A stretch of DNA of 55,096 nucleotides, from positions 1-55,096 of the forward strand of contig JAGBIJ010000042.1 of NCBI GenBank assembly GCA_017935045.1. Reading direction: 5' to 3'. Source of the DNA: Muribaculaceae bacterium (GTDB lineage: Bacteria > Bacteroidota > Bacteroidia > Bacteroidales > Muribaculaceae). The notes beneath the pieces were generated by a model, which saw nothing but the letters and a program-made list of their open reading frames with translations, did not search any database and was not told where the DNA came from. Made by a program: the position numbers and the translations under genes. Positions 1-55,096 of this stretch are shown here, in pieces (the first letter of the stretch is position 1; each line of letters starts with the position of its first letter).

Positions 1-432
1 ATTTTTGTTAAGGCACATAAAAAAGGTGAGCCACTTTCAGAATCATCTTCATGTGCAGCCTCACCACAAGGCTCAATAAGCAGATAACACGAAATAGCAA
101 CTCACCGTAAGCTGTATATCGTGTTAGATGGATATGCAGATACGTGAGAAGCATTCTCGGCAATCTCTGACTTATTGATGTTTGCAAGGTGGTGATTTGC
201 ACATGTCAGAGGAAGCGAAAACCTTCCTATATATGTCTTGTCATTGGATAATGGCCGAAGCCCTCTCACCAAAGACGCTGCAAATATAGCAAGAATTTTC
301 TTATCACGCAAAGTTGAGCTGCTATTTCATCGCAAAATTAACGCAAAACATCAAGAATCGGGAATCCGAAGCCGATTTTAACTTTAGTCCAGAGTTGGAG
401 CTATATAATTTTTTAGATTAGAATCACACATG
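1..432. other. Non-coding or unrecognised left edge
   Basis: No convincing gene is seen here. Two short open frames on the minus strand (8-202 and 102-311) overlap each other in different frames, have no promoter or ribosome-site support, and encode peptides I cannot assign. The stretch is AT-rich like the following 5 kb. It could be part of a repeated non-coding element or the remnant of a mobile element, but nothing in the window proves this. Confidence 0.35.
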
Positions 433-480
433 AAAAAGGAGTGTATCAATACCTCCACAGAGATTAAACTGATACACTCC
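433..480 (-). terminator. Rho-independent terminator of the winged-helix gene
   Basis: A perfect 11-bp inverted repeat (GGAGTGTATCA at 438-448, TGATACACTCC at 470-480) has a 21-nt loop. Read on the minus strand it is followed at once by TTTTT (433-437). It lies about 20 bp past the stop of the gene ending at 502, as expected for that gene's terminator. Confidence 0.8.
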
Positions 481-501
481 CGACATTGATACATTCTGAC
501 C

Positions 502-1533
502 TCAGAACGGCAAGTTGTCTTCGTCATCATCGAGCGGATGGAATTCTTGCCCCTCTTGTCGCTTCGGTTTAGGTTTCAGCTCATCGGGTATCTCCCAGCC
601 ATACGCCTCAAAGGTTGCTCTTAAATCTGCGTTGGGGTCTTCCTCTTCTTCCCTCTTAGGTTGAGGTTGAACTACATTCTGTTTGCTGTCTTTCCCAAGC
701 CATACACAGCCATACTCTTTGTAAAAGTCATCGTAGAATGAATTATAAGGTTCTTTGGAGATTTTACTCTTGAGAAACTTAACCTTACCCTCTTCAATAC
801 TCTTGTATCGCTTCTTCGCCTTCTCTGCAATCTTATCAGAATCAGCAGTTGAGATAAGTTCATTGATTTGCTTTCTGAATGTTTTGAAGTCAGTCCATGT
901 TGAAACGTTATACAACTTATCCATAAGATAATTTTCTCGCTTCTTATACTCATCAAATTGATTAGACTTTACTTCAACATGCTTAGACCCTTCAAAGAGT
1001 ATATTATCTTTATTTTCTATATTATTTATATTGTCCTCACTTTGTAGTGGTGTTGGTAATGGAGTTGGTAAAGATTTCGTAACTTCAACAGGATTATTTT
1101 CAGTCGTCATTTCTAATTTTTCAAGATATGACGCTCTCCATCCCGAAGCCTTGTAGTTATCAGTTTCAATTAGTAGATCGGGATGCTTTATACAATCTTC
1201 AAGACTATACTTCTCCCAATCATTGAACCTCTCAACATTCAACTTAAACTCGTTAGGAGTTTTACTCTTGCCTTGTCCGACCGTCCGAACATCTATAATT
1301 CCAATCTTATAAAATGTACTAAGGGTTGCCCTCACCAAGTTTTCACTTAAACGAGTTTGCGCTCTCAAATCATCATTAGAACGGTAAAACCAACCATCTT
1401 CTTTGGCATAATAGCTCGACAACTGTACCAGCGTCCATAACATACTTCTGCAATTATTGTCACAACAAGCCATCAAATTTGTCGGGTCAGCATTAAACTG
1501 ATACCTAATTTCATTTTCTACATTTTTAATCAT
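502..1533 (-). CDS. Winged-helix / replication-initiator-like protein
   Basis: A cytosolic protein of about 343 residues. The N-terminal ~120 residues look like a helix-turn-helix or winged-helix DNA-binding domain: helix-rich, with SMLWTLVQLSSYYAKEDGWF, then TRLSENLVRATLSTFYKIGI as the probable recognition unit. This resembles replication or DnaD-like proteins of Bacteroidetes mobile elements and phages. The rest is charged and low in hydrophobicity, with a Lys/Arg-rich middle and an acidic tail ending DDDEDNLPF. A TTG start at 1560 is possible, but ATG at 1533 is the more natural start. It stands alone, AT-rich, with a terminator just downstream. The replication role is an inference from the fold-like pattern and the accessory setting; no catalytic motif is visible. 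Confidence 0.6.
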   Translation of the reverse strand: MIKNVENEIRYQFNADPTNLMACCDNNCRSMLWTLVQLSSYYAKEDGWFYRSNDDLRAQTRLSENLVRATLSTFYKIGIIDVRTVGQGKSKTPNEFKLNVERFNDWEKYSLEDCIKHPDLLIETDNYKASGWRASYLEKLEMTTENNPVEVTKSLPTPLPTPLQSEDNINNIENKDNILFEGSKHVEVKSNQFDEYKKRENYLMDKLYNVSTWTDFKTFRKQINELISTADSDKIAEKAKKRYKSIEEGKVKFLKSKISKEPYNSFYDDFYKEYGCVWLGKDSKQNVVQPQPKREEEEDPNADLRATFEAYGWEIPDELKPKPKRQEGQEFHPLDDDEDNLPF

Positions 1534-1936
1534 TTCATAATAGTGTGCTTCACAGCACAAAATAATTTTATATTCACTGGGCAGGATTTCGCCTTACCCC
1601 TCTTAGTTTTATAATGTCTTCTCGACATCAATTCCAAACATACCTTAAATCGCTCAAACCACAAAACGCCACCTTATAAAAATCACCAAAATTTTCTGGA
1701 CAAAAAATTTCAGAATTGCCCACGACCATCCGATAGACAAAGACCTCCTCCCTACGTTTTAGGAGCCAGTGGGCGATTACGCAGCCCCCATCTACGCCAC
1801 CCCTCCCTATGTTAATCAATCACTTACCCGTATTAAACCTTAGTAAACTCTACTGAAAGTATTTCCTACGATCAATGATAAAGCCAACAGCCCTTACAAA
1901 TTCACTTACACTCCTATTAATAAATCACTTATCCTA
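1534..1936. other. Intergenic stretch, no supported gene
   Basis: About 400 bp separate two divergently transcribed genes. One minus-strand frame (1628-1819, 63 residues) starts with ATG but has no recognisable domain or promoter, so it is not called. The only supported signal is the plus-strand promoter at the right-hand end. Confidence 0.4.
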
Positions 1937-1967
1937 TTGCAATGGTCGCAAAAATCACGTAACTTTG
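1937..1967 (+). promoter_or_regulatory. Bacteroidetes-type promoter
   Basis: TTGC at 1937-1940 serves as the -33 box and TAACTTTG at 1960-1967 as the -7 box, 19 bp apart. Transcription would begin around 1972-1975, so an upstream ATG at 1875 cannot be used and the start is fixed at 1986. Confidence 0.7.
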
Positions 1968-1985
1968 CAGAAAAAACAAGATACT

Positions 1986-3206
1986 ATGGATAATTTAGAA
2001 AGTTCCATGATACTCAATCAAATAAAAGCTGCCATTAATCAACGTGAGGACGCTATCGCTTCTCAAATTGGGGCAAAAATATATAGGTCTGAAAACGGAT
2101 TCTCACAAGAGCAAATTTACGTCTATGGAGGGCGAACAGATAGTGTTTTTACACTGACATTAAGGAAAGATTCACCTTCTCATCAGAAATATGGAGAGTT
2201 AGTGACTGGATGTATTGTTTACAGTCTCAAAGAACGTCAATTATTAGAAAAAGATGTCTGTGCATTAAATGCCATTCCATTTGTCAAAGTAAAATCTCTT
2301 CTTCCTGAACACAATGATTTCGCAGATAAACTATTAGAGGAGGGTATCTCTACTTGTGATATAGAGGAAATGTTAGTGATACCAAATACCACAGAAGCCA
2401 ATACCTTCATTAGCAAAGAGAAGAGAGATGTAAAAGTTTTAGATGTACCTTTTGAGGTCTATGAAAACGGAGATGATATCGGTTGGATATATGGTTTTTT
2501 AAAGAAACTTAAATCAGAAGGTGTCGGACTAATGCCAGAAGACGAGGCTCAGTATTTAGCATACAAACTGATAATAGAGAAGGAGGAGTTAACAGAGAAA
2601 GAAAAGAAGAATATATTTGATAATGAGGGCAGAATATTCAACAATTCGGTCTCATATTACTATCTTATATGGAGAAAAGTTGCTGGACTATTGAACGAAA
2701 AGCAGCAACGACAGCTGAGCCTTTTAAAGCAGAACCTATTCGTTGAAAGATTGGCATTATCAGACCACGCACTAAAACACATTGGGTTAAACCTAAAGAA
2801 ATTCGCCAGTGACTATCCAACACAAGCTGCATTCCTACTTGAAAAGATACTGTCTTTTAAAGATATAAATTTTAATACAGATGGAAAATATCCGCTTTAC
2901 TTAAATTTCAACTCGTTTTTACACATATATTTACGTCACACCGAGGAATTAAATATATGCAATCAATTCGCTGATAGGGATAAATTTCAGCTTGAAGAAA
3001 AAGATATTATGACTGTCATCGGTCACGTAATGAGAGCATTAAACAGTGAATATCAAGAATATAAACAGAGGAATCCCAATGGGAGATTCTATAGGAGAGG
3101 TGCAATGGCCTACTATTTCAATGGTGATTACTATAATGTTGATGTAAACCCCGATGGAAGTATCAGTACTTTCTATAAAGGGTCGGGAAAGAAAAAACTG
3201 ATATAG
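1986..3206 (+). CDS. Uncharacterised 406-residue protein, possible C-terminal nuclease-like domain
   Basis: I do not recognise the full protein. It is soluble, with no signal peptide or membrane segment. Residues 1-110 form an alpha/beta region rich in charged residues; the middle (about 190-290) is helical. The last ~90 residues contain HIYLRHTEE, a short helix, FYRRGAMAYYFNGDYYNV and DGSISTFYKG. That order (His-x4-His, helix, paired strands with aromatic residues) is reminiscent of BECR-fold nuclease domains found in phage and toxin proteins, but this is a low-confidence impression. The start at 1986 follows from the promoter just upstream; an in-frame ATG at 1875 lies before the transcription start. 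It sits alone in the AT-rich accessory segment. Confidence 0.6.
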   Translation: MDNLESSMILNQIKAAINQREDAIASQIGAKIYRSENGFSQEQIYVYGGRTDSVFTLTLRKDSPSHQKYGELVTGCIVYSLKERQLLEKDVCALNAIPFVKVKSLLPEHNDFADKLLEEGISTCDIEEMLVIPNTTEANTFISKEKRDVKVLDVPFEVYENGDDIGWIYGFLKKLKSEGVGLMPEDEAQYLAYKLIIEKEELTEKEKKNIFDNEGRIFNNSVSYYYLIWRKVAGLLNEKQQRQLSLLKQNLFVERLALSDHALKHIGLNLKKFASDYPTQAAFLLEKILSFKDINFNTDGKYPLYLNFNSFLHIYLRHTEELNICNQFADRDKFQLEEKDIMTVIGHVMRALNSEYQEYKQRNPNGRFYRRGAMAYYFNGDYYNVDVNPDGSISTFYKGSGKKKLI

Positions 3207-3242
3207 AAAACTTAGGGGGTATCTAAATTTATGATAGAGTAA

Positions 3243-3306
3243 TTGATTCGCAAAACTCCCCATAATCGTTATTTTGGCGTGAGTGGCCGCTAAATTTGCG
3301 AATCAA
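3243..3306. repeat. 64-bp segment with perfect 12-bp inverted ends
   Basis: TTGATTCGCAAA at 3243-3254 is matched by TTTGCGAATCAA at 3295-3306, leaving a 40-bp interior. There is no coding capacity. It could be a miniature inverted-repeat element, a recombination or attachment site, or a spaced operator. No flanking target duplication is evident. Confidence 0.5.
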
Positions 3307-3366
3307 CTTGTTGGGATTGAAAACGTAAATCATTGAATATCAGCAATGACTATTTCCTCATGGCCA

Positions 3367-3461
3367 CTTCAACGAGGAGGAGTATTGAAGCATAAATTGT
3401 AACGTAAATACCTGCTAATTAATGGCCAAACAATATTCATTTGTTTGGCCATTGGTATTTT
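3367..3461. repeat. Repeat copy A (flanks the Fic gene)
   Basis: About 94 bp are repeated at 5485-5578 in the same orientation with only about three mismatches. Inside is a perfect 10-bp inverted repeat, GGCCAAACAA at 3424-3433 and TTGTTTGGCC at 3441-3450, with a 7-nt loop and a T-rich tail. It also carries the purine-rich string CGAGGAGGAG. The pair brackets the Fic gene, suggesting a cassette or duplication boundary. Confidence 0.75.
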
Positions 3462-3791
3462 ATGGCTTCAAACGGCGCGGTTTGTTTGGCTAAAATTCCT
3501 CTTTCCGCAAGAATACTTATATTTGTTTGGCTAAATTATGACAATTTCAATATGATTTGTGTATATAGTAATGAATTCTCCTGACGACTATATCTCTATA
3601 TATTTGGGTAATTGTATCTTCGTAGCGAATATCATGGTAATGTTTCAAGATTCCATAATCGCCATTCAGGTTTAATGTCCTCAATTAACGATGTGGCTTC
3701 TTGCCGAAAATCTTTTAGTCCTCAATCGATTTTATTGAATATCGAAAGTCTTTGTATTGGTATATTGCTTAATTACACCACGTTGTGTCGT

Positions 3792-3816
3792 AATTTATCT
3801 CAATTTGAGATAAATT
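3792..3816 (-). terminator. Palindrome just past the Fic stop codon
   Basis: AATTTATCTCA and TGAGATAAATT form an 11-bp perfect inverted repeat with a 3-nt spacer, followed by another half-site (ATTGAGATAA, 3815-3824). It may end fic transcription, although no clean T-run follows on the minus strand. Its core resembles the inverted repeat in the fic promoter (TTTATCGCA), so a protein-binding site is an alternative. Confidence 0.4.
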
Positions 3817-3827
3817 GAGATAATGCT

Positions 3828-5132
3828 TTATCTTATTTTACTCACCATGTCTTCAAATTTGGAAGAACGGACATAGCCTTTTGTTCTGCCGTTCAAGCTG
3901 ATTTCACTCAGATAACCTTTTTCGGTAAGGCTTCTTAAGTCTGATTTCGCGGTATTGTGTGTTACCCCAAATTTTCCTACAATATCAGTTGAGACAAGCA
4001 CGATATCAGAATTTTCTATACAAAGACTCAAGATTTCAGCCTGACGTGCTGTAATGTTGCCAAGATGTAAAAGTTTCTTAGATTTCTTTTTCTCGTTATT
4101 TTTACGTTTGATATATCTGCTTAGCGCATCAAAAGATTTGAGGAGTACGTCTAAATTATACTGTACGAAATATCCTATATCATTGCCATCAGCTTCAGAA
4201 TAGATAAAAGCCTTCTCATAAGATTTCTTGGAACCCTTAATAATGCGCGATATAGATAAATATTGCACGAGCCAATAATTTGATTTCATCATATACCAAT
4301 AAAACAGGGCTCTTGCGGTACGGCCATTCCCATCAGCAAAAGGGTGGTAATATCCTACAAGGAAGTGTATTGTGATAGCTTTAATTATCGGATGAATAAA
4401 AATTTCAGTATTCTCATTATTGAAAAATGCGCATAAGCTGTTCAAGAACTCACTCAAACACTCTGCGGCTGGTGGTGTATGTACGATTTCCCCTGTTATG
4501 CCGTTACCTACCACAATATTTTCATCATCCCGCCTCAGACGACCGGCTGCATCTGGAATGTCAAGCGCATTTTCAGTCATCATACCATGGACTTGCATTA
4601 TAAATGCAGGGGTCAACGATTCTTTTGCATGGTCTCTAATGAAATTGATAGTATTATAGTTATTTAAAATCATGCGCTGACTTTTATCTTTGGGAGAAAT
4701 CTTTTTACGGAGCATCTCTTTTGCAGCCTCACGTGTTGTTGCGGCTCCCTCCATTTGGCTTGAGGCAATGGCCTCCTCCATAATAGAACTGATGAGATAC
4801 AATTCCTGTGTGGCCTTATCGTCTGGAAAAATCTTGGAAGCACCCCACGAGCCGCCAAAATTCATATCAAACTCATGGCACAGTCTCTGCATTGTATTTG
4901 TCAGAGAGAAATGGATATTATTCTGAGTCCAAATCTTGACATCCGTTAGATTTCTCACTGATTTAACTTTGCACCATAATTCAATATCCGTCATGCCTTC
5001 AGGCATGCGATACTTGACATCACTCCAATATAGATATCTGCTGTTGATTGAGGAAATAAGATTCTTCAATTCTTCCGAATCATTAGAAGTGTCTATCGGA
5101 GCTGTTGTAATATGAGGGGGCTGTTCAATCAT
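3828..5132 (-). CDS. Fic family protein (probable AMPylating enzyme)
   Basis: Fic proteins usually transfer AMP from ATP to Ser, Thr or Tyr of target proteins. The core motif HPFADGNGRTAR is intact at residues 263-274, with the catalytic His and the phosphate-binding loop. A self-inhibitory helix motif of the [S/T]xxxE[G/N] type (SSQMEG, about 124-129) lies before the Fic fold, as in class II proteins. The last ~70 residues form a winged-helix DNA-binding domain (ITARQAEILSLC ... GVTHNTAKSDLRSL). There is no signal peptide. The protein is 434 residues, normal for this architecture. It is a lone gene with its own promoter and is bracketed by two direct repeats. The DNA-binding tail and the inverted repeat in its promoter suggest self-regulation. 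No antitoxin-like neighbour is seen. Confidence 0.93.
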   Translation of the reverse strand: MIEQPPHITTAPIDTSNDSEELKNLISSINSRYLYWSDVKYRMPEGMTDIELWCKVKSVRNLTDVKIWTQNNIHFSLTNTMQRLCHEFDMNFGGSWGASKIFPDDKATQELYLISSIMEEAIASSQMEGAATTREAAKEMLRKKISPKDKSQRMILNNYNTINFIRDHAKESLTPAFIMQVHGMMTENALDIPDAAGRLRRDDENIVVGNGITGEIVHTPPAAECLSEFLNSLCAFFNNENTEIFIHPIIKAITIHFLVGYYHPFADGNGRTARALFYWYMMKSNYWLVQYLSISRIIKGSKKSYEKAFIYSEADGNDIGYFVQYNLDVLLKSFDALSRYIKRKNNEKKKSKKLLHLGNITARQAEILSLCIENSDIVLVSTDIVGKFGVTHNTAKSDLRSLTEKGYLSEISLNGRTKGYVRSSKFEDMVSKIR

Positions 5133-5149
5133 AAAATCAAATTTTGTTG

Positions 5150-5192
5150 CAAATATATCAATTTATCGCAGTTTATCCAAATTTGCGATAAA
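5150..5192 (-). promoter_or_regulatory. fic promoter with overlapping inverted-repeat operator
   Basis: On the minus strand the -7 box is TATATTTG (plus-strand CAAATATA, 5150-5157) and the -33 box TTTG (CAAA, 5178-5181), 20 bp apart. A perfect 9-bp inverted repeat, TTTATCGCA (5162-5170) and TGCGATAAA (5184-5192), straddles the spacer and -33 box. A repressor bound there would block the polymerase; the winged helix of the Fic protein is a candidate. Confidence 0.65.
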
Positions 5193-5323
5193 TAAAATCG
5201 CATCTATTTGATATACATATATTTGCAACTTGAATTACATACAGATTCAATACAGTCTGTTATTGTGTTCCGTCATTAGTCAATAAGGTTTTGCTTCTGT
5301 GTTGCCGTGACCCCAATCAACGA

Positions 5324-5362
5324 TTACATTTAAGGAAAATGTAAGCTGTGCCTTTTACATTT
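5324..5362. repeat. Three alternating complementary arms
   Basis: TTACATTT (5324-5331), AAATGTAA (5337-5344) and TTACATTT (5355-5362) allow the middle arm to pair with either neighbour. The two possible hairpins exclude each other, an arrangement typical of attenuators. No open frame follows on either strand, so the function is unknown. Confidence 0.4.
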
Positions 5363-5484
5363 GCCCAATCAATGGCTGGTCATTTGCTTGACTATCGCCT
5401 AAGACAGTCTCAAATGGTGCGGTTTGTTTTGCCAAATACAAACATGACATATATAACTCATTCATATAGAGTAGTCTTCTCGCT

Positions 5485-5578
5485 CTTCAACGAGGAGGAG
5501 TATTGAAGCATAAATTGTAACGTAAACACCTGATAATTAATGGTCAAACAATATTCATTTGTTTGGCCATTGGTATTT
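5485..5578. repeat. Repeat copy B (flanks the Fic gene)
   Basis: Second copy of the repeat at 3367-3461, in the same orientation. It keeps the hairpin with one changed base in the left arm (GGTCAAACAA against TTGTTTGGCC). With copy A it encloses about 2 kb carrying fic. Confidence 0.75.
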
Positions 5579-5584
5579 ATATAA

Positions 5585-5599
5585 TTATGCTTCGCATAA
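5585..5599 (-). terminator. Small hairpin after the plug-domain gene
   Basis: TTATGC, a 3-nt loop and GCATAA lie about 25 bp past the stop of the gene ending at 5624, with an AT-rich but not pure T tail. A weak terminator at best. Confidence 0.3.
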
Positions 5600-5623
5600 G
5601 GTACACGTAAGGATGTTCGGCCT

Positions 5624-5992
5624 TTATCGGATACGGAGCTCTCCGGGAATACGCTGTTGTCTTTGTTCTTCGGTCATGTTGTTATAGTTTTCCAAAATCG
5701 GAGTCAGGTATCTTTTTGATTTGGTAGTGATAAAGACGACTCCGCCTAATCTCGGACTAAAAATTCGCGTAATTGCCGGGTCTTTTGTGACATCGACTTT
5801 TATAATGTCATCAGGCGTGATGTCATTCAGATTCTGAACTTCCACTCCGTCCACGATGTATACCGGAATATTGATTGAATCGCATTGCACGGGGGTGCAG
5901 CAAGCGTTATTTGCGCAGCACTCCTGTCTGGATTCCATGGCATAAACGGATGTGGCTGCAAATATTGCGACTATAATTAGCAACTTCTTCAT
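5624..5992 (-). CDS. Small secreted protein with TonB-plug-like segment
   Basis: A 122-residue protein with a clear signal peptide (MKKLLIIVAIFAATSVYA) and a Cys-rich stretch right after it (CCANNACC, then C at PVQCDS). Residues about 45-85 (IPVYIVDGVEVQNLNDI ... GGVVFITTK) look like the plug module of TonB-dependent receptors or the similar module in some Bacteroidetes regulators, but no barrel follows. The start at 5992 is chosen because it opens the signal peptide; a longer frame to 6037 would overlap the upstream gene. It lies 5 bp after the TfoX-like gene, so the two are probably one transcript. Function unknown. Confidence 0.75.
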   Translation of the reverse strand: MKKLLIIVAIFAATSVYAMESRQECCANNACCTPVQCDSINIPVYIVDGVEVQNLNDITPDDIIKVDVTKDPAITRIFSPRLGGVVFITTKSKRYLTPILENYNNMTEEQRQQRIPGELRIR

Positions 5993-5997
5993 GTCTG

Positions 5998-6312
5998 TTA
6001 TTTCTTTTTTGTTTTTGGATATGGCAGAGCTTGCCAAAGTATTGAGATAACTTCACGCGCTTTTTGTCGGTCTGAAAAGTCAAGTATATATCCCTCTTTG
6101 GCTCCTTCATAAGCGCAACCTGTTTCGGCTCCGGCCATCAGTGGCTCGATGCAATCCAGCTTTTTGATAAAAGCTGTGTTGTCACATGCCGTGATGACAC
6201 ATTTTTCATTTACGTATATGATATATTCGCCCATCATTTTGCGTGGGCGCACTTCGCCAAGAGGCGTGAGGACTTCGCAGATGAACTCAATAAATTCAGT
6301 AGTACATGCCAT
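5998..6312 (-). CDS. TfoX N-terminal-domain protein
   Basis: A 104-residue protein covering a single TfoX_N domain (VRPRKMMGEYIIYVNEKCVITACDNTAFIKKL is characteristic, about residues 22-53). In gamma-proteobacteria the TfoX/Sxy family controls competence genes; short stand-alone domains in Bacteroidetes have no established role. It is cytosolic. ATG at 6312 is well placed for the domain, but the promoter's predicted start site falls at or within a few bases of it, so the message may be leaderless. It is first in a two-gene unit with the secreted protein downstream. Confidence 0.85.
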   Translation of the reverse strand: MACTTEFIEFICEVLTPLGEVRPRKMMGEYIIYVNEKCVITACDNTAFIKKLDCIEPLMAGAETGCAYEGAKEGYILDFSDRQKAREVISILWQALPYPKTKKK

Positions 6313-6347
6313 AACGCAAAATTACGTATATTATGCGTTATGGCAAA
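6307..6347 (-). promoter_or_regulatory. Promoter inside a 12-bp inverted repeat, upstream of the TfoX-like gene
   Basis: The minus-strand -7 box is TAATTTTG (CAAAATTA at 6317-6324) and the -33 box TTTG (CAAA at 6344-6347), 19 bp apart. TGCCATAACGCA (6307-6318) and TGCGTTATGGCA (6334-6345) are perfect inverted repeats that enclose the promoter spacer and include the start codon. This is a plausible operator. Confidence 0.6.
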
Positions 6348-6391
6348 GAAATAAATCAAGAAATATCGGCATCAAAAATTCCAATACTCTC

Positions 6392-7480
6392 TTAGAGCAA
6401 CGGCTTTTGGGGTCTGTTTGTCTTGAGCAGGTGGCAGTGCGTCAGATTGCCATGTGCGTCTCGCAGGTGCATGCCGTTGCCTTCGCAATAGCGCCAGAAC
6501 GAACACGAGGCGCATGTGCCGGTCTTCATCCAGTCTCGGTCTCGGTATTGTCTGTAGCGGTTTTGCCATACGTCCCAGAAGTCATCCTGATAGATATTGC
6601 CCTGGCGATAGTCGGCGCGTATGCTGGGGCAGGCGCCGATACCTCCGTCCAGCAGTACGGAGGCCACGCTTACGCCAGCCTGACATTCAAAGTAGTAATC
6701 CCGGATTTGCCCTTCATAGCCGGCCATGAACCCTTCGCAGCAGAATGAAGCGTGTATGCAGCCTTCCTGCCTGGTGTCGGCTATGAAACGCATCAGGCTC
6801 TCTATCTGCTCTTCGTCCAGATCGAATTCGGGATACGCTGCTGCGCGGCCCGCAGGAAAGATGGTAAACAGACGCCACTTCTTTACGGCGCCCTGGACGA
6901 GCAACTGCTTCAGTTCTCCGAGCTCGGCAAGCGAGCGGCGGTTGACGCATGTCACGACATCGAAATTCAGGTCTTCGGCTTTTGCGGCGCGGCGTATGGC
7001 CGCAAGGGCGCGTCTGAAGGAGGAGGGATGGTTGCGCATCCAGTTGTGCGTCGGCTCCAGACCGTCGAGGCTTATGGTCAGATTATGCAGACCTGCGGCA
7101 CGCAGGCTTTCAAGCCGTCGTTCGTCGAGCAGAAGTCCATTGGTCACTATGCCCCAGGGGAAGCCTCGGTCATACAATTCGCGTCCTACATATTCCAGGT
7201 CGTGACGTACCAGCGGTTCGCCTCCGGTAATCACTATGTTGACCTGATGCGGATTCACATGGGGCAGTAACGAATCGATGACTCGTAAAAAGTCTGCGGC
7301 AGGCATGTCAGGTTGCACCGACGAGCTCTTGCAGTCGCTGCCGCAATGTCGACACCCTAAGTTGCACCGCCACGTACATTCCCAGAACAGCTGCCGGAGC
7401 CTGTGTCCCCTGCGTCTTTCGAGCTTGCGGCTCCGGTTGAGTTCCAGCGCTATCCTCTGCTTCAGAGTGAGCGGCTTCAT
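6392..7480 (-). CDS. Radical SAM/SPASM enzyme of the rSAM/lipoprotein system
   Basis: A 362-residue radical SAM enzyme. The 4Fe-4S/SAM motif is CNLGCRHC (about residues 39-46), followed by GGEPL and a SPASM-type C-terminal half with several cysteines (CQAG, GACPS, CASCSFWRYCEGN, HCHLL) that would bind auxiliary clusters. The sequence and its partner fit the family known as TIGR04133 (rSAM enzyme always paired with a lipoprotein, TIGR04134), whose chemistry is unknown. It starts inside the stop codon of the lipoprotein gene (ATGA, 7477-7480), so the two are translationally coupled. The natural inference is that it modifies the lipoprotein before export, but this is unproven. Confidence 0.9.
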   Translation of the reverse strand: MKPLTLKQRIALELNRSRKLERRRGHRLRQLFWECTWRCNLGCRHCGSDCKSSSVQPDMPAADFLRVIDSLLPHVNPHQVNIVITGGEPLVRHDLEYVGRELYDRGFPWGIVTNGLLLDERRLESLRAAGLHNLTISLDGLEPTHNWMRNHPSSFRRALAAIRRAAKAEDLNFDVVTCVNRRSLAELGELKQLLVQGAVKKWRLFTIFPAGRAAAYPEFDLDEEQIESLMRFIADTRQEGCIHASFCCEGFMAGYEGQIRDYYFECQAGVSVASVLLDGGIGACPSIRADYRQGNIYQDDFWDVWQNRYRQYRDRDWMKTGTCASCSFWRYCEGNGMHLRDAHGNLTHCHLLKTNRPQKPLL

Positions 7481-7926
7481 TTGTCGCTTCGCTTCTTTTT
7501 CAGAGTGAAGTCCACGGTCTGCTCGGCATGACCGAGATTCCAGCCTTTGGCGTCGCCCTTGAAGTCGAGAGTGACAACTACGGAGTCCGGCTCAAGCGAT
7601 CGGTCAGCCGGCGTGCAGACCACCATAATCATACGGTTGTCTCCTGAGCGGGCCATCGAGTAAGAACCGTCGGAGCCGGTAACAGTTTTGATATGGGCAA
7701 ATTCGCCGCTGTGGTCGTGTGGGTCGGTGGCGCGAATGGAGGCGCCGCTGACGGGGTCGCCGTTTTCATTGGAAACTTTGCCCTTGATTTCATAGTCGCC
7801 CGTGGGCGTGCCGTACATACAGAGTACATCGGGATCTTTGTCGTCTGATGAACAGCCGAAACCTAACAGAGCCAGGCAGGCGGCGCACATACGCGCCAGA
7901 ATAGCGGAAAGAGAGAAGTGTTTCAT
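7477..7926 (-). CDS. Lipoprotein partner of the radical SAM enzyme
   Basis: A 149-residue lipoprotein: signal segment with lipobox LLGFGC (Cys about residue 25), then CSSDDKDPDVLCMYGTPTG and a carboxypeptidase-regulatory-like beta-sandwich (YEIKGKVSNENGDPVSGASI). The short CMYGTP region between anchor and domain is the most conspicuous feature and matches what I recall of the TIGR04134 family. It should be anchored in a membrane, probably outer. It is first in the unit, with the radical SAM gene overlapping its stop by 4 bp. It is the probable substrate of that enzyme (inference). Confidence 0.88.
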   Translation of the reverse strand: MKHFSLSAILARMCAACLALLGFGCSSDDKDPDVLCMYGTPTGDYEIKGKVSNENGDPVSGASIRATDPHDHSGEFAHIKTVTGSDGSYSMARSGDNRMIMVVCTPADRSLEPDSVVVTLDFKGDAKGWNLGHAEQTVDFTLKKKRSDK

Positions 7927-8008
7927 ACAGTGATGGGTGTTTGGATTACGCTGTAAAATTAACTAAAATTTTTTGCATAACCAAACGAATTGTGATTTTT
8001 TTAGCAAA

Positions 8009-8689
8009 TCAACGGAAATAACGGCATACGTTGTTGATTTGCGTTGGGAAATCGGTACCGAAGCGATGGTTGAAGAAGGCGCTGCCTATGGTAAAGAACC
8101 GTGGAGCGGCTTCGCGTATTTCGTCCAGACGGCTATAGCTGTCTACGCTTCCGGCTATGCAGACATCGGCCTTGATGTCGCGGGTAACGGCTTTGTTGAG
8201 GGCTACGGCATCTCCTTCGTAGCGGTATCCAAGCAGGTCTATGCCGTCGGCGCCTCCTTCGAGGGCAGCCCTGGCTTCGGCTATAATGGAGTCTATGGCG
8301 CCGGTAAGTACCGACGGACGGCCTGTTATGGTTCCGACAAATGGAAGGTATCGCAGTCCGTGGTCACGGCAGAAGCGGGCTATGGAGGGGAAGAAGCGTG
8401 TGCCCATCAGCATGTCGCAGCCGCAGCGGGCGGCCAGCCGCGCCCCGTTCAGTCCGGCGGCTTCGTCGTAGCCCACTACTTCAAGCACAGTCGTCTTGCC
8501 GCACTCTTTCATCCGTCGGTACAGGTCTTTCATGCGTGTTTCCGGAAGAGGTAGTTCCTTGAAGCCCCAGTAGAGGGCTTCCGTGTCGCGGCATTGTTCA
8601 AAGATTTCTTCGGCATTGTCTGCCGTATAGTCATTGTGCGTCAGCATCACTATTAGCGACGGCGCGGGTCTGGTGTCATTGTCAGGCAT
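8009..8689 (-). CDS. TIM-barrel protein of unknown function
   Basis: About 226 residues, cytosolic, with the strand/helix rhythm of a (beta/alpha)8 barrel: SLIVMLTHND, TTVLEVVG, CDMLMGTRF, YLPFVGTITG, GADGIDLLGYRY, ADVCIAGSVDS and FFTIGSAFF near the end. The C-terminal pair VCIAGSVDS and TIGSAFF resembles the phosphate-binding end of aldolase-like or ThiG/NanE-like barrels, but no catalytic set can be assigned. A TTG at 8701 would extend it by four residues; ATG at 8689 is preferred. It is followed 82 bp later by the rSAM/lipoprotein pair on the same strand, and co-transcription is possible. Confidence 0.75.
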   Translation of the reverse strand: MPDNDTRPAPSLIVMLTHNDYTADNAEEIFEQCRDTEALYWGFKELPLPETRMKDLYRRMKECGKTTVLEVVGYDEAAGLNGARLAARCGCDMLMGTRFFPSIARFCRDHGLRYLPFVGTITGRPSVLTGAIDSIIAEARAALEGGADGIDLLGYRYEGDAVALNKAVTRDIKADVCIAGSVDSYSRLDEIREAAPRFFTIGSAFFNHRFGTDFPTQINNVCRYFR

Positions 8690-8741
8690 GGTATTCGTCA
8701 AGTAGGTTTGCAGTCATATTTTGTCGGAGTAAGCGACATGC

Positions 8742-8749
8742 AAAGTTAG
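8742..8749 (-). promoter_or_regulatory. -7 promoter box
   Basis: TAACTTTG on the minus strand (plus CAAAGTTA) lies about 50 bp upstream of the TIM-barrel start and just past the stop of the phosphatase gene. No good TTTG is found at the expected distance, so this rests on the -7 box only. Confidence 0.45.
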
Positions 8750-8759
8750 CAAAAATTTT

Positions 8760-10013
8760 TCAGAGTGCGGATATCTCTCTGAGAAGGTGCGCGCGTAGTC
8801 TGCTCCACGGGATAATAAGGCGCCGGTCGCCGGGAAGCGCCGGTACCGGCGTCTCGTTGAGCGATACACGGGCATATATCTCTCCGGAGGGGGCGCGGAA
8901 GCAGACAATCTGTATGTTGGCGGCCAGGGGGGCGACATGCCAGTCGTGCCACTTTCCCGCCACTTCTGCGGGGCTGTCGCCGCTGTAATCGCATCCGGGA
9001 AGCCGCATGAGCGAAAGTAGCGGCATGATGGTCTCGGCGTGGGCGAAGCGCAGTGTGACGCGCACCGGTGTCTGCATGGCCAGCGCTGAGTCAGTCTGCT
9101 CTATCATTTGCCGCAGAAGGGGAATGGCGGCTCGTGCGGCTGGCGAAGAAGGCAGGGAGGCAGTACGCTTGAGCCAGTGGTCGGCATTGGCGACGCGCCA
9201 GCATGCTTCCATCTCGGCGGCGGAGAAATAAGACGAGGCTTCGGGCTGTTGTCCGGCGGCCGGAAGAGAGGAGACAATGCCGTAGAGAGCTGCCGTTGCC
9301 TCGCGCAGCTGACCGTCGGAGGCCGGGTAGCGGTCGCCCAGCAGACGTCGTGCCGGTGCAGTGGGGAGAGTGATGCGGTCATATTCGCGCTCCAGTGTGC
9401 GCCAGGCTCCCGAATCGAGATAAGCGACGTAGGCCCGATCGGTGGTGAAGAATCGCAGCAGGGGATCGAAGCGCCGTCCTTCGGCCGCATACGATTCCAT
9501 GTCTTTCTGTCTTTCGGTCAGGGCATGGATAAAGGAGTACATACTCATTACCGCGCGAGGCACATAGGTGGCTATGCCTGACACGTAGCCGCGGAAAAGA
9601 CCGGGATAATTGTCATACATCCGCGCTGCTATGGCAGCCTGCTCGGCTATGCCGAGCGAGTCGAGCGCGCCCCAGCGGCCACGGGTGTAGTCGCGTATGC
9701 GCGCTATCATAGCAAGAGCGTCGGCGCCACGTCTGGTAAGGGTGCCGAGCGAATCGGCCCGGAGCAGCATTTTTTCTAATTTGCCGACCTTCTTTTCCGA
9801 TGACAGGAAGCGTGCGCCATGTCGGCCGAGATGCGTGATGCAGACCGGGGTAAGCGAATCGGGATAAGCGGAAAGAGCCGGGTCGACAGCGGGGTAGGGC
9901 ATCATTGTGCCGCACAGGCGCGGGTCGTCGGCGCCGGTGTATCGGATGGCAGTCCCGGCTGCGGGATGCAGCGCCGCCATGCAGAAAATAAGAGTCAGGA
10001 GTATCATTCTCAT
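8760..10013 (-). CDS. Histidine acid phosphatase (MINPP/phytase-like), exported
   Basis: A 417-residue protein with a signal peptide (MRMILLTLIFCMAALHPAAG). It has the branch-2 histidine phosphatase signatures: LGRHGARF (RHGxR, nucleophile His, about residue 63) and the distal proton donor in RFAHAET (about residue 325). Bacteroidetes homologues include multiple inositol-polyphosphate phosphatases that break down phytate in the gut; that substrate is likely but not provable here. Length is normal. It is divergent from the dipeptide epimerase, with a 90-bp shared upstream region. It acts in the periplasm or outside the cell. Confidence 0.85.
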   Translation of the reverse strand: MRMILLTLIFCMAALHPAAGTAIRYTGADDPRLCGTMMPYPAVDPALSAYPDSLTPVCITHLGRHGARFLSSEKKVGKLEKMLLRADSLGTLTRRGADALAMIARIRDYTRGRWGALDSLGIAEQAAIAARMYDNYPGLFRGYVSGIATYVPRAVMSMYSFIHALTERQKDMESYAAEGRRFDPLLRFFTTDRAYVAYLDSGAWRTLEREYDRITLPTAPARRLLGDRYPASDGQLREATAALYGIVSSLPAAGQQPEASSYFSAAEMEACWRVANADHWLKRTASLPSSPAARAAIPLLRQMIEQTDSALAMQTPVRVTLRFAHAETIMPLLSLMRLPGCDYSGDSPAEVAGKWHDWHVAPLAANIQIVCFRAPSGEIYARVSLNETPVPALPGDRRLIIPWSRLRAHLLREISAL

Positions 10014-10053
10014 ATCCTCTCAACGCTCTGGCGCTTCACTCGGTTCTCAAATC

Positions 10054-10085
10054 TTTGGCCGGATGGATTTTTTTCGCTATTTTTG
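10054..10085 (+). promoter_or_regulatory. Promoter of the dipeptide epimerase gene
   Basis: TTTG at 10054-10057 and TATTTTTG at 10078-10085 are 20 bp apart, a full match to the Bacteroidetes consensus. The ATG at 10104 follows with a leader of about 12 nt, excluding longer upstream starts. Confidence 0.8.
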
Positions 10086-10103
10086 CAAAAAAGAAATCAT
10101 AAA

Positions 10104-11198
10104 ATGATACTCAAAAGACTTCTTCCCGCCGTCGGCGCGTTGCTTACGGTAATGTGTGCCGGCGCCGTCACACTCAGATATTATCCCTACGAACTGAAGC
10201 TGTGCCACACATTCAATCTGGCCACCATGTCGCGTACCTCCACGCCTGGCGTACAGGTGGAGCTTACAGTGGATTCTGTGACCGGCTACGGCGAGGCTTC
10301 CATGCCGCCCTATTTGGGCGAATCGGTGGAGTCGGTAACGGCTTTTCTGTCGAAGATTGATCCCGAAAGACTCTCAGATCCGTTTGCGCTGGAAGACATA
10401 CACCGGTATCTTGATTCCTTAGCTCCCGGCAACCATGCCGCCAAGGCGGCCGTGGACATAGCCCTGCACGACCTCACTGGCAAGATGATGGGCCGCCCCT
10501 GGTATCAGATCTACGGCCTGAACCCGGCGAAGGCGCCCTGCACGTCGTTCACTATCTCCAATGACACACCCGAGGAGCTGGAGCGCAAGATCGCCGAGGC
10601 CGAGCCGTACAAGATAATCAAGGTCAAGATGGGTGTGCCCGGCGACCGCGAGCTGATAGAGACTATCCGCCGCCACACCGACAAGCCGCTCTGCGTCGAC
10701 GTCAACCAGGGCTGGAAGACGCCGCAGGAGGCTCTGGACAATATTCTCTGGCTCGCCGACCGCGGTGTGGTCTTCGTGGAGCAGCCGCTGAGCAAGTATG
10801 ACATGGATGGGCACGCTTGGCTTAAGGAGCGCTCGCCGCTCCCCATCATAGCCGACGAGGCGGTGCAGACTTCGGCCGATGTGCCGGAGCTGGCGCGCTG
10901 CTACGACGGCATCAACATCAAGTTGATGAAATGCGGCGGTCTGCACGACGCCTATAAGATGGCGGTGCTTGCGCGCGCTTTGGGTATGAAAGTGATGATC
11001 GGCTGCATGACCGAGACTTCGTGCGCCGTTTCGGCGGCGGCTCAGCTCGCGCCGATGGCTGAATGGGTGGACCTGGATGGCAATCTGTTGATTGCCAATG
11101 ATCTGTTTGACGGTATGAAGATAGTCAATGGCCGCGTGACTCTGTCGTCGCAGCCCGGCATAGGCGTGAGGCCGCGTAGAGAAGAAGTAGCCCATTAG
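10104..11198 (+). CDS. Dipeptide epimerase (enolase superfamily), with signal peptide
   Basis: A 364-residue enzyme that would interconvert L-Ala-D/L-Glu or a related dipeptide, as in peptidoglycan-peptide recycling. Visible active-site elements: the KxK base (IIKVKMG), metal ligands in CVDVNQGW, VEQPL and ADEAVQT, the second base in NIKLMKCGG, and the family's dipeptide-binding motif DLDGN near the end. The usual start of the family aligns with LRYYPYELKL; here an extra ~22 residues (MILKRLLPAVGALLTVMC ...) look like a signal peptide. Export to the periplasm is therefore suggested. The start at 10104 is fixed by the promoter. It is divergent from the phosphatase gene. Confidence 0.9.
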   Translation: MILKRLLPAVGALLTVMCAGAVTLRYYPYELKLCHTFNLATMSRTSTPGVQVELTVDSVTGYGEASMPPYLGESVESVTAFLSKIDPERLSDPFALEDIHRYLDSLAPGNHAAKAAVDIALHDLTGKMMGRPWYQIYGLNPAKAPCTSFTISNDTPEELERKIAEAEPYKIIKVKMGVPGDRELIETIRRHTDKPLCVDVNQGWKTPQEALDNILWLADRGVVFVEQPLSKYDMDGHAWLKERSPLPIIADEAVQTSADVPELARCYDGINIKLMKCGGLHDAYKMAVLARALGMKVMIGCMTETSCAVSAAAQLAPMAEWVDLDGNLLIANDLFDGMKIVNGRVTLSSQPGIGVRPRREEVAH

Positions 11199-11366
11199 AG
11201 AACGAATCTTTCTCTCTCATACTGACAGTTTTAGTTGTCGTATAACAGTTATTAACATATTTTGTGCAGAAGTGTAAAAATTGTAATTTTTTACATTTTC
11301 TCAAAATATTTTTATAACTTGCGGCCGTTTTAACGTGTAGATTGTGTATTTATAAAATTGTGTAGT

Positions 11367-13055
11367 ATGATAGGGAAATTCCTTAGGAAGACAAAATTTT
11401 CCTCTTATGCGGACTTTTGCGATAATTTTCAGATAGAGGTCCCCGAACAGTTCAATTTCGCATACGATGTAGTCGACGCTATAGCTCAGTCAGACCCGGA
11501 CAGGGCTGCTCTCCTCTGGACTGATGAGCATGGCGCCGAACGTCGCTTCTCGTTCTCCGACCTCTCACGCATTTCCGACGCTACGGCTTCTTTTTTAGGC
11601 TCGCTCGGCATACAGCGCGGCGACCGCGTGATGCTCATTCTCAAGCGCCACTGGCAATTCTGGACAGTGATGATGGCTCTCCACAAGCTCGGAGCCGCAG
11701 CAATTCCGGCTACCCATCTCCTTACCGCGAAGGACATAATATACCGCTGCCGCAAAGCCGGCGTGAAAATGATTGTCGCCGCCGGCGACGCTCAGATAGT
11801 GGCCCACGTCCAGGAAGCCGCGCCCCGCTGCCCATCTCTCAAGGCTCTCGTGAGTACAGGCCCGGTCGTCCCACGAAGATGGCATGACCTTGACGCCGGT
11901 GTCGAAGCCGCCCCGGCTTTCGTCCGCCCGACCCTGGTCAACAGCAATACGGACACTATGCTCATCTACTTTACCTCCGGTACCTCCGGCGAGCCGAAGA
12001 TGGTGGCTCACGATTTCACATATCCCCTCGGCCATATCGTTACAGCAGCCGTCTGGCACAATCTCCACCCCGGCTCGCGCCATCTGACCGTAGCCGACAC
12101 CGGATGGGGCAAAGCCGTCTGGGGCAAGCTCTACGGCCAGTGGATAGCAGGCGCCGAGGTCTTCGTCTACGATTTCGACAAATTTGTCCCCGCCGACCTC
12201 CTGCGGCAGATGCAGGATTACCGCATTACCTCCTTCTGCGCGCCTCCTACGGTCTACCGCTTCCTTATCCGCGAAGACATGCGCGCCTACGACCTCTCGG
12301 CTCTCGAATGGTGTACTACCGCCGGCGAAGCCATGAATCCCTCTGTAGCCAGCGAGTGGGAAAAGATTACCGGGCTGATGCCCCGCGAAGCCTTCGGACA
12401 GACGGAGACTACCCTTACCATCGGCACCTTCCCCTGGCTTGAGCCGCGCCCCGGCTCAATGGGTCTGCCCAACCCGCAGTACGACATACGGCTGGTGGAT
12501 GCGGATATGAACGAAGTAGCTCCGGGCGAGCAGGGAGAGATTGTGATTAAAGCAGACGGAGCGCACCGTCCGGTCGGCCTCTTCAGGGGCTATCTCGGCG
12601 ATGATGCGCTTACACGCGCGGCATGGCACGACGGTTTCTACCACACCGGCGACATAGCCTGGCGCGACGCCGACGGCTATTTCCGCTTCGTCGGACGCAA
12701 GGACGACGTCATCAAGTCCTCCGGCTACCGTATCGGTCCCTTTGAGGTGGAAAGCGCATGTATGACGCATCCCGCCGTCATCGAGTGCGCCGTTACCGCT
12801 GTTCCCGATGCCATCCGCGGACAGGTGGTCAAGGCTACCATCGTCCTCGCGCGCGACTACGTGGCCAAGGCCGGAGCCGACCTTATAAAAGAGATTCAGA
12901 ATCACGTGAAGCGCATCACGGCGCCGTACAAATATCCGCGCATCGTCGAGTTCGTCAAAGAGCTTCCTAAAACTATTTCAGGAAAGATACGCCACGCAGC
13001 CATACGCGAAGCCAACGCCGCCGGCAGCTCCGCGCACCCCCTTTCCCACGCTTAA
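11367..13055 (+). CDS. Acyl-CoA synthetase (AMP-forming)
   Basis: A 562-residue member of the adenylate-forming family that activates a carboxylic acid with ATP and links it to CoA. The AMP-binding P-loop is YFTSGTSGEPK (about residue 200), with later core motifs FGQTET, YHTGDIAWRDADGYF and GRKDDVIKSSGYRIGPFEVE, and the C-terminal catalytic Lys in PKTISGKIRH. The sequence resembles medium-chain or acetyl/propionyl-type synthetases rather than acetate-only enzymes, but the substrate cannot be read. ATG at 11367 is preferred over a TTG nine bases earlier. It is a lone gene after a 168-bp AT-rich gap and converges on the secreted-protein gene 21 bp downstream. Confidence 0.92.
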   Translation: MIGKFLRKTKFSSYADFCDNFQIEVPEQFNFAYDVVDAIAQSDPDRAALLWTDEHGAERRFSFSDLSRISDATASFLGSLGIQRGDRVMLILKRHWQFWTVMMALHKLGAAAIPATHLLTAKDIIYRCRKAGVKMIVAAGDAQIVAHVQEAAPRCPSLKALVSTGPVVPRRWHDLDAGVEAAPAFVRPTLVNSNTDTMLIYFTSGTSGEPKMVAHDFTYPLGHIVTAAVWHNLHPGSRHLTVADTGWGKAVWGKLYGQWIAGAEVFVYDFDKFVPADLLRQMQDYRITSFCAPPTVYRFLIREDMRAYDLSALEWCTTAGEAMNPSVASEWEKITGLMPREAFGQTETTLTIGTFPWLEPRPGSMGLPNPQYDIRLVDADMNEVAPGEQGEIVIKADGAHRPVGLFRGYLGDDALTRAAWHDGFYHTGDIAWRDADGYFRFVGRKDDVIKSSGYRIGPFEVESACMTHPAVIECAVTAVPDAIRGQVVKATIVLARDYVAKAGADLIKEIQNHVKRITAPYKYPRIVEFVKELPKTISGKIRHAAIREANAAGSSAHPLSHA

Positions 13056-13076
13056 CTTACCGCCGGCAGGATAGCA

Positions 13077-14084
13077 TCAATAAATCCACCAGGGCGACTG
13101 ATGCTGAAGCATTTCGGCATCTGTTCTGGTCACACGCCATCCTGCCGGCTCATTCTCATCCCGCACAGCCGTTCCCACCTCAAGCCACGAGCTCCCGTCG
13201 TACGTACATTTCCCGTTCATGTAACTCGCGTCCGGCACCTCCCACGCCAGGCGGTAAAGCTTTGCGGTCGGAGTATCTCCGGCAAGCTCCACCAACAGCA
13301 GCTCCTCTCCATGCTCCCACCAGTCCGGATAAGTCCCCGCGCTGACGGGCGTGCCGATTACCTCTCCCGACTCATTATCTACCATATCCCCCTCTTTCGT
13401 GTTCATCTTAATCTGATAATTGCCCGTAGGGTGCGGAAACAGAGCCACCGTATTCGTCTGCTTGACCCCATCCCAGTTCTTGCACCATGTCCCTGTGACT
13501 TTCAGTTTGTTATAATCCTCGGGCCACATAGCCGCGCACTGCGCGAAATCCATATAATACGGCGTAACGGGCGGAGTGACGGTCCATTGGCCGTCGCGTA
13601 GCAGATACGTATAGCACTTAGATATGGTCGACCCCTCCGGATGAACATTGACCAGCACCCCGTCGCGCTTCGGCTCCCCTTTTTCAAACGTCTCATTCAG
13701 CAGTTCAATACCTATGTCATCCATCTGCACATCATCGAATCCGAACCCCATGCACTCTTCATTTTTCTCTTTTTCGATAATCAGATCGGGCACAGTGCCT
13801 TTCTCGCTCTTTACCAGCATCTTGCCGTAAGCCTTCATATCTTCCGATTCTGTCAGGCTGCTCTCCACGGGGAAAATAGTCAGCCGGTCCTCGTCCGCTC
13901 CATTGAAGCGCCCGGTAATGCTCACTTTGGGATAATTGTATTCACTGGTATCATTAAGCGCCTTCTGCATCTTGGGAGAGCTGTAATACTTGTTCATCAG
14001 ACTGCTGTAAGTCCTGTCCTGTGCCTGAGCAGCCGTCACGCATGCGCACACCGCGATCGCCGCAAATATCTTTTTCAGTGCCAT
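13077..14084 (-). CDS. Secreted protein of unknown function
   Basis: A 335-residue protein with a typical signal peptide (KKIFAAIAVCACVTAAQAQ, cleavage after AQA). The mature part is beta-rich and polar, with several Trp-containing segments (DGQWTVTPP, GTWCKNWDGV, YPDWWEHGEEL), and ends QSPWWIY. I recognise no domain. It is transcribed alone from a promoter that overlaps the T-tract of the preceding gene's terminator. Probably periplasmic or surface-exposed. Confidence 0.7.
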   Translation of the reverse strand: MALKKIFAAIAVCACVTAAQAQDRTYSSLMNKYYSSPKMQKALNDTSEYNYPKVSITGRFNGADEDRLTIFPVESSLTESEDMKAYGKMLVKSEKGTVPDLIIEKEKNEECMGFGFDDVQMDDIGIELLNETFEKGEPKRDGVLVNVHPEGSTISKCYTYLLRDGQWTVTPPVTPYYMDFAQCAAMWPEDYNKLKVTGTWCKNWDGVKQTNTVALFPHPTGNYQIKMNTKEGDMVDNESGEVIGTPVSAGTYPDWWEHGEELLLVELAGDTPTAKLYRLAWEVPDASYMNGKCTYDGSSWLEVGTAVRDENEPAGWRVTRTDAEMLQHQSPWWIY

Positions 14085-14106
14085 ATCATATTAATATTTG
14101 AGGTCG

Positions 14107-14137
14107 TAAAGATAGTGAAAAAATTGCGACCTACAAA
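14107..14137 (-). promoter_or_regulatory. Promoter of the secreted-protein gene
   Basis: Minus-strand TATCTTTA (-7, one mismatch; 14107-14114) and TTTG (CAAA, 14134-14137) are 19 bp apart. The -33 box lies in the A-run that serves as T-tract of the upstream terminator. Confidence 0.5.
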
Positions 14138-14173
14138 AAAATCCACGGCTCAACCATATTTGGCTGAGCCGTG
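14135..14173 (-). terminator. Rho-independent terminator of the HdeD-like gene
   Basis: CACGGCTCA (14144-14152) and TGAGCCGTG (14165-14173) form the stem, extended by an inner GCC/GGT pairing. On the minus strand it is followed by GATTTTTTT, a textbook terminator. Confidence 0.88.
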
Positions 14174-14206
14174 CAATGCGTATTGGGATTCTTATATTGT
14201 TGTAAT

Positions 14207-14770
14207 TTATAAATTCCTGTTGAGGCTTCGTATGCGGAAGGCGAGGGCGATACGCCAGATACCGAAGAGAAGCAGAGATATTCCGACCCAAAGCCAGCCT
14301 ACGACGCCGCCGAACAGCGGATCCATAAGGAAGTAGAAGCCGAAAAATACGGTTGCTATGAGCAGCAGGATGGTCCATACGGTCCAGCCTACGCTATAGC
14401 GGGAGAACCAGGCTGCCTCGCAGATGGAATTGATGGCAGCTACCAGCACCCAGATGCCTACGGCCCAGGCGAAGGCTACGGTCAGCGTCTGCTCAGGGAG
14501 TGTGAACATCCAGATTCCGCAGAAAACCTCAAGCAGACCGAGCGCCAGACTCCAGCCCCAGTTGGTGTGCAGCCGGGCGTTGACGATGGCGTAAAAGAGG
14601 TTGAGCGCGCCGGCTATGGTTATGCCCGCGGCGAAAACGAGTGCGAAGACCGGCAGAGATGTCTGCGGCGAGAAGAAGCACCAGATGCTGAATCCTATGG
14701 CAATCAGTCCGGTAAGCAGGGGTATCCACCACACGCGGTGGATGCCGTTGGTCAGGATTGTGTCTTTCAT
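14207..14770 (-). CDS. HdeD-like membrane protein (DUF308)
   Basis: A 187-residue inner-membrane protein with about six hydrophobic segments (WWIPLLTGLIAIGFSIWCFF; PVFALVFAAGITIAGALNLF; LALGLLEVFCGIWMF; VAFAWAVGIWVLVAAI; VWTILLLIATVFFGFYF; VVGWLWVGISLLLFGIW). Length and pattern match the HdeD/DUF308 family, named for an acid-resistance membrane protein of enterobacteria; the role in Bacteroidetes is not known. It lies 58 bp downstream of the glycerate kinase gene on the same strand and ends at a strong terminator. Confidence 0.85.
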   Translation of the reverse strand: MKDTILTNGIHRVWWIPLLTGLIAIGFSIWCFFSPQTSLPVFALVFAAGITIAGALNLFYAIVNARLHTNWGWSLALGLLEVFCGIWMFTLPEQTLTVAFAWAVGIWVLVAAINSICEAAWFSRYSVGWTVWTILLLIATVFFGFYFLMDPLFGGVVGWLWVGISLLLFGIWRIALAFRIRSLNRNL

Positions 14771-14828
14771 AATTTCTAATGTTAAATTATCTGAATTTAT
14801 ATGGAAAACAAATCCCGTACCGGATGGT

Positions 14829-15961
14829 TCACGGCTTTACGCTGAGCCGCCTGCCGAGCCGTTCGGCGGCAAGGGCAAGATTGCGGCGCGCAGTGGCGGC
14901 AAGCATGGCTTCGTCGAGCGGCTGTCCCTCAGGCGTGATGGCTTCGAGATAAGCGAAGCCTGCCTCCCGGAGCTGCTCGCGGTCGCTTATCTGCCCGGCC
15001 AGAGCTGCTACGGGTATGCCCCGGCGCGAAGCGTGGCGCAGTATGCCGGCGGCTGTCTTACCGTGTAGTGTCTGGCTGTCCATGCGCCCCTCGCCCGTTA
15101 TCACGAGGTCGGTGCTGCGCAGTAGCTTGTCGAATCGTAGGATGTCGAGCGTTTCCTCTATGCCTTGGCAGAGTCTGGCGCCGATGGAGGCCAAAGCCGC
15201 TGCGGCGCCTCCGGCGGCTCCAGTGCCGGGCAGAGCTGACATATCCGTTCCCGTTGCCTCGCTCAGGGCGCGGGCATAGATGGCGAGTCCGCGTGCCAAC
15301 CGCTCTGTCTGTTCCGGCGTCGCCCCCTTCTGCGGGGCGAAGGTATGCGCGGCTCCCTCAGGGCCGAGCAGAGGGTTGTCTACGTCACACAGTGCCCGGA
15401 TGCGCGTCTCGCGCAACCGCCAGTCGAGCCCCGACATATCGGCGCGCGCCACTCGCTCCAAAGCTTCTCCGCAGGCTTTCAGCTGTTGGCCTTCGCTGTC
15501 GGTAAACCGAGCGCCCAGGGCCGCGAGCAGCCCCATGCCGCCGTCTACGGTTGCACTGCCCCTAAGCCGATGTAGATACGGCGGCAGCCGGTGTCGATGA
15601 TGGCTTTCAGCAGCTCGCCGCAGCCGTAGGTGGAGGCTGTCATAGGGTCGCGTAGCGCGGCCGGAACCAGCGTCAGTCCGCTTGCCTCGGCCAGTTCGGT
15701 AAGCGTCGTGCGCCCGTCGCCGCTTGCCGCGAAGCGGGCCGCCACCTCTTCGCCTAAAGGACCGCGCACCCGCGCAGTGTGCCAACAGTAGCCCGTCGAG
15801 GCGGCGAGCGCGTCAAGGGTGCCCTCGCCCCCGTCGCCTACGCTGACTATACGTATCTCAGCTCCCGGCAACGCGCGGCGCAGCCCCTCGGCGCAAGCTT
15901 GGCCTGCGTCGGCCGAGGATATGCACCCCTTGAACGAGTCGAACGCTATCACTATCTTCAT
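14829..15961 (-). pseudogene. Glycerate kinase, split by a one-base frameshift
   Basis: This encodes a type-2 glycerate kinase (GarK/GlxK family, ATP + glycerate to phosphoglycerate). The N-terminal part (15545-15961) has the family start KIVIAFDSFKG and VSVGDGGEGT. The frame then runs into a stop at a point where the family has GLGGSATVDGG. The rest, from SATVDGGMGLLAALG to the C-terminus, continues in another frame down to 14829. The break is at a run of four C (15559-15562; GGGG on the coding strand); one extra G restores a 377-residue enzyme. It may be a real mutation, a slippage-prone switch, or an assembly error. It lies 28 bp after the SPFH gene, probably in the same transcript. Confidence 0.88.
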
Positions 15962-15989
15962 GCTTCGCCGGATATTGCGTGAAAGTCTC

Positions 15990-16970
15990 TTACTTGGCGT
16001 CGAAAAGCGAACGGATAGAGCCGATGGATGAGAGAACGGAGCTGGCCTCGTAGGGTATGTAGACCGTCTTGTTGTCCTGACCCGAGGTCATCTCACGCAG
16101 AGTCTCGATATACTTCATGGCCAGCATATAGGTAGCCGGATCCGTCTTGCCGCTCTTTACGGCTTCCGCCACGCGCATGATGGCGTCGGCCTCGGCCTTG
16201 GCGTTGAGGATGATGGCCTGAGCCTCGCCTTCGGCTTTAAGAATCTCCGACTGCTTGTGGGCCTCGGCCTCGTTGATGCGCGACGCCTTCTCTCCCTCGG
16301 AGCGCAGAATCAGCGACTGCTTCTCTCCCTCTGCGTTCAGGATTTCCGCACGGCGGTTGCGTTCGGCCTGCATCTGCTTCTCCATGGCTACGCGCACGCT
16401 TTCCGGGGGCGTGATGTCCTGCAGCTCTACGCGGTTTACCTTCACGCCCCACTTATTGGTGGCGTCGTCCAGGATAGCCTGAAGCTTGGTGTTGATGGTG
16501 TCGCGCGAGGTCAGGGTCTCGTCCAGCTCCAGCTCGCCTATGACGTTGCGCAGCGAGGTCTGCGTCAGCTTCTCGATGGCGTTAGGCAGATTGTCTATCT
16601 CGTAGACGGCTTTCTTGGGGTCGGTAATCTGGAAGTAGAGTAGGGCATTTATTTCGGTGGTCACGTTGTCGCGCGTGATGACCTGCTGCGAGGGAAAATC
16701 GTAGACCTGTTCGCGCAGGTCTATTACCTTTGTGGCTACCGTGCGCACATAGTGGCGGCCGCCGGGACCCGATTCCACACGGCGTGTGTAGATAGTCTTC
16801 GGTTTGTCGACAAACGGGATTATGAAGTTCAGTCCCGGAGAGAGGACGCTGTGAAAGCGGCCCAGGCGCTCTATTACACGAGTCTCGGACTGCGGCACTA
16901 CTTTTACGCCGGCCGAAATGACGATCACAAGAAGCAGGACTATTATGCCTGCGATAATGTAAATATCCAT
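15990..16970 (-). CDS. SPFH/stomatin-like membrane protein (QmcA/Band 7)
   Basis: A 326-residue protein anchored by one N-terminal transmembrane helix (YIIAGIIVLLLVIVISAG), followed by a Band 7 domain (VPQSETRVIERLGRFHSVLSPGLN) and a long Ala/Glu-rich coiled coil (about 190-265, repeated EGEKQS/AEGEAQA units). Such proteins form oligomeric scaffolds in membrane microdomains and aid quality control of membrane proteins. The gene follows NfeD by 15 bp; SPFH and NfeD proteins commonly act together, so this is a two-protein module. Confidence 0.93.
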   Translation of the reverse strand: MDIYIIAGIIVLLLVIVISAGVKVVPQSETRVIERLGRFHSVLSPGLNFIIPFVDKPKTIYTRRVESGPGGRHYVRTVATKVIDLREQVYDFPSQQVITRDNVTTEINALLYFQITDPKKAVYEIDNLPNAIEKLTQTSLRNVIGELELDETLTSRDTINTKLQAILDDATNKWGVKVNRVELQDITPPESVRVAMEKQMQAERNRRAEILNAEGEKQSLILRSEGEKASRINEAEAHKQSEILKAEGEAQAIILNAKAEADAIMRVAEAVKSGKTDPATYMLAMKYIETLREMTSGQDNKTVYIPYEASSVLSSIGSIRSLFDAK

Positions 16971-16985
16971 AAATAACTAAGTTTT

Positions 16986-17432
16986 TTAATTCTTGGTGGG
17001 GAGGGCTACGGTCAGGATGATGCTGTCGTAGGCGGTGACTATGACCTCGGTGCCGGCGGGTATCTCCACGTCAGTGTCAGGCATGCGTACCTGCCAGTTG
17101 TCGCCATCGATGCGCGCCCTGCCGAGCTTGCCCGGATGGATGGCGTGAGTCACGTAGGCACGGCGTCCTAACAGGGCATCCATGCCTGTACGGTTCTCCT
17201 TGGATTGCATACGCCCGTGGCGGCGCCGGAACCAGGGAAGCAGGGCTATATATGCTGCCAATGCTCCGCATATCAGGGTCGTGAACTGCCACAGGGGAGC
17301 GAGTCCGAGCAGGGCGCAGACCAGAGCGATAAGCGAGCCGATGGCCAGGCAGAGCGCCCACATCATCTGAGTGAGTACCTCAGTTATCAGCAGCGCGGCT
17401 GCCACAATAATCCAGATTGTCCAAGCATCCAT
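16986..17432 (-). CDS. NfeD-like membrane protein
   Basis: A 148-residue protein: two or three hydrophobic segments at the N-terminus (WIIVAAALLITEVLTQMMW; LCLAIGSLIALVCALLG; ICGALAAYIALLPW) and a C-terminal OB-fold of about 70 residues (LLGRRAYVTHAIHPGKLGRARIDGDNW ... ILTVALP), the NfeDC domain. It is first in the operon with the SPFH protein, its usual partner. A well-matched promoter lies just upstream. Confidence 0.88.
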   Translation of the reverse strand: MDAWTIWIIVAAALLITEVLTQMMWALCLAIGSLIALVCALLGLAPLWQFTTLICGALAAYIALLPWFRRRHGRMQSKENRTGMDALLGRRAYVTHAIHPGKLGRARIDGDNWQVRMPDTDVEIPAGTEVIVTAYDSIILTVALPTKN

Positions 17433-17463
17433 AGATAAGTAGGTTATCAGATTTTTTATTGCA

Positions 17464-17495
17464 CAAATATAATTAAAAAATCGGAGACATACAAA
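17464..17495 (-). promoter_or_regulatory. Promoter of the NfeD/SPFH operon
   Basis: Minus-strand TATATTTG (plus CAAATATA, 17464-17471) and TTTG (CAAA, 17492-17495) are 20 bp apart. The leader is roughly 25 nt before the start at 17432. Confidence 0.8.
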
Positions 17496-17577
17496 TATTC
17501 AACATATTTTTTATTTTAGTTGTCACAAAAAGCGGTGTTGCTCCGTTGTATAGACAGTAAATATATATATTTTGAAT

Positions 17578-18054
17578 ATGAGAAAGATCTTCTTGTCTAT
17601 GATTGCGCTCGCGCTTATCGGAGCGGGGAGCGTCGGCTGCACCAAGGCGGCCGCTTCAGTGGCCGCCTCGGAGGTGGTCGTGACCAACTCCGGAGTGGAT
17701 GACAACGGAAATGTCAACTGCGTGAACTGCAAGGGTTGCACAGGCTGCGTGAACTGCACCAACTGCACTAATTGCAACGGCTGTGTAGGCTGCTCCAACT
17801 GCCGGGGCTGCAGCGGCTGTGTCGATTCAAAGAATTGCAACAACTCCGACGGCTCGGTAAACTGCACCAACTGCAATGGCTGCGACGGTTGCGCCAAATG
17901 TAATAACTGTACTAACTGCAGCAGCTGTGCTGACTGCAAAAACTGCAACGGCTGCGCTGCATGTGAGAAATGCAAGAATTGCAATAACTGTACCCACTGC
18001 AAGAAATGCTCCAACCAGCGCGGAGCCTCTCACGTCCGCAATAAGAGTAAATGA
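17578..18054 (+). CDS. Cysteine-array lipoprotein (30 Cys at strict period 3)
   Basis: A 158-residue predicted lipoprotein: signal segment MRKIFLSMIALALIGAG and Cys21 in a weak lipobox (SVGC). After a 26-residue linker comes an array of 30 cysteines, C48 to C144, all at positions divisible by three: 12 in a row, then gaps of six and nine residues, then 17 in a row. The units are mostly N-C-x or G-C-x. Keeping register across the gaps suggests a regular solenoid with one Cys face, either disulfide- or thiol-lined or binding metal. The tail is basic (NQRGASHVRNKSK). I know no named family or function. It is a lone gene with its own terminator, between divergent NfeD and convergent thioredoxin-like genes. 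Confidence 0.85.
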   Translation: MRKIFLSMIALALIGAGSVGCTKAAASVAASEVVVTNSGVDDNGNVNCVNCKGCTGCVNCTNCTNCNGCVGCSNCRGCSGCVDSKNCNNSDGSVNCTNCNGCDGCAKCNNCTNCSSCADCKNCNGCAACEKCKNCNNCTHCKKCSNQRGASHVRNKSK

Positions 18055-18072
18055 TATATCTTTTAATCAGTG

Positions 18073-18121
18073 ACATACCGGGTGTTGCGACTAACTGCAA
18101 TACCCGGTATGTTGTTTTTTT
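18073..18121 (+). terminator. Rho-independent terminator of the Cys-array gene
   Basis: ACATACCGGGT (18073-18083) pairs with ACCCGGTATGT (18102-18112), extended inward by TTGC/GCAA, and is followed by a TGTTTTTTT tract. A strong stem about 20 bp after the stop codon. Confidence 0.92.
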
Positions 18122-18169
18122 GGGGGGGATGCCAGACGAATCCGGCAAGCCCGAAATAATACTGACAGG

Positions 18170-19273
18170 TCAGAGCATTGAGGCTATGTCGGCTACGTTA
18201 CCGGTACTCTGTATCAGCTCGCCGGCTCCGTTGTAGATGAAAAATGCCGGGATGGAGCCTACATTATAATGCAGCGCGGCCTGGCTGCGGGTCGCATCGG
18301 GATCGTAGACTACGGTCCAGGGCAGAGCCTTCGCCGCCTGCTTCCATGCGTATTGGTCGGCATCGAGACATACCTCATAGATATTCGTCAGTCCTTGTTC
18401 ATAAAGTTCCGCCAGTCTTTTGTTGATGGCCGGCACCCCCTCCATAGTCAGGGCCGTGAAAGCCACGACGACGGGTTTGCCTTTGCCTAAAAGCGAGGAT
18501 AGAGCTACCGGTTTGCCGTCCTTGCCCGGCAGACTTATCTCTATCATCGCCGTCTGCGAGGCTTCGATTACCTGAGTCCGGCCCGCCTGCTTGCGGCGCT
18601 CGGCCTGTCCCTGACGGGCGCGCTTGGCCAGCGCCCGGGTGTGAGGGTCGTCGGGACGATGGGTAGTGAAGGCTGTGGCCACCGCCGCATAGAAGGGATG
18701 GGTAAAGTCTATCAGATATCCGTCGCCAAACTTTCGGGTAAGTATATAATAACTCAGAATATTGCCCTTGGCATTCTGTAGATAACGCGCATATACGCGG
18801 CGGCGGAACGCCTCGGTGGAGTCCGTATTCTGCATGGCCGCCACCTTGCGGGCTTCGCGCTCAAAGAGAGTGAGCTGTTCGGCCTGAGAGGTGCCCCCTA
18901 ATGCGAACGAGCCGGCGAAGTCTGCGGCATCAGCCTTAAGTGTGAAGCGGTCGATGCTGTCTACGGGCAGATAGACATACGAGCCGTCCAGGCCGAGGCG
19001 GTATAGTTCGGGAGTCTCCGGGGCGGCTGACGATATGTCGAAAGAGCCGTCAGAGCCGGCAGTTACGGAGTCGATAGCCACCCATCCGGCATCGGCATCG
19101 AGCCGCTCGAGTACCAAGGTCTTTCCTCCGCCTCCCTTCACGTCGCCCTCTACAGAGAACGAAGGATTGCGGTCGCAGCCGATGGCGGCGGAAAGAAGAA
19201 CCAGAGAGAGCGGCGCGGCAAGCGCGAAGCGGCGTAAAGCCGGTAATCTGTCAGTAAACATTGTGGAAAGCAT
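18170..19273 (-). CDS. Thioredoxin-like lipoprotein lacking the CxxC motif
   Basis: A 367-residue lipoprotein: signal segment with lipobox LLSAAIGC, an N-terminal beta-rich domain resembling DUF4369 (FSVEGDVKGGGGKTLVLERL), a helical middle, and a thioredoxin-fold C-terminal domain (about 250-367). The TlpA/AhpC-like family normally has WCxxC after the first strand; here that place reads VVVAFTALTMEGVPAINKRL, with no cysteine. The cis-Pro loop (GSIPAFFIYN) is kept. It probably cannot do thiol redox and may bind or scaffold. The start at 19273 (or ATG 19261) opens the signal peptide; the longer frame to 19417 runs past the promoter. It lies divergent from pnp. Confidence 0.82.
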   Translation of the reverse strand: MLSTMFTDRLPALRRFALAAPLSLVLLSAAIGCDRNPSFSVEGDVKGGGGKTLVLERLDADAGWVAIDSVTAGSDGSFDISSAAPETPELYRLGLDGSYVYLPVDSIDRFTLKADAADFAGSFALGGTSQAEQLTLFEREARKVAAMQNTDSTEAFRRRVYARYLQNAKGNILSYYILTRKFGDGYLIDFTHPFYAAVATAFTTHRPDDPHTRALAKRARQGQAERRKQAGRTQVIEASQTAMIEISLPGKDGKPVALSSLLGKGKPVVVAFTALTMEGVPAINKRLAELYEQGLTNIYEVCLDADQYAWKQAAKALPWTVVYDPDATRSQAALHYNVGSIPAFFIYNGAGELIQSTGNVADIASML

Positions 19274-19330
19274 AAAGTATCGGATAGAAAAGCCGGTGGG
19301 GAAGAGAGGCTCCCGGCATGCAATCTGCTG

Positions 19331-19362
19331 CAAAGTTAGCGATTTTGCGCCAATACAGCAAA
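19331..19362 (-). promoter_or_regulatory. Promoter of the thioredoxin-like gene
   Basis: Minus-strand TAACTTTG (CAAAGTTA, 19331-19338) and TTTG (CAAA, 19359-19362) are 20 bp apart. Its position excludes the longer upstream start of the gene. Confidence 0.78.
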
Positions 19363-19453
19363 TCCGAAATGAAAAAGGACGAATCGGCAACACCGGTCGA
19401 GAGCAGGGAGGGTACATTTCCGCCGGGAAAAGAAAAAAGAGTGGAGGGGAAAG

Positions 19454-19484
19454 TTGGGTATCTCACAAAAGTTTCGTATCTTTG
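19454..19484 (+). promoter_or_regulatory. pnp promoter
   Basis: TTGG (19454-19457, one mismatch) and TATCTTTG (19477-19484) are 19 bp apart, with a leader of about 40 nt to the pnp start at 19530. Confidence 0.65.
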
Positions 19485-19529
19485 CACGAATTTTGGAAAG
19501 ATAAAAAATAAGAAAAAGAAGAATAACTT

Positions 19530-21794
19530 ATGTTGAAACCGGTAAAGAAGACCATCAAGCTCGCCGACGGCAGAGAGATTACCATCGAGACGGGCAAGCT
19601 TGCTAAGCAGGCTGATGGCGCAGTAGAGGTCCGCATGGGCGATACCATGCTCCTCGCCACTGTATGCTCGGCCAAGGAGGCTGGCGAGGGGGTAGACTTC
19701 ATGCCCCTGACAGTGGAGTATAAAGAAAAATATGCCTCCATAGGCCGTTACCCCGGCGGATTCCTCAAACGCGAGGGCCGCGCAAGCGATTATGAAATTC
19801 TTACCTCGCGTCTTGTAGACCGCGTGCTGCGTCCGCTCTTTCCGGATAACTATCACGCCGAGACCTTCGTAAACGTAACTCTTTACTCCGCATCCGAGCA
19901 GGATGCTCCTGACGCTTTGGCCGGTATAGCCGCTTCGGCCGCTCTGGCATGTTCCGACATACCTTTCAATGGCCCTATCTCCGAGGTGCGCGTCGCCCGT
20001 GTGGATGGCGAGTGGGTAATCAATCCTACGTTCGCCCAGATGGAGAAGGCCGACATCGAGCTGATGGTCGGCGCGACCTACGACAATATAATGATGGTCG
20101 AGGGCGAGATGAACGAAGTCTCCGAGGCTGAGCTGCTGGAGGCTCTCAAGGTGGCCCATGAGGAAATCAAGAAGCACTGCCTGGCTCAGATCGAACTGAT
20201 GAAGGAAAGCGGCCACGAGCAGAAGCGTGAGTACTGTCACGAAGTCAATGACGAGGCTCTGCGCGCCGATGTACGCGAGAAGTGCTATGACAAGGCTTAC
20301 GCCATAGCCCGCGCCGGCAACCCCGACAAGCACTGGCGCTCGGATTCGTTCAAGGCTATCTGCGACGAGTATATCGCCGCTCTGCCGGAGATGACCGAGG
20401 AGCAGCTCGCTCTCTATACGCCGGAGCAGCGCGAAGCCATGGTAAAGCGCTATTACCATGATGTAGAGAAAGAGGCCATGCGCCGCTGTGTGCTCGACGA
20501 GGGCATCCGCCTTGACGGCCGCGACACCACTACGGTGCGCCCCATCTGGATTGAGACCGACTATCTGCCCGGACCTCACGGATCAGCTGTGTTTACCCGC
20601 GGCGAGACTCAGGCTCTGGTAACAGTGACGTTGGGCACCACGCTGGACGAAAAAATAGTGGACGACGTGCTGAACCGCAGCAAGGAGCGCTTCCTGCTTC
20701 ACTATAACTTCCCGCCCTTCTCCACCGGCGAAGCCCGTCCGCAGCGCGGCGTAGGCCGTCGTGAGATAGGTCACGGCAATCTGGCGCACCGCGCCCTGAA
20801 GCGCATGTTCCCCGACGCCTTCCCCTATACCTGCCGTATAGTCAGCGATATTCTGGAGTCCAACGGCTCATCGTCTATGGCTACCGTATGCGGCGGCACC
20901 CTGGCTCTGCTTGACGCCGGTGTGAAGATGAAGCGTCCTGTGGCCGGCGTGGCTATGGGTCTGATATCTGACGGAGAGAAATATGCCGTGCTGACCGACA
21001 TACTCGGCGACGAGGACCACCTGGGCGACATGGACTTCAAGGTAACAGGCACCGCCGACGGCATTACCGCCACACAGATGGATATCAAGTGCGACGGCCT
21101 GAGCTACGAGATTCTGGCCAAGGCGCTGGAGCAGGCCCGTCAGGGACGACTGCATATCTTAGGCCTTATCAACGAGGCGATACCTGAGGCTCGTGATGAG
21201 TACAAGGCTCACGTACCCCGTCTGATAACCTTCGAGATACCCAAAGATCTGATCGGCGCCGTAATCGGTCCCGGCGGAAAGGTAATCCAGGGCATACAGG
21301 AGGAGACTGGCGCCGCCATCTCTATCGACGAGGATACCGAACTCGGTATCGGCAAGGTGGAGATAGCTTCCGCCAACAAGGAGAGCCTGGACGCCGCCTA
21401 CGCCCGCATAAAGGCTATCGTGGCCATGCCGGAAGTGGGAGAAACCTATACCGGCAAGGTGCGTTCGATACTGGATTTCGGCGCGTTTGTGGAGTTTATG
21501 CCCGGCAAGGACGGTCTGCTCCATATCTCCGAGATTTCCTGGGATCGTCTGCCCGACATGGAGGCAAGCGGTCTGAAAGAGGGCGACGAGGTAACTGTCA
21601 AACTGCTTGAGATAGATCCGAAGACTGGCAAATACCGTCTGTCGATGCGCGCGCTTCAGGAGAAGCCCGAAGGCTGGAAAGAACCTGAGCGCCGTCCGCG
21701 CCGCGAAGACCGTCCGCGCCGTGAGGGCGACCGTCCCCGCGGTCCGCGTCGTGACGGCGGCGAGGGACGTGGCGACCGCGGTCCGCGTCGATAA
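19530..21794 (+). CDS. pnp: Polyribonucleotide nucleotidyltransferase (PNPase)
   Basis: A 754-residue 3'-5' phosphorolytic exoribonuclease, central to RNA decay. Two RNase PH domains are visible (first: [17 protein letters not shown]; second: [14 protein letters not shown], with [20 protein letters not shown] and [35 protein letters not shown] split by the catalytic Asp residues), then a KH domain ([15 protein letters not shown]) and an S1 domain ([20 protein letters not shown]). The last ~45 residues are Arg/Gly/Pro-rich ([14 protein letters not shown]), probably an extra RNA-binding tail. A strong promoter and terminator mark it as a single-gene transcript. Confidence 0.98.
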
Positions 21795-21823
21795 GCATAG
21801 ACCCATATAAGGTAACTGTATAT

Positions 21824-21859
21824 GGACCGGACGCTCCCGCAGCCGTCCGGTCCTTTTTT
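21824..21859 (+). terminator. pnp terminator
   Basis: GGACCGGACG (21824-21833) and CGTCCGGTCC (21844-21853) form a perfect 10-bp stem followed by six T. The next gene starts only 24 bp later, so it depends on readthrough or an unseen promoter. Confidence 0.93.
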
Positions 21860-21882
21860 AAACAGCTCCAAATAGCTTCCGT

Positions 21883-23490
21883 ATGTTGAGAAATATTGCT
21901 CGCGCTCTTTGGCGGCATCTGCCGCTTGTCGTACTGTATATGTTGTTCATGGGCTTGCCTTGTCTGTTGAAGTTGGATATGGACGGCAGTTTTCATTTTG
22001 CAAAATTCAATTTGATTACAGGACTTGCCGCATCGTTTGCACTGGCGGCGGTATTGTCGCTGTGCGCTGTCAGGAGGTGGATAAGGTTTGTATTAGGAAT
22101 AATACTGTGGTACCTGTGTTTTCAGGAGTTCTTTGTCTTTCTGCATTTCGGCACCCGCTTCTCATCAAGGATATTATTCTTTATCGGCCAGACCAATCCG
22201 GCGGAGGCATCGGGATTTTTCAGCCAGTATATACCGACTTCAGCCACACTGTGGGCTCTGTTGAGTTCGTTGCTGCCGCTGGCCGTATGGTGGCCGTTGC
22301 AACGGTGGTGGAGGAGTCGCAGGCCAGCGTTGCCGCCGCTTCTGCAGAGAGTGGCGCCCGCGGTTCTGGTTGTCTGCTTTGCCGGTTCCGCCGCTTTATG
22401 TGTACTCGGCGCCTTTACTACAGTCTGGTTTGATAAGCTGAGCCTGCCTTCCGTAAGTCAATTTGTCTACGCCGTCAAGTCGGTGGGAAACAGCCGCAAA
22501 TGTAAGCCTGAGCTGGAGCATGCCATGCAAAACTGCGCCGCGATGCGTGCCTCAGACAGCGTACCGGCGCCTGCGGTAGTCTATGTCATAGGCGAATCGC
22601 TGAATAAACACCATACGCCGATATACGGCTATCCGCTTCCTACCACCCCTCGTCTCTCCCGTGAGCTGGAGCGCGGCAATCTGATTGTCTTCAGCAATGC
22701 CGACACTCCCTTCCCGGCTACGCAAGAGGTAATGGACGTCGTTTACTCTCTCTATCAGCCCGGCGATACGGTGCCTTGGCAGCGTCAGCCTTTCTTCCCG
22801 GCGTTGTTTCGCAAGGCCGGATACAAGGTGAGTTTTCACGACAATCAGGCGACGCGACTGCAGGCTTCGGCGCGTTGGGACTCCGACTTCATGTGGTATT
22901 TCAATTCAGATATTATCAGCAGGGCGTGTTTTGACTACAGCAATCTGACCAAAGAAAATTATGATGTCCCGTTCATGCATCGGGAATTGCCGCATATCGC
23001 CTTGGATTCGGCTACACTCTGCATAGTCCATCTGGTCGGGCAGCATATCCCCGCCGAGATACGCCTTGAACCCGAAAAGAAGCGTCGTTTTTCTGTACGC
23101 GATTATGCCGCGCGTACAGATTTGAATGAAGAGCAGAAGCAGGCGGTGGCTGATTATGACGAGGCCGTGCTGACTACAGACAGCGTGCTGTCGCTGCTGT
23201 TTGACCGCATGCGCGGCAAGGATGCGGTGCTGCTGTTTCATTCCGACCACGGCGAGGAGGTGTATGACTTCAGGGATAATTATGGCCGTACGCTTGAGCC
23301 TGTCACTCCGCAGATACGCAGGAATATCTACGAGGTTCCGCTTGTCATATATACTACACCGGAGTTCAGGGCGGCGCATCCCGGACTGTATGCCGGACTG
23401 CAGGAGATGTCGAGACGCCCGTTCTCGCTCTATGGTATCTCACGCCTGTTGCTGCGTCTTGGCGGAATCGTTGTCCCCGGAGTCAGATGA
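21883..23490 (+). CDS. Phosphoethanolamine transferase-like sulfatase (EptA family)
   Basis: A 535-residue inner-membrane enzyme. The N-terminal ~190 residues hold four to five transmembrane helices; the periplasmic part has the sulfatase/phosphoethanolamine-transferase signatures: YVIGESLNKHHTPIYGYPLPTT (metal-binding Glu in GES), Thr nucleophile region PATQEVMDVVYSLYQPG, and HSDHGEEVYD near the end. This family adds phosphoethanolamine to lipid A or other envelope glycans; the acceptor cannot be read. There is no promoter between the pnp terminator and its start. Its last ~50 bases overlap the 3' end of the MFS gene on the other strand. Confidence 0.88.
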   Translation: MLRNIARALWRHLPLVVLYMLFMGLPCLLKLDMDGSFHFAKFNLITGLAASFALAAVLSLCAVRRWIRFVLGIILWYLCFQEFFVFLHFGTRFSSRILFFIGQTNPAEASGFFSQYIPTSATLWALLSSLLPLAVWWPLQRWWRSRRPALPPLLQRVAPAVLVVCFAGSAALCVLGAFTTVWFDKLSLPSVSQFVYAVKSVGNSRKCKPELEHAMQNCAAMRASDSVPAPAVVYVIGESLNKHHTPIYGYPLPTTPRLSRELERGNLIVFSNADTPFPATQEVMDVVYSLYQPGDTVPWQRQPFFPALFRKAGYKVSFHDNQATRLQASARWDSDFMWYFNSDIISRACFDYSNLTKENYDVPFMHRELPHIALDSATLCIVHLVGQHIPAEIRLEPEKKRRFSVRDYAARTDLNEEQKQAVADYDEAVLTTDSVLSLLFDRMRGKDAVLLFHSDHGEEVYDFRDNYGRTLEPVTPQIRRNIYEVPLVIYTTPEFRAAHPGLYAGLQEMSRRPFSLYGISRLLLRLGGIVVPGVR

Positions 23491-24696
23491 GTCGAGGTCG
23501 GCCGGTATGCGGCGCGACAGACGGGCCAGCAGCAGAATCAGCAAAGCCATGGCGGCGTATACCAGAGCGGTGGAATGTGTCATGTCGCCCATACCTACGA
23601 GCGGACTGACGGTAGCCCCGAAGATATATCCCATCACACCCAGCACGGCAGAGGCGCGTCCGGCATTGCTGCGTCCTTCATTCATGGCCAGGGTATTGCT
23701 CATAGTGAAAATCATGCCCAGACAGAACAGTATCGGGCAGCAGAGTATCTCGTAGAGCCAGAAGTCATATACACACCACAACGCGACACACTGGGCGGCC
23801 ACGGCTATGACGAGGATTCTGGCCGCCACGACCGCCGCCCGCTTGAGTACCTTGAACCGGAGCGCTATGGTGGAGCCTATGGCTACGAAGACTGCGTTGC
23901 AGCCCATAAAGACGCCGAACATGACATCGGAGTATCCGTAGCGGGTCTGTATGATGAACGGTGCGGACGCGATGTAGGCGAACAGCAGACTGAGGGCTGC
24001 TCCTTTAAGCAGCACGTGGGTCATGAACCGCGGCTGACCCACCAGCCGGCCATATCCTTTGAAGGCCTGCCACAGTGTGGTCTTTGCCCGTCTTGATGCG
24101 GGCAGGCTCTCTTTCAGTTTCGGGGAGACAAGGAGAATAAAGACTGCGAACAGGGCAAGAAATATGAAGACGCTGCGCCACGTAAGCCAATGGGTAAAGA
24201 CGCCTCCGAGGACCGGAGCGGAGGCAGGCGCTATGCCGTTGATGGCTCCGATAAGAGCCATCATGCGTGCCAGCGGCCGGCCGCCGGTGACGTCGGTGGG
24301 AATCGTGCGGGACAGAAAGTAGCCGCCTGATGCGCCGAATCCCTGAAACAGACGACAGACGAGGAACACTTCGATGCGGGTGGTAAAGACGCTTGCCACA
24401 GCGGCTGCCGTAAAGAGGACCAACGACCATATCAGCACCGGTTTGCGCCCGTGGATGTCGCTGACGGGGCCCATGATTACCTGTCCCAGCCCCAGTCCTA
24501 TCATGCCGAATGACAGCCCTAACTGAACGGTAGATACCGAACAGTGGAAATCTCTCGTCATCTGCGGCAGAGCCGGGATATACATGTCGTTGACAAATGA
24601 GCCGAATGAACTCAGAAGCACCATGAAAATGATGAAAAACCAATAATAGCCGGGGGTAAGGCCTCCGTATCTGGCCGAAGTGTTTGTGTCCGTCAT
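23440..24696 (-). CDS. MFS drug-resistance-type exporter (Bcr/CflA family)
   Basis: A 418-residue transporter with 12 predicted membrane helices. The MFS motif A between helices 2 and 3 is GPVSDIHGRKPVL, preceded by the Bcr-like start FGSFVNDMYIPALPQM, in which DMYIPALP is typical of the Bcr/CflA subfamily; a second marker is RLFQGFGASGG. It is probably a proton-driven exporter of small molecules such as antibiotics; the substrate is unknown. The start at 24696 (MTDTNTS) is preferred over a longer frame to 24756. It converges on, and overlaps by 51 bp, the phosphoethanolamine-transferase gene. Confidence 0.88.
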   Translation of the reverse strand: MTDTNTSARYGGLTPGYYWFFIIFMVLLSSFGSFVNDMYIPALPQMTRDFHCSVSTVQLGLSFGMIGLGLGQVIMGPVSDIHGRKPVLIWSLVLFTAAAVASVFTTRIEVFLVCRLFQGFGASGGYFLSRTIPTDVTGGRPLARMMALIGAINGIAPASAPVLGGVFTHWLTWRSVFIFLALFAVFILLVSPKLKESLPASRRAKTTLWQAFKGYGRLVGQPRFMTHVLLKGAALSLLFAYIASAPFIIQTRYGYSDVMFGVFMGCNAVFVAIGSTIALRFKVLKRAAVVAARILVIAVAAQCVALWCVYDFWLYEILCCPILFCLGMIFTMSNTLAMNEGRSNAGRASAVLGVMGYIFGATVSPLVGMGDMTHSTALVYAAMALLILLLARLSRRIPADLDSSDSGDNDSAKTQQQA

Positions 24697-24790
24697 AGTA
24701 TAAGAGCGTTTTAAACAGCCTATAGGGCGGTGCCGAACCGTCGGAGCGGTGGACACCGCTTTATTTCAACGCCTTTTCAGCCGAAGGGGT

Positions 24791-25537
24791 TCATTTGCGT
24801 AGCTTGCGCAAGGCGGCTCGGCATGCAAATCCTATGTGACGCAGCAATGTAGGCAGGGTGCCGTAATAATGGCACATGATTCTGTATCGCTCTCGCAGCG
24901 AAGCCGAGTGATTTTTGTCGGTAAGGCCATCGGTCAGATAGTCGGTCACAGTCGTATGCAGGTTGGCGCACCGGTCCGGCGAGGTCTGCCGCAGACAGCG
25001 CAGACACCACTCGTAGTCGGCGGAAAAACGGTATGTCAGATCGTAGTCGGGAGCTATGGCGCGCTTAACGCAAAATGACTGGTGGCATACGAGCATACCG
25101 CGCCTGAAACTCTTGAAATCCAGTTGTTCGGGGACATTCAGATGTCTGGGTCCGATTACCCTTCTGCCGGCGTCTACGAGCTGCGTGTCTCCGTAGATTA
25201 TGTCCGGATTCCGTCTGGCTGCCGCGGCATATAGGGCCAAAGTATCTGAGGCTGTAAAGCTGTCGCCGGCGTTCAGAAAAATCAGATATTTGCCGGAAGC
25301 GCGCCGCATGCCTTTGTTCATGGCATCGTATAGTCCTTTGTCCGGCTCCGAGAATATATGTCGTCGTGCGGAGGCTGTGGCGCGGGCCAGGGCGATGGTG
25401 CCGTCGGTGCTTGCTCCGTCGATAATCAGGTGTTCGTAGTCAGTGAATCCCTGTGCGTCGACCGACGCGAGGGTGGGAGGCAGCTCGGCCTCGGCATTGA
25501 AGGTAATGGTAATGATGGAAAACAGAGGTGTCTGCAT
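24791..25537 (-). CDS. Family 2 glycosyltransferase
   Basis: A 248-residue GT-A enzyme. MQTPLFSIITITFNAEAEL opens the nucleotide-sugar-binding fold, HLIIDGASTDGTIALA carries the first Asp residues, and NAGDSF is in the place of the DxD metal motif; ADYEWCLR is the usual acceptor-side ED/DYE motif. This subfamily is common in colanic-acid-like or O-antigen clusters (WcaE-like), but here it stands beside a transporter and a ferredoxin. ATG 25537 is chosen; another ATG lies five codons earlier. Confidence 0.88.
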   Translation of the reverse strand: MQTPLFSIITITFNAEAELPPTLASVDAQGFTDYEHLIIDGASTDGTIALARATASARRHIFSEPDKGLYDAMNKGMRRASGKYLIFLNAGDSFTASDTLALYAAAARRNPDIIYGDTQLVDAGRRVIGPRHLNVPEQLDFKSFRRGMLVCHQSFCVKRAIAPDYDLTYRFSADYEWCLRCLRQTSPDRCANLHTTVTDYLTDGLTDKNHSASLRERYRIMCHYYGTLPTLLRHIGFACRAALRKLRK

Positions 25538-25554
25538 AATGGAAGCATACATTA

Positions 25555-25584
25555 AAGAGGATGCGTCGGCTGACACACCCTCTT
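25555..25584 (-). terminator. Hairpin after the ferredoxin gene
   Basis: On the minus strand AAGAGGGTGTGTC pairs with GACGCATCCTCTT (13 bp with two G-U pairs and a 4-nt loop), followed by a short TT tail. It overlaps the start region of the glycosyltransferase gene, so it may be an attenuating hairpin. Confidence 0.5.
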
Positions 25585-25607
25585 GTATAACGCTTGAAAC
25601 TGCGTGA

Positions 25608-25775
25608 TTAGCCTTCGGAGATAGCACCGCTGGGGCAAACCTCGGCACAGCTGCCGCAAGAGATGCAGGTGTCGGGATCGATGTGGTAGATTTCGCCCTC
25701 GGAGATAGCCTCTACGGGGCAGACGGGCTGGCAGGTGCCGCAAGCAACGCAGTTATCGCCAATAACGTAAGCCAT
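25608..25775 (-). CDS. 2[4Fe-4S] ferredoxin
   Basis: A 55-residue bacterial-type ferredoxin. Two complete cluster motifs are visible: CVACGTCQPVCP (residues 9-20) and CISCGSCAEVCP (37-48), each CxxCxxCxxxCP. It starts MAYVIGDNC and ends SGAISEG, the usual form in Clostridia and Bacteroidetes. It carries low-potential electrons, for example to or from pyruvate:ferredoxin oxidoreductase. It has its own promoter and a hairpin after the stop. The start at 25775 is the only ATG in frame before the first Cys. Confidence 0.95.
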   Translation of the reverse strand: MAYVIGDNCVACGTCQPVCPVEAISEGEIYHIDPDTCISCGSCAEVCPSGAISEG

Positions 25776-25824
25776 AATTGTAGATTGTTTTAATGATTTT
25801 GAATTTGAAGAATAATTGATGGTG

Positions 25825-25856
25825 CAAAGTTATGTGCATTTTTTGATATGCCCAAG
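25825..25856 (-). promoter_or_regulatory. Ferredoxin promoter
   Basis: Minus-strand TAACTTTG (CAAAGTTA, 25825-25832) and CTTG (CAAG, 25853-25856; one mismatch in the -33 box) are 20 bp apart. Confidence 0.65.
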
Positions 25857-25904
25857 TCTTTTGCGGCTAATCCGACTTAATTTAGAATCAGTCTAAATAA
25901 GAGG

Positions 25905-27332
25905 TCATCTCTTAAGCAGACGGCGTATGGGGCGCACAAAGGCCAGTGCCGCGGCCGAAAGCATCGGCGCGGACAGCCACAGCGGCAGCATATCGGCGGC
26001 GAAAGCCCCGGCCGTGCATAGGGCGGCGGACAGCATCCATACGCGCCAGACGTTGCCGCTCAGGCGCAGACGGTAACGCCGGTAGTAGACTACGCCTGTA
26101 ATCAGAGCGTACAGTATGTACCATACGATATAAGCCACTCCCAGTCCGGTCAGCCCCCAGCCGCTGTAGGCCGCCAGACAGAGCGGCACGCTCAGCAGGG
26201 CGTCGAGGCTTTCGGTAAGCAGATATACCTTGCCGTCGCCGCGTGACACGATGGAGTAGGCCATACACCAGCTTACCGCCTTGGGAATACTCGACAGCAC
26301 GCCCCAGGTAATGAAAGGAACTATAATCAGAAATTCCTCTTTGTACAGCAGCCGTACCATAGGTTCGCGCAGTAGCAGAAACAGCAGAATGAAGGGAGTC
26401 AGCACAAGCAGCAGCAGTATGGATTCATGGTTGACGAAGAGCGCTGTGCGTCGTCCTGACCCGCGTACGGAGGCGAGTCGCGGATAGAACTCCATGGCTA
26501 TGGCGGTAAAGATCAGCCCGACATAGCGTATGACTATGGTGTCGCCGGCCTGGACGTAGCCCACTTCGGCTGTAGAGCTTATATCGTTGAGCATGCCTAT
26601 GAACAAAGCGTGGGCTGTGGCAGTGATAAATGCGGCGAGCGCCATGCAGAGACCGAGTCGGGCGAAGCCCTTGCCTTCGTGCCATATAGCGCCGAGGCCG
26701 ACGGCCTGTTGCGGCTTTTGCGGCGCTTTAAGTCTGTAAGCCCGGATGCAGATGTACATGGTCAGCGCGTAAGCAGCGATGCTGAGAGGGACACCGGTGT
26801 AACCGCATATCCTGAACAGCGGTATGGATACGAGCAATCCGGCTATCGTTCCCCACAGATTGGCCGAGGCGAGACTGCGGAGGCGGCCGGAACCTTGGAG
26901 CAATGCCTGCTCGCCGCCGGTCAGGGCGTTGAAAAGCATGGCGGCGGCAAGAGCCAGAAAGCCCCAGCACGCGCCGTAAGAGCCGAAGAACCAGTTGCCC
27001 AGCAGCGGCGATGCCGCAGCCATTACGACGGCTCCGAGCAGACCGGCAAGTAGACTCCATCGCCGCACCGTAAGGGCAATCACCGCCAGGCGCGAGGGGG
27101 CGGCGCTTCCGGAGGCTACGTCGCGTACGGCACTGTTGCGTATGCCTAAGTCAGACAGGGTGGAGACGGTGTCTGCCACGCTCTGGAAGATGCCGAACAG
27201 ACCTACGCCGGTGGCTCCCAGCCATAGAGCGACAATCTTCATCTTGATGACCGAACACAGGATGGTAAGCGCCTGAAGTCCTGAGAAAAGGCTCATGGCC
27301 TTAATGACGCGGGCCGACAGACTGGCGCTCAT
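25905..27332 (-). CDS. Polysaccharide flippase (Wzx/O-antigen translocase-like)
   Basis: A 475-residue membrane protein with about 12-14 hydrophobic helices. It starts KAMSLFSGLQALTILCSVIKMKIVALWLG, with GIFQSVADTVSTLSDLGIRNSAVRDV, the typical opening of O-antigen translocases of the MATE-like MVF superfamily that flip lipid-linked sugars across the inner membrane. It is last in the dut operon and overlaps the FemAB-like gene by ATGA (27329-27332). The context with an acyl/aminoacyltransferase suggests a surface-glycan or cell-wall task; the cargo is unknown. Confidence 0.88.
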   Translation of the reverse strand: MSASLSARVIKAMSLFSGLQALTILCSVIKMKIVALWLGATGVGLFGIFQSVADTVSTLSDLGIRNSAVRDVASGSAAPSRLAVIALTVRRWSLLAGLLGAVVMAAASPLLGNWFFGSYGACWGFLALAAAMLFNALTGGEQALLQGSGRLRSLASANLWGTIAGLLVSIPLFRICGYTGVPLSIAAYALTMYICIRAYRLKAPQKPQQAVGLGAIWHEGKGFARLGLCMALAAFITATAHALFIGMLNDISSTAEVGYVQAGDTIVIRYVGLIFTAIAMEFYPRLASVRGSGRRTALFVNHESILLLLVLTPFILLFLLLREPMVRLLYKEEFLIIVPFITWGVLSSIPKAVSWCMAYSIVSRGDGKVYLLTESLDALLSVPLCLAAYSGWGLTGLGVAYIVWYILYALITGVVYYRRYRLRLSGNVWRVWMLSAALCTAGAFAADMLPLWLSAPMLSAAALAFVRPIRRLLKR

Positions 27333-28285
27333 AGGTCGATACTGAATATGGGGTAGATTACACCGGTGGCTCCCATGCTGAATTTCTGATTCAGCAGCCC
27401 GGCGTTCAATACTGTGCCTCCGCGCTCGTTGGAGGTGCCGAAATCGAAATACCGCCGTTCCCGGCAGCCTTCGGTAAGGATATGGTGGTAGAGGAGCGTG
27501 AGATAGCAGTTGTCACGGGCTGCCGGGGTGGTGGCGGCGTACTGCGAGTGGACGACGATACCTGTGTCATACAGGCAGACACCGGCCTGCAGGCCGTCGG
27601 CGTCAGAGAGGGTATATAGCCGGATGTTGTCGGGAAAGCGGCTGGCCAAAGCGCTTATCTCGGCAAGCGAGTGGACGGGACTTGCCTCGTGGCGCTCCTC
27701 CAGACAACGCTCCAGTACGTGCCAGAATCCATCCCAGTCACTGCTCGGACCGATCTGTACATCTCTGTTCATAGCCCGTCTGAGTTGCTGTCTCTTGCTC
27801 ATATTGAATTTCCATGGCTGCCGCAGGTCGATGGCCGATGACAGGTTGACCGCGCACTGTGTGAAGCCGCAGCGCCACAGGGCGTAGCGGTCTTCCTGAC
27901 TGGGCGCGATGGCGTAGATGTCAGGCAGCGGCTTATAGAGGATGCGGCGGTAACCCTGCTTGCGGCAGAAATCAAGCCACTCGCTGAAAAGAGTGAGAAG
28001 CATCGCGCCGTCAAGGTGGGTCCGGGGCAGTATCCAGCCTCCGTAAGTCAGTCCGGCATGCGAGCTAAGGGTGCCGTCGGGCGAGAGTGTGGCCGGGAGC
28101 AACGCCGCCGGCTTGCCTTTGCGGAGCGCTATCAGCGAGTTGTCGGCAAAGCGGTCGGCATGATATTCCATATAGTCGCGGCTGAACAGGAATGTAGCGT
28201 TGCGCGAACGGGTCAGAAACTCTTCCCATCTCTGCCGGTATTGCGGGGTGTAGACAGCAAATTCGTATTCAGTTATCTTATCCAT
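27329..28285 (-). CDS. GNAT/FemAB-like acyltransferase
   Basis: A 318-residue cytosolic protein of the FemAB-like (BioF2-type) acetyltransferase group: double GNAT fold with the N-terminal part ending GYRRILYKPLPDIYA and the second part LQAGVCLYDTGIVVHSQYAATTPAARDN, DFGTSNERGGTVLNAGLLNQKFSMGA. The ending DFG ... N ... G ... FK(S)-type pattern is the family's marker. Members transfer acyl or aminoacyl groups to sugars or peptides. It overlaps the 3' end of the EnvC-like gene by 13 bp and the flippase by 4 bp. Confidence 0.78.
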   Translation of the reverse strand: MDKITEYEFAVYTPQYRQRWEEFLTRSRNATFLFSRDYMEYHADRFADNSLIALRKGKPAALLPATLSPDGTLSSHAGLTYGGWILPRTHLDGAMLLTLFSEWLDFCRKQGYRRILYKPLPDIYAIAPSQEDRYALWRCGFTQCAVNLSSAIDLRQPWKFNMSKRQQLRRAMNRDVQIGPSSDWDGFWHVLERCLEERHEASPVHSLAEISALASRFPDNIRLYTLSDADGLQAGVCLYDTGIVVHSQYAATTPAARDNCYLTLLYHHILTEGCRERRYFDFGTSNERGGTVLNAGLLNQKFSMGATGVIYPIFSIDL

Positions 28286-30021
28286 GCTTCCGGATTCTGC
28301 TTTTCTCTGTTTTTCCAGACCTCGAAATGAATTGTTGTGCGTCCGCCCTCGTCAGGGTCGCTTACCAGGTGTCCCAGGCTTTGTCCCTGCCTGACTTTGT
28401 CTCCCTTCTTGACCGTCGGAGCGCCGATGTTGCCATAGACAGTATAGTATTCGCCATGGCTTATGATAACTACGGTCGAGAACCCGTCGAGCACGTATAC
28501 GCCGGTCACGGTGCCGTCGTAGACAGCCTGGGCCGAAGCCCCCTTTGCCACCACGGCGTCGATGCCCGGATTGTCATACTGCACATCGTTCATATTGGCC
28601 AGCGAGTGACGGCCGAAGCGGCTCACTATTCTGAATTGTCCGCTTACGGGGCGCGGCAGCGAGCCCTTGAGCGATGCGAATCCGGATGCACTGCGCATAG
28701 CCGGCGTCTCGGCGGCCCGCGACGTCATGTTACCGGTCGTGTTGCCGTCCGCTTTGCCGCGCGGCCGGCGTTTCCGGGCCTGGGCATAGCTTTTTTCTTC
28801 ATTCCGCACCTCGGGTTTCTCCAATTCAGGCTTGCGCTTCTCTGTCTGTCGAGGAGGAGCCTGTTTCTTGGGAGCGGGCTGCTTATTGTCTTTCTTTTTC
28901 TCCTTCTTTTCTTTCGCGGCTTTCTTTTCTGCCTTTCTCCTTTCAGCCTCCTTTTTGGCCGCCTCCCGTTTAGCCGTTTCTTCGCGGGCTTTGGTTTTAG
29001 CCGCTTTCTCTGCCTCGGCGGCTTTGCGTTCTGCGGCCGCTGCCCGTTCAGCCTCGGCGCGGGCTTCGGCCTCACGTTGTCTTTCGGCCGCCTCTCTTTC
29101 GCGTTGCGCCTTGAGGGCAGCCTGACGCTCCGCCTGCTCGCGGCGCCGCTGTTCGGCCCGGCGCGCCTCTTCCTGCTCGGCGGAGATAAGCTGCATCACG
29201 CGATTGTTGAGCGCATTGGCCTCGGCTTGTTTGCGGGCCAGGTGTGAACGCAGAGCCTCGCCGCTGGCACGCAGCCTCGCCACAGTCTCATCCTGAGCTT
29301 TATGTTTGTCGCGCAGTATGCCCTGAGCTTCGCGCTGCGATGCAAGAGTGGCCTGCAGAGCCTGCTTGCCGTCGGCCAGCTGCCGCCGGCTCTTGTCGAG
29401 CGAGGCTATCTGCTCTCTTATTTCTCCCTCTTTGCGGGAACGCCATTCGGAAAATTTGCGCAGATATCGCATACGGCGCCAAGCCTGATAAAATGTCTTT
29501 GACGAAAAGATGAAAGCCATGGGGCTTACGCGGCGGTGGGCCAGTCTCATCTTTTTTACCGCCTCGACATATCTTCGGCGCAGGCCGGCCAGACGCTCCT
29601 CGCCGGCAGCTATGTGCTTTTCGCAACCGGCTATCTCTCCGGTCAGGGCCTGCTCTTTATGCTCCAGGGTAAGTATGCGGCCGTTCTGTATGGCGATGTC
29701 GCGGGATATGTTGTCAAGTACGGCGAGATTCTCGGATACGGCTCTTTCATTGTCTTCTATCTGCCTTTGTGTGAGCTTTATTTCCTTGTTGACGGCTGCT
29801 TCTTGTCGCCGTACCTGCGTCGAGGATTCGTGTCGGGATGCTTTCTTGCGGTCTGTCGCTTTTGAGGAGGCTTTCGATCTGGAAGCGCCGGACTGCCTGC
29901 CGGATTTTTTCTGTTGGCTGGCGGCACTGGCGCGGACAGGCGACACTAATGACGCAGCTGGCACTGCCGTCAGAGCGAGTGCCAGCATTATCCTCTTTAT
30001 ATATTTGCTGATTATCGTCAT
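28273..30021 (-). CDS. EnvC-like coiled-coil protein with degenerate M23/LytM domain
   Basis: A 582-residue exported protein: signal peptide ending VRASA, an N-terminal coiled coil (about 70-290) of Lys/Glu/Gln heptads, a highly charged Ala/Lys/Glu/Arg segment (about 290-420), and a C-terminal LytM (peptidase M23) domain (about 470-582). Active M23 enzymes bind zinc through HxxxD and HxH; here the first His is Asn (NPGIDAVV) and the second site reads YGNIG where YAHL is usual. The domain is therefore likely inactive, like EnvC, which activates amidases during septum splitting. It is the fourth gene of the dut operon. Confidence 0.85.
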   Translation of the reverse strand: MTIISKYIKRIMLALALTAVPAASLVSPVRASAASQQKKSGRQSGASRSKASSKATDRKKASRHESSTQVRRQEAAVNKEIKLTQRQIEDNERAVSENLAVLDNISRDIAIQNGRILTLEHKEQALTGEIAGCEKHIAAGEERLAGLRRRYVEAVKKMRLAHRRVSPMAFIFSSKTFYQAWRRMRYLRKFSEWRSRKEGEIREQIASLDKSRRQLADGKQALQATLASQREAQGILRDKHKAQDETVARLRASGEALRSHLARKQAEANALNNRVMQLISAEQEEARRAEQRRREQAERQAALKAQREREAAERQREAEARAEAERAAAAERKAAEAEKAAKTKAREETAKREAAKKEAERRKAEKKAAKEKKEKKKDNKQPAPKKQAPPRQTEKRKPELEKPEVRNEEKSYAQARKRRPRGKADGNTTGNMTSRAAETPAMRSASGFASLKGSLPRPVSGQFRIVSRFGRHSLANMNDVQYDNPGIDAVVAKGASAQAVYDGTVTGVYVLDGFSTVVIISHGEYYTVYGNIGAPTVKKGDKVRQGQSLGHLVSDPDEGGRTTIHFEVWKNREKQNPEAWIR

Positions 30022-30046
30022 TGTGTCTGCTGTGTGGCGGAGAGAA

Positions 30047-30886
30047 TCAGAATTTCAGAGACTTCATCCAGTTCTTGAAATCCGTTTTAGTCCATTTGGA
30101 GTTGATTTTTAACTGCTCTATCGGTTTGGGATTGAGATTGGGTGAGTCGAAATCGAGGCCGAAACCGTAGCCTTTTGCGCCGAGTTTCAGTTTAAGCTCC
30201 ATAGTCTGCGAGCCACCTGTCCAATCGTATTCAGCCGAGGCAAAATACTTTTCATCAGTAGTAAACGCGGCTGCCATCAGCATTTGTCCGTCGGGATAGA
30301 GGGTAAAGCCGTAGTGTGCGCGCGCATCCTGGTTTTTGGGTGTCACTATCCACGTATCGGAGGCTCCGCTACTCACATCGACCAACGGCGCAGTCTGCGC
30401 CGTAAGGGTACCGGCGTTCATAATGAAGACGCGGCCCAACAGCAGATCCTGAAGGTTGGATATATCGCCGCCGAACTTGTCGAGGTAGCGGCGTATGCCC
30501 TCCTTGACATATACTTTCTTACCCTTGTTGACCATCAGAATGGAGTCCGGGGTGATTTCCACCCGTCCCATCTCGCCCATAAACATGACGCGCAGCGAGA
30601 CGATGACGAGTTTGCCTCGCTCCATATAGACCTTGACCGAAGTAGGTAGCGGCACCTTGTCAAGTTTCAGGTCTCCGTCCATGCTCAGACGTGTCCATGG
30701 TTTATAGGATGCGGCTACCTGGGTGGCTATCTTGTCGGCGTTTTTGGTGGAGAGCAGCGTCACATTCTCGCCGGCGGCTTTCAGTTCACGCGACATGCTG
30801 TCGCCCGGCTGCAGCCGTGTCGCCGTGCTGCAGGAGGCGAGCGCGCCGGCCAAAGCCAGCAATATGATGACAATCGCTTTATTCAT
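30047..30886 (-). CDS. DUF4292 lipoprotein
   Basis: A 279-residue lipoprotein (lipobox ALASC, Cys about residue 19). The mature part is beta-rich and LolA/LolB-like in feel: ATQVAASYKPWTRLSMDGDLKL, then KLVIVSLRVMFMGEMGRVEIT, the hallmark of DUF4292. Bacteroidetes commonly carry it between a TPR protein and an EnvC-like protein, as here, which hints at an envelope-assembly role. It overlaps the TPR gene by 8 bp. Confidence 0.85.
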   Translation of the reverse strand: MNKAIVIILLALAGALASCSTATRLQPGDSMSRELKAAGENVTLLSTKNADKIATQVAASYKPWTRLSMDGDLKLDKVPLPTSVKVYMERGKLVIVSLRVMFMGEMGRVEITPDSILMVNKGKKVYVKEGIRRYLDKFGGDISNLQDLLLGRVFIMNAGTLTAQTAPLVDVSSGASDTWIVTPKNQDARAHYGFTLYPDGQMLMAAAFTTDEKYFASAEYDWTGGSQTMELKLKLGAKGYGFGLDFDSPNLNPKPIEQLKINSKWTKTDFKNWMKSLKF

Positions 30887-32648
30887 AGAAGTAAGTCTTG
30901 TATTTCACTTTCTTTTTCAGCAATTCATTGTCCGGCTCCAGCTTCAGCGCCTTCTGCCACTGCTCGAGCGCCTCCTTCGGCAGTCCGTTCATAAAGAGTA
31001 TGTCGCCGAGATGGTCGTACAGGTCGTAAGACAGATCATCTCCCTCGGCCTTCTCCAACGCGCTCCGCTGATAGGTAAGCGCTTCCTTGTATTCCCTCCG
31101 CTTGAACAGAATCCAGGCGTATGTGTCAAGAAACGTGGCATTGTCCGGAGCCTGCGTGATGGCTGTCTTGCTCATCTGGAGAGCCTTCTCCAGATCGCCG
31201 CCCGATTCGCACAGGTAGTAGGCGTAATTGTTCAGCGTCATAGGGTCGTCGGGATTGGCAGTCAGGGCATTGTTGTATGCCAGTCTCATGCCTGCCATAT
31301 CCTTGGCGCGGTAGTCGATGTCTCCGATTATGGAATAGATGTTGGCCACCATACGCGTCCCGTTGGCATTGAGCGCCGCCAGGTCGGCGGCTTTGAGTGT
31401 ATCTCCGGGAGCCACATTAGGGAGAATCTTGCCCAGCAGGGCGATGGCATCTGTCTTGGCTTTCTCGTCCAGACCGGCGCCGGTGTATGCCGCCGCGCCA
31501 TAGAAGAACAGCTCAAGCCGGGTGTTCATGGAGGTGTCGCGCACAGCCTCATACTCGCGTATGGCATCGTCATAGCGTTTGTCGGCTACCAGATAGGAAA
31601 GTTTCTGTGTCTTGTAGGCATTGTTGTCAGGCTCCATATCGATAGCTACCTGAATCTGCTCTATGGCGTTCTTCCAGTCAGACTTGGCCGCGCTGTAGCG
31701 TGCGCTGAAATCCTGAATCTCAGCCTCGTGGGGATACTGCTCGCGCAGGGTGCCGAGCAGATAGTCGGCGTGGGCGGTGCTTGCCTTGGCTTCAAGCAGC
31801 GGGGTCACGTATTCGGCCAGCATCTCAAGCTTTACTTCCAGGTCTATGTCCTCCGACAGCAGAGCCTCGTAGACAGCTTCATCGTATTTCAGCGAGTCCT
31901 TGGCCTGCTGATACCATCCTGCCAGAGCCAGCTTTACGCCGCCGTTCTTCGGATCGATGCTCTCGGCCTTGCGGTACATGACAAGAGCCGAATCCTGTTT
32001 GTCCAGATAAGAATAGAGATTGCCTTTCAGCAGATAGAAATCGGGAATGGAAGGGTTGGAGGCTATAAGCCGGTCGGTTTCGGCCAGAGCGTTCACAGTA
32101 TCTTTCTCATACAGCCAGAGCGACATTTTGCGCAGTGAGAGTTCAGGAGACACACCCTCTTTGGCCTCGTAGCGCGTATAATACTCGCGTGCGGCTTTCA
32201 TGTCGCCTCCTGCAGTGGCTGTCTCTCCCATGAGAGGGAGAATCTCACTGTTGTCAGGATTGAGTTCGGCCAGTCGCTCCAGCACCCTCAGAGCCTCGTC
32301 GGTCTTTCCAGCCTCGCGGCAGATGTAGGCGTAATTCTGCACCTCGGTAATGTCGGCGGGATAGCTTTCCACATATCGGAGCATGTAGTCCAGGCCTTCA
32401 TGCAGCCTTGCGGTGTCGTCGGCCATGCTGATTATGGAGACGCCGTAGGAGTAGCCGGCCTCGAGATTGTCGGGATTCGCCGCGAGCGCTTTCTTGTAGA
32501 GTTCGTAGGCCGAAGCCGGGTCACGCTCGATGGTGGCCTGCATCCCTTTCAGGGTAAGATAGCGGCTCATGCGCTCTGCCGGAGTCGAGGCGAGCAGCAG
32601 TCCGGCCAGCGACAGAGCGGCAAACAATATAAAGATGATTTTCTTCAT
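30879..32648 (-). CDS. Exported tetratricopeptide-repeat protein
   Basis: A 589-residue protein with a signal peptide (MKKIIFILFAALSLAGLLLA) followed by many TPR units across nearly the whole length: AYELYKKALAANPDNLEAGYSYG, ALRVLERLAELNPDNSEI, ALVMYRKAESIDPKNG, AYNNALTANPDDPMTLNNYAYYL and EQWQKALKLEPDNELLKK. It is probably a periplasmic protein-interaction scaffold. It lies 15 bp after dut and overlaps the DUF4292 gene; the gene order is conserved in Bacteroidetes to my knowledge. Confidence 0.9.
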   Translation of the reverse strand: MKKIIFILFAALSLAGLLLASTPAERMSRYLTLKGMQATIERDPASAYELYKKALAANPDNLEAGYSYGVSIISMADDTARLHEGLDYMLRYVESYPADITEVQNYAYICREAGKTDEALRVLERLAELNPDNSEILPLMGETATAGGDMKAAREYYTRYEAKEGVSPELSLRKMSLWLYEKDTVNALAETDRLIASNPSIPDFYLLKGNLYSYLDKQDSALVMYRKAESIDPKNGGVKLALAGWYQQAKDSLKYDEAVYEALLSEDIDLEVKLEMLAEYVTPLLEAKASTAHADYLLGTLREQYPHEAEIQDFSARYSAAKSDWKNAIEQIQVAIDMEPDNNAYKTQKLSYLVADKRYDDAIREYEAVRDTSMNTRLELFFYGAAAYTGAGLDEKAKTDAIALLGKILPNVAPGDTLKAADLAALNANGTRMVANIYSIIGDIDYRAKDMAGMRLAYNNALTANPDDPMTLNNYAYYLCESGGDLEKALQMSKTAITQAPDNATFLDTYAWILFKRREYKEALTYQRSALEKAEGDDLSYDLYDHLGDILFMNGLPKEALEQWQKALKLEPDNELLKKKVKYKTYFYE

Positions 32649-32663
32649 AGCAGTCAGTATTAA

Positions 32664-33131
32664 TTATGTGCGGCCGCTGTGTCCGAATCCGCCCTGGCCG
32701 CGTTCGCTGTCGTCCAGAGCTTCGCTCGCGTCCCAGATGGCCTGGAAGCATGGTTGCACTACGAGCTGGCCGATGCGCTCGCCGTCTTCTATGACGTAAG
32801 GCTCCGCGCCATGATTTATCAGTATTATCCCGACCTCGCCGCGATAGTCGGCGTCAATGGTGCCGGGTGAATTGAGTACGGTCACGCCGTGCTTCAGGGC
32901 CAGCCCCGAACGGGGGCGCACCTGACACTCAAAGCCGGGAGGAAGCTGCATATACAGTCCGGTGTGTACCAGCGTGCGTTCGCCGGGAGAGAGCGTCAAC
33001 GCCCCGGCGGGAAGCCAGGCGCGCACATCCATACCCGCGCTCTGCGCGGTAGCGTAGGCGGGCAGAGGGTGGGAACTGCGGTTTACTATCTTTACGCGCA
33101 CGGAGCGGTCGGAAGATTCATACATATCCAT
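32664..33131 (-). CDS. dut: Deoxyuridine 5'-triphosphate nucleotidohydrolase (dUTPase)
   Basis: A 155-residue trimeric dUTPase that hydrolyses dUTP to dUMP and pyrophosphate. All five motifs are seen: [47 protein letters not shown] and the C-terminal arm [14 protein letters not shown] 33131; a second ATG two codons on is equally possible. It is first in the operon with TPR, DUF4292, EnvC-like, FemAB-like and flippase genes, from a well-matched promoter. Confidence 0.96.
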
Positions 33132-33148
33132 ACTCTATTTCTAACTTA

Positions 33149-33180
33149 CAAATTTACGGAAAAGTTTCCGCCTTTCCAAA
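33149..33180 (-). promoter_or_regulatory. Promoter of the dut operon
   Basis: Minus-strand TAAATTTG (CAAATTTA, 33149-33156) and TTTG (CAAA, 33177-33180) are 20 bp apart, a full consensus match. It overlaps the end of the upstream intergenic space before the glycosyltransferase stop at 33199. Confidence 0.8.
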
Positions 33181-33198
33181 GTTTCGGCTGAAAACTTC

Positions 33199-34305
33199 TC
33201 AGAGAATCTTTTCCCAGGCCTGCAGAAAGCGGTCGGCCACCACTCCGGCAGCGTTATGCCGCTCTACGAAGGCGCGCCCCTGCGAGGCCAGGCGTGTCAG
33301 CAGCGTGCGGTCGGTCACGAGCCGCTCTATCTGCGCGACTGCCTGTCCGGGTTCCGGAGTTACGTTGACTATGGGCCGCATCTTTTCTTCCCCGATAAAG
33401 TCGTAATACTCCGGTTCCGCTCCGCTCAGCGCCACTTTGCCCATGGCCATGGTCTGCAGCGCGTTGGTGGCCGGAGTATATGAATAGAGCTGATCGGCCA
33501 CGACATGGGCGCTCTCCAGCCGCCGCAGGTATTCATCCAGCGGCAGATCACGCGCCACGCCTACTTCACACAGTTCCGGATGCCGGCTCTCTACCTCTCT
33601 GGCCGCTTCAAGCAGCAGGTCGGTGCCTTTCATAATCTCCATCTCACTCTTTATGCCCACAAGGATGTTTACCTTCTCCGATACGCCCGGCATACTTTCC
33701 GACTGCCTGATGCGTGTCAGGTCCACAGGTATGCCGATGTATGTCAGTCTGTCGCCGAGATAGGGAGCCGATGCCACGTGGTATTCATAGAGCAGCGACA
33801 TGGCGGCATCCACATTCTCGTAGATAAACCGGCAGTGGTCTCCCATGCCGCCGTTGAGCCAACGGTATTCTATGCCGGGGGTGGCGCGGACGTAAGGAGT
33901 CTTTTCGGAGCCGATGCGGAACTCGGAATAGCGGAACAGGTCATCTTCCACGCATCCCTTGACAAACACAGGGTCGCTGCCGGCCAATGTCAGACCTATG
34001 GCGCCGTTGTTGCGCTTGAGCTCGCGGAAGAAATAGCGTATCTTCCCGGGACGCAGATGCAGGAAATTGGGGTTTATGATCTGCACCACATCGTAGCCTT
34101 TCAGCTTAGGCCAAAGGGCGAAAAGCTTGCCGAGGTAGCCGATGGCTCCGGCCATGCCGGGCCTGCGGCTGAGGTCTATGTCGCGGTCGGTCAGCATACA
34201 GCGGCTGCCGTCGCTGGCTACCGTCACTTCGTGGCCCCGGCGCCGCAGCTCGGCTGCCAGAGTGGCGTGGCAACCGGAATAATCGCCTGCAAAGAGAATT
34301 TTCAT
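33199..34305 (-). CDS. GT-B-type glycosyltransferase
   Basis: A 368-residue cytosolic enzyme of the two-Rossmann GT-B type. The N-terminal half starts MKILFAGDYSGCHATLAAEL with a glycine-poor acceptor loop. The C-terminal half has VNILVGIKSEMEIMKGTDLLLEAA and VVADQLYSYTPATNALQTMAMGKVALSG, corresponding to the donor-binding region of family 4-like enzymes, with Glu-Pro-Glu (AEPEYYD) in the usual E(x7)E region. The substrate is unknown. It is divergent from another glycosyltransferase through a palindromic 53-bp promoter region. Confidence 0.8.
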   Translation of the reverse strand: MKILFAGDYSGCHATLAAELRRRGHEVTVASDGSRCMLTDRDIDLSRRPGMAGAIGYLGKLFALWPKLKGYDVVQIINPNFLHLRPGKIRYFFRELKRNNGAIGLTLAGSDPVFVKGCVEDDLFRYSEFRIGSEKTPYVRATPGIEYRWLNGGMGDHCRFIYENVDAAMSLLYEYHVASAPYLGDRLTYIGIPVDLTRIRQSESMPGVSEKVNILVGIKSEMEIMKGTDLLLEAAREVESRHPELCEVGVARDLPLDEYLRRLESAHVVADQLYSYTPATNALQTMAMGKVALSGAEPEYYDFIGEEKMRPIVNVTPEPGQAVAQIERLVTDRTLLTRLASQGRAFVERHNAAGVVADRFLQAWEKIL

Positions 34306-34311
34306 GCCACA

Positions 34312-34348
34312 AAGTTAGTTATTTTTAAATAATTGGACTAACTTTGTA
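34312..34348. promoter_or_regulatory. Palindromic bidirectional promoter
   Basis: CAAAGTTAGT (34312-34321) and ACTAACTTTG (34339-34348) are a perfect 10-bp inverted repeat. Each arm contains a -7 box TAACTTTG, pointing outward in opposite directions, and each arm sits where the other promoter's -33 box should be (CTAA/TTAG, one mismatch). The start codons at 34305 and 34359 are only about 7 and 10 bp past their -7 boxes. Confidence 0.72.
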
Positions 34349-34358
34349 GCATACAAAT

Positions 34359-35291
34359 ATGCAGCAGCGATTTTCCATAGTGATACCGGTCTACAACCGT
34401 GCCCCGGTGCTTCCGCGCGTTCTCGACAGTGTGGCGGCCCAGACATGGCGTCCGCTTCATCTTATACTTGTGGACAATGCTTCTACCGACGCATCGGCCC
34501 GTGTGATGCGCGAGTGGGCGGCTGCCCACGCATGCGCCGATCTGGAAATCAGCCTGCTGACAGAATATGCCCACGGCGCGGCCGCCGCCCGTAACCGGGG
34601 TTTGCGCGAGGTGCGCAGCAGCTATATGCTGTTTTTCGACTCCGACGATGCGCTTGCTCCCGAGGCTGTCAGTCGCTATATGGCTGTGTTTCAATCTGAC
34701 AGCAGTGTGGATATTGTGTGTGCCGACTGTATGTATCATCCTATCGGGCGCCTTCCCCGCCTTGTCAGGGCACGCGGGGGCGCCTTGCTCGATACACATA
34801 TACACCACTGTCTGCTGCGTACACAGGCCTATGCCGTGCGTACAGAGCTGTTGCGCGAGGCCGGAGGATGGAACGAGCAGACCCGTATATGGGATGACTG
34901 GGAATTAGGAGTACGGCTTCTGCTGCGCAATCCGACAGTCAGGCTGGAGCATTTCGTAGCTGCCGACATATATGAATCGGAGGAATCGCTTACGGGTCGC
35001 TCATACAGTGAGAAAGCATTGTACTATGAAACTCCGATAAAAGCAGTCGAACAGGCTGCGCAGGCATCAGACCATCCGGCTGCCCGCAGAGTGATGGCTC
35101 TGATGTGCTACAGACGCATGATGCTGGCCGCTCTGTTCGCCCGCGAGGGCAGGGAAGACCTGGCTCTGCCGCTGCGGGACGAGGTGCTTGGAAACGTGTC
35201 TCGACGCATGGGGCTGCTGCTGCGGGCGGCTTACATATATATACGATGCGGAGGGCGTGGATTTGACAGAATCCTCTCTTTATTGTTGTGA
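34359..35291 (+). CDS. Family 2 glycosyltransferase
   Basis: A 310-residue GT-A enzyme: FSIVIPVYNRAPVLPRVLDS opens the fold, LILVDNASTDAS has the nucleotide-binding Asp residues, FFDSDDAL is the DxD metal motif, and IWDDWELGVRLLL carries the acceptor-side ED motif. The C-terminal ~80 residues are helical and basic. It is a lone gene, divergent from the GT-B enzyme; both may act on the same surface glycan (inference). The leader is only a few bases long. Confidence 0.9.
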   Translation: MQQRFSIVIPVYNRAPVLPRVLDSVAAQTWRPLHLILVDNASTDASARVMREWAAAHACADLEISLLTEYAHGAAAARNRGLREVRSSYMLFFDSDDALAPEAVSRYMAVFQSDSSVDIVCADCMYHPIGRLPRLVRARGGALLDTHIHHCLLRTQAYAVRTELLREAGGWNEQTRIWDDWELGVRLLLRNPTVRLEHFVAADIYESEESLTGRSYSEKALYYETPIKAVEQAAQASDHPAARRVMALMCYRRMMLAALFAREGREDLALPLRDEVLGNVSRRMGLLLRAAYIYIRCGGRGFDRILSLLL

Positions 35292-35302
35292 CCGCCGCTG
35301 TG

Positions 35303-36307
35303 TCAGCGCACGTAGTGCCGCCGTACGGTGCCGTCGGTCATGCGCAGCAGATATATTCCCGGCGTGAGGCGGCCTGATTTCAATCGGTCGGGGTTCAGGC
35401 TCAGGCCGGAGAGGGTGTACAGTTGTGTCACACCCGCTTCGCCGGCATCAGTAAGAGAAGCGGATGTAAACTGGTCGGCTATCAACTGCACTGTGTTGGC
35501 ATCGGATTTCAGGTCTATACGTACCAGCGCCTTATCGCCGGCCCTGAGTTGATAATTAGGCTGCGGGACCGTCGCGGAATATCCGAAAGCGGCGTAAGTA
35601 TTTGTACCATAGACAAGACGGAAAGACTGTCCGCTGATAAAGTGGTGGCGTGTGCTGCTTTCCGGACCGAACAGCAGAGCCGGCACATCGTATCCTGTAG
35701 TCTGGAAACTTACTTTGAATCCGTCGGGGGGCAGTATTACGAATCCCTGATAGATTCCTTCGGAAATCTCAGGAATCGTCAGCGCCTGGCTGTCGGAGGT
35801 CAGCAGATACATGGCGGGGGGATATAACTTGGTATCGGCATCGCTTACCGGTTCGTAGGTAAACAGCTGGCAGTGGGATTTTGTAGTAAGCTGGTCAAAG
35901 TAATATATATTATAAGTGCCGTCCGGCACGGATATGTATTTTCCCGGATCGGTTGTGGCGCTCAGCGGATTGAAATATTGTATAAGCGGCGGATTTGCAG
36001 CCTCGGTGTCGTAACTGTACCATGTCATCTGCCACTGTGAAGAGGGTTCGTTTATTTTTGAATCGGGCGCAAGAAAATTGAATCCGCCTCCGGTTACTGT
36101 CACATCGCGCGCTACGTAGCCGCCCTCGAATGCAGACATGGGAGTGGGTGTCGCCGGGATCCGGCTGTCAGAAGACCGGACATAGAGCTGAGGCGTAAGA
36201 TTTCCGTTGAGTGTCGTGAGCGAGTCCGGTATCAGTATGGGAGAATCGGCGTACGCGTGAATGAAAGCTGCCATACACAGCAGTATGAGGAAGAAACGTG
36301 TTTTCAT
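35303..36307 (-). CDS. Secreted protein with T9SS-like C-terminal tail
   Basis: A 334-residue protein with a signal peptide (KTRFFLILLCMAAFIHAYA) and a beta-rich body without recognised domain (includes DGTYNIYYFDQLTTKS and YQGFVILPPDGFKVSF). The last ~40 residues, LYTLSGLSLNPDRLKSGRL, then TPGIYLLRMTDGTVRRHYVR, resemble the type A sorting domain of type IX secretion (the pattern V/LYxxxG ... L..GIYl..). It is probably surface-displayed or secreted. Last gene of the nnr operon, 46 bp after DUF4105. Confidence 0.75.
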   Translation of the reverse strand: MKTRFFLILLCMAAFIHAYADSPILIPDSLTTLNGNLTPQLYVRSSDSRIPATPTPMSAFEGGYVARDVTVTGGGFNFLAPDSKINEPSSQWQMTWYSYDTEAANPPLIQYFNPLSATTDPGKYISVPDGTYNIYYFDQLTTKSHCQLFTYEPVSDADTKLYPPAMYLLTSDSQALTIPEISEGIYQGFVILPPDGFKVSFQTTGYDVPALLFGPESSTRHHFISGQSFRLVYGTNTYAAFGYSATVPQPNYQLRAGDKALVRIDLKSDANTVQLIADQFTSASLTDAGEAGVTQLYTLSGLSLNPDRLKSGRLTPGIYLLRMTDGTVRRHYVR

Positions 36308-36338
36308 AGTCTGTCTTTTTGTTTATAACGGACAGACT
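36308..36338. repeat. Inverted repeat in the leader of the secreted-protein gene
   Basis: AGTCTGTC (36308-36315) and GACAGACT (36331-36338) are perfect 8-bp arms with a 15-nt spacer, immediately upstream of the start codon at 36307. No T-run follows, so a translation-control hairpin or operator is more likely than a terminator. Confidence 0.45.
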
Positions 36339-36353
36339 TCTGCGTAGGTTCAT

Positions 36354-37493
36354 TCAGGTACGTATAAACGGTCGCCGGAACCATCGTGGCGGCATACAGA
36401 GCAGCATCGTGGCGCCCATCAGCGGAAACAGGGCGGCATTGGTGGACTGGGGCAGTATCGGCCATGCCAGCAGCAGAATACCGGTTGCTGCGCCGCCAGC
36501 GGTCAGCAGACAGCGATTGAATCGGTTAGGCCCCAGCCATATAGTGGCGGCAGCTATGAGCCACAGCGGATTGAGCCACCAGCCGAGCAGATTGGGCGAT
36601 GTACCCTCATGATCAGAAGCGAAGATTAAGAAGAATACCAGAGAGCCTGCCAATCCGAGCAGTAAGAACCAGAGGCTGCGCAGCCACGTCATCCGTATTC
36701 CGCAGAACAGGCAGACGGCGATGGCGACGGCAACCGTCCAGCATACGAACAGCGGACTCAGATACCACGGGGTAGGCGGCTGACGCCTGTCTCCGCAGCC
36801 CTCTACAAGAGTCTGACTCGGCCCGTAGTGGCGCAGCAGCTCCATAGGTACGAACATGGTCTGCCGCAGGCTTATGGGACGGTCTATCGCGCTTCCCAGC
36901 GCCACGTCGATGCCTAACTGATACCAGGGATATCCTTCGTTGTACCGCTCTATCAGTCTGCGGTAAGTGAGATTTGTCTGAGTGCCGGAGGGCAGCGCGT
37001 CGGGAGCCACCGCATCAATATGGTCAAGGATGCGGGTGGAACAGTTGTTGGAGAAATAGCGGTAGCGGTAACTGCGGTTCTCTGGCAGGAGGTCGTTCTG
37101 CAGACGCTCGTACAGAACCGCAGCCTGCGATTGCGTAAGATTGAGGGGCTGCTCGTCTACACGGCGTCCCTGCACATAATAAGAGTTGAGGAACCAGTCA
37201 GTGGGCGCCACGTCTACGAAATAATCTGTCTCGCCCTTGACGAAACGGTAGATAAAGTTGGGCGCGGCATAATCGAAGACGCCGTAGTTATAGACTTCGT
37301 CTACCGGTTTTCCGGCCAGATTACCCTTGATTCGCAGCGCTTCATGTCCGTATAGCTCAAAAATCTCGGCTCCGGGAGAGCATGTCAGCAGGCTGACACG
37401 CAATGAATCTGGGGCTTGCGACGGCTGCGGACAGGCATACAGGCAGCCTGCCAGGGCGACGAGCAGAGTCAATATGTGACGCAATAGGCTCAC
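36354..37493 (-). CDS. DUF4105 membrane protein
   Basis: A 379-residue protein: signal or anchor at the N-terminus, a DUF4105 domain (about 25-200; SLLTCSPGAEIFELYGHEALRI, NYGVFDYAAPNFIYRFVKGETDYFV, YFSNNCSTRILD), then four to five transmembrane segments in the last 140 residues. The conserved GHEALRI and NNCSTRI motifs (His, Asn-Cys) are reminiscent of a cysteine-hydrolase-like active site, but the activity is not established. It overlaps the DUF4831 gene by ATGA (37490-37493). Confidence 0.85.
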   Translation of the reverse strand: MSLLRHILTLLVALAGCLYACPQPSQAPDSLRVSLLTCSPGAEIFELYGHEALRIKGNLAGKPVDEVYNYGVFDYAAPNFIYRFVKGETDYFVDVAPTDWFLNSYYVQGRRVDEQPLNLTQSQAAVLYERLQNDLLPENRSYRYRYFSNNCSTRILDHIDAVAPDALPSGTQTNLTYRRLIERYNEGYPWYQLGIDVALGSAIDRPISLRQTMFVPMELLRHYGPSQTLVEGCGDRRQPPTPWYLSPLFVCWTVAVAIAVCLFCGIRMTWLRSLWFLLLGLAGSLVFFLIFASDHEGTSPNLLGWWLNPLWLIAAATIWLGPNRFNRCLLTAGGAATGILLLAWPILPQSTNAALFPLMGATMLLCMPPRWFRRPFIRT

Positions 37494-38575
37494 TTGATGG
37501 TCTCTATCTCCAGCAATGCACCGGTCACAGGGTCAAATGTCGCTGCCGACGGCGCCTTTTTGTCGGTAAAGAGCTTGGGGTCGAGGGCGAAAGGCTTGCC
37601 GAACTGACCGAAACTCAGCTCGCTCTCATACATCTTTTTGCCGCGCCATACAATCTCGACCTTGGCCGGCGCCGGCATATTGTACATCACGCCGTCGCGG
37701 GGCAGCTCCTTGGGTTCTCCCTTGACATTCAGAGGCCACTCCGGTTCTTCCGGTTGTCCGATACTCAGATACAGCGGCTCGCCGGCATAGCTGTCGGCGT
37801 CCTGCAGACCCGCCGCCGGGCTGAGCCGGCATACTACGGTGCGCGACGGCTGGGATATGGAGTCCGGCACCAGGCTGTAGCTCGCGGCTGCGTTGCCGGT
37901 ATACGTGTATCCGGTAAAAGCGCGGACCATAGCCTCCTCCTGCTGTTGCAGGCTCTGGAGCATCAGCTCCAGCTGGCGCCCGTCGGCCGGCATCGTCTCC
38001 GCCGTTCCGCGTGACAGGCTCAGGCGGCTTTCGCGTATCTCCATGATTGTCTGCGCCAGCATCTCGGCGCGGCGCGCCGACGATTGCGAGGATAGAAAGT
38101 CGGCATCCACATATTGCAGATATTCATCCATGTCCGGTTCCCTGCTGTTGACCGCCACAGGCGCGGCCTCCGGTTTCGGAGCTTCGGCCTCCTTGTTTAT
38201 GGCCAGCAGCATGCCGTCGGCATCGACGCACACCTGCGTCAGAGCGCCTGGCTTGAGCTGCATCACATATTTGCGTCCTCCCGGCACACCATAGGTCGTT
38301 ACCTCTACCGCGTCTATCTCCGCGGTAAGCGATGGCGCGGAAATTATGTCGGTCTGGCCTAAGTATCGGGAGGCATATTGACGGTATGGTCCCGGCACGC
38401 TCTTTACCAGCGTAGCCTCCACATTTATGCGCAGCGCGGTCTGGGGCAGCGCGTAGGCTATGCCGTAGTCGGTATTCTTATCGGCTGAAAGCAGACGTGT
38501 CTGTTGTGCGGAGGCGCAGATGCAACCGGCGGCGCCGAGCAGACAGATCGCTGTGATTTTGCTTAAGATTCTCAT
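37490..38575 (-). CDS. DUF4831 secreted protein
   Basis: A 361-residue exported protein with a signal peptide (MRILSKITAICLLGAAGCICASA). The body matches DUF4831 as I know it: YALPQTALRINVEATLVKSVPGPYRQYASRYLG near the start and long alternating beta/helix regions after it; there is a Glu/Pro-rich insert at about 130-150. Function unknown, Bacteroidetes-restricted. It sits 16 bp after the NAD(P)HX repair gene and is translationally coupled to DUF4105. Confidence 0.85.
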   Translation of the reverse strand: MRILSKITAICLLGAAGCICASAQQTRLLSADKNTDYGIAYALPQTALRINVEATLVKSVPGPYRQYASRYLGQTDIISAPSLTAEIDAVEVTTYGVPGGRKYVMQLKPGALTQVCVDADGMLLAINKEAEAPKPEAAPVAVNSREPDMDEYLQYVDADFLSSQSSARRAEMLAQTIMEIRESRLSLSRGTAETMPADGRQLELMLQSLQQQEEAMVRAFTGYTYTGNAAASYSLVPDSISQPSRTVVCRLSPAAGLQDADSYAGEPLYLSIGQPEEPEWPLNVKGEPKELPRDGVMYNMPAPAKVEIVWRGKKMYESELSFGQFGKPFALDPKLFTDKKAPSAATFDPVTGALLEIETIK

Positions 38576-38591
38576 AATGATTCTGCTTGGA

Positions 38592-40106
38592 TTATGCCAT
38601 TACTTCTTTTATGGCGAGGGGGAGATGGTCTATGATGTCGGAGGCAGTCATGCCGTATTCTCCCAGTTTGGCGGCGGCCATGTCGCCGGCCAGACCGTGG
38701 ATATATACGCCTACAGTGGCTGCCAGCTCGGGCTTATAGCCTTGCGCTATAAATGAGGTAATCACTCCGGTCAGCACATCGCCGCTTCCGGCGGTGGCCA
38801 TACCCGGATTACCGGTAGAGTTGATATAAACTTTGCCGTCGGGGCGCACGACAGATGTGTAATGCCCTTTCAGCACGATTATGATATTGTAATACTGAGC
38901 CATGTCTATGGCTTTGCGCAGACGCTCCTCGTCGGTGGAATGTTCGCCGAAGAGGCGGTCGAACTCGCCCTTGTGCGGAGTGATTATGCTCATGGTCGGA
39001 ATCATCGACAGCAGGGTAGGGCGCTTGGCTATGCAGTTGAGGGCGTCGGCATCAAGCACCAGCGGCTCGCCTACGTTCTTGACAAGCCCCTCAAGAGCGT
39101 TGACGGTATCGTCATACGTGCCTATGCCCGGGCCTGCGGCCACACCTTTGTGGCGGTGATGCAGACGCATGTCGGTAATGATGCGGTCATTTTTGTCCGG
39201 TTCAAACATAGCCTCGCATACCGACTGCTGTACTATCTCCATGCCGCAGCGGGCCGAGTGTACCGTCACGAGGCCTGCGCCGGACCGCATGGCGGCACGG
39301 GCGCACATGACGGCCGCACCCATCATGCCCATGGAGCCGGCCATGATGATGCACGACCCGAAATCGCGTTTCGCCGCAAACAGCGGGCGCGGCTTGAGCA
39401 CATGTCTCACATTGCGGGCCTCGCACAGATAGAAACTGGCCGGCGTGGAGCGTATCTTCTGCGTATCCTGCTCGATATCGAGTACTTTCCATTCGCCCAC
39501 CATTTCGGCCTGTTCCTCAAAGAAGAAAGCCAGCCGCGGAAAGGAGATGGCCAGTGTCAGACGCGCGTGAATCATGTCGCGGCGGTTGGTCGCCGCGTTC
39601 CATTCGCCGAACATGCCCGACGGCACGTCGATGGAGATGGTATATGCCTTGCTTTCGTTGATATATCTTACCAGCGACATGAAGCCGCCCTGCAGCGGTT
39701 CGCGCAGACCGGAGCCGAAAAGGCCGTCAAGCACTACGTCGCCATCGCTCAGATAGGGAGGCGTGAAGTCGCGGGTTACCTCGGTAAAATCCACGCCGTC
39801 CATAGCGATGAGCCGCTTGCGCTGTTCGGCGCAGTCGTGCGACAGACTGTTCTTCACATTGAAGAGAAATATCTCCACACTCTTGTATCCCTGCTCTATG
39901 AGCATGCGGGCCGCGCCCAGGGCATCGCCTCCGTTGTTGCCCGGGCCGGCGATTACCACTATGCGCTGCGAGGGAAGAAAGCGCGACACTATCTCGCAGC
40001 TTATGGCGTTGGCCGCGCGCTCCATCAGCTCTATAGAGTCTATCTTCTGCGCCTCACAAGTGGCGCGGTCTATATCTTTGATTACGTCAGATGCAAAAAT
40101 CTTCAT
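38592..40106 (-). CDS. nnr: Bifunctional NAD(P)H-hydrate epimerase/dehydratase
   Basis: A 504-residue metabolite-repair enzyme. The N-terminal YjeF_N domain (AGPGNNGGDALGAARMLIEQG, about 52-72) epimerises damaged NAD(P)HX. The C-terminal ADP-dependent dehydratase domain (AAGPGIGTYDD, ITPHKGEFDRLFG, STGNPGMATAGSGDVLTGVI) restores NAD(P)H. Both active-site regions look intact and the length is normal for the fused form. First gene of an operon with DUF4831, DUF4105 and a secreted protein, from a full-consensus promoter. Confidence 0.96.
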   Translation of the reverse strand: MKIFASDVIKDIDRATCEAQKIDSIELMERAANAISCEIVSRFLPSQRIVVIAGPGNNGGDALGAARMLIEQGYKSVEIFLFNVKNSLSHDCAEQRKRLIAMDGVDFTEVTRDFTPPYLSDGDVVLDGLFGSGLREPLQGGFMSLVRYINESKAYTISIDVPSGMFGEWNAATNRRDMIHARLTLAISFPRLAFFFEEQAEMVGEWKVLDIEQDTQKIRSTPASFYLCEARNVRHVLKPRPLFAAKRDFGSCIIMAGSMGMMGAAVMCARAAMRSGAGLVTVHSARCGMEIVQQSVCEAMFEPDKNDRIITDMRLHHRHKGVAAGPGIGTYDDTVNALEGLVKNVGEPLVLDADALNCIAKRPTLLSMIPTMSIITPHKGEFDRLFGEHSTDEERLRKAIDMAQYYNIIIVLKGHYTSVVRPDGKVYINSTGNPGMATAGSGDVLTGVITSFIAQGYKPELAATVGVYIHGLAGDMAAAKLGEYGMTASDIIDHLPLAIKEVMA

Positions 40107-40184
40107 TGTACGGACTGTGCGGAATCCGGCCGTTGCGGTTCAAGTCATACTGCGGCAGAACCGGATTCCCGATGTTATAGTTTG

Positions 40185-40216
40185 CAAAGTTACGGCTTCT
40201 GCCTCAAAATTCCAAA
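40185..40216 (-). promoter_or_regulatory. Promoter of the nnr operon
   Basis: Minus-strand TAACTTTG (CAAAGTTA, 40185-40192) and TTTG (CAAA, 40213-40216) are 20 bp apart. The leader is about 75 nt. Confidence 0.8.
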
Positions 40217-40225
40217 CTTTCAGCC

Positions 40226-40253
40226 CTGCTTTTTGATAACTGCTTTTTGATAA
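40226..40253. repeat. Perfect 14-bp tandem duplication beside the nnr promoter
   Basis: CTGCTTTTTGATAA occurs twice back to back (40226-40239 and 40240-40253), 10 bp upstream of the nnr -33 box. It could be a pair of activator or repressor sites on one face of the helix, or simple slippage. Confidence 0.6.
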
Positions 40254-40519
40254 ATCACATTCGGGGAAGGCTGGCGGGAGGCCTGGATAACAGTTGCGAT
40301 AATAGAATAGTTGCCGTGATTTTTTTCTGCGGAAGATGATTATTGCATAGTATTGTCGGGATATGCCGCCTTTTTGCAGCAAAATATGTTTTAGCGCCGA
40401 CTGCTAAACTTGAAGCCCGGCGGAAAGTCAGACAGTTGGTTGTAAGATAGTTGGCTGCGCCTTGGTTATTCGGTTATACACCCCGGGTATGTTAATTGAT
40501 GTTAAATATAGCGATCTGA
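40254..40519. other. Intergenic stretch before the RiPP cluster
   Basis: No gene is seen in this AT-rich divergent gap between nnr and the radical SAM maturase. The only supported signal toward the right is the promoter beginning at 40520. Confidence 0.5.
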
Positions 40520-40551
40520 TTTGGTTGTTCGCCTAAAGATTGTTAAATTAG
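40520..40551 (+). promoter_or_regulatory. Candidate promoter of the RiPP operon
   Basis: TTTG (40520-40523) and TAAATTAG (40544-40551; one mismatch to TAnnTTTG) are 20 bp apart, leaving a leader of about 60 nt before the ATG at 40620. The leader holds a tiny frame (40588-40605, MKVKY) of unknown meaning. Confidence 0.5.
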
Positions 40552-40619
40552 TGCCGTGCTTAGTATGATGTAAGGTAAAAAATCCTTATGAAAGTTAAAT
40601 ATTGATTTGCCCGAATAAT

Positions 40620-41804
40620 ATGAAAGTAAGCAAGTATATAAGCAGTATACGCATATCAGGAGATATGTGGTTGTTTTATGGAGCCTTAAATGACGCTTTT
40701 GTTTGTGTCTCGACAAGTTCGCTCAAATCAAATGATAAAGAATCGGTATTGGATGTTTCAGGTAGGTTAAGGGATGATTTTATTAAGGCAGGGATTCTTG
40801 TGGATTCTAATTATGATGAAATTTCAGAGTTAGGAAAAATAATTAAGCAAGTAGATGAAGATGACGCGCTTTTGCAATTAACAGTTAATCCGACAATTAA
40901 TTGCAATTTCAAATGCTGGTATTGCTATGAGGATCATGTGACAGGATCTAAAATGGAGGAAAATACCAGGAAAGCCGTTGTCTTATATGTTCAGAACTAT
41001 CTCCGGAATCATGATACTGCCAAAAAGTTTGCGCTGTCATTTTTTGGAGGCGAGCCGCTGCTTTATTTCGACAATGTTGTGAAGCCACTTGTGAAAGAGT
41101 GTTCTGTTGTTTGCTCCGCACTCGGAGTTGACATGAGCGTGCATTTCACAACCAACGGATATCTCCTGACTGAAAACATTATCGGCTTTCTGAAGAATTA
41201 TAATTGTAGCTTTCAGATTACTTTAGACGGAGCAAAGGATTGCCACGACCGAGTCCGTTTCCCTAAGGCTGGCATTGGCAGCTACGATAAAATATTGTCT
41301 AATATTGAATTGTCGGTAGCTAACGAATGTTTAGCAATTGTCAGAATTAATTACACCACGGAGAATATTTGTTCGTTAGGGAGAATTATTGATGACTTAA
41401 AATTTTTATCCGACGAAGAAAAGAAATATTTACGGGTCGATTTTCAACGTGTCTGGCAAGATATGTCTCCTGAGCGAGAAGGTAATATAGCCGATTTAAT
41501 CTCGGAGTATCTTTTGCAATGCGTTAACAATGGAATCAACGCGACATCTCATTATGCGTTGGATATGGTTCGTTCCTCATGCTACGGAGATAAGAAGAAT
41601 TATCTGTTGGTGAATTTCAATGGAGACTTATACAAGTGTACCGCTCGGAATTTTGCCAAGACTCCGGCGATTGGGAAATTACGCTTAGATGGCACAGCTG
41701 CCTGGAATGAAGATATTCGCAAAATAAGAGATAACATCAAGTTGACTAAAGAGGTCTGCCGGGAATGTAAAATAGCGCCTTTATGCGCAGGTGGATGCAG
41801 GTAA
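40620..41804 (+). CDS. Radical SAM/SPASM peptide maturase, ending at an in-frame TAA
   Basis: Radical SAM enzymes of this type cross-link or epimerise residues in a ribosomal peptide. The cluster motif is CNFKCWYC (Cys 95, 99, 102), followed by SFFGGEPLLYF; the C-terminal SPASM region shows SSCYGDKKNY, DLYKCTARN and CRECKIAPLCAGGCR. The frame stops at TAA 41802-41804, right after GGCR, where the family continues with a Gln-rich segment and a last Cys. Translating onward gives 53 more family-like residues to 41966. The truncated product is 394 residues, the full one about 448. The start is ATG 40620, with a TTG at 40602 as alternative. First gene of the RiPP cluster. Confidence 0.88.
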   Translation: MKVSKYISSIRISGDMWLFYGALNDAFVCVSTSSLKSNDKESVLDVSGRLRDDFIKAGILVDSNYDEISELGKIIKQVDEDDALLQLTVNPTINCNFKCWYCYEDHVTGSKMEENTRKAVVLYVQNYLRNHDTAKKFALSFFGGEPLLYFDNVVKPLVKECSVVCSALGVDMSVHFTTNGYLLTENIIGFLKNYNCSFQITLDGAKDCHDRVRFPKAGIGSYDKILSNIELSVANECLAIVRINYTTENICSLGRIIDDLKFLSDEEKKYLRVDFQRVWQDMSPEREGNIADLISEYLLQCVNNGINATSHYALDMVRSSCYGDKKNYLLVNFNGDLYKCTARNFAKTPAIGKLRLDGTAAWNEDIRKIRDNIKLTKEVCRECKIAPLCAGGCR

Positions 41805-41966
41805 AAGGCGTTGGAAAACATCAATAGCGATGGTTGCATGTATCATTATGATGAGGCGGCAAAAGATCAATTAGTTCTTGATCGGTTCGAATATCGGTAT
41901 TTAGCTCATAAAATGCAACATTTTTATAAGTGCCATTCGAGAGGCAATGGTCTCGGAAAATTGTAA
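41802..41966 (+). pseudogene. C-terminal remainder of the maturase beyond the stop
   Basis: In the same frame as the maturase, this stretch reads KALENINSDGCMYHYDEAA and on to a second stop (41964-41966) with no other interruption. ALEN ... DGC right after CAGGCR is how SPASM maturases usually end, and the Cys in SDGC would be a ligand of an auxiliary cluster. A single C-to-T change (CAA to TAA) explains the break. It ends 9 bp before the precursor gene, a normal operon gap. Confidence 0.78.
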
Positions 41967-41975
41967 TTTAATCTT

Positions 41976-42269
41976 ATGAGTATGAACCAAATTAAAAGAA
42001 TCCACAGTTATGTGGCCTCCTTGATGGAGGAGAGCCGCTTAAGTGAGCGGCAAGAATCGTTATTGCTGTTATCACAAACAGATGCGGTAGGAGGTGATAA
42101 TACAGGCATCGCTGGGTGCTATAACTATGTGGCCGCGTCGTGCGCGAATCAAACTAATAATAAATGCAGTAATTATGGCGTTTGTGGCAATGCCATTAAT
42201 GAATACGAGTGCAGAAACTTCGAGAAGCCCAACACTAACATCATAGGGTCAGCCTGCGGTGTTGTGTAA
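41976..42269 (+). CDS. Candidate Cys-rich RiPP precursor with double-glycine leader
   Basis: A 97-residue peptide (ATG 41976, or 41982). The first 40 residues are a hydrophilic helical leader (IKRIHSYVASLMEESRLSER ... SLLLLSQTDAVGG) ending at Gly39-Gly40, the cut site expected for a C39 peptidase. The remaining 57 residues form a likely core with six cysteines (48, 56, 64, 70, 79, 94), many Asn/Gly/Tyr, and the ending IIGSACGVV. It lies between the radical SAM maturase and the receptor/exporter genes, which process and export such peptides. I do not recognise the core in any described family. The product might be an antimicrobial, signal or metal-binding peptide (inference). Confidence 0.82.
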   Translation: MSMNQIKRIHSYVASLMEESRLSERQESLLLLSQTDAVGGDNTGIAGCYNYVAASCANQTNNKCSNYGVCGNAINEYECRNFEKPNTNIIGSACGVV

Positions 42270-42331
42270 CTTGCCTTAGGGCTGCCACGCTTCCGCTGCA
42301 TGGCGGATGAATAGCCCGGTAAATTGAATTC

Positions 42332-42363
42332 AACCTGGTGTCACGATAGCGTGATACCAGGTT
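42332..42363 (+). promoter_or_regulatory. Strong intercistronic hairpin in the RiPP operon
   Basis: AACCTGGTGTCACG (42332-42345) and CGTGATACCAGGTT (42350-42363) form a 14-bp stem with one G-U pair and a 4-nt loop. No T-run follows. Placed between precursor and receptor, it may block 3' exonucleases or partly end transcription, giving more precursor message than receptor and exporter message. Confidence 0.75.
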
Positions 42364-42418
42364 ATGGCAAACTGGTGCGGGTATCTAATATCAACAGGAT
42401 TAATTGGTTATAGCTTAT

Positions 42419-44761
42419 ATGAAGATATTGCGGTTAGCGAAATCAGGAACAACGTCGGCAATGATGATGTGGGCGGCAATGGGATTCGCCGATGTGGCAG
42501 GAACGGTAAAGGACACAGACGGCAACCCTCTTCAGGGATGTGTAATTACCTTATTAGCGCCTGCTGACACTGCTTTCGTAGCATCTGACCTCACTGATAT
42601 CGCCGGGAGATTTAATGTTGAAGCGCCCGCCGGGCAATATATTGTCAATGCGACTGCTCTCGGCCATAAATCAGAGACGCTCTATTATACGGATAACGGG
42701 GAGCTTTCAATCGTACTTGAAGGTGTAGCCTCAGACCTCGGCGAAGTGACGGTAACGGCTTCAGCTCCCGGCAGTCTGACCCGGGAGTCTAATAAATACA
42801 TCTATATTCCGGATGCACTGCCGGGAGAAGTGAAGACGGCTAAAGATGTGCTGAAAGCTGTGCCATTGGTTACCACCACTGAGAATGATGGATTGGAAGT
42901 CCTGGGCAAGGGCAGCTCGCTGCTGTACATAAATGGTAAACCGCCGCGCATGGGTCAGGCTGCGGCTTTCGCTATGCTTCAGACCGTGCCTCCTGAGAAT
43001 ATCAAGCGGGTCGAGATTATAACTAATCCCGGGAATATGGTCGATTCCGGATTTACCGGTGGGATAGTCAATGTCATTATGAGTGAGCCGGATCAGGGAT
43101 TAATGGGAGCGCTGAATGCAATGTGGAGGTCATCAAGCAATGATGCCGCCGGCAATGTAGTGTATCCAACAATATTTTTAGGCTATGCTCACGGCAAATT
43201 CAACGCATCCTTGATGGCAGGCTATCATTATTGCAATGTTGATGAGCATACCACCTCGCGGTATGACTATAAGAATGAAGGGCGTTATGTAGAGAACGAT
43301 ACGCATCGTAATACTATTGGCAATAGCGTTAATCTCGGTATGACAGCCACATACGATTTTACCCGCGTAAGCAATCTGGGAATTTCGTTTGCCGTATCTG
43401 CTTCAGACGAGCGCGGCCCTACTTCATCTGCATCTATTGACTCCCGTGACCGCAAGACCACGATGTTTGCCAATTCGTGGCGCGAGCCTTTTACCAGGCC
43501 ATACTTCTCCGGCATGGTTTTCTACACGCTCCAGACCGATGGCTGCGGCTCAGGAATCGATCTGACAGCTTGGTACGCTAACAACAAAACAAAGCGTAAA
43601 ACGAATTATCTTGAGAATGAGGCCTTGACTGGCATGGAGGAGCTTGAGACCGAGAGCGAAAGCACGCTTGCAGATTTTAAATACATCCATCGCTTTCCGC
43701 AGGGCGGCAGTCTGACTTCCGGTTTGCGTTTCAACTATACGCGCACAGATAAAACAGAGACCCGCGACGGTATACCGGACAGCTTCTTGTATGATGATTA
43801 CCATGGCAGCGTGTATGCCGACTATTCGCGCTCATGGAGCAGCCTGTTCAGCATGTCGGCAGGTCTAAGCGGGGAGTATGCCCATGCTAAAGGAGTACAG
43901 CGCGTTACCGATGAGACTTTCCGCCGCAATAACTGGATTTTGTCGCCCAACGCGAGTATAACCTTCCGCTTGCCTAAAGCTGCGCAAAGTTTCTCGCTTG
44001 AATACCAGCAGTATGTACATCGTCCTTCTGTGCGTGACATGAATCCGTTCAGGATTGAGACTTCTCCGACGACCTACATTGCCGGCAACCCTTCATTGAA
44101 AAACAGTCAGAGTTATTCTCTGTCGCTGCGTTATTCTCTACTTCGGAAATTTCATACTGTAGCGCGCTTCTCAAAAAGCGACAACCTGATGTCCAACTAT
44201 ACCTTTACCGATGGGGATGGTAAAACCGCCACATCGATTGCCAACCTGGGTAATGACCGCTGTTTTGGCTTTGAGGCTGGATTTTACGATACTTTCTTTA
44301 ATTGTATGCGCGTAAATCTCACTCTTAACGCTTACTATCGAAATGTCCACGCTTCAATCAATGGCTCGGATGTAGGATATTCAGGCTGGAATGTCAGACA
44401 GAGTACAAATCTTACCTTTTTAATAGCGCCATGGGACGCGTCGGTATCCGTTTGGAACGTGTTATGGTCTCCGACTAAAAATATAACAACTCGTTATGGC
44501 GCGAGGGAGTTGCTTAATATCAGCGTGACGAAATATCTGTTCAATGCCATGTCCCTTACATTCAGCGTAAACAATGTTACAAATTACCGTTCGCATATTT
44601 CCTACAGCAACCCCGATTACGCTTACTGTATTGATCAGAAGAATCTCGGAACGAGTTTTGAGTTGAAACTCACATACGTATTCGGCAAGCGTAGTGTCAA
44701 CGCCATACCCGAGCGCAGCAGCTCCGTTGGAGGCGATATTGCCCCAGGGGTATCCCGGTAA
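42419..44761 (+). CDS. TonB-type outer-membrane receptor (carboxypeptidase-regulatory/plug/barrel)
   Basis: A 780-residue outer-membrane beta-barrel. After a signal-like start (MKILRLAKSGTTSAMMMWAA) come a CarboxypepD_reg domain (VAGTVKDTDGNPLQGCVITLL, to about 105), a plug-like domain (KDVLKAVPLVTTTENDGLEVLGKGSSLLYINGKPP; NIKRVEIITNPGN; GIVNVIM) and a long barrel of the OMP_b-brl_3 type (repeated aromatic-ended strands; ends KLTYVFGKRSV plus a ~20-residue tail). It lies in the RiPP operon between precursor and exporter and probably carries the mature peptide through the outer membrane or takes up its ligand; direction cannot be told. The start at 42419 is preferred to a TTG at 42404. Confidence 0.88.
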   Translation: MKILRLAKSGTTSAMMMWAAMGFADVAGTVKDTDGNPLQGCVITLLAPADTAFVASDLTDIAGRFNVEAPAGQYIVNATALGHKSETLYYTDNGELSIVLEGVASDLGEVTVTASAPGSLTRESNKYIYIPDALPGEVKTAKDVLKAVPLVTTTENDGLEVLGKGSSLLYINGKPPRMGQAAAFAMLQTVPPENIKRVEIITNPGNMVDSGFTGGIVNVIMSEPDQGLMGALNAMWRSSSNDAAGNVVYPTIFLGYAHGKFNASLMAGYHYCNVDEHTTSRYDYKNEGRYVENDTHRNTIGNSVNLGMTATYDFTRVSNLGISFAVSASDERGPTSSASIDSRDRKTTMFANSWREPFTRPYFSGMVFYTLQTDGCGSGIDLTAWYANNKTKRKTNYLENEALTGMEELETESESTLADFKYIHRFPQGGSLTSGLRFNYTRTDKTETRDGIPDSFLYDDYHGSVYADYSRSWSSLFSMSAGLSGEYAHAKGVQRVTDETFRRNNWILSPNASITFRLPKAAQSFSLEYQQYVHRPSVRDMNPFRIETSPTTYIAGNPSLKNSQSYSLSLRYSLLRKFHTVARFSKSDNLMSNYTFTDGDGKTATSIANLGNDRCFGFEAGFYDTFFNCMRVNLTLNAYYRNVHASINGSDVGYSGWNVRQSTNLTFLIAPWDASVSVWNVLWSPTKNITTRYGARELLNISVTKYLFNAMSLTFSVNNVTNYRSHISYSNPDYAYCIDQKNLGTSFELKLTYVFGKRSVNAIPERSSSVGGDIAPGVSR

Positions 44762-44788
44762 GAGGCGGCTTGAAATGCCAGGCTTAGC

Positions 44789-46981
44789 ATGAAAAGAAAA
44801 ATCATAGCATATCAGCAACTTGAGCATTCCGATTGCGGCATTGTCTGCGTTCGTATCCTGCTGAGATATTGGGGCAGATGTATGTCGCTCAATGAGATAA
44901 GGGCTATATCTGACATGGGTCGTGATGGATTGTCGATTAAAGGGATTTCTGATACGCTTGGAAAAGCCGATGTCGATTCAATAGCTGTACGCTTGCCAAT
45001 GTCCGAGCTATGCAGAATGCCTTTGCCGGCTATTCTATTTTGGCGGCAAAGCCACTTTGTCGTGCTATATAAAGTTTCATCAGATGGGAAGCGGTTTTAT
45101 GTAGCGGATCCATCGCAAGGCAAAATGGTCTTTACCGAGCAGGAAATGCGGTTGTATTGGCTTGCGGAAGCGGATAGAGGTATCGCTTTGTTGTGCGAGC
45201 CATCAGATAATTTCATTGCTGATAAGAAAGCCAAAGGGGATAGGCAATTAGTTAAATTATTTAATTTGGTTAAGTCTACGCTGAGTCAACATAGGAGATG
45301 CTTCTTCACTGTAGTATTGTTCACTCTTTGTTGCCTGATTGTAGATATAGCGCTGCCGTTTCTTTTTCAGAGGACTATCGATGAGGGTGTCGCAACTCAT
45401 AATATCAGTCTGATCTGGATGCTTGTTTCTGCGCAGCTTATGTTCTTCCTCGGAAATTTCGTTTCGCAGAAGATCGTTGATTGGGTTCTGACGCATTTAG
45501 GGCTGAAAGTCGGGCTCGATATGATGAATGAATATTTGTGCAAGCTTTTGTCTCGTCCAATGGATTTTTTTGCAAGGAAAGTCAATTCAGATCTAATTCA
45601 GAAAGCGGAAGACCAAATGAGGATAAAAGACTTTTTAGTAGGAATGCCTAATACAATCTTTTTCATGTGCTTGAACATTGCGGTATTCTCAAGTCTGCTT
45701 ATTTATTTCAATATTTACATTTACTTGTTTTTCATGATATGCACAGGCGCTGGTTTCTTATGGATCGGCCTGTTTATGCGCAAAAGAAAAGCGATAGACT
45801 ATACTTACACTTCATGTATCGCGGAAAACAGAAACAATTTATATGAATTGATAGGTGGAGTGGCCGAAATCAAGATTAACAATGCGGATGAAATAAAAGT
45901 ATCAGTATGGAATAAGTTGCAAAACAGAATCAACGACCTTGCCAAGAAGCGGTATTATATACAATTATGGATGGCAAGCGGCACTACACTGCTTTTTCGG
46001 CTTAGAGAGATTGCTGTAATCGGCATTTGTGCTACATCTGTAGTTTACGGCAACATGACCATAGGTGTAATGATGACCGTGAGCTATATAATAGGGCGTT
46101 TAGCTTCGCCTTTTGATGATATTCTCGACACCATTGCAAAGATTCAGGACGCATCAGTGTCAATGGAGCGGGTCGAGGAGATAATGCACGCGGCGCTTGA
46201 CGATGATGCAGATGATGCGCATATTCCAGTGAAAGATATTGACATAACAGATGTCTCGTTCAAATATCCGGGGTCACATTCTCCTTTTGTGCTTACGGAC
46301 ATTAATTTAACAATCCCTTTAGGGTCAACTATAGCGTTGGTGGGCCCAAGCGGCTGCGGCAAATCGACTCTCATCAAAATTATAATGGACTTATTCCAGC
46401 CGGCAAGCGGCGCGGTAAAAGTCGGTGGTATAGTATTATCTGCGTTAAATCAAAAATCATGGCAGAAGAATTGCGGCATTGTCATGCAGGAAGGAACTGT
46501 TTTCACAGGGACATTATTGTCTAACATCGCTATGTCTGATGAAATACCTGATACGGATAAAGCTATCGCAGCTGTCCGTTTAGCTTGTCTGTATGATTTT
46601 ATACAAGGGCTGCCGATGGGTCTGTATACTAAAATCGGTGTGTCGGGGATCGAGCTTAGCGGCGGACAGAAACAGAGGCTGTTGATAGCACGTGCATTAT
46701 ATAGAAATCCGGATCTGCTGATTCTTGATGAAGCGACATCTTCCTTAGACGCGATGAATGAGGCGCAAATCGTAAGGAATCTAAAAAGCCGCAGCAACGG
46801 CAAGACTGTGATAATAGCGGCTCACAGATTGTCGACTATAATGCACGCAGATACGATTGTTTACATGAATGAAGGCAGGATACTGGAAATTGGCAGCCAT
46901 AATTGCCTGATGAGTCTTAACGGTGCTTACAGCCGGTTGTTCAGAGGACAAATTGCTTATGCGGAGCAACCGTTATATTAG
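44789..46981 (+). CDS. Peptidase-containing ABC exporter (C39 domain)
   Basis: A 730-residue inner-membrane protein that would cut the leader at the double glycine and export the core. N-terminal C39 peptidase: catalytic Cys16 (LEHSDCGIVC), His89 (SHFVVLY) and Asp107 (VADPSQGK) are all present, so it should be active. Then a six-helix membrane domain (about 160-440) and a nucleotide-binding domain with Walker A GPSGCGKST, signature LSGGQKQRLLIARAL, Walker B LLILDEATSSLD and the H-loop AAHRLST. It is the last gene of the RiPP operon. The substrate is most likely the 97-residue Cys-rich peptide at 41976. Confidence 0.95.
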   Translation: MKRKIIAYQQLEHSDCGIVCVRILLRYWGRCMSLNEIRAISDMGRDGLSIKGISDTLGKADVDSIAVRLPMSELCRMPLPAILFWRQSHFVVLYKVSSDGKRFYVADPSQGKMVFTEQEMRLYWLAEADRGIALLCEPSDNFIADKKAKGDRQLVKLFNLVKSTLSQHRRCFFTVVLFTLCCLIVDIALPFLFQRTIDEGVATHNISLIWMLVSAQLMFFLGNFVSQKIVDWVLTHLGLKVGLDMMNEYLCKLLSRPMDFFARKVNSDLIQKAEDQMRIKDFLVGMPNTIFFMCLNIAVFSSLLIYFNIYIYLFFMICTGAGFLWIGLFMRKRKAIDYTYTSCIAENRNNLYELIGGVAEIKINNADEIKVSVWNKLQNRINDLAKKRYYIQLWMASGTTLLFRLREIAVIGICATSVVYGNMTIGVMMTVSYIIGRLASPFDDILDTIAKIQDASVSMERVEEIMHAALDDDADDAHIPVKDIDITDVSFKYPGSHSPFVLTDINLTIPLGSTIALVGPSGCGKSTLIKIIMDLFQPASGAVKVGGIVLSALNQKSWQKNCGIVMQEGTVFTGTLLSNIAMSDEIPDTDKAIAAVRLACLYDFIQGLPMGLYTKIGVSGIELSGGQKQRLLIARALYRNPDLLILDEATSSLDAMNEAQIVRNLKSRSNGKTVIIAAHRLSTIMHADTIVYMNEGRILEIGSHNCLMSLNGAYSRLFRGQIAYAEQPLY

Positions 46982-47048
46982 GTTTGTTATAAGCTGATTT
47001 TAAATTTTGTCCATAAACGCGGGGAGGCCTTGGGAATGGTTGATGCCG

Positions 47049-47082
47049 GCACATAATGTGCGGAAAAATTATGGTAATTTTG
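47049..47082 (+). promoter_or_regulatory. Efflux-operon promoter with palindromic operator
   Basis: The -7 box is TAATTTTG (47075-47082). No TTTG lies at the usual distance; instead the -33 region is covered by the perfect palindrome GCACATAATGTGC (47049-47061). A metal-sensing regulator binding there is plausible, but no regulator gene is next to it. Confidence 0.55.
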
Positions 47083-47127
47083 CAGAGTTGAAAATCTATA
47101 CGAAAAAGTCGTTAATCAATCTATACA

Positions 47128-48318
47128 ATGAAGTATCTTAACACAGGATTTTTCAAGACTATAGCCGGCTCTGTAAGCCTGGCCGCCCTGCTGTGTTTAG
47201 GCGCTTGCGGCGCCCATGATCATGACCACGCGGAGCATGAAGGCGAGCATACCGACAAAGAGAAAGCCGAAGACCACGACCATGAGGGAGTGGTGGTCTT
47301 CACTGCCGAGCAGGCCAAAGCTTGCGGAGTGGAGACAGCCGAGGTGCGCCCGGGAGAGTTTACCGGTGTCATAAGGACTACCGGCGAGATAGTGGCCGCT
47401 CCCGGCGACGAACGTACCGTATCGGCCAAGGCTGCGGGCATAGTCAGTTTCGCCGGGGGCGAGATGACACCTGGCGCCCCTGTCGGCGCGGGCCAGACGC
47501 TCTTCCGCATCTCGGCGCGGGGTGTGACCACTACTGACAACAATGCCCCGCTGCGGGCCACGCTGGCCAGTGCCGAGGCACGCTTGAAGCGGGCCGACGG
47601 ACTCTTGGCCGACAAGCTGATTACGCAGACCGAATACGATTTGATTAAGGCCGAGGTCGCTGCCGCCCGTGCCGCCCTTGCTACCCCGCAGGCCACCGTG
47701 ACCAGCGGCGGCGACGTGGCCGCATCGCCTATCTCCGGATATATAGCGGAGTGTCTGGTACGCCCCGGCGACTATATCGAGGTGGGAGCGCCGCTGGCTG
47801 TGGTAACCACCAACCGGCAGCTGCAGCTTCGCGCCGATGTGCCTCAGCGATACAGCGCCGACCTCTCCTCGATACGCGGCGCCAACATAGTGGTTCCCGC
47901 CGCCGACGAGCGCCGCATACGTCTGGCTGACTACGGAAGCCGGGTGGTAAGTGTCGGCAAGGGCAGCAACAGTACTGCTTCGCTCTATATCCCGGTAACT
48001 ATAGAGTTCAACAATCCCGGCGGCTTGACCGCCGGAATGCCGGTGGAGGCATATCTGCTTACTGACCGCATGCCGGGCGTGATAACCGTGCCGCGCGAGG
48101 CTCTGACCGAGGAGGAAGGCATGTATTTCGTATATGTGGAGCAAAGCCCCGAGCATTTCCGTAAGCAGCGGGTGGATGTAGGCGCCACAGACGGCGTCAG
48201 CGCCCAGATTACCTCCGGTCTGAAGGAGGGCGAGCGTATAGTGGTCAAGGGAGCGACAATGCTCAAGCTGGCGGCCAATTCCGGCAAGGCTCCTCAGGGA
48301 CATAACCATAATCATTGA
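47128..48318 (+). CDS. RND efflux periplasmic adaptor, His-rich (CzcB/CusB-like)
   Basis: A 396-residue membrane-fusion protein. The N-terminus has a lipobox-type end of the signal (LCLGACGAHDHDH) followed by a His/Glu/Asp-rich stretch (HDHDHAEHEGEHTDK ... EDHDHEG) and the C-terminus ends GHNHNH, suggesting metal capture. Between are barrel-sandwich and beta-barrel domains (VSFAGGEMTPGAPVGAGQTLFRIS; AARAALATP; SGYIAECLVRPGDYIEVGAPL) with a short helical hairpin. It joins the inner-membrane pump to the outer-membrane channel. The metal could be Zn/Co/Cd or Cu; it is not decided by sequence alone. The next gene begins within a few bases of its stop. Confidence 0.92.
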   Translation: MKYLNTGFFKTIAGSVSLAALLCLGACGAHDHDHAEHEGEHTDKEKAEDHDHEGVVVFTAEQAKACGVETAEVRPGEFTGVIRTTGEIVAAPGDERTVSAKAAGIVSFAGGEMTPGAPVGAGQTLFRISARGVTTTDNNAPLRATLASAEARLKRADGLLADKLITQTEYDLIKAEVAAARAALATPQATVTSGGDVAASPISGYIAECLVRPGDYIEVGAPLAVVTTNRQLQLRADVPQRYSADLSSIRGANIVVPAADERRIRLADYGSRVVSVGKGSNSTASLYIPVTIEFNNPGGLTAGMPVEAYLLTDRMPGVITVPREALTEEEGMYFVYVEQSPEHFRKQRVDVGATDGVSAQITSGLKEGERIVVKGATMLKLAANSGKAPQGHNHNH

Positions 48319-48323
48319 CAGAT

Positions 48324-51300
48324 ATGCTTGACTCGATTATACGGTTCAGCCTGCACAACCGCCTGACCATCATGCTGGCCGCTGTGCTTATCGCTGTAGG
48401 AGGCTGCTATGTGGCATCGCGCATGGAAGCCGATGTTTTTCCGGATCTCAACGCCCCGACGGTGGCTGTTATGACCGAGGCGCCAGGTATGGCGGCCGAG
48501 GAGGTGGAGCAGACCGTGACATACCCGGTGGAGACGGCTTTGAACGGAGCTGCCGGCGTGCGCCGTGTGCGCTCGTCAAGCTCTATGGGTTTTTCCTGCG
48601 TGTGGGTGGAATTTGATTGGGATACCGATATATATCATGCGCGCCAGACTGTATCGGAGCGTCTGGCCACCGTCAGCGGCAAGCTGCCGCAGGGTGCGGA
48701 GACTCCGGTGCTGGGAGCCCAGTCGTCTATTCTGGGCGAGGTGCTGTTTGTCGGTCTTACCGGACCTGCCGGCGGCTCCATGCAGGAGCTGCGTACGCTC
48801 GCTGACCGCGACATAGCGCCCAGACTGCTGTCAGTGCCGGGTGTCTCACAGGTCAATGTGATAGGCGGCGATGTCAAGGAATATCAGATATTGCTGCGTC
48901 CCGAGCGCATGGCGAAGTGGGGCGTGAGTCTTGGCGACGTGGCAACCGCCACAGAGGGGATGACCCGCAATTCCACCGGTGGAGTGGCATACGATTACGG
49001 CAACGAATATATCATACGCGGTCTGGCCGCCACCACGGATGTGGATCAGATCAGTTCCGCCGTAGTCAGGCTCAACGAGGCCGGCGAGCCGGTGCTTCTG
49101 CGCGACATAGCCGATGTGCAGGTGGGCAATCAGATACCGCAGACAGGCGTGGCTTCGGTAGACGGCGAGCCCTCGGTGCTTCTGACCGTCACGAAGCAGC
49201 ATGGGGTCGGCACCATAGAGCTGACCGAGCGTCTGGAGGCGGCTCTCTCTGACATAAAGGCAGGTCTGCCTGCCGACGTCAAGGTATCGACAGACCTGTA
49301 CCGCCAGCGCGATTTCATAGACGCTTCGGTCAACAATATAAAGAAAAGTCTTGTCGAGGGAGCCGTGCTGGTGGCCATCATACTTTTCGTCTTCCTGATG
49401 AATCCGCGCACCACGCTCATATCCCTTGTGACTATCCCGCTGTCACTGCTTGTCACAATACTTGTGCTGCGGCTTATGAATCTCTCCATCAATACGATGA
49501 GTATCGGCGGTATCGCCATAGCCATCGGCTCGCTGGTGGACGACGCGATAGTCGATGTGGAGAACGTCTACAAGCGGCTGCGCCATAACCGCACTCTCCC
49601 GGAAGGGGAGCGCCGCAGGGTGCTCGACGTGGTATTCGAGGCATCGCGCGAGGTGCGTATGCCTATACTCAACTCCACTCTTATAATTGTGGTCAGCTTC
49701 GTGCCGCTCTTCTTCCTGCAGGGGATGGAGGGACGCATGCTGATACCCCTGGGCATAGCTTTCATAACATCGCTTTTCGCTTCCACTCTTGTGGCACTCA
49801 CGCTGACACCGGTTCTGTGTTCGCTTCTGCTGAGCAAGCGCGAAGTCAAGGAGCAGGAGCCTAAGATTGTAGTCTGGCTCAAGCGCGGATATCGCACTGT
49901 GCTGGAAAAGGCTCTGCGCCACAAAAGGGTGGTGCTGGGCGCCACGGGCGCGCTGCTTGTGGTGGCTTTGGCTCTGTTTTTCATGCAGGGACGGGACTTC
50001 CTGCCCCCCTTCAACGAAGGATCGTTTACCATCAACGTCAGCACTCTGCCGGGCGTCGCGCTGGAGCAGAGCGACTCCATAGGCCGGCGTGCCGAGCGCA
50101 TATTGCTGACGGTGCCCGAGATAAAGCGGGTAGCCCGCAAGACCGGACGCGCCGAGCTTGACGAGCATGCCCTCGGCACCAATACCTCCGAAATCGAAGC
50201 CCCGTATATATCCGAGGGGCGTGGCAAGGAAGAAATAGCAGAGGAGATACGCCACAAACTTAGTGTGCTGCCCGGCGTGAATATCGAGATCGGGCAGCCC
50301 ATCTCCCACCGTATCGACGCCATGCTCAGCGGCTCTCAGAGCAATATCGCCATCAAGATTTTCGGCCCTGACCTGCATGAGCTGATTCATCTGGGCAATG
50401 AGGTAAAGGAGGCGATAGAGGGTGTCCCGGGACTTGAGGACGTGAATGTCGAGCAGCTTACCGACTGTCCGCAGATCAACATCACACCCCGTCCGGGCAT
50501 GCTGGCCCGCTACGGCATCGGTATGCCGGAGTTCAATCGGTTTGTGAGCATGGCTCTCGGAGGTGTGCAGGTCAGCGAGGTGCGCGAGGGAAACTCCGTC
50601 TATGCCCTTACGGTCAAGGTGCGCCCTGACAACCGCGACGCGCTTGAGGAGATAGGCGCGCTGACCCTGGACGCTGCCGACGGCACGAAGGTGCCTCTTG
50701 AGACAGTGGCCGAAGTAAAGTCTACCTCTGGGCCCGGCAGCGTGAGCCGCGAGAATGTGAGCCGCCGCCTTACGGTCAGTGCCAACGTCTCAGGCCGTGA
50801 CCTGCGCGGAGCCGTGGACGATGTCAAGAAGCTTGTGGCCGGACGCGTCTCGCTGCCGCCGGGCTATCATATCAGCTACGGCGGCCAGTTTGAAAGCGAG
50901 GAAGCGGCCTCGCGCACTCTGCTGCTTACGAGCCTGTTCTCCATTCTCGCCATATATCTGCTGCTCTTCAATCAGTTCCGCGACGCACGTCAGAGCGCGG
51001 TCATCATGCTCAATCTGCCTCTGGCCCTGATAGGCGGCGTCTTCGCCATATCGCTGACTGACGGTGTGGTCAGTATTCCGGCCATAATCGGATTCATATC
51101 GCTGTTCGGCATAGCCACGCGCAACGGTATGCTGCTGGTAGACCGTTATAACGTACTTGTGGGCGAGGGCCTGACACCGCGCGAGGCCGTAGTCCGCGGT
51201 TCGGTCGACCGTCTGAATCCGATTCTAATGACAGCTCTGACCTCCGCGTTGGCCCTGATACCTCTGGCGGCAGGCAGCGGAGAGCCTGGAAACGAGATAC

Positions 51301-51425
51301 AGAGTCCCATGGCCAAAGTAATACTCGGCGGCCTGATTTCCGCAACCCTGCTCAACGGCTTCATCATTCCTGTCATATACCTGCTTTGGGGTAGCCGCAG
51401 GCACGGAAAGACCGAGGAAAATTAA
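48324..51425 (+). CDS. Heavy-metal RND efflux pump (CzcA/CusA family)
   Basis: A 1033-residue inner-membrane pump with the repeated six-helix RND plan. It begins MLDSIIRFSLHNRLTIMLAA; has FPDLNAPTVAVMTEAPGMAAEEVEQTVTYPVE, typical of the heavy-metal branch; and the membrane-embedded acidic motif IGSLVDDAIVDVENVYKRL in helix 4. The two large periplasmic loops are complete and the C-terminal helices are intact (FISLFGIATRNGMLLVDRY). It exports metal ions using the proton gradient. ATG 48324 follows the adaptor stop by 6 bp; a TTG at 48315 would overlap it. Confidence 0.94.
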   Translation: MLDSIIRFSLHNRLTIMLAAVLIAVGGCYVASRMEADVFPDLNAPTVAVMTEAPGMAAEEVEQTVTYPVETALNGAAGVRRVRSSSSMGFSCVWVEFDWDTDIYHARQTVSERLATVSGKLPQGAETPVLGAQSSILGEVLFVGLTGPAGGSMQELRTLADRDIAPRLLSVPGVSQVNVIGGDVKEYQILLRPERMAKWGVSLGDVATATEGMTRNSTGGVAYDYGNEYIIRGLAATTDVDQISSAVVRLNEAGEPVLLRDIADVQVGNQIPQTGVASVDGEPSVLLTVTKQHGVGTIELTERLEAALSDIKAGLPADVKVSTDLYRQRDFIDASVNNIKKSLVEGAVLVAIILFVFLMNPRTTLISLVTIPLSLLVTILVLRLMNLSINTMSIGGIAIAIGSLVDDAIVDVENVYKRLRHNRTLPEGERRRVLDVVFEASREVRMPILNSTLIIVVSFVPLFFLQGMEGRMLIPLGIAFITSLFASTLVALTLTPVLCSLLLSKREVKEQEPKIVVWLKRGYRTVLEKALRHKRVVLGATGALLVVALALFFMQGRDFLPPFNEGSFTINVSTLPGVALEQSDSIGRRAERILLTVPEIKRVARKTGRAELDEHALGTNTSEIEAPYISEGRGKEEIAEEIRHKLSVLPGVNIEIGQPISHRIDAMLSGSQSNIAIKIFGPDLHELIHLGNEVKEAIEGVPGLEDVNVEQLTDCPQINITPRPGMLARYGIGMPEFNRFVSMALGGVQVSEVREGNSVYALTVKVRPDNRDALEEIGALTLDAADGTKVPLETVAEVKSTSGPGSVSRENVSRRLTVSANVSGRDLRGAVDDVKKLVAGRVSLPPGYHISYGGQFESEEAASRTLLLTSLFSILAIYLLLFNQFRDARQSAVIMLNLPLALIGGVFAISLTDGVVSIPAIIGFISLFGIATRNGMLLVDRYNVLVGEGLTPREAVVRGSVDRLNPILMTALTSALALIPLAAGSGEPGNEIQSPMAKVILGGLISATLLNGFIIPVIYLLWGSRRHGKTEEN

Positions 51426-51433
51426 TGTTGAAA

Positions 51434-51493
51434 GGGTAGGGTTTCGTACGCCGATACTCTGAAAAGAGTATTTTTACGCCGAGAGTCCTACCC
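51434..51493 (+). terminator. Nested hairpins and terminator after the RND pump
   Basis: ATACTCT, a GAAA loop and AGAGTAT (51454-51471) followed by TTTTT form a compact terminator. It is nested inside longer arms GGGTAGG (51434-51440) and CCTACCC (51487-51493). If the outer arms pair the inner hairpin may still form, so the region could be a simple terminator or a leader that controls the TolC-like gene downstream. Confidence 0.72.
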
Positions 51494-51509
51494 GATTCAG
51501 ATTATTTAT

Positions 51510-51517
51510 TACTTTTG
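51510..51517 (+). promoter_or_regulatory. -7 box of the TolC-like gene
   Basis: TACTTTTG fits TAnnTTTG. No TTTG is present 19-20 bp upstream. With the terminator before it, the channel gene is likely transcribed separately from the pump, with a 60-nt leader to ATG 51582. Confidence 0.5.
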
Positions 51518-51581
51518 CATGACCTTTTCCGGCGCTTTCCGGTTAAGATATTATAGTGTAACCACGATTCATCAGTCATAC

Positions 51582-52778
51582 ATGAGAATTATCCGCAGAC
51601 TCAAGACCATACTTCCGGCCGTCGCCCTCGCCGTAGCCGGGACTGCCTCCGGCCAGTCGGTATTCCCTGAACAGCAGGCTGTCATACAGAAAAACAATCT
51701 CAACCTCAAGGCTCAAGGCGCTGAGTGCGCCGTGACACATGCTGACAATATGACCGGCCTCAATCTCGCCGATCCCGAGGTGGCTGTCAGCTATATGTTC
51801 GGACAGCCCAGCGACGTGCCCAACAAGACTAATATATCTGTTACCCAGTCGTTTGATTTCGCTACCCTTTCTGGAGCGAAGCGCCGGGTGGCCGAGGCAG
51901 ACAATGCTTTGAGCAGCGCGCAGCTGGAAGTAGAAAGACAGTCGTTCGCGCTCTTGGTGGAGAACGCGCTGATCAATTATGTATATCAGGTCAGGCTCTG
52001 CGCCGAGCTGGAAAATCAGCTTGCCGTGCTGCGCAAGCTTCATGACTATGCCGACAAAGGTCTGGCCAAAGGAACGATCACTCAGTTGGATTACAATAAG
52101 ATAGAACTCTCCATGCTGAAGATGGAAAATGATCTGGCCGAAGCGCGCCAGGAGGCCGGAGCCCAGCGCCTTGAGCTGTATGCCCTGAACGGCGGCGAGC
52201 CTTTCGCGCTGCCTGAGACATGGCCTGCAGCCGGACTTCCCGCCTCGTTTGACGACTGGCTTAAGCAGACCGAGCGGAGCAACGCCTCTCTGAAATTGCT
52301 GCAGACCGGCATAGTTCGCAGCGCCCGCGAGGTGGAGTTGCGCAAGAAGCAGGGACTGCCGGAGTTTTCCGTAGGCTATACCAATGAGCTTATAAAGAAT
52401 AGCAACTACCACGGCGTGGCTATCGGTTTCTCGCTGCCGCTGTGGAGCAACGCCGGACGCGTGAAGAGCGCTCGCAGCGCCGAGACTGCCGCCCGTTTGC
52501 GGGCGGAGTCGATGACCGAGGAATACGGCTCCCGCAAGCGCTCCGAATATGAACGCGCCCGCATGCTGGGCGAGACGTCGCGCCGCTACGCCGCCTTCAG
52601 CCAGCGCATCGACCGGCAGAACTACGCATATCTGAAGAAGGCGTACGACGCCGGCACCATCACGGTATTTGAATACATACAGGAGCAGGAGAGTTTCTTC
52701 GAACACGCCGTCAGCTCCCTGACGGCGGAGCGCGACTATCAGCTCGCCCGCGCCGCCCTCTACGCCCCGACGTTCTGA
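51582..52778 (+). CDS. TolC-like outer-membrane efflux channel (CzcC/CusC-like)
   Basis: A 398-residue protein with a signal peptide (MRIIRRLKTILPAVALAVAG) and the TolC two-repeat pattern of long amphipathic helices alternating with short strands: VAEADNALSSAQLEVERQSFALLVENALINYVYQVRLC; ADKGLAKGTITQLDYNKIELSMLKMENDLAEARQE; VGYTNELIKNSNYHGVAIGFSLPLW; KKAYDAGTITVFEYIQEQESFFEHAV. GxITxxxY is typical of CzcC-type channels. It forms the outer-membrane exit of the metal pump. The start at 51582 opens the signal peptide. Confidence 0.88.
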   Translation: MRIIRRLKTILPAVALAVAGTASGQSVFPEQQAVIQKNNLNLKAQGAECAVTHADNMTGLNLADPEVAVSYMFGQPSDVPNKTNISVTQSFDFATLSGAKRRVAEADNALSSAQLEVERQSFALLVENALINYVYQVRLCAELENQLAVLRKLHDYADKGLAKGTITQLDYNKIELSMLKMENDLAEARQEAGAQRLELYALNGGEPFALPETWPAAGLPASFDDWLKQTERSNASLKLLQTGIVRSAREVELRKKQGLPEFSVGYTNELIKNSNYHGVAIGFSLPLWSNAGRVKSARSAETAARLRAESMTEEYGSRKRSEYERARMLGETSRRYAAFSQRIDRQNYAYLKKAYDAGTITVFEYIQEQESFFEHAVSSLTAERDYQLARAALYAPTF

Positions 52779-53593
52779 TGAGGCTTCAGGTTCTGATATG
52801 CACCATAGGAGCCGAGGGCATAGCCCGGGTGCTGAATGCCGTCCATCCCCGCGTCGCGGGGGTGGGATATCTTGTGGCATGGCAGCAGCCCGACGGCGAT
52901 ATCCCTGTGCCGCAAGAGCTTGCAGAACGGCAGGATTTCCAGGTTTTCATACATCGCAGCCGTGGCATATCGCGCAACCGCAATTTTGCGATTTCATGCG
53001 CCTCTGCGCCGCTTTGCCTGATGGGAGACGATGACGTGGACTATTCGGCCGACGGACTGCAGGGCATCATGACAGAGTTTGACGCCTGTCCCGAAGCCGA
53101 CATAATAGCCGCACGCTACACGTGCTTCGACCGTTATGTGAAGCCCTATCCGCAGCGGCTTACAGACTTTGCCAATGCACCGAAAGGGTACTATGTGACT
53201 GCTTTTGAGATAGCTTTCCGCCGCAATGCGGTAAGCAGACGCGTACGGTTCAATGAAAACATAAGCATCGGCACACCGGTGCTTCGGTGCGGAGAGGAGG
53301 ATGTCTTTATATGCGACGCGAGGCGCGCCGGGTTGCGCGTCTTTGTCAGTCCGGTAACGATAGGCTCGCATGACCATCCGACAACGGGCGAACGCGACGC
53401 CGGGGAGGAATACTTCGCTATGACCCACGGCGCTGTGATGAGTCATCTGCACCCCTTCTCGTGGCCAGCGCGTCTGCTGATCCATGCCCTGCGCGAGCGC
53501 CGCGCCGGCCGCTGGGCCTTCTTCCCCTACATGCGAGCCTGCCTGGCCGGCGTACGCTATGCGCGCCGCAATAAGGTGTTCGCTGCAAAATAA
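52778..53593 (+). CDS. Family 2-like glycosyltransferase
   Basis: A 271-residue GT-A-type protein: starts MRLQVLICTIGAEGIARVLNAV, has HRSRGISRNRNFAISCASAPLCLMGDDDVDY with the DxD-type metal motif DDDVD, and ends in a basic helical region (RLLIHALRERRAGRW). It is unrelated in function to the efflux genes before it, yet its ATG overlaps the TolC-like stop (TGATG, 52776-52780), so the two are translationally coupled. The substrate is unknown. Confidence 0.82.
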   Translation: MRLQVLICTIGAEGIARVLNAVHPRVAGVGYLVAWQQPDGDIPVPQELAERQDFQVFIHRSRGISRNRNFAISCASAPLCLMGDDDVDYSADGLQGIMTEFDACPEADIIAARYTCFDRYVKPYPQRLTDFANAPKGYYVTAFEIAFRRNAVSRRVRFNENISIGTPVLRCGEEDVFICDARRAGLRVFVSPVTIGSHDHPTTGERDAGEEYFAMTHGAVMSHLHPFSWPARLLIHALRERRAGRWAFFPYMRACLAGVRYARRNKVFAAK

Positions 53594-53603
53594 GTGTCTG
53601 AAA

Positions 53604-53635
53604 TTTGTGGGATTGCTTTTTATTGCCTATATTTG
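53604..53635 (+). promoter_or_regulatory. Promoter of the M6 metalloprotease gene
   Basis: TTTG (53604-53607) and TATATTTG (53628-53635) are exactly 20 bp apart, a full consensus match. The leader is about 15 nt before ATG 53657. Confidence 0.85.
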
Positions 53636-53656
53636 CAATCTAATCAACCTACATTT

Positions 53657-55096
53657 ATGATGAAATACAGATACTTGCTCGCGTTTGCTGCTCTGGCTAT
53701 TCCCTTCTGCCTCTCTGCCAAGCCCGCTTACAGAGGCCTGCTGAAGCACCTCAATCCGGACGGCACTACTGTAGAATACCGTCTGCATGGCGATGAATAT
53801 TTCAGCTATATGACAGATACCGACGGGATGCTGCTGACCCGGACTGCCGATGGTTCGCTCGTGCGCCGTACCGAAGGCGGCAAACCTGTCTATGCCTCCG
53901 CCGAGACGCTGCGCGGCATGCGCAAGGCTGCCGGTTCTCACAACAACCGGCATCGTATGGCGCCGCTCGATACCGATGGCAGAACCAAGTACAATACTAT
54001 CGGAGAGACCCGGGCTCTCGTGTTGCTGTTGGAATACAGCGATATAAAGTTCCAACCTGCTTCTCCTCAGGATATAGCCGACATGCTCAACAAGCCCGGC
54101 TACAACAAATATGGTTGCAACGGTTCGGCTCGTGACTATTATTTCGATAATTCCGGCGGCAAATTTACCCCTGTATTTGATGTGGCCAGAGTCGTCACTT
54201 TACCGAATACCTCAAAATATTACACCGGCCCGGAAGACAACAGCAAGTATGTCAATTTCCGCGAGGCGATAAAATATGCCCTTGAGGAGCTGGACGCCGA
54301 GATAGATTATGCGAAGTATGATTGTGACGGCGACGGCGTTGTGGACGCCGTCTACATATTCTATGCCGGCTACGGCCAGGCCGACACTCCTCTTGACGGC
54401 CAGGTAATATGGCCCCATCAGGGGTGGCTGACAGGTTACAGCTTTGACGGCGTGCGGTTCGGCCAATACGCCTGTTCCAACGAACTCAACGGTCAGAGAC
54501 ACTATGCGGAAAAGGATATGTATGTCGACGGTCCCGGCACATTCATACATGAGTACGGCCATGTCCTCGGAATGCCCGACATCTATGATCCGCTATACCA
54601 GGATGATACTGTGACCGTAGGCCCCTGGGATGTGATGGATATCGGCTGTTACAACAATGAGGGGTACTGTCCTCCCAATCTGTCGACATACGAGAAATGG
54701 GTTTACCGCTGGATTGAGTATGATTTCGCCGCCAGCAACACCCATTATGACCTGAAATCCATTCAGGACGGGGGAACGGGGCTCGTGATTCCTGTGCAGT
54801 GCGGCAGCGCTTCAGGTGACAATTCGGAGTATTTTATTCTTGAGTCCCGCAGCAATACGGGATGGGATACCTACATCGGAGACTACTACGGAGGAGTGCC
54901 GGGGCTGCTTGTGTGGCACATTGATTACAACAATGAAATATGGAAGGCCAACCGTGTAAACTCCACTCCCGGCCACCCCGGATGTTTCCTTGTTACGGCA
55001 GACGGCACTGCCGACCCTTTCAAGGAAAACGTACCGGAGGATTATCGTTATTTTCCCATAGCTCCACATTTCCCGGGAAAATACAATCGCACTTCC
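53657..55096 (+). CDS. M6-family secreted metalloprotease (3' end outside the window)
   Basis: The frame is open for 480 codons to the window edge. It has a signal peptide (MMKYRYLLAFAALAIPFCLSA), an N-terminal region with DEYFSYMTDTDGMLLTRTADG typical of this family, and the zinc motif HEYGHVLGMPDIYD (HExxHxxGxxD, His 298) followed by GPWDVMDIGCYNN, the Met-turn region. These are marks of peptidase family M6 (immune-inhibitor-A-like). It probably degrades proteins outside the cell or at its surface; a type IX sorting tail could follow beyond the window. It is driven by its own promoter. ATG 53657 or the next codon, also ATG. Confidence 0.93.
   Translation, partial: MMKYRYLLAFAALAIPFCLSAKPAYRGLLKHLNPDGTTVEYRLHGDEYFSYMTDTDGMLLTRTADGSLVRRTEGGKPVYASAETLRGMRKAAGSHNNRHRMAPLDTDGRTKYNTIGETRALVLLLEYSDIKFQPASPQDIADMLNKPGYNKYGCNGSARDYYFDNSGGKFTPVFDVARVVTLPNTSKYYTGPEDNSKYVNFREAIKYALEELDAEIDYAKYDCDGDGVVDAVYIFYAGYGQADTPLDGQVIWPHQGWLTGYSFDGVRFGQYACSNELNGQRHYAEKDMYVDGPGTFIHEYGHVLGMPDIYDPLYQDDTVTVGPWDVMDIGCYNNEGYCPPNLSTYEKWVYRWIEYDFAASNTHYDLKSIQDGGTGLVIPVQCGSASGDNSEYFILESRSNTGWDTYIGDYYGGVPGLLVWHIDYNNEIWKANRVNSTPGHPGCFLVTADGTADPFKENVPEDYRYFPIAPHFPGKYNRTS

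Follow-up and report, generated by a model that had tools for sequence, protein, structure and literature searches.

The itf cluster of B. thetaiotaomicron brings together a radical SAM enzyme, a C39 exporter, a TonB-dependent transporter, and a precursor, as described in the available passages of PMC11002830. Its enzyme forms a Trp-Ile carbon-carbon link in a precursor with an Ile-Thr-Phe motif, and the cluster also carries a YcaO. The same passages cover ranthipeptides with Cys-rich cores, including CteB/thermocellin, PapB/freyrasin, and a streptococcal peptide with Cys-Asn S-Cβ links. Among Bacteroidales clusters, the available parts of PMC10352776 describe BGC1, with a lone radical SAM type enzyme and a C39 exporter, and BGC6-9, in which a C39 exporter is accompanied by an outer-membrane protein without an adaptor; these parts leave open how RiPPs cross the outer membrane where that combination occurs. 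A candidate outer-membrane exporter is Oar of Myxococcus xanthus, with CarboxypepD_reg, plug, and barrel in that order, on which PopC secretion depends, in E. coli jointly with the Ton system; passage of PopC through the barrel is not demonstrated in the sections of PMC6434023 available. The passages of PMC12181424 and PMC10885120 consulted yielded no information on the family described here.

The window, a 55,096-nucleotide stretch of a Muribaculaceae contig, contains one row of four genes encoding a maturase, a precursor, an outer-membrane protein, and a C39 exporter, with the following features:

40620..41804, + strand: radical SAM/SPASM peptide maturase, 394 aa, shortened by a stop (PF04055, TIGR04463, relatives)
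41802..41804, + strand: in-frame TAA in the maturase SPASM region, read from the sequence
41808..41966, + strand: open frame behind the maturase stop, matching the maturase C-terminus
41976..42095, + strand: precursor leader, 40 aa, with Gly-Gly at its end (alignment of 21 precursors)
42096..42269, + strand: precursor core, 57 aa with six Cys, including the stop codon (Cys/Asn columns, Asn placement)
42332..42363, + strand: hairpin in the interval between precursor and outer-membrane gene, 14-nt arms, 93% complementary
42419..44761, + strand: TonB-dependent-transporter-like outer-membrane protein (PF14905, PF13620, PF07715)
44789..46981, + strand: C39 peptidase ABC exporter, 730 aa (PF03412, PF00664, PF00005 above cut-off)

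The first-pass annotation had described a RiPP system of four adjacent genes in one direction within an AT-richer segment. All four reading frames do lie on the + strand, the segment has a GC content of 0.40-0.49 against about 0.54-0.60 in the adjoining flanks, and a leader-core precursor encoded beside a modifying enzyme, with leader and core positions conserved among 21 sequences, supports the RiPP assignment. The start of the segment, placed at 40520, has to be moved, as the maturase frame begins at TTG 40602 or ATG 40620. The combination had also been put forward as a possible new class on account of its TonB-type receptor, yet the itf cluster already has one, and the gene combination itself, going by the passages of PMC11002830, is not new. 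The two clusters share a radical SAM enzyme, a C39 ABC exporter, an outer-membrane protein of TonB-dependent-transporter type, and a small precursor, and differ in the YcaO, which is missing here, and in the core, which here follows a Cys/Asn pattern. By the gene content described in the parts of PMC10352776 available, the window cluster resembles BGC1 in having, besides a C39 exporter, a lone radical SAM type enzyme, and BGC6-9 in pairing a C39 exporter with an outer-membrane protein and no adaptor, unlike BGC2, which has an adaptor, BGC6-8, which carry YcaO, and BGC9, which carries LanM. We consider it likely that the cluster belongs to a Bacteroidota-wide RiPP family in which the maturase joins Cys, the C39 protein cuts and exports, and the barrel serves the same peptide.

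The precursor has 97 residues, with Gly-Gly at residues 39-40 and a 57-residue core whose six Cys are spaced by 8, 8, 6, 9, and 15, all as first read. The spacing had been called irregular; the figures stand, but they are a family pattern and recur identically in the core of locus L045. In an alignment of 21 related precursors (A1), I9 and G39 of the leader are at least 90% conserved, two Asn are invariant, and C56, C64, C70, and C79 occur in all 21 and C48 in 20. The sequences were picked by eye, mostly after a filter for at least three Cys and mostly for being Cys-rich Gly-Gly peptides next to maturases; this choice partly accounts for the presence of Cys, but not for their placement. A conserved leader without conserved Cys had been named as grounds against the RiPP reading; the core Cys are instead among the best-conserved columns of the 21 precursors. 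In the clade cores, Asn stands four residues before Cys in 60 and two residues after it in 62 of 121 cases (expected 17.9 and 18.7), an enrichment of about 3.3-fold over shuffled cores that none of 500 shuffles reached. The corresponding counts in 104 other cores, from 70 of 81 loci, are 155 of 503 Cys at the first position and 138 at the second, where 58.1 and 61.3 were expected, a 2.3-2.7-fold enrichment again unmatched in 500 shuffles; these precursors were chosen by a rule demanding at least three Cys behind GG, which builds in their Cys richness but not the Asn placement. Outside the clade the pattern is looser than two positions, with further Asn enrichment at -5, -3, -1, +4, and +5. Cores with odd numbers of Cys exist, for example in L034 and L044. 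No NCBIfam family matches the window precursor at E up to 1, and one of nine related precursors matches TIGR04149 (GG-Bacteroidales), at 11.7 bits against a cut-off of 25, so a place in a named NCBIfam precursor family was rejected, as was an EGF-like domain (Pfam E 0.47, 11.2 bits against 21.5).

The maturase carries the CX3CX2C of the radical SAM core, and its radical SAM domain scores 52.8 bits (PF04055, cut-off 29.5), with a SPASM match of 16.8 bits under the cut-off of 21.5; Pfam found no leader-binding domain in it. Its identity to 18 relatives is 35-43%. The best NCBIfam matches are TIGR04463 (160.5 bits, cut-off 525), CefB (NF038107, 146 bits, cut-off 600), and the geopeptide maturase (TIGR04280, 141.2 bits, cut-off 400), all spanning nearly its full length. 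All 19 maturases scanned, the window copy included, match these three models at E up to 1e-10, and the best E-values of the relatives are comparable in magnitude to those of the window copy, truncated though it is. The PapB model matches at 4e-36, far below its cut-off, and QhpD-type models likewise fall below theirs. In all, 69 NCBIfam models match and the 25 listed all score far under cut-off, which led us to reject membership in a named NCBIfam family (relatives being judged by E-values only); the bond type is therefore not deducible from family membership. The closest solved structure in a PDB search is 5wgg/5why (E 1.7e-28), and 5WGG is CteB according to the portion of PMC10352776 available. 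This likeness to ranthipeptides extends to the Cys-rich core, to the PapB model among the best matches, and to seven SPASM Cys columns across the family, a number also given there for QhpD, CteB, and Tte1186; the family departs from them in the far-below-cut-off scores of the listed models, a Bacteroidota leader, the Asn pattern, and a barrel gene in the cluster.

Within the C-terminal SPASM region the maturase frame is interrupted by the TAA at 41802-41804, which the first-pass annotation overlooked. Relatives have maturase frames of mostly 417-503 aa. The frame stays open past the stop to 41966. Searched as the only sequence against a profile of relatives' C-termini, the piece beyond the stop gives a match to the maturase C-terminus (31 bits, E 8e-12); Pfam gave no match for 41808-41966. 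The piece carries the Cys of a column filled by Cys in 99 of 102 maturases, the seventh SPASM Cys, so that the window copy does not encode a complete SPASM maturase with seven Cys in a single open frame. As the TAA removes the last SPASM Cys, the copy may be inactive; barring an assembly error at this codon, its function is probably impaired.

The exporter has a C39 domain (PF03412, 88.6 bits against a cut-off of 22), Walker A, SGGQ, and ABC domains, and Q10, C16, H89, and D107 are each kept in 79 of 79 aligned exporters; the complete C39 triad noted earlier is thereby confirmed, and the protein qualifies as a C39 peptidase-containing ABC exporter. A plasmid search with the exporter gave, among the matches listed, identities all below 60%. 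The outer-membrane frame opens at TTG 42404, with ATG 42419 the likelier start, and its product has an OMP_b-brl_3 barrel (PF14905, 155.4 bits) and a CarboxypepD_reg domain (PF13620, 42 bits), both above cut-off, and a Plug match (PF07715) of 20.5 bits, below the cut-off of 23.9. Oar shares this CarboxypepD_reg, plug, and barrel order, but it exceeds the typical length by 300-400 residues and its client is a protease; as the order predominates across Bacteroidetes irrespective of function, it is on its own no pointer to export (available sections of PMC6434023). An adaptor search drew 55 flanking proteins (220-520 aa) from 35 of the 53 complete loci and scanned 49 of the 55; none of the seven families shared by at least two of these 49 is a membrane-fusion protein, with 25 of 76 families listed, so that single or divergent adaptors could escape.

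Among the best 80 of 211 relatives, relatives of the four-gene family occur across Bacteroidota, and the maturase, barrel, and C39 trio is also found in named Chitinophaga, Sphingobacterium, Pedobacter, and Chryseobacterium strains. Forty regions around maturase-relative sites were fetched, and 121 sources (L034-L153 and the window) were reduced to 102 loci by removing 15 repeats of the L034-L053 contigs and three near-identical loci (L077, L081, L088); L098 dropped out because an overlapping frame was picked as the ORF, and the near-identical pairs L100/L106, L130/L139, L141/L146, and L145/L149 were kept. In the 67 loci with 4.5 kb or more of sequence on each side of the maturase, window included, the maturase's strand carries an outer-membrane gene in 60, an exporter in 58, and both in 54; the opposite strand carries them in three and one of 102 loci, respectively. 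A detected outer-membrane gene is absent in seven of the 67 and a nearby exporter in nine, although L040, counted among the seven, has a protein aligning to the barrel profile (hhalign 96.9%). Of the 102 loci, 84 encode a Gly-Gly peptide with three or more Cys on the maturase's strand and three encode one on the other strand; 18 have no precursor by this rule. Conserved columns, Asn shuffles, and these same-strand counts together reject a chance pattern.

Precursor homologues occurring without maturase or exporter had been proposed as counter-evidence. A precursor profile led to 16 further loci, of which ten have a maturase match (one a fragment) and three are masked or at a contig edge; the other three (L174, L175, L186) have no maturase nearby, but L174 keeps a barrel gene and L186 an exporter-like ORF. 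Maturase distances correlate with those of the barrel (rho 0.57 outside the genus, 0.21 inside) and the exporter (0.64 and 0.25), values only moderate and confounded by shared descent; over all loci two of the three pairs are undefined owing to fragmentary exporters. Flank clustering of the 102 loci singled out one additional gene that clearly recurs, encoding a TPR-like lipoprotein and present in 18 of them, and no other cluster, none annotated one by one, recurs in more than seven. The high-GC DNA downstream holds, at 47128, a gene for an RND efflux adaptor (TIGR01730 passes its cut-off with 138.1 bits; the metal-efflux model TIGR00999 matches below cut-off). In relatives having homologues of both this gene and the 38592 gene, the two lie on different contigs, and synteny on the right flank yielded no signal.

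TonB-dependent transporters mostly import, and with a core so rich in Cys the peptide could be a metal-binding compound whose loaded form the barrel re-imports, in the manner of siderophore or copper-chelator systems, with the RND efflux adaptor gene as a further hint. We regard this as unlikely: that pump gene lies outside the low-GC segment and its cluster comprises the window and three other loci, and the loci share no importer partner, as beyond the lipoprotein nothing in the flanks recurs often enough. C39 exporters also accompany unmodified bacteroidetocins in the available parts of PMC10352776, so the precursor might alternatively be a disulphide-bonded, bacteroidetocin-like bacteriocin with the radical SAM enzyme acting elsewhere; the odd Cys numbers, the conserved Asn around Cys, and the Cys peptides recurring beside the maturase on its strand, in loci admittedly picked by maturase, make this very unlikely.

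That the window copy is a decaying transferred remnant, now functionless, is a serious possibility, if one we lean somewhat against, and it is compatible with the family-level reading. The in-frame TAA, which none of the other intact-frame maturases in the comparison shows, the AT-rich segment, and a gene order that departs from four relatives on the operon-facing side of the 38592-40106 gene speak for it, while the intact precursor, barrel, and exporter frames with their C39 residues, and the chance that a single stop in a 62-contig draft genome is an assembly error, speak against it.

In the RiPP family reading that we prefer, the maturase would bind the precursor and act on a repeated core pattern, roughly N-x-G-x-C-x-N followed by C-x-x-S/T-x-N; its most likely chemistry is the linking of Cys sulphur to residues close by in ranthipeptide-type thioethers, with Asn as the prime candidate. 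Cys-to-Asn thioethers are a first guess, made because CteB is the closest solved structure, and the Asn placement does no more than suggest the acceptor. The C39 exporter would then cut after Gly-Gly and carry the core over the inner membrane. At the outer membrane the barrel would act on this peptide too, most likely by letting it out, given that the low-GC cluster includes neither an adaptor gene nor a TolC gene; export by the barrel, rather than import, is what we infer. It is doubtful whether these features amount to an unnamed phylum-wide RiPP class, with each Cys tied to Asn in repeated NxxxC and CxN units and a TonB-dependent transporter turned outward as a dedicated C39 exit without adaptor or TolC. 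Competition with related bacteria is our default guess for the role of the peptide.

Should the barrel prove to export the peptide, it would stand beside Oar, the only example in the passages available, as outward transport by the very large TonB-dependent transporter family. Outer-membrane crossing is directly testable in culturable organisms because the trio recurs in the Chitinophaga, Sphingobacterium, Pedobacter, and Chryseobacterium strains, and the Cys-Asn pattern is a concrete prediction for the maturase chemistry. The four genes presumably share one transcript. The pattern TTG, 19 bases, TAnnTTTG, which we take to be the Bacteroidota promoter type, occurs exactly twice in the window, both times away from the cluster. 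In the interval that separates the precursor from the outer-membrane gene, the segment 42270-42420 has a predicted folding energy of -51.7 kcal/mol (z -2.74, window only), and the predicted hairpin at 42332-42363 might keep precursor mRNA in excess.

The cluster lies in a draft assembly (G000, 2.22 Mb, 62 contigs), and a set of efflux-like genes follows directly 3′ of its exporter in high-GC DNA. The layout is as follows.

40602-46981, + strand: radical SAM enzyme (the maturase), 97-residue peptide (the precursor), outer-membrane barrel protein, and C39 ABC exporter, in that order (ORF list)
47128-52778, + strand: RND adaptor (TIGR01730, above cut-off), large RND-like pump gene, and TolC-like gene (match below cut-off)

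In the most likely pathway, the maturase would modify the precursor core, the C39 exporter would cleave at Gly-Gly and then export the core, and, at the outer membrane, the barrel would handle the peptide. The first-pass annotation had suggested that a TonB-type receptor could make this combination a new class; however, a radical SAM enzyme, C39 exporter, TonB-dependent transporter, and precursor have already been published together for the itf cluster of B. thetaiotaomicron (PMC11002830). The window cluster is a member of a Bacteroidota-wide family with Cys-Asn patterned cores and no singleton. No paper on this family was found among the matches listed from openly licensed literature, judged by titles and the starts of abstracts, and the family may already be listed in the original itf report or in the precursor figure of PMC10352776.

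Relatives of the maturase occur in 51 of 111 same-genus genomes (E up to 1e-20). A wider scan of one genome per species gave 246 stretches matching a pattern, of which 211 encode a relative. By record titles, the best 80 of these 211 include Muribaculaceae, Bacteroides, Prevotellaceae, Chryseobacterium, Flavobacterium, Sphingobacterium, Pedobacter, Mucilaginibacter, and Chitinophaga, among others, as well as one contig titled Beijerinckiaceae. In the maturase tree, the window belongs to a 30-member clade (support 0.97) that, judged by titles, comprises gut Bacteroidales. Within it, the window groups with the related loci L086, L035, and L110 (support 0.94); its placement inside this group of four is unsupported (0.07). 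Within the genus, related maturases also accompany very different Cys precursors (among L054-L073), with GCGC-type repeats in L062 and CPGN motifs in L058 and L063. Four other loci (L101, L126, L144, L150) carry, ahead of a single maturase, tandem arrays of three to at least five precursors whose cores differ.

The precursor has no NCBIfam match at E up to 1. A conserved Cys pattern behind Gly-Gly, which the first reading had named as a sign that would support it, is present: all 21 aligned relatives share four core Cys and two Asn, a fifth Cys is kept in 20, and leader residues Gly39 and Ile9 are at least 90% conserved. Core Cys spacings in 20 precursors are 6-8, 6-9, 6-7, and 8-11 (mostly 9), with 8-17 (mostly 13-17) to the sixth Cys where present, and the core of L045 has exactly the window's spacing (8, 8, 6, 9, 15). 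The Asn residues follow the Cys register, with Asn at -4 in 60/121 and +2 in 62/121 positions versus 17.9 and 18.7 in shuffled cores, and at +5 in 38/121 (expected 17.3). Among 104 other cores from 70 loci, Asn is likewise highest at -4 (155/503, expected 58.1) and +2 (138/503, expected 61.3), with -3 close behind (136/503, expected 59.8) and further enrichment at -5, -1, +4, and +5.

A precursor-profile search across the family matched 29 of 397 genomes. Among 16 loci fetched from these hits, ten have a maturase (one a fragment), three have none, and three are masked or at an edge. Some profile matches contain internal stops, including one in the leader of the L041 precursor. A hairpin at 42332-42363, 3′ of the window's precursor gene, could favour the precursor mRNA.

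The neighbourhood was compared in 102 loci including the window, after removal of repeats. Among the 67 flanked on each side by at least 4.5 kb, the maturase's strand carries the barrel gene in 60, the exporter in 58, and both in 54; on the opposite strand, the barrel was found in 3/102 and the exporter in 1/102. One of the seven loci without a barrel match, L040, has a gene product whose alignment to the barrel profile reaches 96.9% probability. Gly-Gly peptides with at least three Cys occur on the maturase's strand in 84/102 loci and on the other in 3/102, and several of the 18 missed by this rule (e.g. L035, L041, L043, L051) do hold a profile-matched precursor. Gene order varies: outside the genus the barrel often precedes the maturase, and in most genus loci it follows. 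Proteins of ∼700 aa without a Pfam match at E 0.01 lie between maturase and exporter in L034, L040, and L052, that of L034 scoring 96 bits with the barrel HMM. In 18/102 loci (e.g. L058 893-2776), mostly upstream of the maturase, there is a recurrent lipoprotein-like protein that matches TPR weakly and is perhaps regulatory.

The exporter has Walker A and SGGQ motifs, and the complete C39 triad reported at first reading is confirmed, with Q10, C16, H89, and D107 kept in 79/79 aligned relatives. The barrel passes the cut-offs for CarboxypepD_reg and OMP_b-brl_3, with Plug matched below threshold. This domain order is the one described for Oar and is dominant in Bacteroidetes at large (PMC6434023). 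Oar is a transporter needed for protease secretion, with the Ton system also required in E. coli; a M. xanthus mutant of linked Ton genes still secreted protease, and that work leaves passage of the protease through the barrel undemonstrated (PMC6434023). Graspetide genes are adjoined by pfam14905/TonB-linked proteins with a predicted export role (PMC8939145). A missing-adaptor question was raised for the Bacteroidales clusters BGC6-9 (PMC10352776), and no adaptor protein recurs beside the loci, judged by the flank clusters of the 102 loci and the families listed for scanned flank proteins.

The maturase exceeds the cut-off for its radical SAM domain and matches SPASM below threshold, and its CX3CX2C cysteines are kept in 102/102 loci. 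Its nearest solved structure is 5wgg/5why; 5WGG is CteB (PMC10352776). Since CteB forms Cys-Thr links and a streptococcal enzyme forms Cys-Asn links (PMC11002830), Cys-Asn thioethers would be a first guess, by analogy, for the bonds in the core. We infer the bond type, the direction of transport at the barrel, and the biological role.

An in-frame TAA at 41802-41804 leaves the window maturase with 394 residues counted from ATG, and the frames of related maturases are mostly 417 to 503 aa. Searched alone, the segment 3′ of the TAA gives a 34-residue match to the C-terminus of other maturases, and it carries the seventh SPASM Cys, a column occupied by Cys in 99/102 maturases. This copy, the single maturase match in its genome at E up to 1e-20, is therefore probably impaired, and intact relatives exist. 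An assembly error may instead account for the TAA.

The cluster is indeed AT-richer than its surroundings, with GC of 0.40-0.49 versus about 0.54-0.60 in the adjoining flanks. Left-flank order (the gene at 38592-40106 and the next two) is retained in two relatives, L190 and L191, and cluster-side genes differ from the window in 4/4 relatives read (L190-L193), both by eye from ORF lists. Flank order and GC drop together are consistent with insertion of the cluster, so that the transfer hinted at in the first-pass annotation fits these observations without being proven by either.

Another low-GC stretch (0.35-0.40) spans window positions 1-6500; at 3828-5132 it encodes a Fic-like protein (60.1 bits versus a cut-off of 550). 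A second radical SAM/SPASM gene lies at 6392-7480 on the minus strand (TIGR04133, 550.5, above the cut-off of 425). Beside it, 5624-5992 on the same strand encodes a small Cys-containing, secreted-looking protein with a sub-threshold match to part of the SusC/RagA model.
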